Positions 1 through 64,000 of a stretch of DNA of 64,000 bases are shown here, in pieces. A model generated the notes under the pieces. That model was not told where the DNA came from. It worked only from the letters and a program-made list of their open reading frames with translations, and ran no database searches. Positions within the stretch are counted from its first letter, which is position 1; each line of letters starts with the position of its first letter. Source of the DNA: Alphaproteobacteria bacterium (lineage in GTDB: Bacteria > Pseudomonadota > Alphaproteobacteria > Rickettsiales > SXRF01); the NCBI GenBank assembly GCA_020049775.1, contig JAGVLO010000014.1:1-64000 (forward strand). Reading direction: 5' to 3'. The position numbers and the translations under genes were made by a program.

Positions 1-51
1 CAGCATCAGCAGGGCACCGAGGAACAACACGGTGGTCATGAAAGACAACAT
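1..51 (-). CDS. Start of a membrane protein gene, cut by the window edge
   Basis: Seventeen codons are visible from an ATG at 51, reading leftward out of the window. They encode a strongly hydrophobic start (MLSFMTTVLFLGALLML), as expected for a transmembrane or signal segment. It follows the minus-strand gene at 122-634 after 70 bases containing a strong hairpin. No family can be named from so little sequence. It is called a gene because it continues the run of co-directional genes from 3916 downward. Confidence 0.4.
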   Translation of the reverse strand, partial: MLSFMTTVLFLGALLML

Positions 52-76
52 GGTCACACTCACTTTCTGAAATGGG

Positions 77-96
77 GCGGGGACTTGCGTCCCCGC
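77..96 (-). terminator. GC-rich hairpin between two minus-strand genes
   Basis: An 8-base arm GCGGGGAC and its exact complement flank a 4-base loop. It lies between the stop at 122 and the next start at 51 and has no clear T-run on either side. It may be an attenuator, an mRNA-stabilising hairpin or a weak terminator. Confidence 0.4.
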
Positions 97-121
97 GCCC
101 GTGGTGATGGTTGGTTGGAAC

Positions 122-634
122 TCACGTCCTCGACTTGAGGCCGAGCTTGGCCATGACGACGGCATCAAGCGCGACGAGGATTCCGCCAAGCGCGGTAGTC
201 GCCATCGCACTGCGTGTCTTGGGATCGACATCGACTTCAATGCCGAACCATTTCAGGAACCACAGCTTGACCTTCTTGTCGTTGTCCCGGCGAGGAACCG
301 GGTAACGAGCATCCGGCATCGGCTCGTATGCATCGGGAACCAGGTCCGCTTGCACGGTTCGCCTTGCGAGCACGCCGTTTGCGTTCGGTGCTTTCCTGGC
401 GAGATACGCCCGGCCAGCCGGCGAGTTGTAGAACTCCGCCGTTTCCTCCGCCGTCAGCGGCCGTCCGGTATCGGTACTGACTTCCAGTGATGCCACCGGA
501 GGCGTACCAGGAACCCGGAAGCTGTTCTTGCAGGTCGTGCATGGCAGTACCTGCCCTGACAACTCAGGCGACAGCGTGAACTCGGTGTCGCAGCTCGGGC
601 AGAAATGTTGAAGCAGGTTTCTTCGACTGATCAC
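122..634 (-). CDS. Unknown protein with N-terminal zinc ribbon and C-terminal membrane segment
   Basis: 170 aa from a GTG start with AGGAG upstream. Residues 12-36 contain two CxxC pairs (CPSC and CTTC), a zinc-ribbon pattern also seen in MJ0042-type domains. The middle is polar. A hydrophobic stretch near residues 143-163 could cross the membrane or anchor the protein. It is part of a minus-strand series with the coupling ATPase and ParB. Metal binding is inferred from the cysteine spacing; I do not recognise a function. Confidence 0.6.
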   Translation of the reverse strand: MISRRNLLQHFCPSCDTEFTLSPELSGQVLPCTTCKNSFRVPGTPPVASLEVSTDTGRPLTAEETAEFYNSPAGRAYLARKAPNANGVLARRTVQADLVPDAYEPMPDARYPVPRRDNDKKVKLWFLKWFGIEVDVDPKTRSAMATTALGGILVALDAVVMAKLGLKSRT

Positions 635-663
635 GGTAAAGTCTCCTTGAGTTCGCGGAGCGG

Positions 664-969
664 TTAGCGCTCGTTCTCCCGTTCATCTGCCACGCGGCCC
701 TGTGCCGCGTAGCTGTCTAACATCGCCTGGTACGATCCGTGGACCGTGCCGAGGTCTTGCGTTGTCATTTGCGGTGTTGGGTTCAGAGGCGTTCCCAACT
801 CCGCCCCGTGTTCCGGTTGCCCGAACCACGATTGATGGACCGTGCCGCGAATGTCCTTCACGGCTTCGCGGGCCATCGCCTTCAACTCCGCGCCGAGTGA
901 CGGTTGGTGTTCCGCCCACTCAGCACGCTTGGCGAGCAGTTGCTCCCATGTGCTTTTCTCGCCAGCCAT
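664..969 (-). CDS. Small hypothetical protein
   Basis: 101 aa, with a very good ribosome binding site (AAAGGAGG) before the ATG at 969, which supports it as real. It is polar, Glu- and Gln-rich and predicted soluble, with no recognisable motif. It sits between the zinc-ribbon gene and a membrane protein gene and is probably co-transcribed with the coupling ATPase and ParB. Its function is unknown. Confidence 0.6.
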   Translation of the reverse strand: MAGEKSTWEQLLAKRAEWAEHQPSLGAELKAMAREAVKDIRGTVHQSWFGQPEHGAELGTPLNPTPQMTTQDLGTVHGSYQAMLDSYAAQGRVADERENER

Positions 970-987
970 ACACCACCTCCTTTCTGG

Positions 988-1551
988 TTAAATGCCGTGG
1001 TGATAGTCATCCATGAGTTGATTCATCTCCATCTGTGCATCCCGCATCGCACCCACGCGGTTCTTGCGAACCTGCACCCAAGTGGCCTCGACGCAGAAGC
1101 TCGCGGCAGCGGATGCGATGATGAGTCCACCGACCGCCTGATCAACATGCGTCAGTGCAATACCGACGAAGGCGACGAAGAACGCCTCATAGCCTTTGAG
1201 GTTGCTGATGCTTTGCACGCGAGGCAGGAGCTTCTGGGTCAGCCACGGCATGCCGTCCCAATACCGGTGCAGAACCACTCCACGCTTCCGGTTTCGGAAC
1301 CACTCCGCCCGTAGCCGCAGCAACGCGAGGACGTAAATCCAGAGCAGCAGCCAAGCGGGCGTCGTGTCCGCACACATCGCAGTCAGGAACACGATGAACA
1401 CGCTGCCGAGTCCGGCGGAGCCGGGACATTCACTGCCCACGTCCTTGCGAGTGAAGGGCCAGGTGATCGCCGCGAGTGATCGAAGTCCCCAGAGCACAGA
1501 GCGAAGCCCGTCTTCTCTCTGTCGCGGATCGTTTTGTTTTTGGTCGAACAC
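988..1551 (-). CDS. Unknown membrane protein
   Basis: 187 aa from a GTG at 1551, preceded by GGAAAGTAGGTG. This start leaves a short gap after the coupling-ATPase stop at 1587. The frame stays open back to 1779, but that extension lies inside the ATPase gene and is rejected. Hydrophobic segments are visible near residues 42-75 and 117-142, with a basic stretch between them, and the C-terminus is polar with a HH pair. It may be a membrane partner of the coupling ATPase; this is inferred from position only. Confidence 0.6.
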   Translation of the reverse strand: MFDQKQNDPRQREDGLRSVLWGLRSLAAITWPFTRKDVGSECPGSAGLGSVFIVFLTAMCADTTPAWLLLWIYVLALLRLRAEWFRNRKRGVVLHRYWDGMPWLTQKLLPRVQSISNLKGYEAFFVAFVGIALTHVDQAVGGLIIASAAASFCVEATWVQVRKNRVGAMRDAQMEMNQLMDDYHHGI

Positions 1552-1586
1552 AAAGCACCTACTTTCCGTTGATGTGGTTTGGTTGA

Positions 1587-3113
1587 CTACTTCTGCGAGA
1601 ACGTCGTCCACAGCCAGTTTTGTCCGCCCGCGAATGGCTCGCCCGAGCGCACGACGATGGCATCGCAGAGCAGGCCGTTGGCCTTGCCGCCCGTCCTCAT
1701 GCCGTTGAGGAACACGTTGTCTTGAAGAATCTTCTCGTAGTGCGTGTTGAAGGAGCCGGTGAACCGGCCGCGACCGCACAATTCATCCATCAAGCTGTCC
1801 TGCGGAGCCATCGAGCCGCCGTGGAACGTTGTGAGCGTTTTGCCGATCAGTCCCGAGGCCCATTCCGCCGTCTGCACATCGCCAAGGGCATGGAAGACTT
1901 TGTGATGGAAGTTCGTGAGCAACGCATCCGCCTGATGCTTGCCGGTCTCGCCCTTGAGCGTGCCGTAATAGCTGTGCAGTGATTGCGTCAGATACACCAT
2001 GCAGCCGCGATGGCTGCGGCACTGTGCCAGGTAGTGCGAATCGTGGCTGTTGACGAACATCTGCGCTTCGTCCACCCAGATGCAGACCGGGTTCGAGGAT
2101 TCAATCGCATGGCGGCGGAGCACCATCTTCTGCGTCAGGTATTTCCAGCCCGCCGCGACGAAGTTGCCAATGTCGCCCCACTCCGCCGGCGACATGTCCA
2201 CCAGAATCCACTTGCCCCGGAACATGTCAGCAGGAGTGATGTTCGTGGTTGTCGAGACCAGTTCACGGACCGTGCCCGTGTTGAACGTGTGCAGGATGCC
2301 CATCACGCCCGTCATGATCGAGGAGCGCGTTTTGTCCGCCATGTTCGGGAATTCCGACAGCCAATAGTCGCGGGCCATGTCGAAGTCGTGCTGCTCGGTC
2401 TGCGACTTCTGCCGCTCGTAAGCTGCCTTCAGGCACTGATTGTGGAACTTCGCCTGCCATTCATCCGTGCCGATGACGGAAGGATGCATCGCGGCTGTAG
2501 TGATGAAGGCTTGCAGCGAGGGCGCGCTGACCTTGCCGGTGGCCTGCTTAACCACCTCCACGGCGTTGTGGATCATGCGTTCCTGTTCGCGCTGCCAGAA
2601 GTCGGCGTTCTCGCCTGCTGCCGTGTCGCTGGAACGCAGCGTCTCGCCAATCACCGTGATGCATTTCGTGATGTTGCGCGTGTGCCCGCCGCCGGTCAGG
2701 TTCTCCCAATCGAGGAAGTTGAACCGCAGCGAATGCTCGGGCGAGAACACGAGTAGGTCATTGCTGCGCCCTGCCGACTTGAAGATGCCTTCCCACATGG
2801 CACGATCTTCCGGCTTCGCCGCCAGAATCAATCCGCCGCTTCCTACATGGCGAACGATGCCATTCGCAAGCGCCTTGCCGCTTGACGAAGTCTTGCCCGA
2901 ACCGGTGCGGCCAAAGACGGCCACGCCGCCATTCAGCAAGTCGCGGAGCGTAAAAGGATCGTCCTTGCTCCAGCGGAGCAGGACAGCATCGAGCATGTCG
3001 CGAACGGCATTGCCCGCGTTCCGCAGAGCCTTCCGCCGGATGATGGCGTAGTTGATGGCCATCGCGGCTGCGATAAACAGCAATCCGTACACAAGGTCTT
3101 CTTTGCTTGTCAT
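1587..3113 (-). CDS. TraD/VirD4-like type IV coupling ATPase
   Basis: 508 aa. An N-terminal hydrophobic segment (residues 7-25) is followed by a Walker A motif GRTGSGKT at 68-75 and a Walker B region CIWVDEAQ ending near residue 351. A C-terminal RecA-like part includes LTQSLHSYYG, the sensor-like stretch typical of TraG/VirD4 proteins. In this family, hexameric inner-membrane ATPases feed DNA-protein substrates into a type IV secretion channel. No relaxase or channel genes are visible in the window; they may lie to the left. GAGG precedes the ATG. The neighbouring ParB gene suggests a mobile element. The family is confident, the exact subfamily is not. Confidence 0.85.
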   Translation of the reverse strand: MTSKEDLVYGLLFIAAAMAINYAIIRRKALRNAGNAVRDMLDAVLLRWSKDDPFTLRDLLNGGVAVFGRTGSGKTSSSGKALANGIVRHVGSGGLILAAKPEDRAMWEGIFKSAGRSNDLLVFSPEHSLRFNFLDWENLTGGGHTRNITKCITVIGETLRSSDTAAGENADFWQREQERMIHNAVEVVKQATGKVSAPSLQAFITTAAMHPSVIGTDEWQAKFHNQCLKAAYERQKSQTEQHDFDMARDYWLSEFPNMADKTRSSIMTGVMGILHTFNTGTVRELVSTTTNITPADMFRGKWILVDMSPAEWGDIGNFVAAGWKYLTQKMVLRRHAIESSNPVCIWVDEAQMFVNSHDSHYLAQCRSHRGCMVYLTQSLHSYYGTLKGETGKHQADALLTNFHHKVFHALGDVQTAEWASGLIGKTLTTFHGGSMAPQDSLMDELCGRGRFTGSFNTHYEKILQDNVFLNGMRTGGKANGLLCDAIVVRSGEPFAGGQNWLWTTFSQK

Positions 3114-3124
3114 GGGAGTGATCC

Positions 3125-3916
3125 TCAGTTAGCGGCCTTGGCTTTGTCCTTCATCACGGCGGCAAATGTCTTGGCATCCAGCCCCTGCTCACGCGCCTTG
3201 CGCGCTTCCTTCTGTGCTTCGGCCAGTGCTTCGATCAGGTCATCGAGCGAAAGCTCCGCGCCGGTGACCACGATGCCCACGCCCGATGGCAACGGGCACG
3301 AGATGCGTTTCACGCGCACTTGCGGTTCGGCGTCGCGTTTTTGCTTGCGAATGTGCTCAGCGAGACCATCGCGCGAAGTGCCGGAGAGTTTCAGGCGGAG
3401 CAGCTCCGCTTGCCGCACTTCGGGAACGCGGCTTATCTCGTAGCAGGCGGTGATGCCGACCTGCCCGGCCTCCAATGCCTTCTGCACTTCGGGAATGCAG
3501 CGCGACGGAGCGAGGTACTTTGTGACCGTGGATTCGCCCAGCTTTAGGTGAGCGGCCAGGTCCTTGTTACCCCAGCCGGTATTGAGCCGGAGCAGTTCCT
3601 CGCAGGCGTGCCACTTCTCGGAGTCCCGCAGGTCGGCGCGGTGCAGGTTCTCCGTCAGTTGCAGGATGCGAAACTGCGACTCGGTGAGCGGCTCTTCCGT
3701 GATGACGACCTGAAGTTCAGAAATCCCAACGAGTGACGCTGCCCGCAACCTCCGTTCGCCGGCGATTAGTTCGCCAGTCGGCTTGGCGAGGACAGGCTGT
3801 AGCTGCTTGACCTTGAGCGATTCGCCAAGCTGGCGAAGCTCTACTTCATCGAAATGCCGCCGCGCTTGCGGGGCGACCTTGAACCAGTTGAGCGGTTTGT
3901 TTGTGAGGGTTGCCAT
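3125..3916 (-). CDS. parB: ParB/Spo0J-family partition protein
   Basis: 263 aa with AAGGAG before the ATG. The N-terminal ParB nuclease-like domain has the CTP-binding GERRLRA box at residues 53-59 and a TENLHRADL segment, the second conserved ParB box. A helix-turn-helix follows near residues 115-140 (NKDLAAHLKLGESTVTKYL). The C-terminus is Lys- and Ala-rich and helical. Family members bind parS sites and segregate replicons together with ParA; no parA is visible nearby, so it could instead be an element-encoded regulator. It is first in the minus-strand series that continues into the coupling ATPase 12 bases later. Confidence 0.88.
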   Translation of the reverse strand: MATLTNKPLNWFKVAPQARRHFDEVELRQLGESLKVKQLQPVLAKPTGELIAGERRLRAASLVGISELQVVITEEPLTESQFRILQLTENLHRADLRDSEKWHACEELLRLNTGWGNKDLAAHLKLGESTVTKYLAPSRCIPEVQKALEAGQVGITACYEISRVPEVRQAELLRLKLSGTSRDGLAEHIRKQKRDAEPQVRVKRISCPLPSGVGIVVTGAELSLDDLIEALAEAQKEARKAREQGLDAKTFAAVMKDKAKAAN

Positions 3917-4526
3917 CGGTTTCTCCTTCTTTGGCTGAAGGATGCTACCGCTGGCTTCTGGAATTCACGGGGATGCAGGCTGGGGGTGACTGCCTACGCT
4001 GGGCTTCAGAGAAGGTGACGCAACTCATGCCCACATAGGCGGTTGCGACGTTTCTTTCGAAGGGGAAACGCGATGGAACCGGGTAGAGCTTCGTCGAGTG
4101 GAGTTTGCGGCAGCCTGCCCGGTTTGACCGCGATTTCTCGCGGGAATCGTGCGTTTGTGGGTACGGCGGCGATGCGAAATCCATCCAGTCACCGGAAGTG
4201 CGGGACGCGGGCGCGAACTCGCCGCCGGAATTGAAATGGAGAAGAAGTGCGTTGTCAGCCGAGCCAACAAGAGCCGGCATCCGGCATCGATCCCTGCCCA
4301 CTTGCCGGACCTGCCAGCCGCCATGTGCTTTCATGATGCACTATGGCCTGATAGATCGGCCGTCTGTCGATACTTCTTGCGCATCCTGCTGCATTCCGCT
4401 ATGCGTTTCTCTTGCATGAGATATTCGTTTATGAATCCAAGCGACGTAACTCCGGTGCTAATCGCCTGCCGCCATCGGAAAGAGGCATTGCATGGCCGTG
4501 CTTGAACGCGCGAGGTACTAAAAGGC
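3917..4526. other. 610-base intergenic region, no supported gene
   Basis: It separates the minus-strand ParB/coupling genes from the plus-strand polysaccharide cassette and should carry promoters for both. Open frames exist on both strands, but they have composition biases typical of shadow frames, no convincing ribosome binding site and no recognisable motif. No strong hairpin or repeat was found by eye. Confidence 0.5.
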
Positions 4527-5351
4527 ATGACCTACACCAACGAGATCGTCCTGTTCCATGTTCGCGATCCTGCCCCTGCGCTGCGATTCAGCGAACTCCC
4601 CAACGAAACGCTGTTTGACCTATGCGTGCGCTCCATTCGCACACGAAGCCCAGATAGCCGCATCACCCTGCTCACCGACGGCGCAACCGAAATGGGCAAC
4701 GCCTATCCGGACGTGGAAGTCATCCGCGACCCTGCACTCAAGACAGAATTGCTGATGTATGAACGCGCACGCATGTACGGAGAACATGTGGCGAGGCGTG
4801 CCGCGGAACCCGGTGCGCTACCTCTTGTTTTCATGGACGTTGACATACTGGTGAACCGTGATCTGGGTGAGGTGTTCTCACTTCCGTTTGATGTTGGCCT
4901 CACCTACAGCTTGCACCCCGGCATTGCGCTAGATGCGAACGATGTACCAATCAACACGCGGGCTTCCCCCATTAACGGCGGTGTGATTTTCGCACGCCCC
5001 ACTTCAGCAGCAGCGGCTTTTTTCAAAGACCAAATGGCGCGCTACGACGCATTACATGCAAGAGGCGGCTTCACCAATTTGATGGCGCAGGACATACGCA
5101 AATGGGGTGGCGACCAGTTCGCACTCATGAGCATGGTGGGGCGCGCGCTCGTGGAAAAACGCCCTAAACTGGTTGAACATGCTGGCGCACAAGTACGCTT
5201 CATGGAATGCGATGTCTACAACTACTCTCCCTTTGACTACGACATCACAGAAGCGAACCTGCCAAAGCTGAACGACAAGTTTATCCTCCACATGAAAGGC
5301 AAGCGGAAACAGTGGATGCCTGAACTGGCCAAAACGATGGGCATTCCATGA
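4527..5351 (+). CDS. Putative glycosyltransferase, GT-A/nucleotide-diphosphosugar type
   Basis: 274 aa with AAAAGG before the ATG. An ITLLTDG segment near residue 46 is followed by VFMDVDILVN, with the metal-binding DxD at residues 104-106. Further on are INGGVIFARP and GGDQFALMSMV, a pattern shared by GT8-like and related nucleotide-sugar transferases that work on surface glycans. The stop overlaps the next start by 4 bases (ATGA), so the three genes 4527-6933 form a coupled operon. The acceptor and sugar cannot be told from sequence. Confidence 0.7.
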   Translation: MTYTNEIVLFHVRDPAPALRFSELPNETLFDLCVRSIRTRSPDSRITLLTDGATEMGNAYPDVEVIRDPALKTELLMYERARMYGEHVARRAAEPGALPLVFMDVDILVNRDLGEVFSLPFDVGLTYSLHPGIALDANDVPINTRASPINGGVIFARPTSAAAAFFKDQMARYDALHARGGFTNLMAQDIRKWGGDQFALMSMVGRALVEKRPKLVEHAGAQVRFMECDVYNYSPFDYDITEANLPKLNDKFILHMKGKRKQWMPELAKTMGIP

Positions 5352-6340
5352 CATTGCCCACCGCCAATTATTCCATCCTCACCCCTTGGCTTCTACCGCC
5401 CGGTAACCCCAAAAAGCCCAACGCAGGCGACGGGTTCATTCTCGACTCCACGGAGAAACTGATCGGTTCGCGAGCCAGCCATTACTTCTCCAGCCGTGCG
5501 CCCTTAAGCGATGCCGACATCGAAACCATCAACGGCACCGCATGTCTCGTGGTAGCCGGTGCCAATACGCTGCGTGACGACTTTGCCCCCACGCCCGGCT
5601 TTACCCTGCAAACTCTGGAGAAGCTCAAAGTACCGGTGATCCTCGTCGGGCTGGGGCATTATGGTGCGGCCGCAGTAACGCAGGGGCTTCACCTCAGCGT
5701 GGTGAAACTGCTCACCGCCATACTGGAGCGCTTCCCATGTATGTCCGTCCGCTGCGATAAGTCTTGGCAGTATGTCGTCCGCTCCGCGCCGCATTTGAAG
5801 GACAAAGTCTTCATGACCTCCTGCCCGGTCGCTTACCCACTCGACCGCATTGCAAAGCCATTCACCTGTAAACAGGAATACGACCAGCTCGTTGTCACCA
5901 TCACCGACCGGACGAGACTGGCTGAGCAAATGCCCATCCTGGAGCAAGCGCCGAAGTATTTCTCTGCCAAACGCCGCGTGCTTGCTCTGCACCAGGATTA
6001 TGGGAACACCGACCTTAAAGCGTTCGCCCAGCAACAAGGGTACGAGGTGTTCAGCAGCACGCGTTATCAGGATTACCTCGCGCTCTATGAGGCCAGCGAC
6101 GCCCATATCGGTAACCGCCTGCATGCTCACCTGAAGTCGCTATCTTTGGGAAACGTGTCGTTCCTCATGCCGTTTGATCTGCGGCAGGTCTATTTCGCCG
6201 AGAGTCTGGATTTCCCACTCATCACCGCTCTTCCCTCACCCGAAATCGCTCAATACGACTTTACGCGATTCACCACACGCCGCGACGCCGCACTTCCCAC
6301 CATGCTGACAGTCATTTCTGCCATACGTGCATTGTTATGA
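5348..6340 (+). CDS. Polysaccharide pyruvyl transferase family protein
   Basis: 330 aa. The start carries an NAGDGFILDS segment typical of the polysaccharide pyruvyl transferase fold (CsaB/WcaK/Epsl group). CLVVAGANTL follows near residue 62, and HIGNRLHAHLKSLSLG lies near residue 257, the region that binds the donor in this family. Members add pyruvate ketals to exopolysaccharide or cell-wall sugars, and some are glycosyltransferase-like. It overlaps both neighbours by 4 bases, so it acts with the adjacent sugar transferase and methyltransferase, probably in modifying a surface glycan. Confidence 0.72.
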   Translation: MTLPTANYSILTPWLLPPGNPKKPNAGDGFILDSTEKLIGSRASHYFSSRAPLSDADIETINGTACLVVAGANTLRDDFAPTPGFTLQTLEKLKVPVILVGLGHYGAAAVTQGLHLSVVKLLTAILERFPCMSVRCDKSWQYVVRSAPHLKDKVFMTSCPVAYPLDRIAKPFTCKQEYDQLVVTITDRTRLAEQMPILEQAPKYFSAKRRVLALHQDYGNTDLKAFAQQQGYEVFSSTRYQDYLALYEASDAHIGNRLHAHLKSLSLGNVSFLMPFDLRQVYFAESLDFPLITALPSPEIAQYDFTRFTTRRDAALPTMLTVISAIRALL

Positions 6341-6933
6341 ACGCACGCGTTCCCCCACGGCCCGATGCCGACCGCGCACGCGAAACCGAGCGGCTTATCG
6401 CTGACGGCAGTACCGACACCGCCCGCTGGGCACAAATCCAGAATCTCGCGACCCAGTGGGACGCGCGTGCCCAGCGTGCAGCAACGCACATCCCCGCAGG
6501 CGCAAAGGTGCTGGACATTGGCTGCGGTGCTATGGCGTTGAAGGCAGCGCTCGCACCCGGCTGCACCTACACTGGTGCGGACGTTGTGGAACGCGCCCCC
6601 GGCGCATTGGTAATCGACCTGAACCGCAAGGAGTTTCCAGAAGGACGCTACGACTGGGTAACATTTCTCGGCGTGCTCGAATATATCCATGAGCCTGCCT
6701 GGCCGCTTTTGCAGGCCGCAAAGGTTGCGCCGTGCTTGCTGCTTACCTATTGCTGCGACATCACCCAAGGCCAGGCCGTGGAGTTACGCCGCAGCATGGG
6801 CTGGGTGAACGATCTTTCTCGCGAGTCCTTGCGGGTCTTGCTCGAAGAATGCGGCTGGCGTGTCGATACCGAAGCCCTCGACAAGCAGGGCGGGCATAAC
6901 CATCAATACATGTTCGTCTGCACGAGGCTATAG
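6337..6933 (+). CDS. SAM-dependent class I methyltransferase
   Basis: 198 aa. Motif I is VLDIGCGAMALKAAL near residue 52. An acidic residue ends strand 2 (YTGADVV), and YDWVTFLGVLEYIHEP near residue 105 is the post-II region common to methionine-biosynthesis MetW-like and sugar methyltransferases. It is last in the three-gene cassette with a 4-base start overlap. The substrate is probably a glycan, inferred from its neighbours. There is no obvious terminator after the stop; the tRNA fragment begins 115 bases later. Confidence 0.75.
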   Translation: MNARVPPRPDADRARETERLIADGSTDTARWAQIQNLATQWDARAQRAATHIPAGAKVLDIGCGAMALKAALAPGCTYTGADVVERAPGALVIDLNRKEFPEGRYDWVTFLGVLEYIHEPAWPLLQAAKVAPCLLLTYCCDITQGQAVELRRSMGWVNDLSRESLRVLLEECGWRVDTEALDKQGGHNHQYMFVCTRL

Positions 6934-7048
6934 CGGCAGTTACAAAATGTGTGAAAAAGTGCCATTATTAGCACACTGGTAAGCACACTCGTGCGAACGC
7001 AGGAAGAATATTGATAAATATTAATGGCATAGAAATGAGGGATTCCAA

Positions 7049-7093
7049 CTCATAACCTGAAGGCCGCAGGTTCAAATCCTGCCCCCGCAACCA
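7049..7093 (+). other. 3' fragment of initiator tRNA-fMet (integration attachment site)
   Basis: The fragment runs from the anticodon loop CTCATAA (anticodon CAT) through the 3' anticodon stem CCTGA, variable loop and T-arm GCAGG-TTCAAAT-CCTGC to the acceptor strand CCCCGCA and ACCA. These are hallmarks of bacterial initiator tRNA. The 5' half is absent: the bases before 7049 do not form the other stem strands, so it is not a working gene. Displaced 3' tRNA ends of this kind mark the far end of elements inserted by tyrosine recombinases, here an element lying to the left. Two AGCACACT repeats 12 bases apart lie at 6970-6989. The rest of 6934-7291 shows nothing else I can name. Confidence 0.8.
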
Positions 7094-7291
7094 ACACCAG
7101 AGCCATTTTCCAACAACATCCCTATGCGCTTAAGGCAAAAAAGTCTGAGGTCTATACCTATCTTTCGACAAACTGTCCTTCCATACAGATTCCTTACACG
7201 TCAGGGGATAACCCCCATCGTATCCTTATGGTTGAAATGTCATTCATGGTCAACGCTGTCATTCGGCAGGGTCAATCAAAAGGAGAATTAT

Positions 7292-7522
7292 ATGGATAAA
7301 GAACTCACACAGGAACAAATCGGTAAACTCAACGCTGAGTTTAAGAAGGCTTGGCCCAAGCTTACCGATAGCGATCTTGTTATCTACAAAAGCACCAGTA
7401 ACCGTGAAAAATTCATTGCTAATGTAGCAGAAAAACAGGGCGTTGATAAGGCGGCTGTTGAAAAGAGCCTTAAAGAAATTGAGGCAAGCTGCGGCTGTGT
7501 CGTTACGACCAAAGCTGCATAA
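7292..7522 (+). CDS. CsbD-like small stress protein
   Basis: 76 aa from the ATG at 7292, which has a strong AAAAGGAG site; the frame is open further upstream, but that extension would enter the tRNA-fragment region. The core FKKAWPKLTDSDLVIY followed by KFIANVAEKQGVDKAAVEKSLKEIE matches the CsbD layout (W-G-K-L-T-D-D-D-L, then a helix pair). The C-terminus ends in an unusual CGC. CsbD proteins are small, abundant general-stress proteins of unknown mechanism. It is the first gene after the attachment site. Confidence 0.65.
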   Translation: MDKELTQEQIGKLNAEFKKAWPKLTDSDLVIYKSTSNREKFIANVAEKQGVDKAAVEKSLKEIEASCGCVVTTKAA

Positions 7523-7546
7523 TTAAGTTGCATATCTGAACGCATA

Positions 7547-7583
7547 AATCGCCCGGTGATTTTCATATTACCACCGGGCGATT
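7547..7583 (+). terminator. 12-base perfect stem-loop after the CsbD-like gene
   Basis: AATCGCCCGGTG pairs exactly with CACCGGGCGATT across a 13-base loop. It sits 25 bases after the CsbD-like stop and ends 15 bases before the next start. There is no T-run after it, so it could be a processing or attenuation structure rather than a classical terminator. Confidence 0.55.
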
Positions 7584-7597
7584 ACAATGGAGATAGT

Positions 7598-7969
7598 ATG
7601 AAAAATACTAATAAAAAACTAATCATTATCATTGCAGCCGTAATAGTGCTTACAGCAGGTGCCGGCGCAGTTGCCTACGTTACACAACCCAAAATGCAGC
7701 TCAATGCACAGAGTGTACAGCCGCAGAACCGGAAGGGTGTATCCGTGCGTCCAAACACACAAGTAGCTGCGGTAGCGCAACCGGCATCGCCGCGCTGTGA
7801 TGATCGCAATATTCTTGGCACTATCGCTGGCGGCGCTGCAGGTGGTGTCATAGGCAACCAGATTGGAAATGGCAATGGTAAAACAGCCGCTACCATCGGC
7901 GGAGTCATTGGCGGCGCTTATCTTGGCAACCAATATATTCCAACCAAGAATGCTACATGCCGACAATAA
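7598..7969 (+). CDS. Glycine-zipper membrane protein (17-kDa antigen-like)
   Basis: 123 aa from the ATG at 7598 (GGAGATA upstream). An N-terminal hydrophobic signal/anchor covers residues 8-28. A proline- and glutamine-rich linker follows, then a glycine-zipper block GTIAGGAAGGVIGNQIGNGN-type near residues 77-109, as in Rickettsia 17-kDa surface antigen-like and SlyB-like envelope proteins. There is no lipobox cysteine after the signal. Two cysteines flank the zipper and could form a disulfide. It is likely in the envelope. Confidence 0.68.
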   Translation: MKNTNKKLIIIIAAVIVLTAGAGAVAYVTQPKMQLNAQSVQPQNRKGVSVRPNTQVAAVAQPASPRCDDRNILGTIAGGAAGGVIGNQIGNGNGKTAATIGGVIGGAYLGNQYIPTKNATCRQ

Positions 7970-8026
7970 CGACTAATACACTTCGATATAACCAAATTAA
8001 CCCAAACATTTTTTGAAAGAGATTTT

Positions 8027-8701
8027 ATGAACATGAAACATATTCTACTGACATCCACCGCCATAATTGCCCTGAGTACCCCTGCCTTTTCTGCTGATAA
8101 GGAAATGTATCAGACAACGACTAAAATCGAGAAAGATGCGATAGGCAATTTCAGCGAGAAAAGCAACACCACCAAGACGGAAATGGACGGCACTGCAAAC
8201 AGCTATGAGAAAAATATCAACATCACTGTGGACGACAAGGGTAATAAGGATAAAACCGTAACCACAGAAACCATGTCTGACCCTAAGGGACTTGGCAATA
8301 AGCATGTGACGATGACCAAGGACACTGAAACAAGTAAGGATGGTGCAGTAAGTTCCACGCATGAGGCCACCGTAAACGGAAAATCGGTTAAATCCGATAG
8401 CAGTTTTGAGACAAATGCTAACGGCAGTTACGAAAGAAACGACATGATTAGCCGCACTGATGCTGCCGGTACAACCCGCAGTTCTGAGCAAAACACCAGT
8501 ATGAAGGTTAATTCCAAAGGCGACACCAAGAAAACCGTTACCTCAGAAAGCTCAACCGATCCCAAGGGCCTTGGTAACAAGACCAGTGTGAAGGTAACCG
8601 ATACAGAGAAAACGACTACCGAAGGAACTGCCATCACGCATGAAAAGACAGTAAATGGCGATGTGGTAAATATGTCCAAGTCCGTTTCTCCGGCACGCTA
8701 G
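8027..8701 (+). CDS. Secreted Thr/Lys-rich repeat protein
   Basis: 224 aa with a clean signal peptide cleaved after AFSA (residue ~23). The mature protein is polar, rich in Thr, Lys, Asp, Ser and Asn. It contains two copies of a ~85-residue unit: the first carries SDPKGLGNKHVTMTKDTE and the second TDPKGLGNKTSVKVTDTE, each followed by a HE...VNG stretch. There are no enzymatic motifs. It is probably an extracytoplasmic beta-rich protein; function unknown. It belongs to a run of exported-protein genes (7598-14043). Confidence 0.65.
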   Translation: MNMKHILLTSTAIIALSTPAFSADKEMYQTTTKIEKDAIGNFSEKSNTTKTEMDGTANSYEKNINITVDDKGNKDKTVTTETMSDPKGLGNKHVTMTKDTETSKDGAVSSTHEATVNGKSVKSDSSFETNANGSYERNDMISRTDAAGTTRSSEQNTSMKVNSKGDTKKTVTSESSTDPKGLGNKTSVKVTDTEKTTTEGTAITHEKTVNGDVVNMSKSVSPAR

Positions 8702-8750
8702 ACCAATAAAAGATGCTGGATTTTCGCCAGTGATTTTCTTACTGTTTCCT

Positions 8751-9764
8751 ATGCACAAAACTAAACTCTTATTGATTCATGCAACAGCAGCCTTCGGGCT
8801 GCTGTTCGTGTCAGAAGCGCAGGCCACAGAGTTTGCCAGGCCAGAGGACGATAAGGGCATTTTCAGCCTTGTGTATGAAAATGACATATTTGCCCATACG
8901 GACCGTGGATACACCAATGGCGTCCGCGCTGGCTGGCTTTCATCCGAAGCCAATGCGCCTGACTGGATAAAATGGTCAGCGGATCACTTCCTGCCGCTGG
9001 CCTCCGATGGGGATAAACGCCTAAGCGTTGCCCTTGGCCAGAGCATGTTTACACCGGCAGACCTAAGCCAGCGGACACCGATATTAACTGACCGCCCTTA
9101 CGCCGGATGGTTGTATGGTTCTATCGGCGTGGTATCGGATACCGGAAAAACACTCGATAATGTTATGCTGACTGTAGGCGTCGTTGGCCCTTATTCTTTC
9201 GCCGAACAAACACAAAAATTCGTACATAAGCGCATTACTGACAGCCCAGACCCGAAAGGCTGGAACAACCAGCTTAAAACCGAACCAGGGGTGATTTTGA
9301 CCTATGAGCGCAAATGGCGTTCACTCTATCAGATTTCACCGATGGGTATCGGTGTGGATTTTACGCCCGCAGTCGGGGTAAATCTCGGCAATATTGAGAC
9401 GGACGCGATTGTCAGCACTATGTTCAGGATCGGCTATGACCTGCCGGCGGATTACGGCCCACCGCGTGTGCGCCCAAGCCTGCCCGGATCAGACTTCTTT
9501 ATTCCTACAAGGGAACTGGGTGGATATATATTTGCAGGTTTTGAAGGCAGAGGCGTGGCGCGTAATATTTTTCTCGATGGCAATACATTTGCCAGCAGCC
9601 AGCATATCAGTAAAAAACCATTTGTCGGCAGTACTCAAGCGGGGGTAGCAGTGACCTATGGTGAGGCGCGGCTTTCCTACACGCAGGTGTTTATGACCCG
9701 CGAGTTCAACCGGCAGCTAGCACCCGAACAATTTGGTGTACTGACGCTTTCCTACCGTTTTTAA
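8751..9764 (+). CDS. lpxR: LpxR-family (DUF2219) outer-membrane lipid A deacylase-like protein
   Basis: 337 aa from the ATG at 8751; a GTG at 8730 in frame is possible but would spoil the signal peptide. A signal peptide ends near SEAQA. The mature start has YENDIFAHTDRGYTNGVRAG, the signature of LpxR/DUF2219, including the Asn-Asp pair used in catalysis. The remainder alternates in beta-barrel fashion and ends in a C-terminal aromatic (YRF), typical of outer-membrane barrels. LpxR removes the 3'-acyloxyacyl chain of lipid A; activity here is inferred. Confidence 0.8.
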   Translation: MHKTKLLLIHATAAFGLLFVSEAQATEFARPEDDKGIFSLVYENDIFAHTDRGYTNGVRAGWLSSEANAPDWIKWSADHFLPLASDGDKRLSVALGQSMFTPADLSQRTPILTDRPYAGWLYGSIGVVSDTGKTLDNVMLTVGVVGPYSFAEQTQKFVHKRITDSPDPKGWNNQLKTEPGVILTYERKWRSLYQISPMGIGVDFTPAVGVNLGNIETDAIVSTMFRIGYDLPADYGPPRVRPSLPGSDFFIPTRELGGYIFAGFEGRGVARNIFLDGNTFASSQHISKKPFVGSTQAGVAVTYGEARLSYTQVFMTREFNRQLAPEQFGVLTLSYRF

Positions 9765-9871
9765 ACATAAATTTATCTCCCGTTTACGCCACTGGATTTT
9801 TTTCCTACAGCATCCTTACGCCATTGATGGTTAGAATCATGCTGTTCAGCAACATCAAAGGAGAAAGACCA

Positions 9872-10432
9872 ATGAAAACCACACGAAATATATTGCTTAC
9901 ATGCATACTGGCGATGGCATCCATCGTCTCTATAAGCATGAATAATGCAATGGCAGCTACCGCTGAGGATCTGGATAAAGATTCCACCCAGGCGATTGCA
10001 ATGCTCATCAAAACCAACCCTCTCGCCGCCGAGATTTCAAAAAAAGCGAAAGCGACGCTTATTTTCCCTAACATCGTCAAAGCTGGCCTCATATTCGGCG
10101 GTGCTTATGGCGAAGGTGTTTTGAGGCAAGAAGGGAAAAATAATGGATATTATAATTCCGTCACCGCATCCTTCGGCTGGCAGGCAGGCGCGCAATCTTA
10201 CGGATATGTAGTGTTCCTGATGAGTGATAAGGCGGTCAAATATATTCACGAAACACATGGCTGGGAAATCGGCGTCGGCCCGACAGTGGTGATGGTGGAT
10301 GATGGCGTCTCCAAAAATCTATCGTCATCTACCTTAAAGGATGATGCCTATGCCTTCATTTTCGACCAGCAGGGGCTGATGGCTTCTTTAAGCATCGAAG
10401 GCACTAAAATATCCAAAATCAAAACTCCATAA
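9872..10432 (+). CDS. SYLF/YSC84-family lipid-binding exported protein
   Basis: 186 aa from the ATG at 9872 with AAAGGAG. A signal peptide ends near NNAMA. The mature protein follows the SYLF-domain pattern: an early helix, then AKATLIFPNIVKAGLIFGG, YGEGVLR, YNSVTASFGWQAGAQSYG and LSIEGTKIS at the C-terminus. Bacterial members (BPSL1445/YSC84-like) are secreted or periplasmic lipid-binding proteins of unclear role. An upstream TTACGCC pair (9784-9822) is discussed as a possible operator. Confidence 0.8.
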   Translation: MKTTRNILLTCILAMASIVSISMNNAMAATAEDLDKDSTQAIAMLIKTNPLAAEISKKAKATLIFPNIVKAGLIFGGAYGEGVLRQEGKNNGYYNSVTASFGWQAGAQSYGYVVFLMSDKAVKYIHETHGWEIGVGPTVVMVDDGVSKNLSSSTLKDDAYAFIFDQQGLMASLSIEGTKISKIKTP

Positions 10433-10450
10433 TCTGAAAGAAATAACAGT

Positions 10451-10705
10451 ATGAATACACAATCCCAAAGCAAATTTTTAATAATGGCTGGTTTAGCCCT
10501 CGTAGTCGGTGTTGTTGGTTATTATGTGCTAAACGCTCCGGACAGGCGCAGCGCCGGAGATAAAATCGGCGATGCCATCAATGAATTGCCAAATGGCCTC
10601 GATAAAGCCTCGCGGCAGTTGGAAGACCGTACACCGGGTGAAAAGCTGGGGGATGCGGCAAAAGATGCAGGCGACGACCTTAAAAAGGCTACAAACCAGC
10701 AATAA
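10451..10705 (+). CDS. Small single-span membrane protein
   Basis: 84 aa, beginning 19 bases after the SYLF gene. One membrane helix lies at residues 9-27 (FLIMAGLALVVGVVGYYVL). A charged amphipathic tail follows with GDKIGDAINELP and GEKLGDAAKDAGDDLKKAT, two similar short units. The tail resembles small stress-related envelope proteins, but no family is certain. Confidence 0.6.
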   Translation: MNTQSQSKFLIMAGLALVVGVVGYYVLNAPDRRSAGDKIGDAINELPNGLDKASRQLEDRTPGEKLGDAAKDAGDDLKKATNQQ

Positions 10706-10753
10706 TGGCTATTTGTTTATATCTATTTTATCCAGTGAAGCGTAGCATGCCTT

Positions 10754-12580
10754 ATGAAAACCACGCAAAACAGCGAATTTGAGCAGGAACGTGCAAAGCT
10801 GCAATATCGCGTTTTTAACTCGGTGGCGCATGACCTCAAAACACCACTCGCAGGCATCATCGGTTCGCTTGAAATTTATGAACATACCCGAGATAGAATC
10901 ACCGGTGAAAATAAGGATGCGCTTATCAAGGCGGCCTTACAAGAAGCGCACAAGCTGAATGGCTATATCACCAACCTCCTCGATATGGTCAAGCGAGAGA
11001 ATGATACGGCAAAGGGTAAGATCATCACACTTTCGATCAAACGATTCCCCTTGCATTACGCTCTATATGCACTGCTTTTGCTGAGTCTGCTGTTTCATCT
11101 CACCTATACTCAGGGTGCTTATTTCTATGCGTCACTTCTCCTTACGTCCATAGCGCTGGGGTTGGTTATGGCGTGTATCAGCGTAAATCAAAGTGCCAGG
11201 AAAACTGCGGAAGCTTTCTCTACCAAACAGGCAATGATGTTACAGCAGAAGGAGGAACTGAATTTAACGACTGCCGCAGAACTTAAATTTACCGCTACGG
11301 CCAAACAAGAATTTACCGAAAAAGCGAGAGATACGGCAGAGGCAGCAACACTTACGGCAGAGGCGGCTACCCTTACGGCAGAGGCAGCTACCCTCGTGGC
11401 TGAAACAGCCAATAAAGCGAAATCTGACTTCCTTGCCAATATGAGCCATGAGATCAGGACACCGATGAACGCGGTGATCGGACTTACCCATATATTACTT
11501 ACCACCAAACTTGATGAAAGGCAGAAGCAATGCGTGGATGTATTGCAGACTAGTTCGGAATCACTCATGCGGTTGATTAATGACCTGCTGGACATTGACA
11601 AGATGGAATCGCATGACATCGCTCTGGATAATGCACCATTTTCTATGACTTCTCTGCTTGATCAGATCGTCAGCGTCATGTCGGTCAGGGCGAAACAAAA
11701 AGATGTCAACCTTGTCGTCCATTATGAACCGGGGCTTTATAAAACCTATATCGGCGATAGCGGCCGCATTCGCCAGATACTACTCAACCTGGTCGGCAAC
11801 GCCGTTAAATTCACAGAGCGCGGAGGCAGCGTGTCAATTTTCTTTGCCAATGGCGGTAAAGGCAATGGCAAGAAACAGGTTACAATCACGGTGACAGACA
11901 CCGGCATCGGCATTCCGGAAGATAAAATCACCCTTGTTTTCGGCAAATTCGTTCAGGCAGACTCTTCCATTACACGCAAATATGGCGGCACCGGCTTGGG
12001 GCTTGCCATCTCGCAGGCACTTGCGAACCGCATGGGTGGCACTATCACGGTTACCAGTGTGGTTGGGCAAGGATCATCGTTCGTTCTGAATTTGAGCCTG
12101 CCGGTGGAAGCCACCGACAGCGACAGTGAAAAACACTATCAGGAAAACATCATTTACCTCGATATGCAGGCCAATGCAAAAACCCTACCTATCCTGCTGG
12201 TCGAAGATTACGAACCGAACGTACTCGTGGCCACCATGATATTCAAGAATTTCGGCTATCGTTACGAAGTGGCGCATAACGGGCAGGAAGCGATAGAACA
12301 GTTCGCGCCCGGCAAATATTCTATTGTCCTAATGGATGTGGAAATGCCGGTGATGGATGGTTATGAGACCACGCGCCATATCCGTGGCTTTGAAAAAACG
12401 AAAGGCTCATCGCCGGTGGCAATCATTGCCATGACCGCACATGCCATGAAAGGCGACCGCGAGAAATGTATCGCGGCGGGCATGGATGATTACATCGCCA
12501 AGCCGTTTAACCCTCACCAGTTACAGGACATATTGGTCAAGCATCTGGGGGAAAACGGCAGCCCGAAAGCAGCAGCCTGA
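10754..12580 (+). CDS. Hybrid sensor histidine kinase with two HisKA modules and receiver
   Basis: 608 aa. A first dimerisation/phosphoacceptor-like module sits at the very N-terminus ([11 protein letters not shown], His26). Two membrane helices follow (~101-118 and 122-141). A coiled-coil linker with a 7-residue repeat leads to a second HisKA ([15 protein letters not shown], His232). The ATPase domain has the N, G1 (DTGIGIP) and G2 (GTGLGL) boxes. A C-terminal receiver carries [10 protein letters not shown] and [12 protein letters not shown]. No sensory domain is evident; the coiled coil and membrane region may sense envelope state. The first module resembles the KdpD HDLRTPLA box, and a KdpE-like regulator lies at 14053-14799. 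Confidence 0.85.
11333..11395 (+). repeat. Three 21-base tandem repeats inside the histidine kinase gene
   Basis: Units start at 11333, 11354 and 11375, beginning ACGGCAGAGGC and differing at a few positions. They encode (TAEAATL)x3 in the coiled-coil linker, a whole number of heptads, so copy-number change would keep frame and coil register. Confidence 0.85.
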
Positions 12581-12582
12581 AA

Positions 12583-13050
12583 TTGACCAAATCTATGACC
12601 TTACCTTCCGAGAATATCAAATTCCTTGAAAACCTTGCCTACCGCTCCGCCCATTGGGCGGGCAGTCCATGGGCTTATCTCATGGCTGTTGGATTCACTT
12701 TGATATGGCTGGCCTCTGGCCCGTTTCTGTATTTTTCAAATGACTGGGAATTGATAATGAGGGTTGCCGGCGGCACGGTTACCTTCATCATGGTGTTCCT
12801 GATTCAGCGTTCGCAGAACAAAGACTCTCTGGCGATGCAGATCAAGCTGAATGAGATCATCGCAGCCTTGCACGGCGCTAACAATCGTATGATTAGCATC
12901 GAAGATTTAAGCGAAGGTGAAATCAATTCCTTACAAAAAGATTATCAGAGTCTGGCGACCCATATCCATAAAGACGGCGAAACATCCACCCATGCCGTTT
13001 CTATAGAAGATGTGGTTAAACTGGAAGAAAAGGCGATGTCTGAGAGTTAA
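12583..13050 (+). CDS. Low-affinity iron permease family membrane protein
   Basis: 155 aa from a TTG at 12583, or 151 aa from the ATG at 12595; neither has a strong ribosome site. Features of the family include the NLAYRSAHWAGSPWAYLMAV start and two membrane helices (~30-50 and ~58-76). FLIQRSQNKDSLAMQIKLNEIIAAL with a following acidic helix is the usual signature. The name comes from yeast Fet4; for bacterial members transport is unproven. It follows the kinase by 2 bases and is probably co-transcribed. Confidence 0.75.
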   Translation: MTKSMTLPSENIKFLENLAYRSAHWAGSPWAYLMAVGFTLIWLASGPFLYFSNDWELIMRVAGGTVTFIMVFLIQRSQNKDSLAMQIKLNEIIAALHGANNRMISIEDLSEGEINSLQKDYQSLATHIHKDGETSTHAVSIEDVVKLEEKAMSES

Positions 13051-13052
13051 TG

Positions 13053-13072
13053 CCTTACGCCCCCCTTACGCC
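13053..13072 (+). promoter_or_regulatory. Direct repeat CCTTACGCC x2, candidate response-regulator site
   Basis: Two copies of CCTTACGCC begin at 13053 and 13064, one DNA turn apart (11 bases), 80 bases before a lipoprotein gene. Side-by-side repeats at this spacing are typical of OmpR/PhoB/KdpE-type regulators. Related TTACGCC copies precede the SYLF gene at 9784-9790 and 9816-9822. Confidence 0.35.
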
Positions 13073-13151
13073 TAATCTCCTTTGTCCTGCGTACTGTTTA
13101 TAAACTCTCCGCTAGGGTGTTCTTACATCAATTCCAACAACGGAGAATATT

Positions 13152-13397
13152 ATGAATAAGTTATACACGACTACACTAGCCATTGCAGCCCTGACCTTTC
13201 TGGCCGCATGTGGTGATGCGCAGGGCGAACGCGCACTCAGCGGCGCTGGCATTGGTGCCGGTGTCGGTGCCGTAGGCGGCGCTGTTCTAGGCGGTGATCC
13301 AGTAACGGGTGCCGTGGTAGGCGGCGCTCTCGGTGCTGCTGCCGGAGGACTCACCAAGAAAAAAGATATCGATCTCGGCAAGCCGATTTGGAAGTAG
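13152..13397 (+). CDS. Small glycine-zipper lipoprotein
   Basis: 81 aa with AACGGAG before the ATG. A lipoprotein signal with lipobox LAAC gives a mature protein starting at Cys20. The body is a glycine zipper (GIGAGVGAVGGAVLGG, then GALGAAAGG), which favours membrane insertion and oligomerisation, as in osmotically inducible OsmB-type lipoproteins. It precedes a secreted-protein gene by 8 bases. Confidence 0.75.
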   Translation: MNKLYTTTLAIAALTFLAACGDAQGERALSGAGIGAGVGAVGGAVLGGDPVTGAVVGGALGAAAGGLTKKKDIDLGKPIWK

Positions 13398-13405
13398 GAG
13401 GCATT

Positions 13406-13816
13406 ATGACCCAATCACCATTTACAATCTCAGCACTGGTTGCCGCCATTGTGGCTACAGTGTCTATCGCCCCTGCGCGGGCAAATGACGCTTTGCCGCC
13501 AGTCCAGCAGCAAGGAAATATCTCCTATCTGTCCGGTGGTATCGGCAAAGAAGAAACCGATGCTCTGGAAGCCGTGAAACGAAACTATAACCTTCGCATC
13601 ACAAGCGCGGATAAGACCGGCCACTATTCCGGCGATATTCACATTGTGATTACCGACCAGCAAAACAATATACAGCTCGATACTAACGGAGGGCCGCTCT
13701 TTTATGCCAACCTGCCAAACGGGCGCTATGTTGTAGAAGGAATCAACGACGGACTAAGCAAAAAACAGGCGATCACTATTGCTGACCAGAAGCCGGTTTC
13801 TGTCAGGTTCAATTAA
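13406..13816 (+). CDS. Secreted protein, carboxypeptidase-regulatory-like fold
   Basis: 136 aa from the ATG at 13406, which has TAGGAGG; the frame extends upstream but overlaps the lipoprotein gene. The signal peptide ends near APARA. The mature part has a GNISYLSGGIG segment, EETDALEAVKRNYNLRI, then a beta-rich half ending FYANLPNGRYVVEGIND. This resembles the transthyretin-like regulatory domains of periplasmic proteins of unknown function. It is coupled to the lipoprotein gene. Confidence 0.65.
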   Translation: MTQSPFTISALVAAIVATVSIAPARANDALPPVQQQGNISYLSGGIGKEETDALEAVKRNYNLRITSADKTGHYSGDIHIVITDQQNNIQLDTNGGPLFYANLPNGRYVVEGINDGLSKKQAITIADQKPVSVRFN

Positions 13817-13860
13817 CTTAAGAATAGTGCCAACATATATATCTATTTAGGAGAATAACG

Positions 13861-14043
13861 ATGTTAAATTATATGATTACTTTTTTTATTCTGGCGGTAT
13901 GCGCCAGCATTCTGGGATTTGGTGGCCTCGCCGCTGACTTCGCCGAAATCGCCAGGTTTCTGGCGGCAGTATTTGTAATACTCTTTGTTGTCAGTCTGGT
14001 TTACAGCATGGTTACAGGCCGCAAGACAAATCTACCACTTTAA
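13861..14043 (+). CDS. DUF1328 family small membrane protein
   Basis: 60 aa with TTAGGAG before the ATG. Two membrane helices surround GFGGLAADFAEIARFLAAVF, the family signature (YtjA type). Function is unknown; the family is usually stress-associated. It is last in the plus-strand run and converges on the response-regulator gene 9 bases later. Confidence 0.85.
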   Translation: MLNYMITFFILAVCASILGFGGLAADFAEIARFLAAVFVILFVVSLVYSMVTGRKTNLPL

Positions 14044-14052
14044 TGCTGTGGG

Positions 14053-14799
14053 CTAAGCTGCCTGCGCCGACGTGACGGGTATCACTTCCATGCGATAACC
14101 GATGCCCGCTTCCGTGATGATAAAGGCAGGCATTTTGGGATTTTTTTCAATCTTTTCCCGAATCTGCCCGATATAGACGCGCAGATAAGTGGTATCGTCA
14201 CCGTGGGCAGCACCCCAAACGGCCTTGAGAATTTCTTTGTGGGTAAGCATTTTTCCACGGTTAACCATAAAATACCGAAGCAGGTCATATTCCTTGGGAG
14301 TGAACGCAACTTGCTTGTCATTCAGAAACGTCTCATGCCGCACTAAGTCCATGCGGAGCGCACCATTACGCAATTCCGGCTCGCCAGCCTCACGCACCGC
14401 ACTAGTGCGTAGTGCAGCATTAATACGCGCCAGCAGCACCTCGACGTTGAAGGGCTTGGTTACATAATCATTCGCACCCATATTGAGCGCGATGGTGATT
14501 TCTTCATCGTCTGCGCGTGCGGATAGCACAATAATCGGTACCTGCGACCACTCGCGAATGGCAGTGACCACTTCCTTGCCGTCCATATCCGGCAGGCCGA
14601 GATCGAGCAAAATCAGGTCGGGCTTGATGGAGGCGCACATGCGTATCGCCTGCTTACCGGAGCTACTCTCGGCAATCTTGAAATTTTCAACATCGAGAAG
14701 AATGCCAAGCATTTTCTGAATCTGGGGTTCATCTTCCACCACCAGAATGGTGTTTTTCTTTTCATGCATATGGGGATTTAAAAACCTAAAGCGGTTCAC
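14053..14799 (-). CDS. KdpE-like OmpR-family response regulator
   Basis: 248 aa from a GTG at 14799, or 238 aa from the ATG at 14769; neither start has a strong ribosome site. The receiver has ILVVEDEPQ, phosphoacceptor Asp in LILLDLGLPDMDG, and the conserved Thr/Ser (VLSA) and Lys (VTKPF). A winged-helix domain follows with FTPKEYDLLRYF and DDTTYLRVYIGQIREKIE, which is KdpE-like. No kdpFABC genes are present. It probably pairs with the hybrid kinase at 10754-12580; this is inferred from proximity. Confidence 0.85.
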   Translation of the reverse strand: MNRFRFLNPHMHEKKNTILVVEDEPQIQKMLGILLDVENFKIAESSSGKQAIRMCASIKPDLILLDLGLPDMDGKEVVTAIREWSQVPIIVLSARADDEEITIALNMGANDYVTKPFNVEVLLARINAALRTSAVREAGEPELRNGALRMDLVRHETFLNDKQVAFTPKEYDLLRYFMVNRGKMLTHKEILKAVWGAAHGDDTTYLRVYIGQIREKIEKNPKMPAFIITEAGIGYRMEVIPVTSAQAA

Positions 14800-15010
14800 C
14801 TGATTTAATCAAGGCTGCGCCTACAGTAGGCTTATATTACGGCGGTGTCCACTTATCCTTATTTGGGACGAGTGGCGCTTTTGTCGGGGAGTACACCAGC
14901 TTTAGTACACTGCGTGATGGATATGGAAATATTGTTATTAATCAGCCATATAGATGCAATGCCACAATTTTGTGGAAACACCGCAAACGGCTTATGGCCT
15001 TTACCTGACG

Positions 15011-15676
15011 TTATAATTTCAGGGGATTGAAATCCGTGTGGTCATCATAGAAATCGACATGTTCTACTTCCTTGAGCTTTGCCGATATTTTTAGCGTTAC
15101 AGGCAACATGACAATTTCCACGCATATCTTGACCACACTTCCCATCAGGATGCTTTTTATCAGCATATCCGCAGGCAAGATGTTCCAGAGGCCGAACGCA
15201 TAGAAAAATGCCGTATTTACAAACTGTCCGCTTAAGGTCGACATCACGAAACGAACAGCGATGTATTTGCCTTTCGTCCAGACCTTCATTTTCGCCAACA
15301 CATAGTTATTGACGATCTCGCCGATGAAGGTGGCCATCGTGCCGAATAACACAAGCCTCGGAGCGCTCGAAAGAACATCGACAAACGATTGGTCGTTAGC
15401 CATCGAGACCGAGGGGGGATAATATACGGTAAACTGGAAAAAAATGGTCGCCGCCACCTGAGCAATGATCGTGTACCACAGCACGCGCCGTGCGAGGGCG
15501 TATCCATAAATTTCAGTGATAATGTCAGAAAAAATATAAAGAAACGGAAAGAAATAAATGGTGATGGACAAAGGAACGCCAAACACGTCCACCAGCTTTC
15601 CTGCGGTGGGGATGCAGATCACCCCGAAAAAGATATTCACTATCAGGATGAGATTTAGATAACGATAGTTATTCAT
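15011..15676 (-). CDS. yhhQ: Queuosine precursor transporter (YhhQ/VUT family)
   Basis: 221 aa with GGGAACGG before the ATG. About six membrane helices and the family signature YIFSDIITEIYGYALARRVLW near residues 48-68. GEIVNNYVLAKMKVWTKGK and the RFVMSTLSGQFVNT stretch match the later conserved blocks. YhhQ imports preQ0/preQ1 for queuosine tRNA modification. No riboswitch is obvious in the short leader. Confidence 0.88.
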   Translation of the reverse strand: MNNYRYLNLILIVNIFFGVICIPTAGKLVDVFGVPLSITIYFFPFLYIFSDIITEIYGYALARRVLWYTIIAQVAATIFFQFTVYYPPSVSMANDQSFVDVLSSAPRLVLFGTMATFIGEIVNNYVLAKMKVWTKGKYIAVRFVMSTLSGQFVNTAFFYAFGLWNILPADMLIKSILMGSVVKICVEIVMLPVTLKISAKLKEVEHVDFYDDHTDFNPLKL

Positions 15677-15782
15677 GCCGTTCCCATTAACGAATGCAAA
15701 TTACGCAACCATTTAGCATTGGAATCTGCTTATGTCTATGTAGATAAGCTATTAAATGGGGTCTATATCTTTAAAAACGGGA

Positions 15783-16079
15783 TTATGCGGTGGCATCCTT
15801 CATGGCGGCCATGAGTTGCTGCTCGAAATCATGAAGCGCCCCATACTTCTCTTCCATTTCTTTCTGCACTTTCAGGGGCGGTTCTTGTCCTTCGCCATAA
15901 TGAAGGATAGTGCCGAAAGCACTGAGGTCATATGTGCCTGACGCCTGTGCATCCAGAAATGCGTCGTATTTTTCGAAAGCAATGGCTGCATAGGCATATT
16001 GTGGGTTTCCGGACGCGTCCCGCCCCTTCACCAGTACCAGTATACCCGGCATAAGGCCGTTATCGTGATCTTCCGCCAT
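15783..16079 (-). CDS. Small unknown protein, paralog of 35443-35721
   Basis: 98 aa from the ATG at 16079, overlapping the end of the upstream gene by 20 bases. It is soluble and acidic at the end. The pattern G-x-(D/N)-A-x-G-x-P-x-Y-A near residue 19, a later K-x(6)-A and G-x-G-x-EPP are shared with the 92-aa protein at 35443-35721, so the two are probably homologous. Both overlap the gene upstream. Function unknown. Confidence 0.6.
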   Translation of the reverse strand: MAEDHDNGLMPGILVLVKGRDASGNPQYAYAAIAFEKYDAFLDAQASGTYDLSAFGTILHYGEGQEPPLKVQKEMEEKYGALHDFEQQLMAAMKDATA

Positions 16080-16902
16080 CTGCCTTTTTGATCTTTTCTT
16101 CCATGATGATGTTATCGGCAAATAAGGACGTAACGGCAAGAAAATAAAAAATGCCCGAAACTGTCATCTTTTTGTCGTTGTGCTGCATGCCTTGTGCAAT
16201 CTGCAATCCGGCCGCCACTGCCGAGCTGGTCAGCGAGACGAACCGGTTTGCGAATATTTTTCGAAGCGGGCTGCTTACGTCCTTTACATCTTTGCCCTCT
16301 TTAAGGGCAAGTTTCTCTCGCCTATCCTGATCACTTATGCCGGCAATGTCTATTGCTTTGGTCGCGATTTTCCATACGCCCTCCATCACCTCGGTTTTCC
16401 TGGCGCTATTGAGGCCGGCAGCAAATTTCATAATGTCAGTGATGAATGTTGAAGAACGGTTGAAGAACAGCGTGTTTTCCTGTGGATGGAGTATGGAGTG
16501 CGTCATCTGTCCGGGTATCGATGCATTGGGAAGCGCATCATCCCGCTCCGGCATCAATAACGAGGCGATGTTTATACCTGCGGATCCAAAACCCGAAGCG
16601 GTTCGCCAATAGTTCTTACTGGAGATACCGGAAAGACCCGTAAGCAGAAAGCTCGTAATGCCGAACCCATACGCGGCCTTACGCAAAAGCTTGTTTGTAA
16701 ATCCCAGCGGAATGGATTCGCTTTGAGAAAAAACTACAGGTGTCTGCTTCGTATGCGTATTCTCATCAACAGTGCCGTCATGTGGCGCTGTCGATACGGA
16801 AGGATTGTTGGCAAACCCCAGAGGAGTTACCTCACTTCTGGAGAAAACGATAGGAGGCTGGGCGGTCGTGGATTGCATCAAGGTCATACTATTTTGTAAC
16901 AT
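16060..16902 (-). CDS. Unknown protein with duplicated N-terminal motif and membrane helices
   Basis: 280 aa. The N-terminal 75 residues carry two copies of a ~17-residue motif, PIVFSRSEVTPLGFANN and PVVFSQSESIPLGFTNK, separated by a polar His/Thr-rich linker. The rest holds probable membrane helices (GFGITSFLLTGLSG; MTVSGIFYFLAVTSLFA) and a cytoplasmic-looking charged middle. The duplicated motif may be a binding or sorting tag. The ATG lacks a strong ribosome site. It is coupled to the following small gene. Confidence 0.55.
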   Translation of the reverse strand: MLQNSMTLMQSTTAQPPIVFSRSEVTPLGFANNPSVSTAPHDGTVDENTHTKQTPVVFSQSESIPLGFTNKLLRKAAYGFGITSFLLTGLSGISSKNYWRTASGFGSAGINIASLLMPERDDALPNASIPGQMTHSILHPQENTLFFNRSSTFITDIMKFAAGLNSARKTEVMEGVWKIATKAIDIAGISDQDRREKLALKEGKDVKDVSSPLRKIFANRFVSLTSSAVAAGLQIAQGMQHNDKKMTVSGIFYFLAVTSLFADNIIMEEKIKKADGGRSR

Positions 16903-17047
16903 GAAAAGTTAATGGGGGAAATATTCTTCCGGATGTTATGGCATTAGATACTGCATTTTTATATAATATATTGTAATATAACATTTTTATTTAATTAAGA
17001 AACAGGGTGCGCTAACTTTTCTGTCAAATTAGCCCGATATTACCGCA

Positions 17048-17087
17048 GCTAAGCACTGACCTTTTTCAGCGATTTTTTGTGCTGAGC
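17048..17087 (+). repeat. Imperfect hairpin in the 350-base gap before the M16 peptidase gene
   Basis: GCTAAGCAC and GTGCTGAGC pair with one mismatch across a 22-base T-rich loop. The rest of the gap 16903-17253 is AT-rich with no gene I can support; it must contain the divergent promoters of the flanking genes. Confidence 0.35.
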
Positions 17088-17253
17088 AATATTCAACCGC
17101 ACACGTACTGTCAAAAATCCTTGTGCTTGCGTCTGATTGAATCAGCTGATACGCATTATATGGTTAATATTATTTAATACGATTGCGCAATACCAGACGG
17201 CCTTAGAGAAAAAATTTCTCATAGTAGAAACCTTAATCTATGGAATCATTGCC

Positions 17254-18726
17254 ATGACCAATCCCGAACAAGCACCCTATGATCCGCAAGCGCTGGCCAT
17301 GCCGCGTGAATTTTTTTTCCAGAATGGTCTTCGTGTAATCACCTTATCCACGCCCACTAAAAAAACCTCTCGCATGAGCATCAGCTTTAAAAGTGGTTCG
17401 CGTGACGATCCACCGGGTCACGAAGGAATTGCACATTTCCTTGAACATCTTATGTTCGCCGGCAGTTTGCTGAACCGTGGCAGCCCTGCCATGCCAGCCA
17501 AGACCAGCATTATGCAGAAATTCAGGAAATGGGGCGGCGGTGTGAATGCCTCTACCAACAATACGGAGACAAGCTTCTTCTTCCAGTCCGATGGCCAAAG
17601 CGTGCTAAATACCAACTTGGCCGATGCGGCCGATGTGCTTCTTGATATCGTACAGCATCCGCGCATCAAGGAGGAGGAGGTGGACCGGGAACGCCGCGTC
17701 ATTAAAACCGAACTCGCCACCGACGATGATCCCGCAGGCACTTTGATGCATGCTGCCTTCTATCAGTCCGCGTACCCTAATGGCGGATTAGGCCACCCTA
17801 TTATCGGCACTCCGGAAAGCCTCGACCGCACTACTTCCAAAGATTTACGCAAATTCTGGCACGACCACTATATTCCGTCCAATGCAACCATCTGCATACA
17901 GGGGCAGGAAACAGATGAGGAATTGTTGAAAATCGTGACAGACAGGCTGACCGTCCTTGGCGCATCACACCGTGAACATTATGCGCCCGACCATCCGCCC
18001 ATGGATTTTACTCCCGGCGATGTCCGCGTGCCTTTCGACCAAACCGGCAAGCTTTCCTATCACTTTTTATGGCAGGCAGGCACTATGGACGAAAAACCCA
18101 ATACCAAAGAAGTCAGGGTTATACAGGCACTGCAAAATATTTTGCATGTGCAGCTAGGCATTAAAATCCGTGACCATGAACGCCTGACCTATGGATCAGC
18201 GTGTTTTCCAGACCCGGTTACCGATGCGCTTAATATCCGCTTCGAATCAGAGCAGCCACCAGAAAAACTGATTGGTTCATTTGCTGAGTTCATGGCCAAT
18301 ATAGATCATTACCTTACAGAACAAGCCCTGCAGGATTACAAGGATGGACTGGCGGTCCAGTACATCAAGTTTGCCGAAGACCCAAGAAATATGGCCTTCA
18401 GGAATCTGGAAAAGGTCGCCGAGGGCGAGCCTGTTTACCGTCTTGATGCTTTTGCGAAGCTGACCAGCGACATCACGATCGAAGAAGTGCGTGAAATGGC
18501 CACGCGGATATTTGGCAAGCCGTTTGCCATGGCTGTCGTCGGCAAACCAGAACTTCTTGAGCAGGTGCCGACTAAAGCGGAGATTGAGGAGACCATGAAC
18601 CTCTTACCTAATGACAAGCCTGTCGCGGGCGCATTCGCCTTTGAATTGGAGCCATATGACCCATGCCATGGAGAAACCGAGCCGAGAAGAAACCCAATCC
18701 ATCACCGCCAAAGCATCGCGATGTAG
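17254..18726 (+). CDS. M16-family zinc metallopeptidase
   Basis: 490 aa from the ATG at 17254; upstream in-frame codons would add a hydrophobic stretch with no ribosome site. The inverted zinc motif HFLEH lies near residue 62, and the third ligand glutamate is in VIKTELATDDDPAG ~75 residues on. ISFKSGSRDDPPGHEGIAHFLEHLMFAGS is classical pitrilysin/processing-peptidase sequence. The second half has the usual inactive M16 domain, including the YGSACFPD stretch. No signal peptide is clear with this start, so it is cytosolic or non-classically exported. It may degrade peptides. Confidence 0.85.
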   Translation: MTNPEQAPYDPQALAMPREFFFQNGLRVITLSTPTKKTSRMSISFKSGSRDDPPGHEGIAHFLEHLMFAGSLLNRGSPAMPAKTSIMQKFRKWGGGVNASTNNTETSFFFQSDGQSVLNTNLADAADVLLDIVQHPRIKEEEVDRERRVIKTELATDDDPAGTLMHAAFYQSAYPNGGLGHPIIGTPESLDRTTSKDLRKFWHDHYIPSNATICIQGQETDEELLKIVTDRLTVLGASHREHYAPDHPPMDFTPGDVRVPFDQTGKLSYHFLWQAGTMDEKPNTKEVRVIQALQNILHVQLGIKIRDHERLTYGSACFPDPVTDALNIRFESEQPPEKLIGSFAEFMANIDHYLTEQALQDYKDGLAVQYIKFAEDPRNMAFRNLEKVAEGEPVYRLDAFAKLTSDITIEEVREMATRIFGKPFAMAVVGKPELLEQVPTKAEIEETMNLLPNDKPVAGAFAFELEPYDPCHGETEPRRNPIHHRQSIAM

Positions 18727-18796
18727 GATGCTGCTGCGGGTAATGTTGATCCGTTTGGTTTGCCGCCCACAGGTTTCTTAACCTGATAATCTGTAA

Positions 18797-21181
18797 TCAA
18801 CGGCCGGGAAGTGATCTATCTGCGGTGCTGATTTTTGCTGAAGATAACTGCATAGTACGATAGTCAACAACCGCGGGAGTAATAAGCTGAACATTTCCTA
18901 GCTGCTCGAGTTTATCTACATCCATGCGTTGCTTGATTTCTTCAGTGCTGAGCAGCTGGTCACGATTACGGATACCACCCGTAATAGCGTCTGGTTCATT
19001 TACATGTGCCACCATACCAATACGCACATCCTGATCGGCCGTAATATGATAATTTCCGCCCGTAAGCCCCATATCGCCATACCAGGTGAAACGGTTGACG
19101 CGCTGGCCGGGTACCAGCCTGATGTTAGCTTTATACCCACTGGCAGTAGTGATTTTTATCTGGGCGGGCATATCACTCTCAGGAGCGATAATTTCGAAAC
19201 TTACCTTATAGATGCCTTTATTATCCGGCAGCGTGAATGTATGCCCCTTGCGCGCTTCGCCCATTTGCATCGGATTGGCATAAATAATCTGTGGATTATC
19301 ATTCATTCCAATGCCTAATGTACGATTATAAAGCATGTTCTGGGCAACTAGTTCGGCCATTGCCGGATCTGGCACACCAAAACCTACATCTTCGTAAAAC
19401 GCCATGTCGTTTCCTTCCCGCACCGCACCCGCAGTCTGCGACATTCTGTGACGGTTACCAGAAAAGGCCAACGCATAATGGTATTGATCCATCGTGAGTT
19501 GTGGGTATTCTTTAATCAGGGCAAAATCATTGCCTGCAATGCTTGGGCTTGCATAGGAACTGCCTCCTTCATCAGCTGCTCTTTCTGTCATTTTACCAGT
19601 TTCACGGTCTATGTCCGGCACTTCTTCAGGCACAAAGCCTAGCATAAAAGGAAACGGGTGATTGCCCGGCGAAGTATTAATGCCCGATACCCTTCCTTCT
19701 CCGGACCTGTAATCACTGGCATAACCAATCTGGAAAGAGTGCCGCGGCAAATGCATAATGGCGCTTGAATATTGCGTGCCTCCCAAGTCAGCTTCCCTGC
19801 CGTCATTACCACATGCACAGAAATAAGGCTGGGTGGTGCGGAAAAATAAATCCCTTTCTGCAGATTCGTCACGGCTTCCTATCGACGAAGAAGCATTAGA
19901 CACCACACTGTTACTGAGTACATAATGCTGCTCTGTTGAAGTCATCATGCGCTCAACCTCTGCATTGCGCGCAGGCACAAAATAACTCTGATACAGGAAA
20001 GGCGTTGAAACAGAACGGCTAGCAAGTGAATGCATGTGCGACAGGCCGTGATCTATTTCCACATCCTCTTCACCTGTTGCAACTCGCGCAGCGACGTCAA
20101 ATATGCGTGCAGCCGCCATTCCGTGATTGATATCCCCATAGGGATTCTCTACATGATGTCCGCTGATGGCAATATCCGGTTTGCCGAAAGGGTTATGATA
20201 GCGATGTTTAAAGATAGCCTGATCCCACTCGTCATCGACAATAGGAACAGGTGAAAAAGCAGGATTGATAATATTTTGGTAGGGTTGCGCTCTCCGGTTC
20301 AGCGCGGTCATTTCCCGACCGGCTAACCCACCCAGTGCCGTAGTTGCCAATAGCAAGACGCCCACTGTAGCACGTTTGCGTATAGTGCGCTTTTGGTCAT
20401 GTGTTTCTTTATGTATCTTTTGTTTCAACGCATCACCAAGAGCCTGCAACTCCGCCAATTTCTGGTATTGCGCTTCAATACCACGCTCGACATCTGCGTC
20501 ATCTATCTTAGAGGTTGCAATATTTTCTGCCAAATTCTGCACATCAAGAATCCTGGCTAAAACAGGATCGATCTTCGGCGTGCCTTCTTTTTCTTCAGTC
20601 ATGCGGCTGTCCGCAAGTGACGGCTTAAGATAAGACTCAACCATGCTGTACACCTGTTGCCGCTGACTCAGCATATGCGTACGTTCGGTTAGAAGAGTCA
20701 GGCGTGTGCGCTGGTGTTCTTTTATCATGGCTTCCAGCTTCCTGGATACCATATTGCCTGATTTCCTTATTTCCTCCAGCAGCACTTCAATCTGCTTTTC
20801 CATCGGTGGGCGCAGATTATTGCGTATGTTGCGTTTTAAAACCTCCAGATCAATAAATTGCTCGAGTATTGGCTGTAACAACGGGTCAGGCGAAGCTTGC
20901 AGGAATGTGTCTGCATCTTTGTCATATACCGGTTTGCCAAACAGTGTGGTTTGAATCTCGCGGTCATGGAGGTCACGGACATCCGCAGCCCCCATGATTC
21001 CGTAATCAATTTCGATATTTTGTAATTCTTCCTGTATCTTATGATTATCCAGATCGCGCTTGGCTCTTTTCCGGAGATCTTTAAGCTTTGCTGATCCGGT
21101 AATATAGCTGACACCCGGAATAGCACTCAGCCCCGGAAGCGGAGTAAAGAAAACAGCTTCAATTTTCTCCCTGATACCCAT
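18797..21181 (-). CDS. Membrane-anchored subtilisin-like (S8) protein, possibly degenerate
   Basis: 794 aa. Residues 1-270 are helical and charged, with a coiled-coil look, and probably cytoplasmic. A single membrane helix lies at ~271-288. The outer part has weak subtilase blocks: INHGMAAARI (His353), an Asn-containing LSNSVVSN near 424 and GSSYASPSIAG with Ser542, equivalent to GTSMAAPxVAG. The catalytic Asp is not obvious; IAISGHHV sits where VIDTG would be expected. A C-terminal beta-rich domain follows. It could be an active divergent protease or a pseudoprotease. Confidence 0.6.
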   Translation of the reverse strand: MGIREKIEAVFFTPLPGLSAIPGVSYITGSAKLKDLRKRAKRDLDNHKIQEELQNIEIDYGIMGAADVRDLHDREIQTTLFGKPVYDKDADTFLQASPDPLLQPILEQFIDLEVLKRNIRNNLRPPMEKQIEVLLEEIRKSGNMVSRKLEAMIKEHQRTRLTLLTERTHMLSQRQQVYSMVESYLKPSLADSRMTEEKEGTPKIDPVLARILDVQNLAENIATSKIDDADVERGIEAQYQKLAELQALGDALKQKIHKETHDQKRTIRKRATVGVLLLATTALGGLAGREMTALNRRAQPYQNIINPAFSPVPIVDDEWDQAIFKHRYHNPFGKPDIAISGHHVENPYGDINHGMAAARIFDVAARVATGEEDVEIDHGLSHMHSLASRSVSTPFLYQSYFVPARNAEVERMMTSTEQHYVLSNSVVSNASSSIGSRDESAERDLFFRTTQPYFCACGNDGREADLGGTQYSSAIMHLPRHSFQIGYASDYRSGEGRVSGINTSPGNHPFPFMLGFVPEEVPDIDRETGKMTERAADEGGSSYASPSIAGNDFALIKEYPQLTMDQYHYALAFSGNRHRMSQTAGAVREGNDMAFYEDVGFGVPDPAMAELVAQNMLYNRTLGIGMNDNPQIIYANPMQMGEARKGHTFTLPDNKGIYKVSFEIIAPESDMPAQIKITTASGYKANIRLVPGQRVNRFTWYGDMGLTGGNYHITADQDVRIGMVAHVNEPDAITGGIRNRDQLLSTEEIKQRMDVDKLEQLGNVQLITPAVVDYRTMQLSSAKISTADRSLPGR

Positions 21182-21344
21182 TGCAGGCCTGCCTGACTCT
21201 TAAAAGCGGCTTTATTATGCTTGTACGATGATACAAGATTTATGTTAAAATATTTAAACTTTTGTATGAGGGCAATACATCATCCCACCCATGGCATAAC
21301 CCATTGAATAATTTATTATATAGGATTATTCTGAAGCCACGGGC

Positions 21345-22532
21345 TCAGATAAAAGCTGTCTCTTTTTGGGATTCCACTATTTGGTGAGTAAGTAACTTCA
21401 GGCACTCAACCGCTATTTTTCGGGCGGCATCCGGACGCCCACAGCACAGTGCAGCTTCTTTCATTGCTTGCAGGCGTTTAGGATTAGCAAAAAGCCTGTC
21501 CAGTTCTGAACCAATGGTCTCCAGATGAAATGGTTTTATAGCGCATCCGTTCTGCAATAGGAAATCACTGTTTCGTTCTTCCTGTCCTGGAATTGGATTA
21601 ACAACCAGTAGCGGGCAACCTCGCGCCAAAGCTTCAGAGGTCGTGAGGCCTCCCGGCTTGCTCACTAATATATCTGCTGCCGCCATCAATTCATCAATCT
21701 CACGGGTAAATCCGATAATACGGCATGGATGGCGTAACTGTAAGCTAACCGTTTCCAGTTGTTGTTTCAGCCGTTCGTTTTTCCCTGTTACTACACATAT
21801 CTGTACCGGTGTGTTTATATGCTGCAGGGAGCGGTAAATCTCTTCAACATCCCCAAAACCGAAGCCACCTGCCATCTGCAAGATAAGCGGCAGATCATTG
21901 CGAAAGCCATGTTTACGCAGACAATCTGCGTGTTGTTTTGGCTGAGCGAAAACAGGGTCAATTGGAATGCCGCTGACATGCACGCAATCCGACTGGATAC
22001 CCATAGAAATAAGGTAATCGCGTGCCTCAGGCACGGCAACGAAATAAGCATCGCATGGGCTGTTAATCCATAGACCCTGCACATCGAAATCGGTAACTAC
22101 TGTCACCTGCGGATATGCGACCGGATTGCGTTTATCCTGACGTAAATGTGCAACCAGCTCCGGCGGAAGAAAATGAGTGCTGATTACAAGGTTCCATGGT
22201 TCACGTAGTAAACGAGTCAATTGTTTGAAATTAGCGCGCTGGAAAGTGACTCGTGTGTTTTTACCAATGCCTTTCTGGTCAGGATTGTCCAGCATATCAT
22301 ACAATTTTCCAACCAAATGTGGTGCGCGCTTCACCATTTGAAAATAACCATCTACATAGGCCTTGCGAAATACCGGATTGGTTAACCCCAGAACATCAAC
22401 ATGAGCCACTCTTGCATCCGGAAGCAGTTGTTCTAGTGCTGATTTGATAGCTTCTGCTGCACGCATATGTCCTGCGCCTACCGATGCTGACAGGATAAGG
22501 ATATGTGGCGCAGCAATCAGCACATCATGCAT
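21345..22532 (-). CDS. MGDG-synthase/UgtP-like processive glycosyltransferase
   Basis: 395 aa from the ATG at 22532, chosen for its AAAAGGAG site; the frame opens 12 codons earlier. The N-terminus HILILSASVGAGHMRAAEAI is the MGDG synthase N-terminal signature. The GT-B donor site in the second half has MAGGFGFGDVEE, DILVSKPGGLTTSEAL and NPIPGQEERN. Homologs add hexose to diacylglycerol at the inner membrane. It overlaps the phosphoesterase gene by 8 bases; together they suggest glycolipid or lipid A-related metabolism. Confidence 0.82.
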   Translation of the reverse strand: MHDVLIAAPHILILSASVGAGHMRAAEAIKSALEQLLPDARVAHVDVLGLTNPVFRKAYVDGYFQMVKRAPHLVGKLYDMLDNPDQKGIGKNTRVTFQRANFKQLTRLLREPWNLVISTHFLPPELVAHLRQDKRNPVAYPQVTVVTDFDVQGLWINSPCDAYFVAVPEARDYLISMGIQSDCVHVSGIPIDPVFAQPKQHADCLRKHGFRNDLPLILQMAGGFGFGDVEEIYRSLQHINTPVQICVVTGKNERLKQQLETVSLQLRHPCRIIGFTREIDELMAAADILVSKPGGLTTSEALARGCPLLVVNPIPGQEERNSDFLLQNGCAIKPFHLETIGSELDRLFANPKRLQAMKEAALCCGRPDAARKIAVECLKLLTHQIVESQKETAFI

Positions 22533-23379
22533 ATTCAGGCTCCTTTTCCTTCTCCTCATATTCGGCAATCTCTTCGTTTAACCTTGTATATGAAAAGACC
22601 ATTTCCTCCTGTAGCTGGTGTTGGTCAGTGACCCATTGCACGATTTCGAGCCGACCATCAAACCATTCCACCAGCGCTGTGCAGCTTTCGACCCAATCGC
22701 CGTCATTGCAATACAGAATAGCGCCTATCTTTTTGATTTCCGCTTGATGAATATGACCGCAGACCACACCATCGACCTGCCGGCGGTCGGCAACATCCGC
22801 AAGATAGTACTCAAAATCACTGATAATCTGCACGGCCTGCTTCACTTGATGTTTTACCATCGCGGAAAGCGACCAGTAGGAAAGTCCCATCTTCCTGCGG
22901 ATGTGATTGAGCCAGCGATTAAGTGTCAGCAACTTCATATAGATATAATCACCAACATGCGTCAGCCAGCGCGCATATTTAATTACACCGTCGAACTCAT
23001 CGCCGTGCATGACCAGCAGGCGTTTTCCATCTGCCGTCGTGTGAATATCATCGCGCAGTAATTTAATATCGCCCAGTTGCAGCCCTACATACGGGCGCAG
23101 GAACTCATCGTGATTGCCGGGAATGAAAATAACTTCGGAACCTTTACGGGCTTTGCGCAATATTTTCTGTATGACGGTGCTGTGTGAACTCGGCCAGTAC
23201 CATTGGCGCCTCAGGCTCCAGCCATCAATAATATCGCCTACAAGATATATTTTTTCTGCGTCATAACAGCGAAGAAAATCGAGGAGGAGTTTGGCTTTGC
23301 AGTCACGGGTTCCCAGATGGATATCTGATAGCCAGATAGTCCGGCACTTAATCGATGTGTTGTCATCTTCCATGCGCAA
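22525..23379 (-). CDS. LpxH-like calcineurin-type phosphoesterase
   Basis: 284 aa. Metal-binding motifs in order are SDIHLG (Asp19, His21), GDIIDGW, GNHDE, VMHGDEFD and CGHIHQAE, the set found in UDP-2,3-diacylglucosamine diphosphatase-like enzymes. These cleave a pyrophosphate in lipid A synthesis; this clade differs from classical LpxH and often sits beside a glycosyltransferase, so the substrate is uncertain. The acidic Glu/Lys-rich tail overlaps the next gene start. Confidence 0.82.
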   Translation of the reverse strand: MRMEDDNTSIKCRTIWLSDIHLGTRDCKAKLLLDFLRCYDAEKIYLVGDIIDGWSLRRQWYWPSSHSTVIQKILRKARKGSEVIFIPGNHDEFLRPYVGLQLGDIKLLRDDIHTTADGKRLLVMHGDEFDGVIKYARWLTHVGDYIYMKLLTLNRWLNHIRRKMGLSYWSLSAMVKHQVKQAVQIISDFEYYLADVADRRQVDGVVCGHIHQAEIKKIGAILYCNDGDWVESCTALVEWFDGRLEIVQWVTDQHQLQEEMVFSYTRLNEEIAEYEEKEKEPEYA

Positions 23380-23576
23380 GAACCATATGTTCCTTGGCCG
23401 TGATCATTACACATGCAATGTATTATGCACAAAAACGCTGATTTTTCAAATAATTTGATTTACAGGCCGCATCTCAAAGCTAAAGATGGCTCAAATTTGC
23501 TAATCTTTGGCTGAGAACACTATCCCATTAGTTGTTATAAATTATTATAATATGTTGTAGTAGCTTGTTTTTAAGC

Positions 23577-23643
23577 CTCGAAACCTAAAGGCCGAAGGCT
23601 TAAACCACGCCCCCGAAACCAACGCCAGAGCCAGTTTCCAAAA
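23577..23643 (+). repeat. Decayed copy of the tRNA-fMet attachment fragment
   Basis: Over 45 bases it matches 7049-7093 with ten differences, keeping AAGGCCG, GCCCCCG and AACCAAC. The following bases CCAGAGCCA and TTTCCAA also match downstream of 7093 with two differences. It lies in the same orientation 16.5 kb away. An inverted repeat TTAAGCCT/AGGCTTAA (23571-23578, 23596-23603) has arisen in this copy. The rest of 23380-23841 is AT-rich and shows no gene; it must hold the promoter of the operon starting at 23842. Confidence 0.7.
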
Positions 23644-23841
23644 TTAATATCCCCATTCTCTGATGTTACTGAATATTGTGCCTATAAAATACAGACATAG
23701 CTGCAATACAACCTTGCGAAAGAATTGGGTTTTTCTAGCAGAGCCGCTCTAGGCTTGCCATTTCACCAATTCAATTGTATCCCTTATATGAATATAAAGT
23801 TGCCAGCCGGATCAACCGGCGGCTTATGCGAGGGGATAAAT

Positions 23842-26169
23842 ATGGCTGATCCAAAAATTTTGGAGTTTGCAGCGCAAGAGCCTGCACCTGCATCTAAAAA
23901 TCCTGAACTCGAACGCATCGGAAATTATTTCGATGGCAGCATTGCGCATCGCTTTAACGGCTTTGGGAAACGCAATGATCACACAGCCTATTACGACAGG
24001 CGTATCTACCCTGAGTCCGACCGTACCCGTGCCTGCGTTTCGGTCGAATGGGTCGCGTTTTCTGAAATCGCACAGGACGCAGACATGGTTTATGTTCCGT
24101 GCGGCATTTCTTCCGGCCTGCGAGCGCACGAACTGCTCCACCAGCAAAACATCTCGCATAAAACAACAGGCGGCGAGCTGGCCGTAACTACGTATAAGGC
24201 AGAAGAGCATCTCGGCCCGAAAAGGCATAACGAAATGGTGATGGCGCCGAACAGAACCGATAATCTGCGCCGCGCCCGAATCACTGGCCGTACACAACCT
24301 GATAAAATGATCATCGCACCCGTGGTGCGGGAAGGTGCAGTGCGCGAATTGACCCGCACCGGCGCCTTCACACGCTGGCAGCGCTATGAAGAAGAAGACT
24401 TCATGGCCTTCTGGTATCCCACGATCGACAAATGCAAAGGCATGGTGCTGGATGGTGACTGGAATTATTCGCGCAACTCCATCTGGGAAATGATGCGCGG
24501 CGTGCTAATCCAATCTGGTCAGATTCCGTCGCGGCCCAATGCCGACATGGACGTGCTTGATCTAGAGGGCCAACCGGTAACGCTGCGTGCGCGCGCGGAA
24601 AAGACAGCCGAAATGCTGAAATACCAGTTTGGCAAGGGCTTTGAACCGCGCGAAGCGGCAACGGCATTGGCCCAGATTTTTACGATTGACGACGAAATAC
24701 GCGCCTGCACCATCCCTCCCCAAGGTGTAAGCCTGCATCCTGTGCTAAAGTTTCGTCCGCCTGAAGAGCTTGCAGCCATGGACAGGCTGAAGGCTGAGCT
24801 AAAGCCCATTCTCCTGGCGCATTGCGCACAGTATATGCGGCTCGATGACCTGCCTGCCGAATATCATGAAGCTGCTAAATCCCCACTAACCGAACTGCCA
24901 AATGATCTTCGTGAAGCCTACAAGACGTTTGCCGATGATATTTCGGCCCGCGCGCTCGACATGCTATCAGTGCAGCCCTCACGCCCACTCATGGCAAAGC
25001 TCGCGCAGAGCGATCCCTCACCACAGCGGTTGTTTGACAGCCACGAGCGTTTCTTTGAAAAGCGCTCCCAGGCAATGATGTTCGAAGATGACCTCTACGG
25101 CAAACTTTCGCAATGGGAACAGATAGCGCTTCCCTTCGCCATTGGCGCAACTGAGACCGGCATTTATCCCAGCGCTGAACCCATGGCAACGATGGTGTTC
25201 ACCGATCTTAAGCGTGGCACGGAAGGCTTCAAGCGCGCGCAGGCAGCCGGTGTGCAGGACATGAATGAAACCGCCGGCGCACTAGGCCGTGATATCGCCG
25301 AGGTCATATCGGTTAATTCGAAAGCCACCGAGGAACTCAAGGCAAAGCTCAAAAGCGAAAACCCAGGCGAGGTAGTTGTCAATACGCTTAGCTTCCTGCG
25401 TATTGCCGATGCTATCGAGCATTTCCGCAAGATGGGTGAGCCTGATTATCGACCCAACCGTTTCGTGGCCGCCCCCGGCGCATCAGAAACCAGCCCGCAA
25501 ATGCGGCTTGCGCTGCAGATGAAATTCCTGGACCGCAACGTTGACCGCGCGGTCTTTCAGGAGGGATGGGAACATTCAAATGATCTGGTGCAGCTGCGTG
25601 TCCGCGCCCGCCTGATACAGGCAGGGCTTGTCGAACGGCCTGCCGGTGAGCAATCGACGTTGCGCGTAGTCAGCGCTTCGGATACCGCGACACCTGAAAC
25701 GCTTCTCGATGACATCAAGTTGCTGACCAAAGAAGTCAAGCGCGCCGCCGCTGCCGATGTGCGTGTACCCGAGCAAGCCCTTGCCCTTGCCCGCCTTGTC
25801 ACTCTGCATGAACTTCTGGTGGATCCCACGCTGCAAAACAGCGGTGGCAAGCAGAGCCGTGAGCTTGTTAGCCCCCTGACCGCCGATGAATCGCTGACCT
25901 GCTACAACCGTGAGGAAGCGAAAGCTGTCACAACCGAAGCCAAGGCGCTTCTGGTTGACAAGGCTGCTCTGTGGATGCCGCGCGAACGCCTCTACGCTGA
26001 TCCAGTTGCAAATGATGATACCGACAGGGCGGCGGCGAAAATCGTGCAGAACCGCCGGATGGAGGATTACATCAAGGCACAGGATCGCCTGCGGGGGGAA
26101 CAGGGGTTGGCAAAGCAGCGCACCGTCCGTGACGAAATACATGTCGATTCACGCGGGGCGCAAAGATGA
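23842..26169 (+). CDS. Large unknown protein with deoxyribosyltransferase-like motif, first gene of nuclease operon
   Basis: 775 aa from the ATG at 23842 (GCGAGGGG site); upstream in-frame ATGs lack one. Near residues 183-222 the pattern EDFMAFWYPTIDKCKGMVLDG and S-R-x-S-x-W-E-M resembles the D-x-(V/L)-DGxxxSxGxxxE motif of nucleoside 2-deoxyribosyltransferase/DUF4406-like folds, with Glu216 as the possible nucleophile. DMVYVPCGISSG precedes it. The remaining ~550 residues are helical, charged and unrecognised. Its stop overlaps the next start by 4 bases. A nucleotide-processing role is only inferred. Confidence 0.6.
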   Translation: MADPKILEFAAQEPAPASKNPELERIGNYFDGSIAHRFNGFGKRNDHTAYYDRRIYPESDRTRACVSVEWVAFSEIAQDADMVYVPCGISSGLRAHELLHQQNISHKTTGGELAVTTYKAEEHLGPKRHNEMVMAPNRTDNLRRARITGRTQPDKMIIAPVVREGAVRELTRTGAFTRWQRYEEEDFMAFWYPTIDKCKGMVLDGDWNYSRNSIWEMMRGVLIQSGQIPSRPNADMDVLDLEGQPVTLRARAEKTAEMLKYQFGKGFEPREAATALAQIFTIDDEIRACTIPPQGVSLHPVLKFRPPEELAAMDRLKAELKPILLAHCAQYMRLDDLPAEYHEAAKSPLTELPNDLREAYKTFADDISARALDMLSVQPSRPLMAKLAQSDPSPQRLFDSHERFFEKRSQAMMFEDDLYGKLSQWEQIALPFAIGATETGIYPSAEPMATMVFTDLKRGTEGFKRAQAAGVQDMNETAGALGRDIAEVISVNSKATEELKAKLKSENPGEVVVNTLSFLRIADAIEHFRKMGEPDYRPNRFVAAPGASETSPQMRLALQMKFLDRNVDRAVFQEGWEHSNDLVQLRVRARLIQAGLVERPAGEQSTLRVVSASDTATPETLLDDIKLLTKEVKRAAAADVRVPEQALALARLVTLHELLVDPTLQNSGGKQSRELVSPLTADESLTCYNREEAKAVTTEAKALLVDKAALWMPRERLYADPVANDDTDRAAAKIVQNRRMEDYIKAQDRLRGEQGLAKQRTVRDEIHVDSRGAQR

Positions 26170-27110
26170 CCCAGCCAGCTGCAATGTCCAACCAGTTTGA
26201 CCTGGCCGCGCTTGATGCGCTTTTGGGCCACCGGGGGTATGTTGCGGCACTCGAACGTCATCCATCGACAGGACAAGTACACTATGCCTCGCTCAGCCGT
26301 GACAGTTTTGATAATGGCACGCGCGCACGGGTGACAGCAAGTTATGCGCTTGGCTTTCCCGGACGTGGCCGCCGCCTCTTTACCTTGCTAACGCTGGATT
26401 TTCGGGTTCAGGATGGCGTGGCCACCGTGATTTGCGCAAGACGCCTGGGACGGCTTGTGTCCGCGGCATCACTACCGGAATCCCTTATGGCGCTAGCCCG
26501 GCCGCTGGCGGAGGCGCACCTGCCTGACCGCTCGCTGTTAGCGCATTTTCTGCCCCCGGAATTGCTTGATATATTAGAACACGATCTTTGTGCGGCCGAT
26601 TTTCCCGATGATGGCGTTGACCGCGAAGAAAAACTGCCCGAGGCACTCTGGGACCGGCCTTCTGTTTTGCATGATGGCCAAATTAATTCTGAAGCGCTCG
26701 CGATTACACTCAATCTTGTGGTGGGTGAACGCGCTGAGCTGGTTGATGTCAATCCAGCCAACGGTGATTACCGCGTATTTCACCTTGGCATTGCGCCCAC
26801 GCCGTCAGGTGGCAAAACCCTGATTTTCGAACTGCACCGTCAAGGTAATAGTCCTGAGCGTCGGATTTTCAATGTGCTTTCGCTGACGATCGGCCACGCT
26901 GATGCCCTCGGCTTGTGTCCTGTTGAAGCCTTTACCTGCAATGCAGGACTTTCTGCAACTGACCTGCCGCATCTACTACCCATACTCGCCAAAATAGCAG
27001 CAGCCCTTCAAGAAAGAAAGCGCCCTGATGATGCGCTGATACTGCCTTTATTGTCCAAACCTGCACAAGCCATGTGGACCAAGTCGCTGGTGGAAGGAGG
27101 TCTGGCATGA
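26166..27110 (+). CDS. Unknown 314-aa protein in the nuclease operon
   Basis: It is coupled to both neighbours by ATGA overlaps. It has an alternating beta/helix look, with segments such as RRLFTLLTLDFRVQDGVATVICARRLG and GGKTLIFELHRQG, and no signal, membrane helix or catalytic motif I recognise. By context it is likely a partner or adaptor of the RNase J-like protein immediately downstream. Confidence 0.6.
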   Translation: MTQPAAMSNQFDLAALDALLGHRGYVAALERHPSTGQVHYASLSRDSFDNGTRARVTASYALGFPGRGRRLFTLLTLDFRVQDGVATVICARRLGRLVSAASLPESLMALARPLAEAHLPDRSLLAHFLPPELLDILEHDLCAADFPDDGVDREEKLPEALWDRPSVLHDGQINSEALAITLNLVVGERAELVDVNPANGDYRVFHLGIAPTPSGGKTLIFELHRQGNSPERRIFNVLSLTIGHADALGLCPVEAFTCNAGLSATDLPHLLPILAKIAAALQERKRPDDALILPLLSKPAQAMWTKSLVEGGLA

Positions 27111-30100
27111 GCGATTTCGGCTGGCAGCGTCGCGGTTTCCTGAGCCTTGTCGGACTTGATAATCCAGCCAGCGCGGATGGCATTACACGTCCTGTACAGT
27201 TGGCCGAAGCGGCGATTGACCCGCGCACCGGCGGCGCCGTGGCAGTAACAACCAATGCCACACTGGATGGCAAGGATGGCGTTACACGTATCAGAACCTA
27301 TTATTGGCGCATGCTGCCGTCCGGTGAGCAGTTATCGGAAAAATTATTCGACATTGAATTTGAACCGGCGGAATCGACAGGGCTTGCGGCCGATGGCCAC
27401 ACAGTCAAGACGCCAACGCTGATCCCGCGTTCGGTCTGGGTACTTGGCCGAAAATTGTATGATGCAGCGGATGATGGCGATCTTGTAAATGACGGTGATC
27501 TTGCGCATGAAGATCATCGCCAAAGCACCGCCCATGGAGTGATGCATAATCTCTCCCGAGTAATGATGGCAGTAGGTGAAGTAAACCGCCAGATACGCGA
27601 CGGCAAGCTTCCCGAAGTCGCCAAGATAGTCGAGGAATGCGCCCTGCACGATGCGATTGGCGAACGGCTGGTGATTACCGGCCAGTCGCCCAGAGGCGGA
27701 TTTGACTTTGATGCGGCTGATGCCAGCGGAGCCAAGGTCAACGGCACGCTCACAGTGCCGTCTGCCGTGGCGCTGGCACTGATGGGTTTTGGCGTCAACA
27801 CACTCGATGAACATCAGAGATTGCGCCCTGAAATCCAGATGCAAGCCGCCGATCCGAAAACCGGCACGGTCTTTACAACGGAAGCGCGTATCAGCGAAGG
27901 TGACAATCCAAAAGTTTCAACGGCAATCGCACCCACGTCGCTGTTTGGAAGCAAGCCTGCGAATGCGATTCCCCGCCTTACCAATGTTGCATGGAAAACT
28001 GACAGCGCCGGGCGCTCCACACTCGAAGAACTCAACCTGCTCGGTGAGGACCTTACGGGCGAAGACCAACTGACGCGGATGCGGGCGCTGGGAACAACCA
28101 ACCGTATTTTGCATGATTTGCGCAACCGCAAATATCCGTCTTCTATGGATCATCTGGTTGAGTATGACCTTTACGATCTGGTTTATCAATTCGAGCCTCC
28201 GCCGCCGCTGTCTGAAGGCGGAAGGCTCACGATGATTTCTGTCGGCGGTAACAATATGGAAGAAATCGCCGAAGGTTTCGGCGAAGCGATTGGTGGCAAT
28301 TCCAAAGTCGTCTATCATGAGGGACTCGATAAAGATGGCAAGGTTGACCGTGTCGGCGTTATTGTCGATCTCGGCCTGCACCTAAGTCCTAAGGACGAGG
28401 CGAATATCTCGGCTGCGCCCGATGTCGTCGAACATCTCAAGCACTGCAAAGACATACTGATTACCCATCGGCACCTTGACCATACGGACGGGCTTTTCGC
28501 CTACATCCAGTATGGTTACCTGAAGGGCAAAGTGGTGCATGCTACGCCTGAAGTAATCCGTGCGCTACGCGACAAGTTGCGCACCTATCCCAGCATCCAT
28601 CAGGATGACCTGCCGACCTTTTCGCCGCTCAAGGGCGAAGGTTGGCTACACATCAAGGACAAGGAGGGCAAGGCGCGGATTTCGGTGGATTATGCCCGCA
28701 ATGCTACGCCGCACTCGGCTCGCTGCACACCATTTTGTATGCATGGACATTACGATGGAAAATGGATCGGTTCCTATCTCAACCATGGCGACTCCCGTTA
28801 TGGCCGCCACAACAGCGAAGATTACAGCGGCCCGCCAGTTGACACGGATCATTTGAATAAGGAATTTTTTACGGGTAGTAACCGCCGCCTTTTGGCAGAA
28901 ATCCCGGATATTGATCCAAAGATTGCCGACCGCGGCCCAACCTATTTCGACATGGATATTACTTCGATCCTGCGGCAGGGATGGGCGCCGACGGAAGGCG
29001 AGGTTGAGGAAAATCTGGTTGAAGTCTCTAATTGGTTTAAAGAAAAAGGCATGCTACTGGCCATGATTTCAACCAATGACAATCGTTTTGAAACAGCATT
29101 GCGAGTGGCTACACGTGCTGACCGTGACTTAACCGAATTTGGCACTAATCTGGAAAAAACCACTACAACTGCCAATGTCCTTGGTGTCAACGACCTGCGT
29201 CATGAGCCAGGGCCACGCAACAATATACAGTTGTATCTTGACCAGTATTTCGAGGAATGTGTCCAGAAGGAAATCGATACGCTTGAAGCCCGTAAGGAAA
29301 CAGCGCGCGGGCGTGAAAAAGCCGAGATTGAGGGAAGGATAGAGGTTGAAAAAGAACGTCTGAAGACTTTCCAGAAACTTAAGGCTATGCCCCACAAATT
29401 CGCCCGCTATCAGGCGCGCGATGTAATGGAAGCAGAGTTACAGGATCGTTTTGACGAGAAAGTGACGCTCGGGTCCGTACGCGTCGGGCGTACTTCCAAA
29501 ACCTCGCGCTGGATTATGAACAGGCCTGACCATGACTGGCGGCGGCTTGTACTTTTGACCGGAACGCAGGGTACCAATGTCGAAGTTGACGCGGCTCTGT
29601 CTGCGCTGTCTGAAGGCCGCAGCCTGATGGACGGCAACCCAAGCAGCAGCCATACAGCCCGCCCTGTCGATCCCAAAAACAATGTGGTTGCTATTTCCCA
29701 GACCGCAATTCCAGGCAACGACCAGAAGCAGGCCGAGATGGTGCGCAAACTTACCTCGCGCGGGTTTACCGTAGTACAAGCACTCCATGACGGATTCCAG
29801 ATTCACAATATCGATGAAGGCCGCCGCAAAGAAATCACAAAGTCACTCAAGAAGCTTGGCAAATCATTCAAGGTTGAAGAAGACGGCTCGCTGGTGGTAA
29901 CCGGCATGCCTATTCACGCTGGCGGCCACGGCCATCAGAATGATTGCAACGCCTGGATCAACATGGTGAAAGCTGACGTCACCGCAGCACAGCACACGTC
30001 TGACCCGCAGGGTGGCCAGCGCCTCGCAGAATTGTGTACCGCCTCAGGCCAGCGCTACATGGACAGGGTTGTACCCAATTTCGAAGGCCTTTCAATTAAG

Positions 30101-30505
30101 GCAGGTGATAGTAAAGAATCGACCGATATTCACTCCGTCGGTAGGACGGTAGCGTCAGTCATTCGCATTCACACCATACGCCAGCAGAGAAAATATTATG
30201 GCGGCCATATGGAAGCCAGGCGGCTTGTACGTCAGGATGCCGAAGGCGGATTCCGTTCTGACGGCCTGCGTGCCACCGCACGTGCTGATGGTGTATATGA
30301 AACAGCATTTGCTACGGTCGATGCCGAACAGACCGTCAAGGCGTTAGCTGCGCGCACACCTACCCGCCCAGAACCGGTACCGGAAAACCGCATGTTGCCA
30401 CCACCAGAACGTCTTGACCGCGGCCCCATCCTTCCTGGCCACGAACATCGCCACCGTCTTTTCTCACAATCCCAGCGGCAGTCTGCCGCTTTTGCAAGGA
30501 CGTAA
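27107..30505 (+). CDS. Giant RNase J-like metallo-beta-lactamase/beta-CASP nuclease
   Basis: 1132 aa from the ATG at 27107, with a strong GGAAGGAGG site and a 4-base overlap with the upstream stop. The first ~370 residues are an unrecognised extension. The nuclease core follows: SVGGNNMEEI, then ITHRHLDHTDG (His454-His459 region), PHSARCTPF, a SYLNHGDSRYG block and YFDMDITS. The beta-CASP part has ISTNDNRFETALRVA, LLTGTQGTNVEV, IPGNDQK and MPIHAGGHGHQND. These match the RNase J order. Insertions roughly double the usual ~555 aa length, and the tail is Pro/Arg-rich. RNase J degrades RNA from 5' ends; metal ligands look intact. Confidence 0.75.
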   Translation: MSDFGWQRRGFLSLVGLDNPASADGITRPVQLAEAAIDPRTGGAVAVTTNATLDGKDGVTRIRTYYWRMLPSGEQLSEKLFDIEFEPAESTGLAADGHTVKTPTLIPRSVWVLGRKLYDAADDGDLVNDGDLAHEDHRQSTAHGVMHNLSRVMMAVGEVNRQIRDGKLPEVAKIVEECALHDAIGERLVITGQSPRGGFDFDAADASGAKVNGTLTVPSAVALALMGFGVNTLDEHQRLRPEIQMQAADPKTGTVFTTEARISEGDNPKVSTAIAPTSLFGSKPANAIPRLTNVAWKTDSAGRSTLEELNLLGEDLTGEDQLTRMRALGTTNRILHDLRNRKYPSSMDHLVEYDLYDLVYQFEPPPPLSEGGRLTMISVGGNNMEEIAEGFGEAIGGNSKVVYHEGLDKDGKVDRVGVIVDLGLHLSPKDEANISAAPDVVEHLKHCKDILITHRHLDHTDGLFAYIQYGYLKGKVVHATPEVIRALRDKLRTYPSIHQDDLPTFSPLKGEGWLHIKDKEGKARISVDYARNATPHSARCTPFCMHGHYDGKWIGSYLNHGDSRYGRHNSEDYSGPPVDTDHLNKEFFTGSNRRLLAEIPDIDPKIADRGPTYFDMDITSILRQGWAPTEGEVEENLVEVSNWFKEKGMLLAMISTNDNRFETALRVATRADRDLTEFGTNLEKTTTTANVLGVNDLRHEPGPRNNIQLYLDQYFEECVQKEIDTLEARKETARGREKAEIEGRIEVEKERLKTFQKLKAMPHKFARYQARDVMEAELQDRFDEKVTLGSVRVGRTSKTSRWIMNRPDHDWRRLVLLTGTQGTNVEVDAALSALSEGRSLMDGNPSSSHTARPVDPKNNVVAISQTAIPGNDQKQAEMVRKLTSRGFTVVQALHDGFQIHNIDEGRRKEITKSLKKLGKSFKVEEDGSLVVTGMPIHAGGHGHQNDCNAWINMVKADVTAAQHTSDPQGGQRLAELCTASGQRYMDRVVPNFEGLSIKAGDSKESTDIHSVGRTVASVIRIHTIRQQRKYYGGHMEARRLVRQDAEGGFRSDGLRATARADGVYETAFATVDAEQTVKALAARTPTRPEPVPENRMLPPPERLDRGPILPGHEHRHRLFSQSQRQSAAFART

Positions 30506-30508
30506 GCC

Positions 30509-33500
30509 ATGGTTAGCAGATCCGCCGCCGCCCTCTCAAACGACCCTACGCCCGATCAAACCAAGCCGGCTTCAGATCATTGGCTGCGCAAGCAATTCGA
30601 TTGGGATAATATTGAACACCTGATTAAGACTGGCCGCATACTGTCCTTGGTCTATGACACTGAAACGACGGACCTGAACACCACATTCGCGGCACTTACC
30701 CAGTTCAGCGGAAAGGTTGTCGATCTTCAGGGACGGATTATTGATGAGGTGAAACTTGATATTCAGGTGCCTGAAGATGTTGTAATCTCGCCTCAGGCAG
30801 CGTTGGTGACACAAAGCAGGCCCGATGCGCTCTACCGTGCCGAAGGCCGCGTCGCCCCGCATATCGCAGCAGCGCAAATCATGCTGTTCTTCCGTAACCC
30901 CTACCGCAAACTCTGGGACCAACTGGCCGATCAGGCCATCACACTAACAAGCAACTCGGGCAAAGAAGAAGAAGTCCGAGTGTACACCATAAAAAGTCCC
31001 GATGGCACAAAAGAAGCATCAATCCGTTTGCATCAGGGCGGGAAATTTTTATCTTATCAGTATCCTGAAGAGGAAAGACTTCCTGACGGCGCGCAGACCT
31101 ACCGCGATACCGACGGAACTCGTTGGAAGCGTATTGCCGCCCCCGCAATGACCGAAGGTTACAACAACAAGCGTTTTGACGACCGCGTGCTGTGGGCAAC
31201 CTTGCATCGCGCTATGAGTGATGAGATTTTCCTGACCCATACCAAGAAATACCGCAGATTCCGCGTGGATACGATGGATCTGGCCAAGCTCGTTGCCCTG
31301 CTTGACGAGGGCGGCGAAAACGGATTCAAAGCCGGCACCAATATCGACAAGACAACCGGCCAGCCATACAAGGCCTTTACCTTATCAAGCCTCATGGAAG
31401 CCAACACCCGCGACCCCATCGTTGAGCGTGGTCTTGACGAAGGTGTGCGCATGCCCGATGGCTCTAAATATGACCGGAATCTTGCGCATGCCAATGCCGA
31501 TTATGACGTCGATGCAACCATCGCACTAAAGGCCTACTTGCGTAAACGGGCGCCTGACGCCGTACGCACGGTTGAAATCAATTCCGATTTCGAACGCATC
31601 AAACCTTTCTTGATTGGTGGAGAAGGTTTTGCACCTCACCCGCTTCGTGCCTTCGCCCGCAATATGTACCCGAATGGCGCACAGCTTCATTTCGGTGTGT
31701 GCGTAAATATCAATGAGGAAATCGAGGAGCGCAGGCAGGCAGTAATGATACGCACTGATCTCGATCAGCCGATTGATAAGTACACTTTTCGCGGCAAAAA
31801 GCTCCTCGATATGTCCGTCGAGGATCTTGCTACCATGATCAAGACCCAGCGCGGCCAGCCCGACGCCTTATGCGAAGTTATCAACCTGCGCAAGAATCCG
31901 CCCGTTGTACCGGCAGAGATGGCTTTCCACCGAGGACTAGGCGGAGATCCAGAGCAGCACGAGGCTAATCGCCGTTTCGTGATAGCGCATGAAGAATTTG
32001 GCCGCAAACTGATGCAGGCGCACAGCATGGCCATGCCGCTCATGCCTGATTACAAAACCATCCGCAATCCGCAGGCTGAAGAACATCTTTTCACCAGCAT
32101 TGCATCGCCCAAGCGTTATGAATTCGAAATGGATGGTAAAAAGGTTCTTTTAACCGAGACCGTCCATGCCGAATGGGTCAAAGCGCTTCGCCGCAATCGT
32201 AATATCGACGGTGTGCTGCGCCGGGCCATCAAACCTCAAACGGTGGAATTCGAAGACAGACCAGATACGCTCGATGCTTTTGTCGAACGGATGAAAACCG
32301 TAGATAATCACCTGCAAAAATATTTTGGCGGTGCCGACGTGGGTGCATCGAACGATGATCATTCCGAAGCGGCCCCCGATGCCGGTAATGCAGATGCTGA
32401 ATTGCCCAGCATAGGCCAGCCCGCATCTTCACCCTTCAAAATACTGCCACCGCCCGACCAGAACTTCATTCCAGCGAAATGGGACTATATTGCTGATCCA
32501 GAAAATAAAGGCCGGCGCAAGCGCGTACCGCATGTGATGACCACAGAGGAATGCAAACAGCTTTCAGCCAATGCCAGAGAGTATATATGGAAGCTACGTG
32601 CCGAACTAATGTATGAATTTCATGACAACACTACGCGTTTTACGGTGCAGGACAAGCGCGGACATGACATTGATTTTGCTGATCTCAACAGGATGAAGCA
32701 AGGCGATCTTGCCAACCGCCTGCGTACTGGCGAATATAAAATAAATATGGAAGAGCTTAACTGGAGTTCTGAGCTGATTGCCCGCATGTTCCGCGATGCC
32801 GGACGTATCGAATGGGTAAAGAAATATATGGCGGACCACGGACGCGATGAGGATGTCCGTGCCTGGGGAAAATGGGAAGAATATTTTGCTGCCGAACGCG
32901 CCCTGCGGCTGCATGGGGCGCCTCATGAAGACCCAGACACGCAGCGCTGGATGACCGCGAGCAAGGCGCTCAAGGAAATTGCGCGCATACGGGATAATCT
33001 GCGCAAGGGCGATGTACGCGCCGAAGACGAGCAATGGGGAGGATGGGACATCTACATGCGCGGCGGCTTCATGGCCGAGCGTATTCTGGATGAATGCGAA
33101 AAACTTGCTCGCCGCCAGTTGCTTGAGAATTCTTTGACGGATGAAAAACTCCACTTGCTTGGTTATGACCCCCAGAAGCGCGGCCTACCAATCGAACACA
33201 CGCCTTATGACGTGCCGCCGGATGCCAAGATACTGACTATTGACGTACCCGACCGCATGCTTGAGGCGCCGCTTGGCCACCACAATGTCGCCAGCAAGAT
33301 CATCATGATCGATCCTGATGATGAACAACGGCGGGCATTAACAGAAGCAGGACCGGATACCTATCTTTTCCTGCGCGGAGCGCAATCCGGACGTACTTTT
33401 CTGGCCGCCAAACCGGTTGTGCTTTCCCCCGATGAAATTGCACCAGGCCCTTACTTTCAGGAAGTCTATGCCGCTGCCGCCAACCGGTTTGAGGATAGCG

Positions 33501-34282
33501 GCATGCAAGCCCCGGCACGCGGGCGATTCCTGCCGATTGCAGTAGAGGCGTTAGAGCCTGTGCCTAGCAAAATCGATTCTGCTACGCAAACTATCAAGAT
33601 CCCGCGCTGGGAAGATTTCATGGCAACTGTAAATCCCACTCTTGGCTATCGTGATGAAGCCCTGACCGGACTTGTCATCAAGGACTACGGATTCATACCA
33701 ACCCCCGGCCCTGCCCGACTTCAAGGTATGGTTCAGGATGATGACAAGCCGGGCCAAACCGAAAGCGGTTGGGAAGTACCCACGGCAATAACCCGTGTTC
33801 AAACCATGACGCTTAAGGATGTGCGTGATCGAATTAATACCGGACGTGAGCAGGTTAAAGCTGCTGTAGCCCTAGAGCTGGATTCGGTTGAAGCCTTACG
33901 TACCGCCCTCGCTAGCGACAGCATTACGGAAACCCAAGCCAAAGAAGCGAAGCTAAAAAGTCTCAAGTCACTGCAAACGCTTATGGAGGAAGAAAGTTTT
34001 ACCCCGCGAGATGCCGTTCATTATGGCTATGCCAGCCTGACGGACATGAGGTCAAAGCTTACGGCTATGTTCGTAGATCAGGAACTAGATGCAAACCGCG
34101 CAGATAACCTTATTCACTTCGTTGATATCGAACCAGCGGACAAGGCAAAAATGAGTTGGTATCAGCCCGCGCGCCGGACGGCAGTTGGCCTAAATGATAA
34201 TGCGGTGGACAGTACATCGCCTGGCGCCACATGGACTCATCAGGTCGCAGATCGTAGCGCTGGCCAAGGACGTCCTAGGTAG
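30509..34282 (+). CDS. Giant exonuclease I (SbcB)-like DEDDh protein
   Basis: 1257 aa, starting 3 bases after the RNase J-like stop. The DEDDh exonuclease domain has YDTETTDLN (Asp50, Glu52), GYNNKRFDDRVLW near 218-229 and HANADYDVDATIAL (His327, Asp331). An insertion near residues 130-215 is unusual. An SbcB-like middle follows: SVEDLATMIKTQRG with EVINLRKNPPVVP near 425-465. The remaining ~750 residues are far longer than the ~475 aa of typical ExoI and are unrecognised, with a charged linker near 610-640. ExoI digests single-stranded DNA 3' to 5'; substrate here is inferred. Confidence 0.72.
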   Translation: MVSRSAAALSNDPTPDQTKPASDHWLRKQFDWDNIEHLIKTGRILSLVYDTETTDLNTTFAALTQFSGKVVDLQGRIIDEVKLDIQVPEDVVISPQAALVTQSRPDALYRAEGRVAPHIAAAQIMLFFRNPYRKLWDQLADQAITLTSNSGKEEEVRVYTIKSPDGTKEASIRLHQGGKFLSYQYPEEERLPDGAQTYRDTDGTRWKRIAAPAMTEGYNNKRFDDRVLWATLHRAMSDEIFLTHTKKYRRFRVDTMDLAKLVALLDEGGENGFKAGTNIDKTTGQPYKAFTLSSLMEANTRDPIVERGLDEGVRMPDGSKYDRNLAHANADYDVDATIALKAYLRKRAPDAVRTVEINSDFERIKPFLIGGEGFAPHPLRAFARNMYPNGAQLHFGVCVNINEEIEERRQAVMIRTDLDQPIDKYTFRGKKLLDMSVEDLATMIKTQRGQPDALCEVINLRKNPPVVPAEMAFHRGLGGDPEQHEANRRFVIAHEEFGRKLMQAHSMAMPLMPDYKTIRNPQAEEHLFTSIASPKRYEFEMDGKKVLLTETVHAEWVKALRRNRNIDGVLRRAIKPQTVEFEDRPDTLDAFVERMKTVDNHLQKYFGGADVGASNDDHSEAAPDAGNADAELPSIGQPASSPFKILPPPDQNFIPAKWDYIADPENKGRRKRVPHVMTTEECKQLSANAREYIWKLRAELMYEFHDNTTRFTVQDKRGHDIDFADLNRMKQGDLANRLRTGEYKINMEELNWSSELIARMFRDAGRIEWVKKYMADHGRDEDVRAWGKWEEYFAAERALRLHGAPHEDPDTQRWMTASKALKEIARIRDNLRKGDVRAEDEQWGGWDIYMRGGFMAERILDECEKLARRQLLENSLTDEKLHLLGYDPQKRGLPIEHTPYDVPPDAKILTIDVPDRMLEAPLGHHNVASKIIMIDPDDEQRRALTEAGPDTYLFLRGAQSGRTFLAAKPVVLSPDEIAPGPYFQEVYAAAANRFEDSGMQAPARGRFLPIAVEALEPVPSKIDSATQTIKIPRWEDFMATVNPTLGYRDEALTGLVIKDYGFIPTPGPARLQGMVQDDDKPGQTESGWEVPTAITRVQTMTLKDVRDRINTGREQVKAAVALELDSVEALRTALASDSITETQAKEAKLKSLKSLQTLMEEESFTPRDAVHYGYASLTDMRSKLTAMFVDQELDANRADNLIHFVDIEPADKAKMSWYQPARRTAVGLNDNAVDSTSPGATWTHQVADRSAGQGRPR

Positions 34283-34298
34283 AGCAGATATAAAAACG

Positions 34299-35420
34299 CT
34301 ATCTTCCTAATTCATCATTTTTTAGCGTATCTGGCTTGGTGACAGCCGTTTTCCAGTTTGCACCCACATCATCCGCAGCTTTCTTCCTTACCGGCGGTGA
34401 CGGGCACAATCCGCGTTCATGCAGATACTGGTGCGCACAATCTATCAGGCGGCGCAATTGTTCGGGGTCTTGTTTGTCTGTACCGGGGTATGTTGCCGAA
34501 TGGGTTACACCATCCAGCAGTTCGAGTGTGGCTTTACCTTCCGATGCCTTTTCCAGATCAATTGAATGTCTGCACGACGTATATTCATCCGCTTTTCCAT
34601 GCATCAGCAATACAGGTGCCTTCACATTGGCAATGATTTTGTCGGATTCAAAACGGTTACCCATCAATGCATCGGCCGGAAGCATGGGAAACTGTTCCTT
34701 AGCTCTTTTTACCAAGGACGTAAAAGTGTTGTAACAGATGACCGCCGGTACTTTGCACGGCTCATAACCCATTTCTGGGACACCTTTTTCCAGATTCAGC
34801 GCTGTCCTGAGTGCCACAGCACCGCCAAGTGATTCACCGAACAGCACAATATTTTCCATTGGCACTCCCCGTCTGTTTTGCAGGTAGCGCACCATAGCAT
34901 GGCCGGTGGCGTAACAGGCGTTCTCGGAAGGTTGCACCAAAGGGGGCATACGCCGCCGCTTGAACCCCGGATAACCGGCAATGATGGCGCCAAACCCACG
35001 ATCGGTCATTTCTTTCAGGATGGCTGCACGCCCATCCAGTGAACCGGCGTTGCCATGACAATACACAATTGTCGGGTATCCCTTTTCGGCAGGTTTATAC
35101 CATGCAGTGACGGTCTCGCCGGAATCAAGATGCAGGTCGTTTACACGGTAATGCTTCAGTCCGTATCTGATGGGGGGCTGCAATGTTTGTCCTTGCTCAC
35201 CATCTGTATACACGCGCTGTGGCGCAAATTCAAAATGGGGTTCCCACAGTTTCATCAAACACCATGCCAGCGGGTTGCCTGTTTTGGCAAACTCGCTCCA
35301 GAACTCTGCCGTTGTCTTGGGAGGGCGCCGAGTGTACATGGCCGTATTGGCTATCGTGTCCTCGGATACGGAACCCACTTTATTCTCTACCGGCAGTTTT
35401 TTTTGGTCAGCATCGCTCAT
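34299..35420 (-). CDS. Alpha/beta hydrolase
   Basis: 373 aa. The oxyanion region is IVYCHGNAGSLDGR, the nucleophile elbow GESLGG, the acid LLMHGKADEYT, and the catalytic His lies in DGVTHSATYPG. This layout is that of BAAT/dienelactone-like or 2-hydroxymuconate-type serine hydrolases of the FrsA/YqjL type. There is no signal peptide, so it is cytosolic or peripheral. It converges on the SbcB-like gene with a 16-base gap and follows the small gene at 35443 by 22 bases, so it is probably in the acyl-CoA dehydrogenase operon. Confidence 0.78.
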   Translation of the reverse strand: MSDADQKKLPVENKVGSVSEDTIANTAMYTRRPPKTTAEFWSEFAKTGNPLAWCLMKLWEPHFEFAPQRVYTDGEQGQTLQPPIRYGLKHYRVNDLHLDSGETVTAWYKPAEKGYPTIVYCHGNAGSLDGRAAILKEMTDRGFGAIIAGYPGFKRRRMPPLVQPSENACYATGHAMVRYLQNRRGVPMENIVLFGESLGGAVALRTALNLEKGVPEMGYEPCKVPAVICYNTFTSLVKRAKEQFPMLPADALMGNRFESDKIIANVKAPVLLMHGKADEYTSCRHSIDLEKASEGKATLELLDGVTHSATYPGTDKQDPEQLRRLIDCAHQYLHERGLCPSPPVRKKAADDVGANWKTAVTKPDTLKNDELGR

Positions 35421-35442
35421 AGCGTGTCAATTCCGGTGCAAT

Positions 35443-35721
35443 TTATTTTGCAGTCAACAATCCCAATATATCCTCGACCAGATCCGCAGGTGGCTCATGC
35501 CCATCCCCTCTGGCCATGACCTGCCCGTAATCCTCCAGGACAATATCTTTCATGGAGAGGGCTATTTTCAACTCTTTCACTTTATTTACAGGAAGCAAAA
35601 GCAGGGCGTAATGCGGTTTGCCTTCAGCATTGTTACCGGTTACCAGCTCCAATGCCAATTCTTCCGACGATTTCAGGTTGCTTAGGAATGATTTTGTTTC
35701 TTCCATCTGGATTACCGGCAT
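35443..35721 (-). CDS. Small unknown protein, paralog of 15783-16079
   Basis: 92 aa with a strong GGGAGGGACGG site inside the end of the acyl-CoA dehydrogenase gene (10-base overlap). The central stretch GNNAEGKPHYALLLLP and GDGHEPP near the end match the 98-aa protein at 15783-16079 in spacing. Function unknown; translation is probably coupled to the dehydrogenase. Confidence 0.65.
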   Translation of the reverse strand: MPVIQMEETKSFLSNLKSSEELALELVTGNNAEGKPHYALLLLPVNKVKELKIALSMKDIVLEDYGQVMARGDGHEPPADLVEDILGLLTAK

Positions 35722-37877
35722 TGTCCGTCCCTCCCATTTTCACCCTGCCAAAACCCGCTTACCAGCCGCGTTGCCTTTACCAGCGCCAGCGTAGCTGTTT
35801 TTGCACCTTGCTGCATCAGTGTGGGTTCGGTTCTTTCTATTTCCCGGTCCGGCAATTCAAGATAGCGCGCATTAAGCGTCATTTTGGCGTAATGCATGGC
35901 ATGTTCAGGCGCAATCACCGCATTGGAATAATAGCGCGCAGTTGCTATTTTATTTTCATAAAACGCCTTGTCCTCGGCAGGAAGTGTAGCTGATTCACGC
36001 AGCTTCTGCTTAGCGACACAGGCATTTTTTGCCAATGCCGTACCTGCCGCTACTTCATACATCAGCTCCATGTAATGGCTGGCGGCTGCCTGAAATTCCT
36101 GTATCGCAACTTCGTCTCCACTTTTTGCACGCAGGCCCGTTACCTGCATCCAGTCGGTAGCGCTCTGGAAGGTGTTGATAGCGGTATTCAGCGGCGTGGT
36201 TATATCCGCCATATCACCGTCTGCATTTAGTGTGGTCATATCACGGCGTATTTTATTCAGAAACGCATCCATGTTTTTCAGCTGGAAGGTTGCCACACCC
36301 ATAGCAAGCACCGGGTTGGAACCTTCGTAAATCCGCGCGATGCGTGAATCGATATAGGCCTGTGCTATACCCCATTCGCGCATATAGCCTGCACCACCCA
36401 TTGCCTGTAATCCCTGATCGATGGCGCGGTCGCATTTTTCCGTTAGTCCCCATTTCACCAGCGGCGTCATCACATCGACATAGCGTTGCAGGTCTGCCTT
36501 CTGCCTGGTTGTCATGCTATCCGTGTCAGCGTGCATTGTCTGATCAAACGCCATGCCTACTTCCGCTGCAATGGAGCGCCCTGCATCGATGTGTGCGCGC
36601 ATGGTGAGTATCTTGTCCTGTATATCCGGGTAATTGACGAGTTGTCCGCCCACGCCCTGCTTACGTTCCTCCGCAACATAGCGTTCCATGTTCTGGCGTA
36701 CCAGCTCGGCAATGCCAACGCCCTGCAGCCCTACTGCCATTCGGGCCTCGTTCATAATGACAAACATATTTTTCAGGCCATCGCCCACTTCACCGACGAT
36801 AAAGCCTTTGGATCCGTCATAGGCAGCATCTGTATTGGATTGTACTTCCAGCCCCATCTTGTCATTGAGCTTGGCTGCCCGCACATGGTTGGTATCTGGC
36901 TTGTCTACGCGGTTGCCGTTTTCATCAACGTAATTGCCGTCTTTATCCAGCAGTACGCGCGGCACCAGCACCAGTGACAATTTGGCGCGGCCTTTATCGT
37001 CTTTCAGCAGGTTGCCATCGGCATCCGCTGTGCGTGCCAGCACCATATGCACGATATTGCGCTCGCCATTCTTTCCTATTGTTGCATTGTGATCTGCCGA
37101 AGAAAGGAAACGTTTATAGCCGTAAACCTTGCCAGCTTTTCCATCTGCATCTAGTTGCACGGTGGTTTCCATATCGATAAGCGAGCTGCCGTAATTTGGT
37201 TCGGTCATCACCATGGCGCCTGTAAACTTCCCGCTATTGATGCGCGGCAACCACTGTGCTTTCAACTCATCGCTGCCCTTGGCTTCGATGGCCTTGGCAA
37301 CACCTGAAGACAGCATTTCCAGCACCGTATAGCCCGGATTCGCCGACATCATCATTTCGGAAATAGCGCCACTGAAGGCATGTGGCAGGTCAAGGCCGCC
37401 ATATTTGTGGTCACCGGACATACCAGCCCAGCCTTCTTCGGAAAATCTCTGGTGCAGTCCGACACCACCATCACTGCCGGATATACTGGGCGGCAGGAAT
37501 GTTTCTATATGCCGTTGCCCTTCTTCATTGGAAACAATGCGCATGCGCACCGGGTCACGGTCACCGTCATGGCTGACATCGTGCATGGCGGTGGCCATTC
37601 CTGCAAATCTATTGATCTCAGCAAAATTACCGCTGGTGCTGTCATAACCTTTTACCTTGCCCTCAAGCGAGTCAACCTTCAGGACATCCCTCAGCAGGAA
37701 TTCATATTCCTTAAGCTGCGCATCGGGGCTGTATTTTCTCCAGCTTTCGGTCTTCGGGGGCTGCGGCGTTTCGCCTTCTACCCGTTCCCACCACGGCTTG
37801 CCTGCATCCGGCACAGGATTGAGGCGTACGTCATCCTGCGTGGGATAGGTAAATTCTGTTGCTGGCTTTGCAATCAT
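35712..37877 (-). CDS. Acyl-CoA dehydrogenase (FadE/DmdC-like long form)
   Basis: 721 aa with GGGAGA before the ATG. The substrate and FAD region has FTGAMVMTEPNYGSSL, the usual T-E-P. The C-terminal signature QAMGGAGYMREWGIAQAYID then RIARIYEGSNPV holds the catalytic Glu. There are N- and C-terminal extensions like long-form dehydrogenases of the DmdC/FadE5 group. It oxidises acyl-CoA to 2-enoyl-CoA with electrons passed to ETF. It is divergent from a FadN-type enzyme, so both likely act in beta-oxidation. Confidence 0.88.
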   Translation of the reverse strand: MIAKPATEFTYPTQDDVRLNPVPDAGKPWWERVEGETPQPPKTESWRKYSPDAQLKEYEFLLRDVLKVDSLEGKVKGYDSTSGNFAEINRFAGMATAMHDVSHDGDRDPVRMRIVSNEEGQRHIETFLPPSISGSDGGVGLHQRFSEEGWAGMSGDHKYGGLDLPHAFSGAISEMMMSANPGYTVLEMLSSGVAKAIEAKGSDELKAQWLPRINSGKFTGAMVMTEPNYGSSLIDMETTVQLDADGKAGKVYGYKRFLSSADHNATIGKNGERNIVHMVLARTADADGNLLKDDKGRAKLSLVLVPRVLLDKDGNYVDENGNRVDKPDTNHVRAAKLNDKMGLEVQSNTDAAYDGSKGFIVGEVGDGLKNMFVIMNEARMAVGLQGVGIAELVRQNMERYVAEERKQGVGGQLVNYPDIQDKILTMRAHIDAGRSIAAEVGMAFDQTMHADTDSMTTRQKADLQRYVDVMTPLVKWGLTEKCDRAIDQGLQAMGGAGYMREWGIAQAYIDSRIARIYEGSNPVLAMGVATFQLKNMDAFLNKIRRDMTTLNADGDMADITTPLNTAINTFQSATDWMQVTGLRAKSGDEVAIQEFQAAASHYMELMYEVAAGTALAKNACVAKQKLRESATLPAEDKAFYENKIATARYYSNAVIAPEHAMHYAKMTLNARYLELPDREIERTEPTLMQQGAKTATLALVKATRLVSGFWQGENGRDGQCR

Positions 37878-37972
37878 AGCGTCTCCCTGATGTCATAAGT
37901 ATTTTTTGCCCCTGCTTGAACGTGCAAGGTGAGGGGCCACATTAACCGAAATTAATTAATTGAAAAGCACTA

Positions 37973-38000
37973 ATGTGTGACTCCTCTATACGTTACACAT
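37973..38000. promoter_or_regulatory. Inverted repeat between divergent beta-oxidation genes
   Basis: ATGTGTGAC and GTTACACAT form an 8-of-9 inverted repeat with a 10-base spacer in the ~300-base divergent promoter region (37878-38175). It could bind a TetR- or GntR-type fatty-acid regulator shared by both genes. No regulator gene is adjacent. The rest of the gap is AT-rich and otherwise featureless. Confidence 0.3.
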
Positions 38001-38175
38001 CGTTACCTGATTTTCTTATTATGAAACCGTGCCGTACCATATTGGAGCAATACAGGAAATTCAGCCAAACCAGGTGCTTCAAGGTAAATAAAGCTTTTGT
38101 GCTTTACAGGTGTTGTTTACCACTTATAAAGATAAGTTAAAAAAATTAACAGAAATACAATCAGGGGAAATGCAC

Positions 38176-40581
38176 ATGACCAGCATCAAAAAAATTGCAG
38201 TACTCGGCTCAGGCGTAATGGGAAGCGCCATTGCCGCACAAGCCGCCAACGCCGGATATGAAGTGGTGTTGCTTGACATGGTTCCCAAGGATGCCAAGAA
38301 CCGCAATATGCTGGCTGAGGCGGGTGTCCAGAAGCAGCTTGAAAGCAAGCCCCCGGGATTTACCCATAAGCGAAATGCCAAGCGCATTACCTGCGGTAAC
38401 TACGAAGACGACCTCGACCTGCTCAAGGATTGTGACTGGATTATCGAGGCGGTGAAAGAAGACCTCACCATCAAACAGAATATCTATAATAAAGTGGATG
38501 CCGTGCGTAAACCCGGATCGATTGTATCGTCCAACACCTCGACACTGCCGCTGCATATGCTGACGTCAGGAATGCCGGAAAGTTTTACACAGGATTTCAT
38601 GATAACGCATTTTTTCAACCCACCGCGTTTCATGTCTCTGCTTGAAATCGTTCCCGGCGGCACCACGCGCACCGATGCTGTGGATGCTGTCAGTGATTTT
38701 GCCGATAAGGCGCTGGGCAAAAGTATTGTTACCTGCAAAGACACGCCGGGCTTCATCGCCAACCGAATTGGCGTGTACTGGATGATGCAGGGATTGCAGG
38801 AAGCCATGAAACGCGGCCTGACCGTTGAACAGGCAGATGCGGTTATGGGCGTTCCCGCCGGAATGCCTAAAACGAGTATTTTCGGATTGTTTGATTTAGT
38901 GGGCATCGACCTGATGCCGCTGGCTGCAAAATCCATGGTAACGGCACTGCCCGAAAAAGATGTCTTCCGTAAAACCTATAACGAACCATTACTGCTGACA
39001 AAGATGATTGCCGAAGGCAACACCGGCCGCAAAGGCAAGGGCGGGTTTTACCGCCTGAAGAAACTGGGTGACAGAAAAATCAAAGAGGTGATTGACCTCA
39101 AAACAGGTGAATACCACCCGGAATCCAGACCAGCACCGATGGAAAGCGTGGCCGCCGCCAAAGGAGGCCTGCGCGCATTGCTCGAACATGGTGATGAAGG
39201 CGGGCAATATGCATGGGCAGTACTCTCCAACACATTATGCTATGCAGCCTCTCTGGTGCCTGAAATTTCTGATAACATCAGCGCCGTCGATGAAGCGATG
39301 CGCAAGGGTTATAACTGGAAATCCGGCCCGTTCGAGATGATCGGCAAGCTGGGCGTGGACTGGTTCTGCGACAAGCTGAAAGCAGAAGGACGGGATGTTC
39401 CGCCGATACTCGAGCAAGCACGCGGCAAAAAACTTTATGTCGTGGAAAACGGCATGCGCAAGGCATTCAGCATGGACGGCAGTTACGTCCCCGTTGCGCA
39501 ACCGGAAGGCGTGCTGACGCTGGCCGATATCAAACTGCACTCGCAACCCATCATTAAAAATGCATCCGCTGCGTTGTGGGATATGGGCGATGGTATCGTC
39601 TGCCTCGAGCTGACCTCCAAGGCCAATGCGCTCGACGCTGATACGCTGAGCATGATCGAGCAAACCATCCCGCTTGTGCAAAAAGATTTTAAAGGCCTTG
39701 TCATCGGCGGCGATGCCGAAAATTTCTCGGTCGGTGCAAATCTCGGATTAATCAAGACAGCGGCAAAAGCGCAAGCCTGGGACCAGATAAGCGCCATTAT
39801 CAAACGCGGACAAAACGCCATGATGGCACTCAAATACGCTGCATTCCCTGTTGTGGCCGCGCCGTCAGGCATGACGCTGGGTGGGGGTTGCGAACTACTG
39901 CTGCACAGCGATGCTGTACAGGCACATACTGAGACCTATGCCGGACTTGTAGAAGCAGGCGTCGGCCTCGTTCCGGGCTGGGGCGGCTGCACCCAAATGC
40001 TGATGCGCCATGTGGCAGTAAACCAGACCCAGAAACTGGAGGGATGGTTCGCATCGGAAGGCCGTACCGTGGCGGCTATCCGCGATATCTCCACCGTGTT
40101 CCAAAGCATCGCCAATGGTAAGTTTTCTGGTTCTGCCGAAGAAGCACGCGACATGAAAATCCTGCGCGAGGGGGATGGCATCAGCATGAACCGTTCGCGC
40201 ATACTGGCCGATGCCAAGGCACGTTGCGCCGAGATGGTCAAGGATTATACACCACCTGTACCACAAAAAATCTACCTCCCCGGAAGGACAGCCAGAATGG
40301 CGCTCAACACAATGGTAGATGGTTTGTCTTGGGTCGGCAGGGTGAATTCACACGATGTGGTCGTGTCCAAGGCGCTGGCCAATGTGCTTTCAGGTGGCAA
40401 TACCAGCACCGGTAAAGCGTTGGGCGAAAGTGACCTGCTGAAACTCGAGCACGATAATTTCATGGAACTGGTAAAAACCCCGGCCACCATGGCACGTATC
40501 GAACATATGCTGGAAACAGGTAAGCCGCTTAGGGAATCAAACAGCACGCGAAGCAACCGTTCAGCGGGACAAAGCCGCTGA
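38176..40581 (+). CDS. FadN-type bifunctional 3-hydroxyacyl-CoA dehydrogenase/enoyl-CoA hydratase
   Basis: 801 aa from the ATG at 38176, the best-placed start after AGGGGA; the frame runs 22 codons further up. The NAD site VLGSGVMG lies at residues ~9-16. ITHFFNPPRFM holds the catalytic His, and KDTPGFIANRIG follows. The C-terminal crotonase domain has VIGGDAENFSVGANL, SGMTLGGGCELLLHSD and EAGVGLVPGWGG. Dehydrogenase first, crotonase last, is the FadN arrangement, the reverse of E. coli FadB. No thiolase is visible in the window. Confidence 0.87.
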   Translation: MTSIKKIAVLGSGVMGSAIAAQAANAGYEVVLLDMVPKDAKNRNMLAEAGVQKQLESKPPGFTHKRNAKRITCGNYEDDLDLLKDCDWIIEAVKEDLTIKQNIYNKVDAVRKPGSIVSSNTSTLPLHMLTSGMPESFTQDFMITHFFNPPRFMSLLEIVPGGTTRTDAVDAVSDFADKALGKSIVTCKDTPGFIANRIGVYWMMQGLQEAMKRGLTVEQADAVMGVPAGMPKTSIFGLFDLVGIDLMPLAAKSMVTALPEKDVFRKTYNEPLLLTKMIAEGNTGRKGKGGFYRLKKLGDRKIKEVIDLKTGEYHPESRPAPMESVAAAKGGLRALLEHGDEGGQYAWAVLSNTLCYAASLVPEISDNISAVDEAMRKGYNWKSGPFEMIGKLGVDWFCDKLKAEGRDVPPILEQARGKKLYVVENGMRKAFSMDGSYVPVAQPEGVLTLADIKLHSQPIIKNASAALWDMGDGIVCLELTSKANALDADTLSMIEQTIPLVQKDFKGLVIGGDAENFSVGANLGLIKTAAKAQAWDQISAIIKRGQNAMMALKYAAFPVVAAPSGMTLGGGCELLLHSDAVQAHTETYAGLVEAGVGLVPGWGGCTQMLMRHVAVNQTQKLEGWFASEGRTVAAIRDISTVFQSIANGKFSGSAEEARDMKILREGDGISMNRSRILADAKARCAEMVKDYTPPVPQKIYLPGRTARMALNTMVDGLSWVGRVNSHDVVVSKALANVLSGGNTSTGKALGESDLLKLEHDNFMELVKTPATMARIEHMLETGKPLRESNSTRSNRSAGQSR

Positions 40582-40604
40582 GATCGCTACAGTAACGGCC
40601 TTTG

Positions 40605-41786
40605 TCATCTTTTCCAAGAACCGTCTGTTGTATAACCGTCGATAACAATACCGGATTCACCAGTTTTGAACCGTTCCGGAGCAATGGGAGAATTGCCAAT
40701 AGTAACGTCACCAGCAACCACAGCTGCCGGTTCATCTTTTTTGGTAAGAACCTGTATTGCTGCCGGGGATACACGTCCCTGAAGGCCGAGTACTTCAATA
40801 ACTCTTTTGGGAACCTGACTGTTGGCCCTCATCTGGCTTATACGGCTTTCGGAAAGCCCGCATTCGTGACCTAATACCTTTAGCGTGATGCCCATGGATT
40901 TGGCGAAATCATACACGGCCTGCGCTGATCTTTCAGGCTCACTGATGAGTTGCTCCAGTCTGTCTTTATGGCCCACCACCAGCTCAGGTAATTCATCATC
41001 ACTCAACTGCAGATAAGCAAATTTCAGTTGGGTGATCGCACCCTTGATGTCTCTTCCTTGTTTGCCTTTGCTCTCGCGCTTTACCCAGCTTTCCACCTTT
41101 GCCACGCCATCCTTACTCTCTATCCCTTCATAGAGCGCTTGTCTGATAATGGATTGGTGGGGATCTTCTAGCGCCTGCAGTGCTATCATGAAAGCGCGCG
41201 CGTCATTGATGCCAAATTCATTGCTGGCATCCATGCCCATGTATGTGCCAACCACCTCTTGCAACCTTTCAGCTTCACCGGCCCTCTTTTCCTGAAGCCC
41301 CTGCAAGGAACCTGCGCCGTAAATCTTGACTTGTTCCGCGCTTTTGGGAGAACCGGCACGCCCGAGTACACTCCTGAAATAGTCGATCACTTCACCGCCC
41401 ATGCGGGTTTTAAAATATTCTATAGCCTGCCTGGGTGCTTTGTCCGGTGTACATTTCAGAATTGCGCCCATCAGGCCACCAAAATTCTCCGTACCCGGCT
41501 GGCCCATCAGTGCGATGCTTTCAACATCATCTATATCAATGCGCTTCGCGTTCGCCTGCTGCACACCCCTGATCGCTTCTTTCTGCAACACCGTTTTGGA
41601 TAGTGTGGAAAACTCTGCAAATATGGCATCGGCATAGCGCCTTACTTCAGCGTCGTTTTTATAGGCGTTGGTAGAGTTTTCATCTCCTGTCCGACCAGCA
41701 TAGCGCAACTTTGCAGCATGCAGGCCTACTACGTTCTGGCTTAATATGTCGAGTTTTTCATCGTTAAATGTTTTGGGTCTGGGCAT
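40605..41786 (-). CDS. Divergent sigma-70/FliA-like protein
   Basis: 393 aa. Residues 84-139 read like a sigma region 2: IDIDDVESIALMG, GGLMGAILK, and Y-x-K-T-R-M-G-G-E-V-I-D-Y-F-R, compared with the SigB/FliA pattern ending IRGAMIDYLR. Residues 300-323 (ITLKVLGHECGLSESRISQM) closely resemble FliA region 4.2. The long middle and ~65-residue tail are unusual, and the core-binding region is weak. It could be an alternative sigma factor or a sigma-derived HTH regulator. Confidence 0.5.
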   Translation of the reverse strand: MPRPKTFNDEKLDILSQNVVGLHAAKLRYAGRTGDENSTNAYKNDAEVRRYADAIFAEFSTLSKTVLQKEAIRGVQQANAKRIDIDDVESIALMGQPGTENFGGLMGAILKCTPDKAPRQAIEYFKTRMGGEVIDYFRSVLGRAGSPKSAEQVKIYGAGSLQGLQEKRAGEAERLQEVVGTYMGMDASNEFGINDARAFMIALQALEDPHQSIIRQALYEGIESKDGVAKVESWVKRESKGKQGRDIKGAITQLKFAYLQLSDDELPELVVGHKDRLEQLISEPERSAQAVYDFAKSMGITLKVLGHECGLSESRISQMRANSQVPKRVIEVLGLQGRVSPAAIQVLTKKDEPAAVVAGDVTIGNSPIAPERFKTGESGIVIDGYTTDGSWKR

Positions 41787-41959
41787 AGGCCTATTCGTTT
41801 ATTTTTGTTAATATATTATACAGTTATATGCTTTGACCAACAGCATGACAAGCTGATACTTAATTTACTTAGTATTAAGTATAAAATTTATTATTTATAA
41901 TGACTTATATATTCCCACAATGGGACATGGCCAGCATATAAATACTCGCTCCGGCTACA

Positions 41960-41987
41960 TTGACAGGGCGCGATAACCTAATACTAT
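41960..41987 (+). promoter_or_regulatory. Sigma-70-type promoter for the gene at 42026
   Basis: TTGACA and TACTAT are separated by 16 bases, and the -10 ends 38 bases before the start. A small palindrome TCCCA-CAA-TGGGA lies upstream at 41913-41925 and may be an operator. The gap also serves the divergent sigma-like gene. Confidence 0.5.
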
Positions 41988-42025
41988 GCAATCAAAATCA
42001 TAAATAAAAATCACAGGGAGTGAAT

Positions 42026-42640
42026 ATGTCTTCAAGAAAACGGGAATTGCTGCTCGCGGGAGCAGCTGGAACATTTGTTGGCGCAGGATCGCTCGCATTG
42101 GTGAATGGTTTTAATGGTGACAGACCACAACATGACGCACCTCCACCACCACCCTCAGAGGAAATCCGCCAGCAGGTAGAAGACAAAAGGACACTGGTTG
42201 CCGCGCTGGAGCGTATCGCTGCTTACAAGCGCTATGATGAGCGCGATTACACCGAAGTGTGGGATATGCACGACAAGGCCAGCCGCGAAAGCAAACGCCA
42301 GCATCTGGGCTTTGTAAAAGTGACGGCGAAAGTAGGCGATGTTGTAGGTACGGCCAGCGATATCAACAGAAGGATGAAAGGGAAATCGGCAGACATAAGT
42401 GATCTGGCGGTTCGCTTCAAAGAAAATGCGAGAGACATGATGAACTACTATGTCAGCGGCCAAGGCCCGCAGCAAATAGCCATGGCGGAAGTACCGTCGG
42501 AATTCTGGCCGGAAGATAGATTTCAGGCAGCGCGCGCGCAGTTTGATACGTTTGCAAAAGACGTGGAACTGGCCAACCGCCTTATCACCACACTCAAGCT
42601 TGACCAGCCGGAGCAGGTGAAAAACGCCGCAGGACGCTAA
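42026..42640 (+). CDS. Unknown exported or membrane-anchored helical protein
   Basis: 204 aa from the ATG at 42026 with GGGAG. The basic start SSRKRELLLAGAAGTFVGAGSLALV is a signal/anchor with a weak Tat look. A Pro-rich stretch (APPPPPSEE) precedes a charged helical body. No conserved motif is recognised. It converges with the aldehyde dehydrogenase gene. Confidence 0.6.
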   Translation: MSSRKRELLLAGAAGTFVGAGSLALVNGFNGDRPQHDAPPPPPSEEIRQQVEDKRTLVAALERIAAYKRYDERDYTEVWDMHDKASRESKRQHLGFVKVTAKVGDVVGTASDINRRMKGKSADISDLAVRFKENARDMMNYYVSGQGPQQIAMAEVPSEFWPEDRFQAARAQFDTFAKDVELANRLITTLKLDQPEQVKNAAGR

Positions 42641-42652
42641 AGCGTTTCCGGC

Positions 42653-44269
42653 TTAGCGCATGGAAGCGATGGTGGAACGGCTGGAGTAAAGCCCGAAATG
42701 GCTGTCGCCACCGATGGTCGCAAGACCCGGATGGCCGTGTGGCCCGCGCGGGCTTTGGTCTTTCGGAGCGCCGTTGACTGCCAGAGAAGTAACGCTAACC
42801 TCATGGGCATAATGCTCAACGTCCTTCGGATCGTTGGTAAAAATCGCTGCCGCCAGCCCGTGGCTGTCGAGACGCTTGGTCGTCGCAATGGCTTGATCCA
42901 GCGTCTGCACCGGATGCACGATATGAACCAGCGGCCCGAAGATTTCATCCTTGAAGCAATCATTGAGCTTACGAGCATTTTCTGCGTTAGTAATATCCAC
43001 GCATGACCAGTCAATCACTATCGGGTTTACCCAGTAGGAATCTTCCGCTGACGCCAAAGGCACAATATTATTGCTGACCTCAAGCCGGCCATGCACCGTA
43101 GCGCCGAGTTCTTTTGCCAATGCAATGGCCTCTTTCATTTTCTGGTGCGCGCCACGATCTACCAGCGGACCCATTTTTATTCCCTGCTTGAAAGGGTTGC
43201 CTATTTCATCTGGCTTTGGGCCTTCGTCACATTTAGACTTAAGCGCTTCCGTCACCGCTTCGGCACCGTTCTGCACACATAAAAACCTCGGGGCGGTGCA
43301 ACGCTGACCAGTGGCCGGACCAAAACCGGCATAGATAGTCTCGGCAATTTTTTCAGCCGGAGCATTGTCCATCGAAGATTTCATAATGGTAATCACGTTG
43401 CTGCCGCCCATTTCCAGAATGGTGGGCTTGCGACCGCGCGAATTGCGGATGATTTCGCCCACCGTATCGCCGCCGACAAAATGCACTACATCCGCCTCGC
43501 TGGTCAGGTTGGTATTCACGCCCACGCTGTACTGGATAAGATTGCCTGTGTTTTTTGCCAGTTCATCGGCATAAGGCTTGCCTTCTGTTTTCGCCTTATC
43601 GGCAAATTCCTGCACCGCTTCACGCGCGGCCTGCATAAACGGAAATACCCAGTTCGGCGCTTTCAGCGGCGCAGACACAATAGCACCATTGCCGGCAGCG
43701 AGCGAACCGACAATACCGCCAATCGCCAGAGCATAGGGATAATTGTACGCGCCAATTACCTGCACAGCACCTTGCGGACGCATGCGGTTGGCAATTTTGC
43801 CCACGTGTTTCTGGCCAAGCTGTTTTTCAGCTTCGTCACGCGCATAATCAAACCATTCTTTGCCCTTTCCCATCTCACCTTTGGACAGCTCGATGGGTTT
43901 TCCAGTATCCGCAGTAATGGTGGTCATGATGGCATCCTGATATTTGGTGATTTTCTCTTCCAGAATACCTAGGAACTCAATGCGGTCTGCAATTGGCACC
44001 GATTCCATTACCTTGCTGGCCGCACGCGCATTGGTCAGCAACTGCTTGGCCTGCTCGTTATTGGTTTGTTGCAGGAAAAAACCTTTACGACCAAAAATCG
44101 CATTATGCGACTGCACTTGTGTCGGGCCTGCCGAGAGTGACTGGTTAAAGGAATCAAACTGCCTCAGAAACTCCATGTACGCGCCGTTAAACGCCGAAAA
44201 ATCCTTGTTATCAATGGCAGCATCCATTTTTTGCTGGGTGGCTTTGGTGGCTTCTTGTGAATATTGCAT
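42653..44269 (-). CDS. NAD(P)-dependent aldehyde dehydrogenase
   Basis: 538 aa with AGGAGAG before the ATG. The Rossmann segment VIGAYNYPYALAIGG carries the stabilising Asn (176). FVGGDTVGE binds the cofactor, LEMGGSN carries Glu286, and GQRCTAPRF carries catalytic Cys324. The C-terminal EIFGPLVHIVHP is also conserved. The N-terminus is extended by about 60 residues. It oxidises an aldehyde to an acid; the substrate cannot be read from sequence, and an amino-acid or fatty-aldehyde role fits the nearby beta-oxidation genes. Confidence 0.88.
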   Translation of the reverse strand: MQYSQEATKATQQKMDAAIDNKDFSAFNGAYMEFLRQFDSFNQSLSAGPTQVQSHNAIFGRKGFFLQQTNNEQAKQLLTNARAASKVMESVPIADRIEFLGILEEKITKYQDAIMTTITADTGKPIELSKGEMGKGKEWFDYARDEAEKQLGQKHVGKIANRMRPQGAVQVIGAYNYPYALAIGGIVGSLAAGNGAIVSAPLKAPNWVFPFMQAAREAVQEFADKAKTEGKPYADELAKNTGNLIQYSVGVNTNLTSEADVVHFVGGDTVGEIIRNSRGRKPTILEMGGSNVITIMKSSMDNAPAEKIAETIYAGFGPATGQRCTAPRFLCVQNGAEAVTEALKSKCDEGPKPDEIGNPFKQGIKMGPLVDRGAHQKMKEAIALAKELGATVHGRLEVSNNIVPLASAEDSYWVNPIVIDWSCVDITNAENARKLNDCFKDEIFGPLVHIVHPVQTLDQAIATTKRLDSHGLAAAIFTNDPKDVEHYAHEVSVTSLAVNGAPKDQSPRGPHGHPGLATIGGDSHFGLYSSRSTIASMR

Positions 44270-44425
44270 CTAAACTCTCCTGGAAATTGCAGTGAACCCT
44301 CACCGCACTGAATGTAAACTAAATTAACATATGGATATTAATTTAGTTAATTATATTAACGAACACAAGGAGAGTTTTATATATTAATATACTGATATAT
44401 AATATTTACAGCATTGATGGGTAGG

Positions 44426-45376
44426 CTACCTGGTAACTATCCTGAAGCTTTTTGCCTCAATCATCGGCAGCTGGATTTTGAGCTTCTTCATCGCATCCGC
44501 CCAAGGCTGCGGGGGAGTGACCGCCATAATCTTGTCTATCTCTTCCCGCTCCACATGCTTATCCAGATTTTCCTTCTCGGAGATATCAAAACCAACCACC
44601 TGCGCACCAACCAGATGCGCGGCTATCATTGAATAAAACCCTATATCCGCACTCAGCAGCTTTAGGGTTGCCTGTTCGCTGGCGCTCAACTGCGGACTCC
44701 TTCTAGAACGACCGCCTAACACCGCACCGATATCAAGCGCCGTGGTGCGCTTTCCTTGCTGCATGTCTTTCTCTACGTACGGCTTGGGGGTCAGGCGTTC
44801 GCTACGCTCGGTTTTTGGCTGGCCATAGGTTTCAACAAGATTCGTTAGTTCTGTCTGTATCATGCGCAGTGTCAGGAAAGCGTGCTTGATATTCTGCAAC
44901 TCAACTTCGTCCGGCACAAGGTCTTGATTACGACTCAATGCATAGGTAATTTGTTTGAAATAGGAATCCACCCCATCAAATACATTCGGCAGGTGACGCA
45001 CGGTTACCCCGTTCTTAGCCACTTTTTTGTCAACCATGGCGTTTGGCAGGTTCTGCATCACCATGTTCATATGCGCTGTCGTATTGCCAAAAAGACTGCC
45101 AAGAATCGCGATTATGTTATCACGCAGTGGTCCCGGGCCGTGCCTGTACGGCATCATTGCCCCGCTTGTAGGGACTAATCCATATGACTGGTCAACGTCC
45201 GGTTCATCATCGTCTGGCGAGTTGTCATTTTGTGGTGGTGGGGTAGAATCATCTTGTGACGGCTGTTCACCACGTGGCGAATGCTGTGAACCATCCTCCG
45301 ATGAATGTTCATCGCGCGGCGGCGGATTTTCATCATCGTCTGGAAGATCTTTGCCGGATCTGTCATCAATACCCAT
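44426..45376 (-). CDS. Unknown protein with acidic disordered N-terminus
   Basis: 316 aa with AGAGGGCGGG before the ATG. The first ~70 residues are Asp/Glu/Pro/Ser/Gln-rich and surely disordered. The rest is soluble, mostly helical, with a run SEQATLKLLSADIGFYSMIAAHLVGAQVVGFD that might bury a hydrophobic helix. There is no recognisable family. It is isolated between the aldehyde dehydrogenase and ArsR genes. Confidence 0.6.
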   Translation of the reverse strand: MGIDDRSGKDLPDDDENPPPRDEHSSEDGSQHSPRGEQPSQDDSTPPPQNDNSPDDDEPDVDQSYGLVPTSGAMMPYRHGPGPLRDNIIAILGSLFGNTTAHMNMVMQNLPNAMVDKKVAKNGVTVRHLPNVFDGVDSYFKQITYALSRNQDLVPDEVELQNIKHAFLTLRMIQTELTNLVETYGQPKTERSERLTPKPYVEKDMQQGKRTTALDIGAVLGGRSRRSPQLSASEQATLKLLSADIGFYSMIAAHLVGAQVVGFDISEKENLDKHVEREEIDKIMAVTPPQPWADAMKKLKIQLPMIEAKSFRIVTR

Positions 45377-45479
45377 AACACCCGCCCTCTTTATTAACTT
45401 TTCTTAGAAAATATCAGGGCTTTCAGGTCATAGCAAGCACTGATGAACTTATTATTTAGTTATATTTTTCAAGTAATTA

Positions 45480-45815
45480 TTACGCGTCTGATGCATCACA
45501 TTCTTCACGCGCCAGCTTAATGATGAGCTTCAGCAAGCCGGGAAAGCGCTGATTGATGTCATCAAGGCGAATAATGTTTCGGTTTTCAACGCCCTGCTTG
45601 GTGGTGCGTATCAGACCAGCTTCACGCAATATACGAAAATGATTGGAAAGCGTGGATTTTGCAATCTGCGGGCATGGAGAAGCCTCCGTGCATGACATGC
45701 ACCCCTTATTATCCATAAGCCCTACAAATATTTTCATGCGCATGGGGTCCGACAACGCAGCCAGCACCCCTGAAAGCGTAATATCTTCTTTTGCTGGATG
45801 AATAAATCTGGTCAT
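45480..45815 (-). CDS. ArsR-family winged-helix repressor
   Basis: 111 aa from the ATG at 45815. VLAALSDPMRMKIFVGL opens the ArsR fold, and the recognition helix region is IAKSTLSNHFRILREAGLI. Cysteines at CMSCTEASPC precede it, not in the classical CxC metal site. A sigma-70 promoter ends only ~8 bases upstream, so the mRNA may be leaderless. It is divergent from a short-chain dehydrogenase across a palindrome. Confidence 0.85.
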   Translation of the reverse strand: MTRFIHPAKEDITLSGVLAALSDPMRMKIFVGLMDNKGCMSCTEASPCPQIAKSTLSNHFRILREAGLIRTTKQGVENRNIIRLDDINQRFPGLLKLIIKLAREECDASDA

Positions 45816-45822
45816 GAAAAAA

Positions 45823-45851
45823 ATTATAACACAGGACTTGACTAAATACAA
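45823..45851 (-). promoter_or_regulatory. Promoter of the ArsR-family gene
   Basis: On the minus strand, TTGTAT and a perfect TATAAT are separated by 17 bases. The -10 sits just before the ATG at 45815, implying almost no leader. The -35 touches the palindromic operator, so the repressor should control its own gene. Confidence 0.6.
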
Positions 45852-45874
45852 TAGTTCAGTATTATTGAACTATT
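45850..45874. promoter_or_regulatory. Palindromic operator between arsR-like and SDR genes
   Basis: AATAGTTCA and TGAACTATT are perfect 9-base arms with a 7-base spacer, followed by another half-site (TTGAACAA). The size and place fit an ArsR dimer site controlling both divergent genes. Confidence 0.65.
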
Positions 45875-45929
45875 GAACAATAAATGTTCTTTTCAAATGC
45901 AATCAAATCAACCATATCGGAGATATATC

Positions 45930-46658
45930 ATGACTACCAGCCTCAAAAATAAAGTTGCCCTCGTCACTGGGGCCTCACGCGGTATTGGCGCGGCAACAGC
46001 ACTTAAACTGGCACAAAATGGTGCAGACATCGCCATCAGTTATGCAAACTCAAGAGATAAGGCAGAAAAAGTGGCTGAGAGCATCCGGGCATTAGGACGC
46101 AAGGCAATCACTATTCACGCTGATGCAGGTGTGCCAGAAAAGATGCCTGCACTGGTTGAAGCAGTTGTAAAAGAGTTCGGTAAACTGGACATTCTGGTCA
46201 ATAATGCCGGGGTATTTGAAGCGGCTGGCGTAATTGGTGCGATTGACGAAAAGGCTTTCGAACATCAGCTTAGCGTTAATGTGCGTTCCGTATTCACCAC
46301 AACACAGGCCGCAATAAAACACTTAAAGCCAGGAGCGCGTATTATCAATATCAGCAGCGTACTTGGCGAACGCGCTATTTTTGCCGGCGCCAGCGGCTAT
46401 ACCACTACAAAATTCGCCGTGGCGGGAATGACACGCGCTTGGGCGCTCGACCTCGCGCAGCAGAATATCACCGTGAATGCTATCGCCCCCGGCCCTATCG
46501 CAACTGACATGGCTCCAGACGGCGTTGAACAAATGACGGCCATGAAACGCAAAGGAACGCCGGAGGAAATAGCCAATGTGGTTGCTTTCATTGCTAGCGA
46601 TGAATCAAGCTATATCACCGGCGCACTGATACCGGTGGATGGCGGCACAAACGCATAA
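45930..46658 (+). CDS. Short-chain dehydrogenase/reductase (SDR)
   Basis: 242 aa from the ATG at 45930 with CGGAGA. Cofactor motif TGASRGIG, structural NNAG, catalytic Ser in NISSVLG and the YTTTK catalytic Tyr/Lys are all present. IAPGPIATDM and GALIPVDGG complete a classical FabG-like SDR that prefers NADP(H), inferred from Arg after the first Gly motif. It is controlled with the ArsR-type repressor and probably handles a reactive carbonyl. Confidence 0.88.
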   Translation: MTTSLKNKVALVTGASRGIGAATALKLAQNGADIAISYANSRDKAEKVAESIRALGRKAITIHADAGVPEKMPALVEAVVKEFGKLDILVNNAGVFEAAGVIGAIDEKAFEHQLSVNVRSVFTTTQAAIKHLKPGARIINISSVLGERAIFAGASGYTTTKFAVAGMTRAWALDLAQQNITVNAIAPGPIATDMAPDGVEQMTAMKRKGTPEEIANVVAFIASDESSYITGALIPVDGGTNA

Positions 46659-46675
46659 CAGGCAGGAGACATGTC

Positions 46676-46840
46676 ATGAACACAGTAAAAAGGCGCAAAT
46701 GTTTTGGGGCGCAATGCATAACCCAATATTTTGTGAATTTTAGCGAAGAGGAAATTGCGCAATATTGGGAGAAATACACAGCAACGTACATGACAGGCAA
46801 GGATATGGCCAACGATGGGCCAGGTATGGCCGCGGCGTAA
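46676..46840 (+). CDS. Small protein downstream of SDR
   Basis: 54 aa starting 17 bases after the SDR stop, with a GGAG site 7 bases before the ATG. It begins MNTVKRRKCFGAQCIT and holds a FSEEEIAQYWEKYTATYM helix. It is probably co-translated with the SDR. No family recognised. Confidence 0.5.
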   Translation: MNTVKRRKCFGAQCITQYFVNFSEEEIAQYWEKYTATYMTGKDMANDGPGMAAA

Positions 46841-46867
46841 GCAAATCTATGACGCGTGCTAAAACTT

Positions 46868-47668
46868 CTACCTGCTTAGAGCCATGGACTGTAGCGAAGG
46901 CCGGCTGAAGCCGCCTTCTTTCAGGAACTGTATGTAACAATTCTGGTATTGCCGCTGCCAGTGCGCCGGCAATTCGTCCCAGATATTCTGAAACACATTC
47001 CTGCTGCTTACGTTTCCCGAGTTAATCAGCGGGGCTGCTACAAGATAAGGAAATTGTCCGGTGCTGCATGTATCCAGCACCTCATTACGCAGCGCATGCC
47101 CGTCAAAAAAGTCGTGACGCTTTAAAGATAAATCCCCAAGGAGTATGGCTGTCTCCTGCCGCAATTCCTGTAGCCATTCCTGCAACTGCTCCTCGTGCCG
47201 TGGCAGAAGAGCAGCTGGATCCGCTCCCTGCCTAAGCAGTAACAATGATGTGTCCTGATGACGGTTAGCAACAGCAATTTTCAGCACTTCGCCATCCTTG
47301 GCGTCAATATTCGCACCACGTTCAAGCAGGAACGAAACCGTCTTTGTATGTCCGCCTGAGGCCGCCCAGTAGAGCGCATCGTCATCACCTGCATGAATAT
47401 ATGCGCCGCAGTTAAGCAGCAATTCCACCGTATCGGTATGGCCATTGCGAGCCGCGCGGTGCAGTGCTTCATCATTGCCTGCATGCAGGTGCGAGCCTAA
47501 GCTTATCAGCATGTCCACTGCGTCATTGCGGCCAGCGCCCGCCGCCCTGCACAACGCGTCATCATCAAATGCATGAAGGTACGCCCCCAAGCGCAATGCA
47601 TGTTCTATGGCGTCGCAATCTCCTGCCTCTGCCGCATCAAGCAACAGCTGATTGACATCAATCGTCAT
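46868..47668 (-). CDS. Ankyrin-repeat protein 1 of the ANK/AAA/VWA operon (last gene)
   Basis: 266 aa with about five ankyrin repeats (residues ~5-150), each with the H-A-G-D-D/A-L core instead of the usual T-P-L-H. A linker WLQELRQETAILLG follows. The C-terminal operon-specific module has VLDTCSTGQF, APLINSG, IWDELPAHWQ and YIQFLKEGG. It starts within the stop of ankyrin protein 2 (4-base overlap). There is no signal or membrane helix, so it is cytosolic. Confidence 0.82.
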   Translation of the reverse strand: MTIDVNQLLLDAAEAGDCDAIEHALRLGAYLHAFDDDALCRAAGAGRNDAVDMLISLGSHLHAGNDEALHRAARNGHTDTVELLLNCGAYIHAGDDDALYWAASGGHTKTVSFLLERGANIDAKDGEVLKIAVANRHQDTSLLLLRQGADPAALLPRHEEQLQEWLQELRQETAILLGDLSLKRHDFFDGHALRNEVLDTCSTGQFPYLVAAPLINSGNVSSRNVFQNIWDELPAHWQRQYQNCYIQFLKEGGFSRPSLQSMALSR

Positions 47669-48630
47669 GCATGCCGCCCTGATTTTTTTTCATCCGGAGG
47701 GAATGGCTGTGTATAGCGTTCCGCAAAAGGTTTCGTGCCACCTTCCTTGGCGAATTGCATACAGGTATTTTGGTAATGGCCTTGCCAGTGTGGTGGCAGC
47801 GCCTGCCATATATCTGCAAATAATTTACGGTCTTCCGTCTTGCGTGAGTTGATAAGCGGTGTGGCAATGCACGGCACAAACTGGCCCGTGACACAGGCAT
47901 CTAAAACCGCCTCATGCAGTAGTTTTGGCCCAGAAAAACATTGCACTCTCGAAGGTTTGCCGATGTTGAAATGCTTGGCAACCGACTGGCGCAGATCCTC
48001 AAGCCACTCTGCCAGAAGTGTATCGTGCGAAGGGCTTTTTGCAGGGTTTTCCCTGACATAGGGTTTTGCGCCCTCGCGCAGAATCATGACGCCGATATCC
48101 CTATCACCACCAATCAATGCCCAATGCAAAGGCGAGTTTTCATCGGCATGCACATCTGCGCCGCGCGAAAGCAATATCGCTACAGTACTTTTATGGTGGT
48201 GTATGGCAGCCTGACATAAGGGAATATCATTACCCGTGTGTATGTCAGCGCCATTATCAAGCAGTAATGAAACGGTGGCGTCCCGCCCATGCTGGGCGGC
48301 CCAGCGCAGCGCCATGTCGTTATCGGCATGGACATCCGCACCACGGCTTATCAGGTAGGCCACGGTTGCTGTTTTGCCATTGTGGGCCGCCCAGCGCATG
48401 GCAAGGTCATCTTTTGTATGAATGTCCGCACCTAAATCCAGCAGCAGTTTAACCACGTCTATATGCCCCTGCTCGGCGGCGCGGTAGAGCATATAATCAT
48501 TGGCGATATGAAAATCCGCCCCGCCCTCGATGGCTTTTTTGACTTTGGCAGCATCACCCGCATTGATATGCTGCATCAACGCGCGTTCACGCTCGGGAAA
48601 ATCATCCATTATCGCGAGTACGGGCAGCAT
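47665..48630 (-). CDS. Ankyrin-repeat protein 2
   Basis: 321 aa from the ATG at 48630 with GCAGGGA; a TTG one codon earlier is possible. About six repeats (residues ~30-205) read G-A-D-(V/I)-H-A-D-N-D-x-A-L. Then WLEDLRQSVAKHF and the module VLDACVTGQF, TPLINSR, DRKLFADIWQALPPHWQ and QFAKEGG. It is the most repeat-rich of the downstream pair and 21 bases after the small gene 48652-48987. Confidence 0.82.
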   Translation of the reverse strand: MLPVLAIMDDFPERERALMQHINAGDAAKVKKAIEGGADFHIANDYMLYRAAEQGHIDVVKLLLDLGADIHTKDDLAMRWAAHNGKTATVAYLISRGADVHADNDMALRWAAQHGRDATVSLLLDNGADIHTGNDIPLCQAAIHHHKSTVAILLSRGADVHADENSPLHWALIGGDRDIGVMILREGAKPYVRENPAKSPSHDTLLAEWLEDLRQSVAKHFNIGKPSRVQCFSGPKLLHEAVLDACVTGQFVPCIATPLINSRKTEDRKLFADIWQALPPHWQGHYQNTCMQFAKEGGTKPFAERYTQPFPPDEKKSGRHA

Positions 48631-48651
48631 CAAAAATCCCTGCTTCAGCCG

Positions 48652-48987
48652 TTACACTTCATATTCATAAAATACTGTGCTGCAAGCCGTTGCGTGTGAC
48701 AGCAGCGACTTCAGCATTTCAAGCGACGCGCAGGCAGTGGCATGCACCAAGAGCGTGCAGTCCTCGCCTTTGCCGAGATCATGTGCCAGCGCATCAGCAG
48801 TAGTGACGCGGCACATGCCTTCAGCTCTCGCCAGCTCTTCCATTTCCCAGCCGGGATTAACGGCGTAAACATGACTCAGACGCACCTGCGCTAGCTTGCG
48901 GTCCAATGCCTGCATGCGCACGGCTTCCGGCGCTATCTGCCGCGCCATAGCAAGAAGTTCAGGATTCAGTTGTGGTTTAGCGGTCAT
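48652..48987 (-). CDS. Small unknown protein between AAA ATPase and ankyrin genes
   Basis: 111 aa with a strong AAGGAG site, 12 bases after the ATPase stop. It is soluble and helical. Near the end it has two copies of HATAC, 18 residues apart (VHATACASLEML, SHATACSTVF), which could be metal- or thiol-active. No ankyrin repeats or module. Its role must be tied to the operon. Confidence 0.6.
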   Translation of the reverse strand: MTAKPQLNPELLAMARQIAPEAVRMQALDRKLAQVRLSHVYAVNPGWEMEELARAEGMCRVTTADALAHDLGKGEDCTLLVHATACASLEMLKSLLSHATACSTVFYEYEV

Positions 48988-48999
48988 CGCATTTCTCCT

Positions 49000-51987
49000 T
49001 TACCGTGTGGCACGTGTCTGGAACTGGGCAGGCATAAGCGCCGCATCCAGATTTTGCTGCATCAACATCACCGGCCTATCCGGCTCAAACATAACGTCAC
49101 CATTGGCCAGCATGTCCGTAAGCGATAGTTTCTTTGATTTTGCGATAATGTCCGGTGCAGCAATTTTCAGTTGCGGAGCGGGAATATCTTTGAGTTCCGG
49201 CAGGCTTTCGGACATCGTGGCCAGATAATCGTCTGTGTAGCACACACTATACTGCAGCGCTGTCTGCAATTGCTCGGCAAGTGTTGGCCCTCGCATCTGC
49301 TTGGTCATTTCTGCCACAATGCGGGCTGCCCGGTCTTCGTCGCGCAGCGGTTGCAGTTTTGAATCTGCCTCCACGCGCTCTTGTATCGCCTGCCTGCGGC
49401 AATGTTCGCCGTAGCGCACCATTTCATCCACTTCCGCATGGATGCGATCCTGCACCCTGTCCTGCTTGCGGCTTATATAGGTGACATTCGCCGCTTTGGA
49501 TAAATATTGTGCCAACTTTGACGGCACAGGCGGACCATTGCCGATTAGCACAACCTTGTCTATAAGCCGCTCCGGCTTTCCGTCCACCACCGAGCCACTA
49601 AGACGGTAGCGTACCAGAACTTGTAGCGCGTCCGGCTTACCCTGCTCATCAATCCCCACCTGCACCGTAGAAATGCCAAGATTGGCATCGTTGGGCTGGC
49701 CTGCCGCCATCTGCATCGGTAGCATGGGAATAGCCTCAACCTTGGGAAACAGCTTGGGTATGATCTGACCGGATGCACCCGGCAGCGCCAGCGTCATCAG
49801 CAAGCGCATGGTGCTTGGGTCTGCGGCATTGCGGTTCTGCCTGCCGCCCTTTGCCATGCGCTGCCATGTCTCATCAAGCGACGCACTGACTTCGTCAGGC
49901 AAACGCGAAAGTATGTCGCGCGCATTCTTTGAATCGAAGGTCTGCTGGTTGACAATACGCAGCGTAAACTGTGCATCCCTTGCGCCTGCCTGTGGCAGTG
50001 CAATGTCGATAGACGGCACTAGATCCAGACCACCATCTGCCTCTATAATAGCCGAAGCTTTTTTCTGGAGGTCTGCACCCACGTTATCAAGCATATGTTT
50101 AACTGCCGAATACGAGATAACATACTCGGGTTTCAGGTCGGCCCCCGCCTCGAAATGGTCAGGGTAGGCCTGCTGTATGTAACCGGCGATGATTTCCTGC
50201 CATGCCTTGATGGTGGCGTCCCTGCCGATATCACGCGGGGTGTTGAGCAAATCAGCAACCGACTGCGCCTCGCCGGAGGTGCGCACATCCGGCCCATGCT
50301 GTAATTTATCCTGTTCGTCCAGTGCGCCCTTTACCTTATCGGTAAGCGTGGGTTTCAAGTCTGGCAGGAATATGCCATGGCGCATCATCAGCCCTTCTAC
50401 CCAGTTACGTATATGCTGGTTATGGGGGTTGCGCTCGGGATAAAGCTGGTCGATTTTTTTGTGGATAATATTTACCAGCCTTGTGCCAAACTGTTCTTCC
50501 GGCATAAGCAGCGGACCCGGCCTTCTGGCAGGGCGGCGGCCTTTTTCGGTAACCGGCGGCGCATCATGCATAGCTTCTTCAATCCATTGCTGGATTAGGC
50601 GCAGGTCAAAACGCACCTGCCCGGCCGGATGATTCTTGGGGCGGCGTTGCACCTCTTCCTGAAGCGCGGCAATGGCCGGTACATTATCCGCCCTGTCATA
50701 AAGGGCAGAGCGCGGATTTTCCATCTGCGCCACATCACTCATGAACTGCGCCAGTTGCTCGGTGCCGTCCTTGAAACGCTGCCAATTGTTGATAAAGCTG
50801 TAATGGGTAACAGGAATATTTTTCTGCTCACCCTCGGCCATGCCGCGCTTGCGTAGCACTGTCAGGTAATCCACAAAATCGTGCGGCTGGCCTTCCCACG
50901 CGCCTGTTCCTTCCCAACGGTCGCGCTGCGCTTCGTATAATGTGCTGACCGGAAGGCCAGAAAGCAGCTGCTGGACACGGTGCGCCCAGTCACGCTCGCC
51001 CAGCCGGTCGATGCCGATGGTGGCAAGGCGCGAGGCCAGCGCATCCGGAAGCGGTTTGATGCTGTCGTCACGCGCATCCATGTAGTTGCCGGTAAATACC
51101 ACCAGCGATCCATTGCGGCGCAAATCGTTATTGCTGAGTGCAAAACGCTCACCGTTACCGCCATCGATAATGACTTCCTCGTTCGGGTCAGGGCGCGTAC
51201 CTGCCAGCACTTCGTAGAGTTTCGGGTCACCGCCCGCGGCGTCGCGCCTGCGTGCGAATTCATCCAGCGTTATGATAACCGGCACCGTGCTTTCCTTGGC
51301 TGCCTTGAGCGCATAATAAAGCGGCCCCGGCACCTTGGTGATGAGATGGCCACCACCACGGCTGATAAGACCTTCATGCTCGGCAATATCTTCCAGTGCC
51401 TGCATGCGTGTGCGCGAGCCTTCCGCCTGATCGCTATCAGATATTTTAGCAAAATCAATCGTGCCATCTGCGTTCTGGTAATCCTTGAATTGCTCTTTTA
51501 CCACTTTCATGGAAATGGGCTTGAGTGTTTTCTGCCTGATACGATCATTGACATTCTGCTCAAGCGTTTCCCACTTATGGTGGCCGTCGACCGTGGTCTC
51601 GGCTATCAGCTCGCTCATATCGCGGTCATAGCAGTTAATCAGGAATTCCTTGCCACGCGTCATCTGGCGCAATACCTGCGAGGCCGTGGTTTTACCGATA
51701 CCCGGCTCGCCGATCAGTATCAGCGTGCGGTTACGCTCGCGCGAGTCATGATCGGAGGGATCGGGCATATCAAGTTTGCGCAGGGCATCATTCATATGGT
51801 CCATCATGCAGGGAAGCACGGAAAGACGAATGGCATCACCTTCCAGTTGCATGTCCGACCCACTGGAAAGAAATTGCGGAAACGCAATTGCCAGCGTGGT
51901 GACATTGCCCTTAGCATCCAGCGTGGGGATAATAAAGCGGTCATCATCGCGCCCGGGGGCAACCAGCTTCATGTTAGAAGTACTCAT
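49000..51987 (-). CDS. MoxR/CobS-like AAA+ ATPase
   Basis: 995 aa from the ATG at 51987 (AGGGAGA site), overlapping the ankyrin-3 stop by 4 bases. Walker A GEPGIGKTT is at residues 93-101 and Walker B IITLDEF at ~238-244. Sensor 1 VVFTGNYMD and arginine-finger LASRLATIGID follow. The AAA core fits the MoxR group that pairs with VWA proteins. The remaining ~600 residues are helical, unrecognised and unusually long. It is the energy component of the operon. Confidence 0.8.
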   Translation of the reverse strand: MSTSNMKLVAPGRDDDRFIIPTLDAKGNVTTLAIAFPQFLSSGSDMQLEGDAIRLSVLPCMMDHMNDALRKLDMPDPSDHDSRERNRTLILIGEPGIGKTTASQVLRQMTRGKEFLINCYDRDMSELIAETTVDGHHKWETLEQNVNDRIRQKTLKPISMKVVKEQFKDYQNADGTIDFAKISDSDQAEGSRTRMQALEDIAEHEGLISRGGGHLITKVPGPLYYALKAAKESTVPVIITLDEFARRRDAAGGDPKLYEVLAGTRPDPNEEVIIDGGNGERFALSNNDLRRNGSLVVFTGNYMDARDDSIKPLPDALASRLATIGIDRLGERDWAHRVQQLLSGLPVSTLYEAQRDRWEGTGAWEGQPHDFVDYLTVLRKRGMAEGEQKNIPVTHYSFINNWQRFKDGTEQLAQFMSDVAQMENPRSALYDRADNVPAIAALQEEVQRRPKNHPAGQVRFDLRLIQQWIEEAMHDAPPVTEKGRRPARRPGPLLMPEEQFGTRLVNIIHKKIDQLYPERNPHNQHIRNWVEGLMMRHGIFLPDLKPTLTDKVKGALDEQDKLQHGPDVRTSGEAQSVADLLNTPRDIGRDATIKAWQEIIAGYIQQAYPDHFEAGADLKPEYVISYSAVKHMLDNVGADLQKKASAIIEADGGLDLVPSIDIALPQAGARDAQFTLRIVNQQTFDSKNARDILSRLPDEVSASLDETWQRMAKGGRQNRNAADPSTMRLLMTLALPGASGQIIPKLFPKVEAIPMLPMQMAAGQPNDANLGISTVQVGIDEQGKPDALQVLVRYRLSGSVVDGKPERLIDKVVLIGNGPPVPSKLAQYLSKAANVTYISRKQDRVQDRIHAEVDEMVRYGEHCRRQAIQERVEADSKLQPLRDEDRAARIVAEMTKQMRGPTLAEQLQTALQYSVCYTDDYLATMSESLPELKDIPAPQLKIAAPDIIAKSKKLSLTDMLANGDVMFEPDRPVMLMQQNLDAALMPAQFQTRATR

Positions 51988-52820
51988 AACGTTCTCCCTT
52001 GTGTTGCAGTCTTTAATGTCTGTGTATGTGCGCTCAGGCCTGGGGTTATTCCGCCTGCTTTGACGAATTGCAGATAAATGTTCTGGTTTACATTCTGCCA
52101 GTGCGCAGGCAGTTGTTCCCATATGTCGGCAAAAAGCTGGCGGTCGGCCGTGTTATTCGATTCCACCAGCGGCGTGCCGATGGACTTGGCAAATAACCCG
52201 CGGACACAAGCGTCCAGCACATCATCACTCAGGCGCAGATTGCACGGGCTGTCATCAGCAAAACACTGTGCGTGCGTGGGCTTACCGTCAAAATGACCGG
52301 TGCGCTGCTTTTTCATTTCATACAGCCAACCACCAATAGCATGGTCATAAGGCGGCTGCACCACCAATGGATCAGCGCCATGGCGCAGCAGCAATACACT
52401 CATGTCCAGATAGTCGTTCTGGCACGCCATCTGCAGCGCGCGGTCATGTCCGGCATGCAGGTCTGCACCATATCGCAACAACAATCTTGCAGTCTCCAGG
52501 CGGTTGTTAAAGCAGGCACGCTGGAAGGCCTCTCCATCATCAGCATACACATTCGCGCCATGCTGCAGCAATAAATACACCGTATCGCGGTAGCCATATG
52601 CTGCTGCCTCACGCAGTGCCATATCATCCCGTGCATGGATATCAGCGCCGCGCTCTATAAGAGTATTGACCATATTGCGCCTGCCGTGCTTGGCCGCCTG
52701 AATGAGCGCACGCTCATCTTCCATATGTAAATCCGCACCACAATCGATGGCCTCGCGGAACATATGTTCATCACCGGCGGTAACGGCATAAATCAGGAGA
52801 GCATTAGCGTCTGACTGCAT
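51984..52820 (-). CDS. Ankyrin-repeat protein 3
   Basis: 278 aa from the ATG at 52820 with GGGGAGGTT; its first base is the last base of the previous stop. Five repeats lie at residues ~5-160. WLYEMKKQRTGHF precedes a CF...CNLRLSDDVLDAC variant of the module, then LFADIWEQLPAHWQ and LQFVKAGG. The GQF triplet is GLF here. It is immediately before the ATPase gene. Confidence 0.82.
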   Translation of the reverse strand: MQSDANALLIYAVTAGDEHMFREAIDCGADLHMEDERALIQAAKHGRRNMVNTLIERGADIHARDDMALREAAAYGYRDTVYLLLQHGANVYADDGEAFQRACFNNRLETARLLLRYGADLHAGHDRALQMACQNDYLDMSVLLLRHGADPLVVQPPYDHAIGGWLYEMKKQRTGHFDGKPTHAQCFADDSPCNLRLSDDVLDACVRGLFAKSIGTPLVESNNTADRQLFADIWEQLPAHWQNVNQNIYLQFVKAGGITPGLSAHTQTLKTATQGRTL

Positions 52821-53500
52821 TATAACCTCCCCATTGCAACCGCAGATGTTGCAGAAATACGCCATTCACTCTGAGAATCCCTAGCAAGATATGGCTTATC
52901 CTGCTTCACATGCTGCATGTAACTATTCTGGTAATGGTTTTTCCAGACCACGGGAAGTGCCTCCCATATGTCGGCAAAAAGCTGGCGGTCACCATTACTC
53001 CCGGAAGCTATCAGCGGTGTTGCCACTAATGTTGCAAACTGGCCGACAACACAGGCATCCAGCACATGGTCGTTCAGCCTGCCTTCGGTAAAATACCTGG
53101 CGGCATCGGGCGCACCTTCGGAAAAATAGCCTACAGTCTGATGGCGTGTATGTGAAAGCCAGTTTCTGAATACAATATTTTCATATGCGTTTAATTCTTC
53201 ATTATGAGGCGCGTAAGGATCCGCTCCCTGCCGCAACAAGACAAAGGCCGCATCCCTGTACCCATTCTTAACCGCATAAAAAAGTGCTTCACTCCTGCAG
53301 GCACACGCATCAACACCATTTTCAATTAATAATTTCAATATATCCGCAAAACCTCTCTCGGCAGCAGACGTAAGCGCCCAGTCACCATAACTGCTGGCAT
53401 TGGCGCCGCGGGCCATTGCTGATTTCACACCATCGATGTCGTTGCGCTCAACGGCTTCTATCAGTTCTTCATCGAGCGGTGTAATTTCGTAATGCATCAT
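52820..53500 (-). CDS. Ankyrin-repeat protein 4 (shortest)
   Basis: 226 aa; tandem ATGs with GGAGTG upstream, overlapping the ankyrin-5 stop. Only three repeats are clear, the first degenerate. The module is complete to LFADIWEALP, then diverges (VVWKNHYQNSYM), losing the HWQ and KEGG ends. It could be drifting or specialised. Confidence 0.78.
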   Translation of the reverse strand: MMHYEITPLDEELIEAVERNDIDGVKSAMARGANASSYGDWALTSAAERGFADILKLLIENGVDACACRSEALFYAVKNGYRDAAFVLLRQGADPYAPHNEELNAYENIVFRNWLSHTRHQTVGYFSEGAPDAARYFTEGRLNDHVLDACVVGQFATLVATPLIASGSNGDRQLFADIWEALPVVWKNHYQNSYMQHVKQDKPYLARDSQSEWRISATSAVAMGRL

Positions 53501-54288
53501 GCCACACTCCTTGTAAGTGACGGCTTATCCTGGATGCGGGCTGCGTGTGGCCCTGCCCTATTTTCTGACTTCAGGAACTGTACATAGCTGTTCTGGTGCT
53601 GGCCCTGCCAGCAGGCAGGCAGGGCATGCCAGATATCGGCAAATAACCGGCGGGCATCTTCGTCTCCTGAAGCAAGCAACGGTACGCTGACCATGTACTC
53701 GAATTGTCCGGTCAGGCAGGCATCCAGCACCTGCTCCTTCAGCCTGCCATCATCGCTGAAACATTGCTCATGTATTGGTGGCACAGAAAATTTACCGGCC
53801 AGAGATTGCCTTACTTCCTCCAACCATATATCCAGATCGGTGTTATGAAAGGAGTCTTTGCCATCAATAGCATCTTTGGCAAGCGGGTCTGCACCATGAC
53901 GCAGCAGCAGAAGCGTGTTATCGCGCATTTCACTCTGCGCAGCCTTGCGAACCGCGCGATTATTATGCGCTTGCACATCCGCACCGCGCTCGATCAAAAA
54001 TTCCATGAATCGCGTGTTATCCGTTAGCGGCACTCTCGCCGATGCAACCACCCACCATAATGTTTCGTCGTCAAGCGCGTGGATATCCGCGCCGCGGTCG
54101 AGCAATATTTTTGCCGTATCCATATGGTTGTAATAAGCCGCCAAGCGCAACGGGCAGTCATGATCCGTGTGAATATCGGCCCCTTCTGCCAACAATCTCA
54201 GGATTTCTTTATTCAGGCCGTTTTCGGCAGCATCAACCAGCGCCTGTTCCAGCGGCGGCAGTTCTGGTCCTCCCATGTGTCCGACCAT
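53497..54288 (-). CDS. Ankyrin-repeat protein 5
   Basis: 263 aa with GGGAGGTAGCT before the ATG. Four repeats (~10-140), one with a five-residue insertion (VVASARVPLTDNTRF). The module reads VLDACLTGQF, VPLLASG, LFADIWHALPACWQ and VQFLKSEN. It is 2 bases after the ankyrin-6 stop, with a 4-base overlap to ankyrin 4. Confidence 0.8.
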   Translation of the reverse strand: MVGHMGGPELPPLEQALVDAAENGLNKEILRLLAEGADIHTDHDCPLRLAAYYNHMDTAKILLDRGADIHALDDETLWWVVASARVPLTDNTRFMEFLIERGADVQAHNNRAVRKAAQSEMRDNTLLLLRHGADPLAKDAIDGKDSFHNTDLDIWLEEVRQSLAGKFSVPPIHEQCFSDDGRLKEQVLDACLTGQFEYMVSVPLLASGDEDARRLFADIWHALPACWQGQHQNSYVQFLKSENRAGPHAARIQDKPSLTRSVA

Positions 54289-54290
54289 AG

Positions 54291-55022
54291 CTACCTCCCT
54301 GCCCTGTTAATTGCAACGGCAGATTGGCGCGGCGGCGCCTCAATATGGTCAGCAAGCCCACCTTGTTTCATGAATTGCATATAGCTATTTTGGTACTGCA
54401 CCTGCCAGTGTGCAGGCAATTGCTCCCATACATCTGAAAATAACTTCCGGTCTTCGGAAGCGCCGGAAGATAACAGCGGCACGGCAATAAGCGTATTAAA
54501 CTGGCGGGTGACGCACGCATCAAGAATGTCTTCTTGCAATTCACCCGATTCATCGAAACATTGCTTGCGCAACGGCTTGCGGACAAAGCGGCGCGAAAGT
54601 GTTGCCTCCACCTCGTCTAGCCATCGGAACAGGCGAAAGTCCTGCATGTCGTCATCAGGAAATGTCTGCTGCGCATCACAACCGCAGCGCATTAGGAAAA
54701 TAGAATTGTCACGCTGGCCGTTCACGGCGGCACTACGAAGTGCCCAATTGTTGCCGACATGGATATCTGCCCCTCTCGACATCAGCAATTTAATGGTGGA
54801 CACCGGCCCTTCGGTCGCCGCCATGCGCACGGCAAAATCATCCTGGGCATGAATATCAGCACCCGCATCCAGCAGAATTTCTGCTACTTCGTTGCGCCCG
54901 CGCTTGGATGCCCAGACCAGCGCAAAATTGAGCGATTTTGCTCCAGCTGCGATCAGCCGTTTTACCTCTTGCGTATCTCCTTTTTCGGCAGCGGCAACAA
55001 GCTGGTCATCTAGATCATCCAT
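54291..55022 (-). CDS. Ankyrin-repeat protein 6
   Basis: 243 aa from the ATG at 55022 with GGGGAGGTAGC. Three to four repeats (~5-115). Linker RWLDEVEATLSRRF, then ILDACVTRQF (Arg for Gly), VPLLSSG, LFSDVWEQLPAHWQ and MQFMKQGG. One base separates it from the ankyrin-7 stop. Confidence 0.8.
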   Translation of the reverse strand: MDDLDDQLVAAAEKGDTQEVKRLIAAGAKSLNFALVWASKRGRNEVAEILLDAGADIHAQDDFAVRMAATEGPVSTIKLLMSRGADIHVGNNWALRSAAVNGQRDNSIFLMRCGCDAQQTFPDDDMQDFRLFRWLDEVEATLSRRFVRKPLRKQCFDESGELQEDILDACVTRQFNTLIAVPLLSSGASEDRKLFSDVWEQLPAHWQVQYQNSYMQFMKQGGLADHIEAPPRQSAVAINRAGR

Positions 55023-55023
55023 G

Positions 55024-56070
55024 CTACCTCCCCGTATTGCTAGTGTGCGTTGCCGCATCACCTGAAAGGGATTGCGTATGAATGCCTAGACGTGGCTGCA
55101 GGCCACCTTCTTTCATAAACTGCATGTAGGTATTCTGGTGGCTATGCTGCCAATGACGAGGCAGCGCGTCCCACACTTCCTGAAAAAGCTTGCGGTCGGT
55201 TTTTTGCGCCGACTCCATCAGCGGCGCAGCAACACGACTGGTAAACTGGCCCGTGGCGCAAGCGTCCAGCACAGCTTCATGCAATTTCCCTTCCTCGAAG
55301 CACTGCGTCTCTTTAGGTCGCGCATGTGTAAAATGCCTGCGTGCGCTGAATTTCATATCCATCAGCCATTCTTTAATCGCAGGTGCATTATCAGCCTCCA
55401 TACAGGCCTGCGCATCTGCCCCGTGGCGCAGCAGCGCCAGCCCCGAATAACGCCGGTCATTTTCCAGTGCGGCTTTGAGAGCTTTTTCGCCATCCGCATG
55501 CACATCTGCCCCGCGTTCGATAAGTAGTTCCACGGTTTCGGTAGTGCCATTACCTGCAGCACCTGACAACACTTCACCATTGCGGGCATTGATATCCGCG
55601 CCCCAGTCCAGCAACAGGGCGACTATTTCCTTGTTGCCTTTGAAGGCTGCCCAGCATACTGCATCTTCATTCTCGGCATGCAGGTTGGCATTGTTATTCA
55701 GTAGAAATTCTACGATGACATAATGCCCCTCGCGCGCTGCCTCACGCAATGCCACGTCGTCATTGGCGTGGATATGCGCGCCCTTGTTAATTAAAAACTC
55801 TACCGTATCCGCATGTCCGCATTCCGCTGCCCAGCGCAAGGCCACATCATTTGCCGCATGTATATCGGCACCACGCTCAAGTAACAGCCTGACCGAATGC
55901 GTCTGACCATTGCGTGCCGCCAGATGCAGAGCTTCGTCACGGTCAGCATGGATATCCGCGCCCTGCCGTAGCGCTTCCTTGATAGCATCGTTATCACCTT
56001 GTATAGCCCCCTCTACCAGCATCTTCAGCACAGGCGGGTAATCCTTCTTGGGCAGGTGGCCAGTTTTCAT
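55024..56070 (-). CDS. Ankyrin-repeat protein 7 (largest)
   Basis: 348 aa from the ATG at 56070 with GGGGAGGTAGC, one base after the VWA stop; the frame is open upstream into the VWA gene, which is rejected. Seven repeats (~20-245). Then WLMDMKFSARRHF, CFEEGKLHEAVLDAC, APLMESA, LFQEVWDALPRHWQ and MQFMKEGG, the fullest form of the module. Confidence 0.82.
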   Translation of the reverse strand: MKTGHLPKKDYPPVLKMLVEGAIQGDNDAIKEALRQGADIHADRDEALHLAARNGQTHSVRLLLERGADIHAANDVALRWAAECGHADTVEFLINKGAHIHANDDVALREAAREGHYVIVEFLLNNNANLHAENEDAVCWAAFKGNKEIVALLLDWGADINARNGEVLSGAAGNGTTETVELLIERGADVHADGEKALKAALENDRRYSGLALLRHGADAQACMEADNAPAIKEWLMDMKFSARRHFTHARPKETQCFEEGKLHEAVLDACATGQFTSRVAAPLMESAQKTDRKLFQEVWDALPRHWQHSHQNTYMQFMKEGGLQPRLGIHTQSLSGDAATHTSNTGR

Positions 56071-56071
56071 G

Positions 56072-59029
56072 CTACCTCCCCATTCCGCTACGGCGGCCAG
56101 CAGCGCCAATCTGCGACTGGAAATCATCTTCGGTGACAGGATCAAGCGACATCTCACCGGAACGCTGGCGCGACTTAAGCAATGCCACCACCTGCGAAGG
56201 TGCATGCTGCCAATCCGCATCCACCACACCCACACGCCCGTGGTGGCGCTGCTTCATTTCCGTCATCAGGTCGCGTAGCTTGTTCTTTCCGTTATTGGCG
56301 GTAACCAATACATCCACCGTGGCGTTGGGCATGATTTTAAGCACATGGTCGATGGCTTCCCTGCTGGCATTCTCGTCATACAATTCACCATCGGTGGGAA
56401 TAATGAAATGCGTCATGCCGTGCTTCTGACCCGCGGGCAACGGATGGTGCGTCATGCGGTTCAGAATATTGTGGAAAGCCGGAGCAAGCAATGTGCCGGA
56501 CGAAATACCGGTAAGAACGCGCTCGATGCGCGCTTCCACTTCGCTGTCTTTCATGCCGGGTTCGGCAATGAGGTATTTGTTAGCGGCTTCCTTGTCTTTT
56601 GCCCAGTCTTCCTCATCACCCCATAGCGACATGAACAGGCGGTAGCGCACATTCTTAGTATCCTGCATCTGCAGCTTGCGCAGCCCGTCATAGGCGAGCG
56701 CGGCAGTTTTCATGGCAATTTCCATGCGGCTGCCGGCACCAGTTCCCATGCTGCCCGAACCGTCCATCAGCAATACAATATCATGCACCACCGGCTTGGT
56801 GACAATTTCCTCCTGCCGCATGGTGCGAAAATCATCCAGCGAAGCCCTGCCCTGCGCCAGCTTGTTACCCAACTGCTCCATCCTGTCCTGATCAAGCCGC
56901 TCAAGCAAGTTGCCGCCGCCACCGGGCAAATCAAAACGCGTGGGCCTTACTTCTTTTACTCGTTTCGATACGCGCTCAGAAAGCTCTTGCAATATGCCTG
57001 CCACTTCGCCGCTCGCCTGCACATAGTCGGTATCGCCACGCAAATCACGGTAGGATCGGCCATCACCAAGCACCAGTTTTTCAATGGCGGATTTCTGGCT
57101 ACCCGCCCCTTGCTGGGCTGGACTGTTCATCGGCAATACATTACGCGGCGTGTGGGCGTAGGGATCTTTTCCCTTTGGTTTTCCTTCACCTTCCTTCTTG
57201 TCTTTATCATCGGGGTCTTCACCATTCACTTCGCGCTTGCGGCGTGACTCGGAGGTTTCAGACTGGCTGGCCTCCTTATCCTGATCCCCTTGAGATGCGC
57301 CTGTGCGTTTGTCGTGGTCCTGCTTGCCCTGACCTTGCGGCGTGGAGGATGGCATATCGCTTTCTTTTTCGCCCAGTCCTTCGACCTCCATGCCTTCGCC
57401 ACCGTTACCTTCACCGCCCTGTTGCTGCTGCGGATTCTTTTTCATGTCCTCGACGGCTTTTTCAATCTGCTGTTTTTTCTGCTTCATAATTTCAGCAATC
57501 AGCGGATCGGCAAGACGCAACAGCTTTTCGATTTCCTCGTTGCGCCAGCGGTTATAGAGCTTCACCTCGCCGTCATAATTTACAAGGTGCATTTCTTTTG
57601 TATTCGGATCTTGCAGACGGTACATACGGCCCGGGCCATCAAGCGCATGCGGTTGCAGCCCTTCAATGCGCCGCGTAACATCCTTGATATATTCCCACAT
57701 CTGCACCTGCTCTTCCGGCGTTTCTGCGGGCAACAAATCTAACTGCACGCCGATGGAGGCGCGCCCCTCAGATGTATCAGGCGAAAGGCGGTTGCGGAAA
57801 TAAAACGCCATATTCACCGCATGCGACAAATTGGCGAGCCGCTGGCTTGCATCAGGTGCTTTTTCTTCCTCTCCTTCCCCTTTTTTATCCAGCTTCTCCT
57901 TGGGCGCAAAATATTTACTTATAAGCGGCGCTGTTTCCTGAATGGTGCGGAATACATTTTGTGAGTCGGCAAGATTACCCTTGTGCCGTAGCGCAGGAGT
58001 GGCGATATGCTCAGGATCGCCAAGATTTACCGAATAGCGGTTAACGCAATTATCCTCGCAGGCATTCCAGAAACGCTGGCGCATGGTGAACTCTGCATGC
58101 AGCGCCATGAATTCCTTGAACTCCTCAACCGTTACCTTGCTGCCCGAGGGATAAGTCGGCTTGGGCGAACCGTCCGGCATAAAAGCATCGGGCAATTTCA
58201 TGCCGCCTTTGGCTGCGAGGCTTGCCATGCGCGACCAGATTTTCTGCATGCTCTCGGGATAGAATTTGCTGAGTTTGGCGTGGCCGATTTCGTGATGGGC
58301 AATCGGTTCGTAATGCCCGAGATAGCCGCCTTGCGCTTCATACAACCCGCCGCCGGTAATCAGGCAGTGACACAAATCGAGGTTAATGCGCGGCATTTTT
58401 GAATCTGGCGAGAAATAAAACCAGCTGCCCGGCGCACCGGCAATCAAACGGCACTGTCCTGGCAGTTCAAATGCAAGGCGGTTGAACATACCGTCCACAA
58501 AACGGCTGGAAGTTACCGCTTTCACCAGTGGGTGAAAGGTAAAATCAGAGCGCTGGATTTTGTCATTGGCGAAAGCATGAATAAGCGTGGCTGCCCAGAG
58601 AAGCTGGCGCTCAGCATCATTCAAATCAAGACGTGGCACGCCTTCCGGCAAAACGCCATGCTCAGCACCATGCCGCGCCAGCAGGCGATGCTGCGCAAAA
58701 AATGCCTTGCGCGCAGGCGGCACGGACGCTTCCACACGATCAAGGAACGCGTCCACATCCGGCCAGTCGAGCAGGCTTGGCTGAGGTTCATGCGTAGCAA
58801 CCAGCGTTTTTTCAGCATCATTGCCCTCACCCGCTTCCACTTTTTTCTTGATACGCCGGAAGGCAGTTTCGTTCATGCTTTGCGCAAGCAAACGTACAAG
58901 CTCTACCCTCTGGTCTATAAACGGCAGTTTTCCCGCCTGCCCCTCAGGCAAAGGCGGCAAGCCGGGCAATGACGGCAGACCTAAAATCTCATACGCAGAG
59001 CGCGCTGAACTGGATGCAGTGGACAACAC
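56072..59029 (-). CDS. CobT-like VWA protein with HExxH metal motif, first gene of the operon
   Basis: 985 aa from a GTG at 59029 after CAGGGTAG; no other start fits better. AHHEIGHAKL places HEIGH at residues 246-250, and ACEDNCVNRYS about 80 residues on could give the third ligand, as in CobT-like families. The middle (~520-650) is Lys/Glu/Gln-rich and disordered. The C-terminal von Willebrand A domain has the MIDAS motif DGSGSMG near residue 757, with a later Thr and Asp in IIPTDGE. VWA proteins of this type partner MoxR/CobS ATPases. Its HExxH could be an enzyme or structural. Confidence 0.82.
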   Translation of the reverse strand: MLSTASSSARSAYEILGLPSLPGLPPLPEGQAGKLPFIDQRVELVRLLAQSMNETAFRRIKKKVEAGEGNDAEKTLVATHEPQPSLLDWPDVDAFLDRVEASVPPARKAFFAQHRLLARHGAEHGVLPEGVPRLDLNDAERQLLWAATLIHAFANDKIQRSDFTFHPLVKAVTSSRFVDGMFNRLAFELPGQCRLIAGAPGSWFYFSPDSKMPRINLDLCHCLITGGGLYEAQGGYLGHYEPIAHHEIGHAKLSKFYPESMQKIWSRMASLAAKGGMKLPDAFMPDGSPKPTYPSGSKVTVEEFKEFMALHAEFTMRQRFWNACEDNCVNRYSVNLGDPEHIATPALRHKGNLADSQNVFRTIQETAPLISKYFAPKEKLDKKGEGEEEKAPDASQRLANLSHAVNMAFYFRNRLSPDTSEGRASIGVQLDLLPAETPEEQVQMWEYIKDVTRRIEGLQPHALDGPGRMYRLQDPNTKEMHLVNYDGEVKLYNRWRNEEIEKLLRLADPLIAEIMKQKKQQIEKAVEDMKKNPQQQQGGEGNGGEGMEVEGLGEKESDMPSSTPQGQGKQDHDKRTGASQGDQDKEASQSETSESRRKREVNGEDPDDKDKKEGEGKPKGKDPYAHTPRNVLPMNSPAQQGAGSQKSAIEKLVLGDGRSYRDLRGDTDYVQASGEVAGILQELSERVSKRVKEVRPTRFDLPGGGGNLLERLDQDRMEQLGNKLAQGRASLDDFRTMRQEEIVTKPVVHDIVLLMDGSGSMGTGAGSRMEIAMKTAALAYDGLRKLQMQDTKNVRYRLFMSLWGDEEDWAKDKEAANKYLIAEPGMKDSEVEARIERVLTGISSGTLLAPAFHNILNRMTHHPLPAGQKHGMTHFIIPTDGELYDENASREAIDHVLKIMPNATVDVLVTANNGKNKLRDLMTEMKQRHHGRVGVVDADWQHAPSQVVALLKSRQRSGEMSLDPVTEDDFQSQIGAAGRRSGMGR

Positions 59030-59279
59030 TCATCTACCCTGTTTTTTATTTTTTTGTTTTCTCCCTGCGCGCGTACTTACGTACGGCGCCCCGACATCCT
59101 AGCGGAAAAAACGCTACAGTCCTGTGAATAATTCATGACTGCCAATGCGTATTAATGATTGTCGTACAAAAATAATAATTCTAGAAATAACAGACACTTA
59201 ACTAAAAAATTATGCGCACCTCACTACCTCCAACAATTAGGCGGTTTGGGGGGCTGAATATACTAACTATATGAAATTA

Positions 59280-60716
59280 TTATCTATCCAGCGAATAGCT
59301 GTTTTTGTCATCGGTATAGATAGCATCTTCATGCGCATGAGCGGTGTTGTAGAAGCTGTATATCGCATTGGCCACGGGAGGCTTGTGGTTCCATGGATCG
59401 ATCGTGCCGATAATCTGACGTGTTGAAGTCGGGAACACGCTCGTAAATGTGTTGTGGTAACGCGCTGTGAAAATATCAGAAAAGGTTGGGCTGGAGAGAA
59501 TATTGGCCACCACAACACCATTTTCCTTTAGTAGTTTTTTTGTATCGCGCAGAAATTCCTGCGTGGTTGTTTCCATTGGGATAGCCATCATGTTGGTGTA
59601 CGTATCTATCACAATAAGGTCGTATTTCTTGGTCTCGGAGCGCACAAACGCCCGCGCCGAAGCTGGCACGAAATGCTTGTTTTTAGCCAATTCTCCGGGC
59701 AGGAAATGTGCCTCCGCCACTTCTTTGAGCGACGGGTCTATATCCACAAAAATATAATTATTGTTGGTGTCATACAACCCAAGGGTGAAACCGCCAGCGC
59801 CCAGCACCAGAATATCGCGCGGGGCGCTACTTTCCACCATCAGTGGAGTAATAAAATTATCTTCGATATAGGCGATATAGTGCAGGCGCTCGTTCGGGTC
59901 TTTGCTAACGCGCGATGCAATCGAGCGGTTAAGTACCATCGTTTTGGTTTGTTTATCGCGCGAGACGCCTATCTGCACCGTGTTATAGGCATTGTCAGAT
60001 ACAATATGCATCGCCTTCATTACAACGTTGCCGTTGAGTCCAACAAACACAATAACAAGCAAAACACATACAAGCGAACCACGGCTGGCCAGCCGCCGCG
60101 CCAAGAGCAGGTTAAGGACAACCAGCAACGCAAGGGTGAGCATAACCGTGACATGCACTCCGGCATAGGTCATCAGCACAATAGTGGAAAAGACTGATCC
60201 GAAAAACGAACCGGTGGTCGAGAAAAACAGCATGACGCCGGTAATCTCGCTGAGCTTGCGGCGCGAGAAATAATTGCTTACCAGCGGCACGGTTTGCCCA
60301 AGTATATAGACAGGCCCCACCAGAAACAGCAGGCAGTAGATAGCCGTTTGCAGCAGGCGGTTCTGGATACCAATGGCAACCATCTTCAGAAAAAACCACT
60401 CAAGGAAAATGTAGGAAAGACCGAATGAAAGTACAGCAAGCGCAATCAGGATATTGCGGCCGAGGATACGGCGCACCGAGCGCAAGGACTTACCCGATTT
60501 CGTGCGTTTTTTGTAATGTTTCTTAAACGCCGTGCCACCCATATGGTAGCCGATGGCGAGGGGAAGCAACACGGCACTGACAATAATCGACACGATTTCG
60601 GTGCCGCTGCCAACAAATGGTACCAGCAGGCGGATGGCGAGCAGTTCACTCGCCAGCACCACATAACCCTCAATAAATATGACCAGAAAGAGGAAGCTTG
60701 TTTTATTGAGCCGCAT
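59280..60716 (-). CDS. Membrane protein fused to spermidine-synthase-like domain
   Basis: 478 aa from the ATG at 60716; starts at 60755 or further up are possible and none has a strong ribosome site. The N-terminal half has about seven hydrophobic helices, including ALLVVLNLLLARRLASRG. The soluble C-terminal half has a Rossmann SAM-binding pattern DILVLGAGGFTLGLY, FVDIDPSLKEVAEAHF and YDLIVIDTYT, as in spermidine synthase-like proteins. Such fused proteins are common but their substrates are unknown; the polyamine active-site motif is not complete. Confidence 0.72.
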   Translation of the reverse strand: MRLNKTSFLFLVIFIEGYVVLASELLAIRLLVPFVGSGTEIVSIIVSAVLLPLAIGYHMGGTAFKKHYKKRTKSGKSLRSVRRILGRNILIALAVLSFGLSYIFLEWFFLKMVAIGIQNRLLQTAIYCLLFLVGPVYILGQTVPLVSNYFSRRKLSEITGVMLFFSTTGSFFGSVFSTIVLMTYAGVHVTVMLTLALLVVLNLLLARRLASRGSLVCVLLVIVFVGLNGNVVMKAMHIVSDNAYNTVQIGVSRDKQTKTMVLNRSIASRVSKDPNERLHYIAYIEDNFITPLMVESSAPRDILVLGAGGFTLGLYDTNNNYIFVDIDPSLKEVAEAHFLPGELAKNKHFVPASARAFVRSETKKYDLIVIDTYTNMMAIPMETTTQEFLRDTKKLLKENGVVVANILSSPTFSDIFTARYHNTFTSVFPTSTRQIIGTIDPWNHKPPVANAIYSFYNTAHAHEDAIYTDDKNSYSLDR

Positions 60717-60808
60717 AATTTTATGTTTACCTGACCTGTTTACAAATAAATTCATATAACCCATATATTTTAAGGAATAGTGAATATCCTTTCCCTGCAA
60801 GGGCCTAT

Positions 60809-60852
60809 GCATACCTGAGATATATTTGTTGCATACCTGAGATATATTTGTT
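60809..60852 (+). repeat. Two identical 22-base tandem repeats
   Basis: GCATACCTGAGATATATTTG plus TT occurs at 60809-60830 and 60831-60852, with no differences. It lies in the ~130-base divergent region between the membrane gene and the copper operon and overlaps the possible TTG start of the next gene. It may be a regulator site, or a slippage duplication. Confidence 0.85.
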
Positions 60853-61219
60853 GGCAAAACCCTGCAGAGAAGGCATAATTACAGCCATACGACATATTTT
60901 AAGGCTTTTCCTTATCTTCACGCTTTTTACTTTTATTGCTGCAACCTCCAACGCAGCAACGATGCCCTGTTGCTCAAAAACCGACAATGTTACAACAAGC
61001 GACATGCCAGACTGTCACAAACAGGATAAAGACAGCGCTAAAACCTCTGGTGATTTAGTCAAAAAACAATGCGAATGTTCGCATTGCATCCCTGTTTCTT
61101 TTGACCGTAATAACAATCTTCAGTCACCATCCGCAGTTTCTGGCAACCGTGTGCCTATTGTGCCGTCCCTTAAATTGGCGGCAAATCCTGCTACTATCGA
61201 TAACCCTCCCAAGCAATAA
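60848..61219 (+). CDS. Secreted Cys-rich protein, probable copper-related
   Basis: 123 aa if the TTG at 60848 is used; the true start is uncertain and may be the next TTG. A signal peptide ends near AATSNA. The mature protein has CC, a DCHKQ and CECSHCIP, a set of soft-metal ligands, then a Pro/Asn-rich tail. It precedes copA by 70 bases. Metal binding and copper involvement are inferred from Cys pattern and neighbours. Confidence 0.55.
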   Translation: MLAKPCREGIITAIRHILRLFLIFTLFTFIAATSNAATMPCCSKTDNVTTSDMPDCHKQDKDSAKTSGDLVKKQCECSHCIPVSFDRNNNLQSPSAVSGNRVPIVPSLKLAANPATIDNPPKQ

Positions 61220-61289
61220 CTCCTGACCCGATTACCTTAAGGCACGTCGCTCGCGCGTGACGCCTCTTATTCATTTCAGGAGTATTATT

Positions 61290-62930
61290 ATGTATGTTCG
61301 TAATTTCTTCCGCATTTCTGGCGCATTGTTATTGTTTTATGCATCGCCTGCCTATGCCAAGACAGTAGAATACCACCTCGACATAAACCGTAATATGGTA
61401 ACCAATGCCGGTTATCCGACAGAGAAAATCACGGTCAACGGTTTTATCCCCGGCCCAATACTGCAATTTACAGATGGCGATGAGGCCATCATCACCGTAA
61501 CTAACCATATGAAGGAGGACACGTCCATACATTGGCACGGGCTGTTGTTGCCTGGCGGGATGGACGGCGTACCAGGTCTAAACGGCTTTCCAGGCATAAA
61601 GCCAGGAGAAACTTTTACCTACCGTTTCAAAATACGCCAATCCGGCACTTACTGGTATCACGCGCACAGCATGGGACAGGAGCAGGACGGGCTTTATGGC
61701 GCGTTTGTTATATCGCCTAAAAATAAAGAACCTGTACATGCAGACAGGGACTATGTTGTATTGCTGTCCGATTTTTCAGCCGAGTCATCTTCAATGATTC
61801 ATAAGAACCTTAAAATGAATTCTGCCTACTACAACCATGCACAGCGCACCCTAGGGGATTTCTTCAGTGATGTAACAAAATCAGGGTTCAAGGCAGTGTG
61901 GAATGATGCCACGGACTGGGGACACATGCGCATGTCACAGACAGACCTCGCCGATGTCAGCGGCTATACCTTTCTTATCAACGGCAAATCACCTGAAGAC
62001 AACTGGACGGGACTGTTCACATCTGGCGAGCGTGTGCGTTTACGTTTTATCAATGCCTCCGCCATGTCGTTTTATGACGTACGGATTCCCGGCCTGAAAA
62101 TGACCGTAGTGCAGGCCGACGGACAAAATGTAGAACCACTGCCCATAGATGAATTCCGTTTTGGCGTTGCGGAAACCTACGACGTAATTGTGGAACCCAA
62201 GGAAGACAAAGCCTACAGCATTGTCGCCGAACCCATTGACCGGACCGGTTTTGCCGTAGGCACGCTTGCCCCGCGCGAGGGCATGCGCGGCGAAATGCCG
62301 AAGCAACGCCCCCGCGCGTTGCTTTCCATGTTTGATATGAATATGGAAAACATGATGAAGGACATGCCCGATATGGACATGACCACAGAATCAGCCACCG
62401 TCAGCGGCTGGGCAAAAACAGGCACGCCGGAAGGCCACAAGGCGCTCAACTACAAGGATTTGCGCTACCTTGGTACACAGAAGGACACGCGCAAACCGGA
62501 GCGCACCATTGAAGTGCGCCTCGATGGCAATATGGAGCGTTATATCTGGACGCTGAATGGTAAAAAATATGAAGAATCAGGGCCAGTCATGCTTCGTTAC
62601 GGAGAGCGTGTGCGCCTGACCTTCATCAACGACAGCATGATGGCTCACCCCATGCACCTGCACGGTATGTTCGTGCAACTTGAAAACGGCCAGCCTGCGG
62701 GAAAGCTGCCCAACAAGCACACAGTCATCGTGCCACCGGGGCAATCCTATTCCGTGCTGCTGACCGCAGACGAACCGGGTGAATGGGCGTTCCATTGCCA
62801 CCTGCTGTTCCACATGATGTCCGGCATGATGACAACCGCCGTTGTCGCAAAGCTCGATGCTTCGGAAATACCTGCATACACACCACCAACAAGCACCACC
62901 AAAAACAAAGGGGGACACCATGCGCACTAA
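61290..62930 (+). CDS. copA: CopA-family multicopper oxidase
   Basis: 546 aa from the ATG at 61290 with AGGAG. A signal peptide ends near PAYAK; no Tat twin arginine is seen. Copper ligands are HWHG (81-84), HAHS (124-127), HPMHLHGMF and HCHLLFHMMSGMM near the end. A Met-rich segment MFDMNMENMMKDMPDMDM (~347-364) is typical for copper handling. CopA oxidises Cu(I) in the periplasm. Its end overlaps the copB start by 11 bases. Confidence 0.9.
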   Translation: MYVRNFFRISGALLLFYASPAYAKTVEYHLDINRNMVTNAGYPTEKITVNGFIPGPILQFTDGDEAIITVTNHMKEDTSIHWHGLLLPGGMDGVPGLNGFPGIKPGETFTYRFKIRQSGTYWYHAHSMGQEQDGLYGAFVISPKNKEPVHADRDYVVLLSDFSAESSSMIHKNLKMNSAYYNHAQRTLGDFFSDVTKSGFKAVWNDATDWGHMRMSQTDLADVSGYTFLINGKSPEDNWTGLFTSGERVRLRFINASAMSFYDVRIPGLKMTVVQADGQNVEPLPIDEFRFGVAETYDVIVEPKEDKAYSIVAEPIDRTGFAVGTLAPREGMRGEMPKQRPRALLSMFDMNMENMMKDMPDMDMTTESATVSGWAKTGTPEGHKALNYKDLRYLGTQKDTRKPERTIEVRLDGNMERYIWTLNGKKYEESGPVMLRYGERVRLTFINDSMMAHPMHLHGMFVQLENGQPAGKLPNKHTVIVPPGQSYSVLLTADEPGEWAFHCHLLFHMMSGMMTTAVVAKLDASEIPAYTPPTSTTKNKGGHHAH

Positions 62931-63642
62931 CCTGATTGCACTTGCGGCAGTGCTGTATACCCTGCCCTGCGTTGCCGATGACAGCAACACGCAAAGGCCA
63001 CATAGCGATGAACATGGCGGCCAGATATTCCATGCATTTACGCTGGAGATGGATAGCGGCGCAGGACGCGACGACACCATCTCCACGTGGGATTTTGACG
63101 GCTGGATCGGTGGCGACAACCATAAGCTCTGGCTGAAAAGCGAAGGCGAAATGGAGAACGGCCACACCCATGACGCTGAATTCTGGGGCATGTACAGCTA
63201 CAACATCTCCACATTCTGGGATGCGCAGACTGGCATACGCTTTGATTCCGAACCTCGCGCAACCAGCTATGTTGTTGCTGGCGTAAGTGGTCTTGCGCCC
63301 TACTGGTTTGAAACCGAGGCGCATATGTTCGTCAGTGACGACGGCGACGTAAGCGCACGGCTGCATACAGAAACCGACCTGATGCTGACGCAGCAGCTGG
63401 TGGTGCAGCCCTATGTCGAAGTGAATGTTTTGGCAGACAATGTGCCGGAACTGGAGACAGGCGCAGGCGTGACAAACGGCGAAATCGGTATTCAGACACG
63501 TTATGAAATCACACGGAAATTCGCTCCCTACTTCGACATACGCTACGAGCGTAAATTTGGTAAAACCGCTTCGATTTCTATAGGAGAAGGTGAACATCGT
63601 GATGATTTTATCGCCAGTGCAGGTTTGCGTTTAATGTTTTAA
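62920..63642 (+). CDS. copB: CopB-like outer-membrane copper resistance protein
   Basis: 240 aa from the ATG at 62920 with AAGGGGGAC. The signal peptide ends near PCVA. The sequence keeps the CopB core: GGQIFHAFTLEMDSG, WDFDGWIGGDNHKLWLKSEG and barrel-like strands with FDIRYERKFGKT, ending in a C-terminal Phe. CopB lacks the Met-rich N-terminus of classical forms. It probably binds or controls copper at the outer membrane. Confidence 0.88.
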   Translation: MRTNLIALAAVLYTLPCVADDSNTQRPHSDEHGGQIFHAFTLEMDSGAGRDDTISTWDFDGWIGGDNHKLWLKSEGEMENGHTHDAEFWGMYSYNISTFWDAQTGIRFDSEPRATSYVVAGVSGLAPYWFETEAHMFVSDDGDVSARLHTETDLMLTQQLVVQPYVEVNVLADNVPELETGAGVTNGEIGIQTRYEITRKFAPYFDIRYERKFGKTASISIGEGEHRDDFIASAGLRLMF

Positions 63643-63667
63643 TTTTTATTTTTTGAAGGGAAATTTT

Positions 63668-64000
63668 ATGAAGAAAGTTATTATTACTACCGCATTGACT
63701 GTCGCTGTTTTTGCAGCTCCGGCCTACGCAAAAGAATATACTGTTGAGATGATCTCTACGTCTGATAAGGGTGACTACCGTTTCAGCCCGCAGCATCTTA
63801 CAATCCAGCCGGGCGATACCGTCACATGGATAAACGCACAGGACGACTCACATAATGTCATGACAAGCGCATTCCCCAAAGGAGCCGAAGGCTTTGACAG
63901 CCCCATGCTGGAAAAAAAAGGCCAGAAATGGTCCTATATTTTCAAAAAAGATGGGACTTATGAGTATCACTGCCATCCCCATGCGGACTTGATGAATGGC
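63668..64000 (+). CDS. Plastocyanin/pseudoazurin-like blue copper protein, cut by window end
   Basis: 111 codons are visible, running off the right edge. GGGAAATTTT precedes the ATG. A signal peptide ends near APAYA. The cupredoxin has QPGDTVTWINAQDDSHN (first Cu His62) and a later YHCHPHADLM, giving Cys102, His105 and Met109. Such small proteins carry electrons or copper; here probably within the copper operon. Confidence 0.85.
   Translation, partial: MKKVIITTALTVAVFAAPAYAKEYTVEMISTSDKGDYRFSPQHLTIQPGDTVTWINAQDDSHNVMTSAFPKGAEGFDSPMLEKKGQKWSYIFKKDGTYEYHCHPHADLMNG

What the first reader, a model, noticed from the sequence alone, without database searches (positions are those of the whole stretch)
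46868..59029. Ten-gene VWA / ankyrin x7 / AAA+ operon, possible new system
Seen: on one strand over 12 kb, a VWA protein with HExxH, five ankyrin proteins, a large AAA+ ATPase, a small protein and two more ankyrin proteins, with gaps of -4 to +21 bases throughout. Known: MoxR/CobS ATPases and VWA proteins act as a pair for metal insertion, protein remodelling or, in some predicted conflict systems, defence. I know of no description of an operon with seven ankyrin paralogs. Inference: the ankyrins could be interchangeable target receptors, with the AAA-VWA pair as the motor, or a response to variable targets such as phage or host proteins.
Basis: partly seen in the sequence, partly recalled or inferred. 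Interest (0 to 1): 0.88.

Follow-up and report, generated by a model that had tools for sequence, protein, structure and literature searches.

The report
Ankyrin and LRR receptors sharing one motor
A bacterial operon pairs one conserved ATP-driven machine that may also cut proteins with a changeable set of recognition proteins (ankyrin-type here, leucine-rich-repeat type in some relatives) that appear to plug into it through a shared end piece, a layout I could not find described.

Summary
In detail: ten same-strand genes, VWA/HExxH, five ankyrins, AAA+, small protein, two ankyrins, nearly gapless. The ankyrins are true paralogs sharing a non-ankyrin C-terminal helical domain (CTD). I read 20 related loci in 16 genomes, all in the window's class; the three named ones are alphaproteobacterial MAGs. 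The constant part is VWA-AAA-small protein; the small protein was found by the AAA gene in 17 of 17 loci where that place can be read. The variable part is 0 to 18 repeat proteins per locus: ankyrins at 6 of the 17, leucine-rich-repeat type at 6, unclassified repeats at 2, none at 3. Ankyrin and LRR types carry related CTDs, joined by a profile chain, not directly. Between two congeneric genomes the motor is nearly fixed (AAA dN 0.06) while receptor repeats change fast (dN 0.34-0.44) at similar dS. Best reading: interchangeable target receptors dock by their CTD on an AAA+/VWA motor with a probable zinc-peptidase domain. Docking, cleavage and biological role are inferred; defence, housekeeping and host-directed roles are not separated. 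It resembles MoxR-vWA 'ternary' conflict systems but was not shown to be one. 'Interchangeable receptors' gains support; 'ankyrins always' fails.

The parts
56072..59029 (-). VWA protein, 985 aa: N-terminal probable zinc metallopeptidase domain, charged low-complexity linker, C-terminal VWA domain
   Evidence: ORF; weak Pfam VWA match; HExxH in 16 of 16 VWA proteins whose N-terminal part was read (window plus 15)
58280..58294 (-). HEIGH (HExxH) motif, residues 246-250
   Evidence: invariant H, E, H in the 9-row alignment A2
56747..56764 (-). MIDAS DGSGSM, residues 756-761
   Evidence: D, S, S, M invariant in 9 of 9 rows
55024..56070 (-). ankyrin receptor 1, 348 aa
   Evidence: AlphaFold2 model mean pLDDT 88
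55105..55383 (-). C-terminal docking-domain candidate (CTD) of ankyrin receptor 1, residues about 230-322, all helical
   Evidence: the other six ankyrins carry the same domain
54291..55022 (-). ankyrin receptor 2 with CTD
53497..54288 (-). ankyrin receptor 3 with CTD
52820..53500 (-). ankyrin receptor 4 with CTD
51984..52820 (-). ankyrin receptor 5 with CTD (an upstream ATG at 52865 is possible)
49000..51987 (-). large AAA+ ATPase, about 995 aa
   Evidence: Walker A, Walker B DE, an asparagine and an arginine at the sensor-1 and arginine-finger places invariant in 10 of 10 rows; AAA_5 just under cut-off
51688..51711 (-). Walker A GEPGIGKT
48652..48987 (-). conserved small protein, 111 aa, no Pfam match
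   Evidence: relatives by the AAA gene in 17 of 17 assessable loci
47665..48609 (-). ankyrin receptor 6 with CTD (TTG start at 48633 possible)
46868..47668 (-). ankyrin receptor 7 with CTD

Best explanation
A modular target-recognition and protein-remodelling system. Shown: a constant core of three genes (VWA protein with an HExxH domain, large AAA+ ATPase, small protein of about 105 aa) plus a variable set of receptor genes, each a fast-changing repeat domain (ankyrin or LRR) joined to a helical C-terminal domain of one inferred family. Inferred: the repeat domain binds a target protein; the C-terminal domain docks the receptor on the AAA-VWA-small-protein complex; ATP hydrolysis remodels or threads the bound target or the receptor itself; the HExxH domain cuts it. 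Different receptors thus aim one machine at different targets, much as F-box, SOCS-box or Clp adaptors aim one ligase or protease (recalled comparison). The fast change and copy-number change of receptors suggest targets that change too, such as phage, mobile-element or partner-organism proteins, but that last step is the least supported.
For: Core co-occurrence: VWA found in 8 of 8 genomes with AAA hits; AAA (17 rows) and VWA (16 rows) trees agree on the main groups; small protein by the AAA gene in 17 of 17 assessable loci, within 20 bases or overlapping in 16, 655 bases away in G097. Receptors: 7 window paralogs with a common CTD; CTDs on ankyrins and LRR proteins joined by a profile chain window-G124 99.3%, G124-G009 91.0%, G009-LRR 93.2%, G009-'DDL' 87.6%, LRR-DDL 99.6%, against 30 of 30 control comparisons at 1.5% or less (the G124 set holds one G066 row). 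CTD-bearing ORFs per locus: 18, 7, 5, 3, 2, 2, 2, 2, 1, 1, 1 at 11 loci, and G124 has 12 CTD matches spread over six contigs. LRR-type receptors sit on one AAA clade (5 rows, 100/100). Rates between G878 and G879: dN 0.06 AAA, 0.15 VWA, 0.22 small protein, 0.34 and 0.44 LRR parts, 0.22 and 0.29 CTDs, with dS 0.69-1.21. HExxH kept in 16 of 16. Metallopeptidase-like genes beside two loci (DUF6782 in G231; a protein with HEIAH in G009:C20, by eye).
Against: No physical or functional data. Direct profile comparisons of the window CTD with the other sets are not significant: G009 6.4%, LRR 9.0%, DDL 0.5%; G124 with LRR 0.3% and DDL 0.8%; the link rests on the G009 set. Pfam LRR matches pass the cut-off in 4 of 14 LRR-type receptors scanned (L038_4, one each in G879, G878 and G872); the rest are below it or have none. 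Three of 17 assessable loci have no adjacent repeat gene, including the window genome's own second locus (G000:C8). G066 (61% complete) has a CTD protein and G049 (89% complete) has 15 matches to the LRR-type CTD profile, mostly to its first 74-78 positions, although neither had an AAA or VWA hit. Positional test for binding-face change: one recent pair positive (21/35 vs 32/130, p 1.6e-4) but dS was raised there too (0.65 vs 0.21), a second pair showed nothing (9/20 vs 29/68), a third (23/26 vs 40/73) is saturated. The metallopeptidase fold is unproven: weak model, no structure match.
Confidence: 0.5

Rival explanations
1. Immune or conflict system proper: the receptors sense phage or other invader proteins and the AAA-VWA core sets a threshold and triggers a damaging response, like the MoxR-vWA ternary systems of Kaur et al. 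2020.
For: Patchy occurrence (9 of 132 genomes, own included; 4 further of 385 sampled in the class, lower bound), fast receptor change, a phage-type integrase 0.6 kb after the 18-ankyrin array in G009, general resemblance to systems described in PMC7159879 (passages and one section seen). PADLOC: the ankyrin part of ank5 matches candidate model PDC-M72A (E 2.3e-20) and the AAA P-loop matches PDC-S73 weakly (E 0.0019, 15 bits) (4 of 10 window proteins scanned).
Against: No recognisable effector domain on the ten window proteins. The PADLOC matches cover only common repeat or P-loop stretches. No phage challenge data. An effector after VWA, usual in the published systems, is absent from the window protein.
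Confidence: 0.3
2. Host- or prey-directed effectors: ankyrin and LRR proteins are exported (for example by type IV secretion) and the AAA-VWA-small-protein core is their chaperone or loading machine; the C-terminal domain plus basic tail is the export signal.
For: VirB4-type ATPases in 12 of 13 examined genomes that hold the system; tail disordered in the ank1 model; arginine in the last five residues in 52 of 75 system proteins versus 67 of 166 background ORFs; ank5 matches NCBIfam Dot/Icm ankyrin-effector models, though far below their cut-offs (28 bits vs 600).
Against: VirB4 is also in G001, where no AAA or VWA match was found (G001 is 74% complete), and is not found in G231, which has the system. 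Several VWA and AAA proteins share the arginine-ended tails, which an effector signal would not explain. A folded domain of 85-100 residues is unlike a short C-terminal signal (recalled).
Confidence: 0.2
3. Housekeeping assembly or metal-insertion chaperone of the CobS-CobT / MoxR-CoxE type, with ankyrins as scaffold proteins.
For: AAA+ plus VWA pairing joined by charged linkers is typical of such pairs (PMC7159879 section 8). A probable multicopper oxidase gene lies about 2 kb from the window operon (by eye).
Against: Patchy occurrence, fast receptor change, up to 18 receptor ORFs. No metal-cofactor gene among the ten neighbour proteins scanned, a small sample.
Confidence: 0.1

Closest known systems
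MoxR-vWA ternary systems (VMAP, iSTAND, FtsH types; Kaur et al. 2020, PMC7159879)
   Same: AAA+ ATPase and VWA protein as a core pair, an extra partner, patchy occurrence, sometimes several loci per genome
   Different: Partner here is a small protein without Pfam match plus many separate Ank/LRR receptors; HExxH domain lies N-terminal to VWA; no effector after VWA in the window protein. In that paper 'ankyrin' and 'leucine-rich' have 0 occurrences (counts)
VWA-metallopeptidase (DUF2201/COG3864 type, recalled) beside MoxR ATPases
   Same: HExxH region followed by VWA, next to an AAA+ gene
   Different: None of 9 VWA proteins listed a DUF2201 model at E<=1; I did not check that the model is in the library
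CobT / CoxE / RavA-ViaA co-chaperone pairs
   Same: AAA+ with VWA partner
   Different: CobT_C matched 1 of 9 VWA members weakly (E 0.096); no receptor families in those systems (recalled)
Ank-SOCS, Ank/LRR F-box substrate receptors of cullin ligases (recalled)
   Same: Repeat recognition domain plus constant docking domain, many receptors per machine
   Different: Bacterial, AAA+/peptidase-like motor instead of ubiquitin ligase; no homology shown
DGR-diversified sensors of bacterial conflict systems (PMC10907252, search listing and start of abstract only)
   Same: Diversified sensors linked to conflict systems
   Different: No retroelement was looked for here; variation seen is between gene copies and species

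Membership tests
MoxR-vWA ternary systems | VWA domain with conserved MIDAS aspartate motif | tested here: met
   DxSxS in 9 of 9 rows; over all, 17 of 18 VWA ORFs examined, the exception being a 150-aa end fragment in G027
MoxR-vWA ternary systems | AAA+ of the MoxR clade (insert in helix 2) | tested here: inconclusive
   AAA_5 20.7 bits vs cut-off 22 for the window protein; 5 of 10 members match AAA_5 at E<=1, best 1.3e-6, and as many match plain AAA; helix-2 insert not examined; PDB profile matches are to Lon, clamp loaders and McrB among others
MoxR-vWA ternary systems | third component VMAP, iSTAND, FtsH or the like | tested here: inconclusive
   no such Pfam name among matches of the ten window proteins at E<=1, but I did not verify that the library holds those models
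MoxR-vWA ternary systems | effector domains C-terminal to the VWA domain | tested here: not met
   in the window protein the VWA match runs 750-926 of 985 and nothing matches after it
DUF2201/COG3864 metallopeptidases | match to the DUF2201 models | tested here: inconclusive
   no such match for 9 VWA members at E<=1; presence of the model in the library not checked
zinc metallopeptidases (zincins) | HExxH motif | tested here: met
   16 of 16 with the N-terminal part read
zinc metallopeptidases (zincins) | zincin fold and third zinc ligand | tested here: inconclusive
   model mean pLDDT 66, no Foldseek hit at E<=0.001
Ankyrin repeat proteins | ankyrin repeats above Pfam cut-off | tested here: met
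   7 of 7; model aligns to ankyrins, Z 21.8, rmsd 1.8, 148 residues
F-box/SOCS/PRANC-type adaptors | C-terminal domain homologous to F-box, SOCS box or PRANC | tested here: inconclusive
   no such Pfam match at E<=1, no PDB sequence match at E<=10; the CTD was not modelled or searched alone

The most novel reading that the evidence does not exclude
A bacterial repertoire-type recognition system: genomes carry expandable banks of ankyrin or LRR receptors, in operon arrays of up to 18 and, in G124, on several contigs, all plugging by one docking-domain family into a single AAA+/VWA metallopeptidase that destroys or remodels whatever the receptor binds, with receptor class swapped in one motor lineage.
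Probability: 0.35. Interest if true: 0.92.

Novelty: new variant of a known kind. Interest (0 to 1): 0.78.

Why it matters
If the docking reading holds, this is a bacterial counterpart of eukaryotic adaptor-receptor families: one motor, many swappable receptors, two unrelated repeat folds using the same plug. It would give a programmable targeted-remodelling or proteolysis scaffold and a clear test case for how bacteria build and renew recognition repertoires. Seven literature searches of the open PubMed Central holdings turned up no description of it.

Tried and rejected
Simple 'ankyrin array by chance' rejected: paralogy and shared CTD. 'Ankyrins always accompany the motor' rejected. Phage or plasmid origin: tblastn of AAA and VWA against phages and plasmids found nothing; viral contigs gave nothing for VWA or ank1. 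A single-protein AAA scan of named genome contigs found nothing. T4SS presence as a discriminator failed: 13 of 14 genomes. C-terminal arginine enrichment (terminal R 28 of 75 vs 37 of 166, p 0.019; R in last five p 4.7e-5) is kept only as a remark: rows are related and the background holds mechanically called ORFs. Positive selection on the ankyrin binding face: mixed over three pairs, not claimed. Fold search with the VWA N-terminal model: nothing below E 0.001. The ank1 structure search was filled by ankyrin repeats, residues 12-158; the CTD was not tested. Giant-virus ankyrins fill the top of the viral structure list, but that library holds only viruses, so no origin is claimed. A flank gene search meant to find an empty site in 15 family genomes was not followed up. 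Small protein: no convincing match. tRNA in the window: none; promoter-like and terminator-like matches not above shuffles. Class and phylum scans scored only two candidates per genome, so 5 of 385 and 1 of 398 (each including the window genome) are lower bounds.
Full report
OBSERVATION. The ten-gene operon is there as described. All seven ankyrin proteins are mutual paralogs (21 of 21 pairs), match Pfam ankyrin models, and go on after the repeats into a shared stretch of about 90 residues. AlphaFold2 on the seven-row window alignment gives ank1 a mean pLDDT of 88: an ankyrin stack, then about seven short helices at 229-320, then a disordered tail at 329-348. I call the helical part CTD.

RELATIVES. 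A single-sequence AAA search over 132 relatives (genus to order) hit 8 genomes including its own; a VWA match was found in all 8, beside the AAA gene or within 2 kb of it except in G124, where the two lie on different short contigs. A VWA profile found 9 of 132. An AAA profile found 5 of 385 genomes sampled in the class, the window's own among them, and only the window's own of 398 sampled in the phylum; both scans scored two candidates per genome and are lower bounds. In the order of G491, 4 of 12 genomes had it; of the order of G231 only G231 itself was searched. In all I read 20 loci in 16 genomes, some broken or cut by contig ends. Nothing turned up in phages, plasmids or viral contigs.

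CONSTANT CORE. The AAA protein keeps Walker A, Walker B and, at the places expected for sensor 1 and the arginine finger, an asparagine and an arginine in 10 of 10 rows. HExxH is kept in 16 of 16 VWA proteins whose N-terminal part was read, and a DxSxS MIDAS motif in 17 of 18 VWA ORFs examined, the exception being a short end fragment. A scan of all ORFs with a small-protein profile finds a relative of the window's 111-aa protein by the AAA gene in 17 of 17 loci where that place can be read: within 20 bases or overlapping in 16, 655 bases away in G097. In the other three loci the contig ends or the AAA gene is broken (G130:C73, G181, G020). That profile was grown on these same ORFs; but the first seven-row profile found the G879, G878 and G872 proteins, which had no part in it, at E 9.7e-19 to 7.3e-18. 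AAA and VWA trees agree on the main groups (17 and 16 rows; several branches are long and their joins unsure). The window locus groups with G124, from another family, then with G009:C12 of its own family, and apart from its family-mate G007. The window genome has a second, distant core at G000:C8 without receptors, and its only CTD matches are the seven in the window.

VARIABLE RECEPTORS. CTD-bearing ORFs were detected at 11 of the 17 assessable loci: G009:C12 18 (profile built from 17 of that array's own C-termini; a few ORFs there are short and may be broken), window 7, G872 5, G491 3, G879 2, G878 2, G007 2, G124 2 beside the AAA gene, and 1 each at G009:C15, G130:C132 and G231. Three more (G125, G133, G097) have a repeat-type ORF without a significant CTD match; three (G000:C8, G009:C20, G027) have no adjacent repeat gene. 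By Pfam, ankyrins over cut-off adjoin the core at 6 loci: window, G009:C12, G007, G124, G125, G097 (in the G009 array two of 18 ORFs were scanned). Six loci have LRR-type receptors: LRR_6 passes its cut-off in one protein each of G009:C15, G879, G878 and G872; the three G491 proteins are below it but two of them are 45-49% identical to the G879 and G878 ones, and the G130:C132 protein is called LRR by eye on a sub-threshold match. G231 and G133 are unclassified. In G124, 12 CTD matches lie on six contigs.

CTD KINSHIP. Profile comparison joins the CTDs in a chain: window-G124 99.3%, G124-G009 91.0%, G009-LRR 93.2%, G009-DDL 87.6%, LRR-DDL 99.6% (DDL: the G007 and G231 proteins). Direct comparisons across the chain fail: window-G009 6.4%, window-LRR 9.0%, window-DDL 0.5%, G124-LRR 0.3%, G124-DDL 0.8%. 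Thirty control comparisons (five CTD sets against six other segments of the same loci) gave 0.1-1.5%. So one CTD family is likely but rests on the G009 set as bridge. On the AAA tree the LRR-type loci that could be placed (5 rows) form one clade. Against exclusive association, G066 has one CTD protein and G049 fifteen partial matches without a detected motor.

RATES. Between congeneric G878 and G879, dN is 0.06 for AAA, 0.15 VWA, 0.22 small protein, 0.34 and 0.44 for the LRR parts, 0.22 and 0.29 for their CTDs; dS is 0.69-1.21 throughout. Against G491 the AAA is 78% identical, receptor repeats 42-48%, CTDs 58-62%. Among the window ankyrins the CTD is more alike than the repeats in 18 of 21 pairs. 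A binding-face test in one tandem G124 pair was positive, but synonymous change is raised at the same positions, a second pair shows nothing and a third is saturated, so I do not claim positive selection.

MECHANISM. Shown: constant motor plus small protein; variable receptors; a likely common C-terminal domain on two repeat folds; faster receptor change. Inferred: docking through the CTD, ATP-driven remodelling, cleavage by the HExxH domain, and targets that vary. The published model for MoxR-vWA pairs (VWA captures a peptide, ATPase restructures the complex; PMC7159879 section 8 read whole, other passages) fits. Those conflict systems carry effectors after VWA; in the window protein VWA is last. 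I therefore say 'works like', not 'is'. Defence, host-directed export and housekeeping turnover remain open; VirB4 in 12 of 13 system genomes, and in G001 without a detected system, does not decide.

NOVELTY. Seven paper searches in the open PubMed Central library gave no description of an AAA-VWA motor with ankyrin or LRR receptor banks; from most hits I saw the listing only. PMC7159879 has no occurrence of 'ankyrin' (one search counts) or 'leucine-rich', and its one 'LRR' is in the reference list. In PMC8195603 I saw 12 of 15 passages: the ankyrin mentions among them appear to concern animal proteins. Subscription papers and preprints were not searched.

Noticed in passing
L035 (G000:C8:6000-25000), 3890-13018: The window genome has a second VWA-AAA-small-protein locus without receptors; next to it lie a 528-aa protein with phosphoesterase-like motifs (GNHE, GHTH, by eye) and a 509-aa protein of unknown function.
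   Followed up: partly
L048 (G009:C12:24000-43000), 12029-13294: A phage-type tyrosine integrase (Pfam) lies 0.6 kb after the 18-ankyrin array, suggesting a mobile island.
   Followed up: partly
L125-L127 (G049): The genome has 15 matches to the LRR-type CTD profile, mostly to its first 74-78 positions, without an AAA or VWA hit; perhaps a related repeat used elsewhere.
   Followed up: no
L037 4562-5377 and L068 12880-14031: Metallopeptidase-like genes (HEIAH by eye; DUF6782 by Pfam) sit beside two core loci.
   Followed up: partly
window 46868-56070: The ankyrin repeats use a short consensus (GADIHAxDDxALRxAA, read) and the viral structure library returns giant amoeba-virus ankyrins first (library is viral only).
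   Followed up: partly
window 46868-59029 and relatives: Many system proteins, motor and receptors alike, end in or near arginine, often GR (52 of 75 with R in the last five vs 67 of 166 background).
   Followed up: partly
window 60848-62930: A probable multicopper oxidase gene and a small cysteine-rich ORF beside the operon look like a copper-resistance cluster (by eye only).
   Followed up: no
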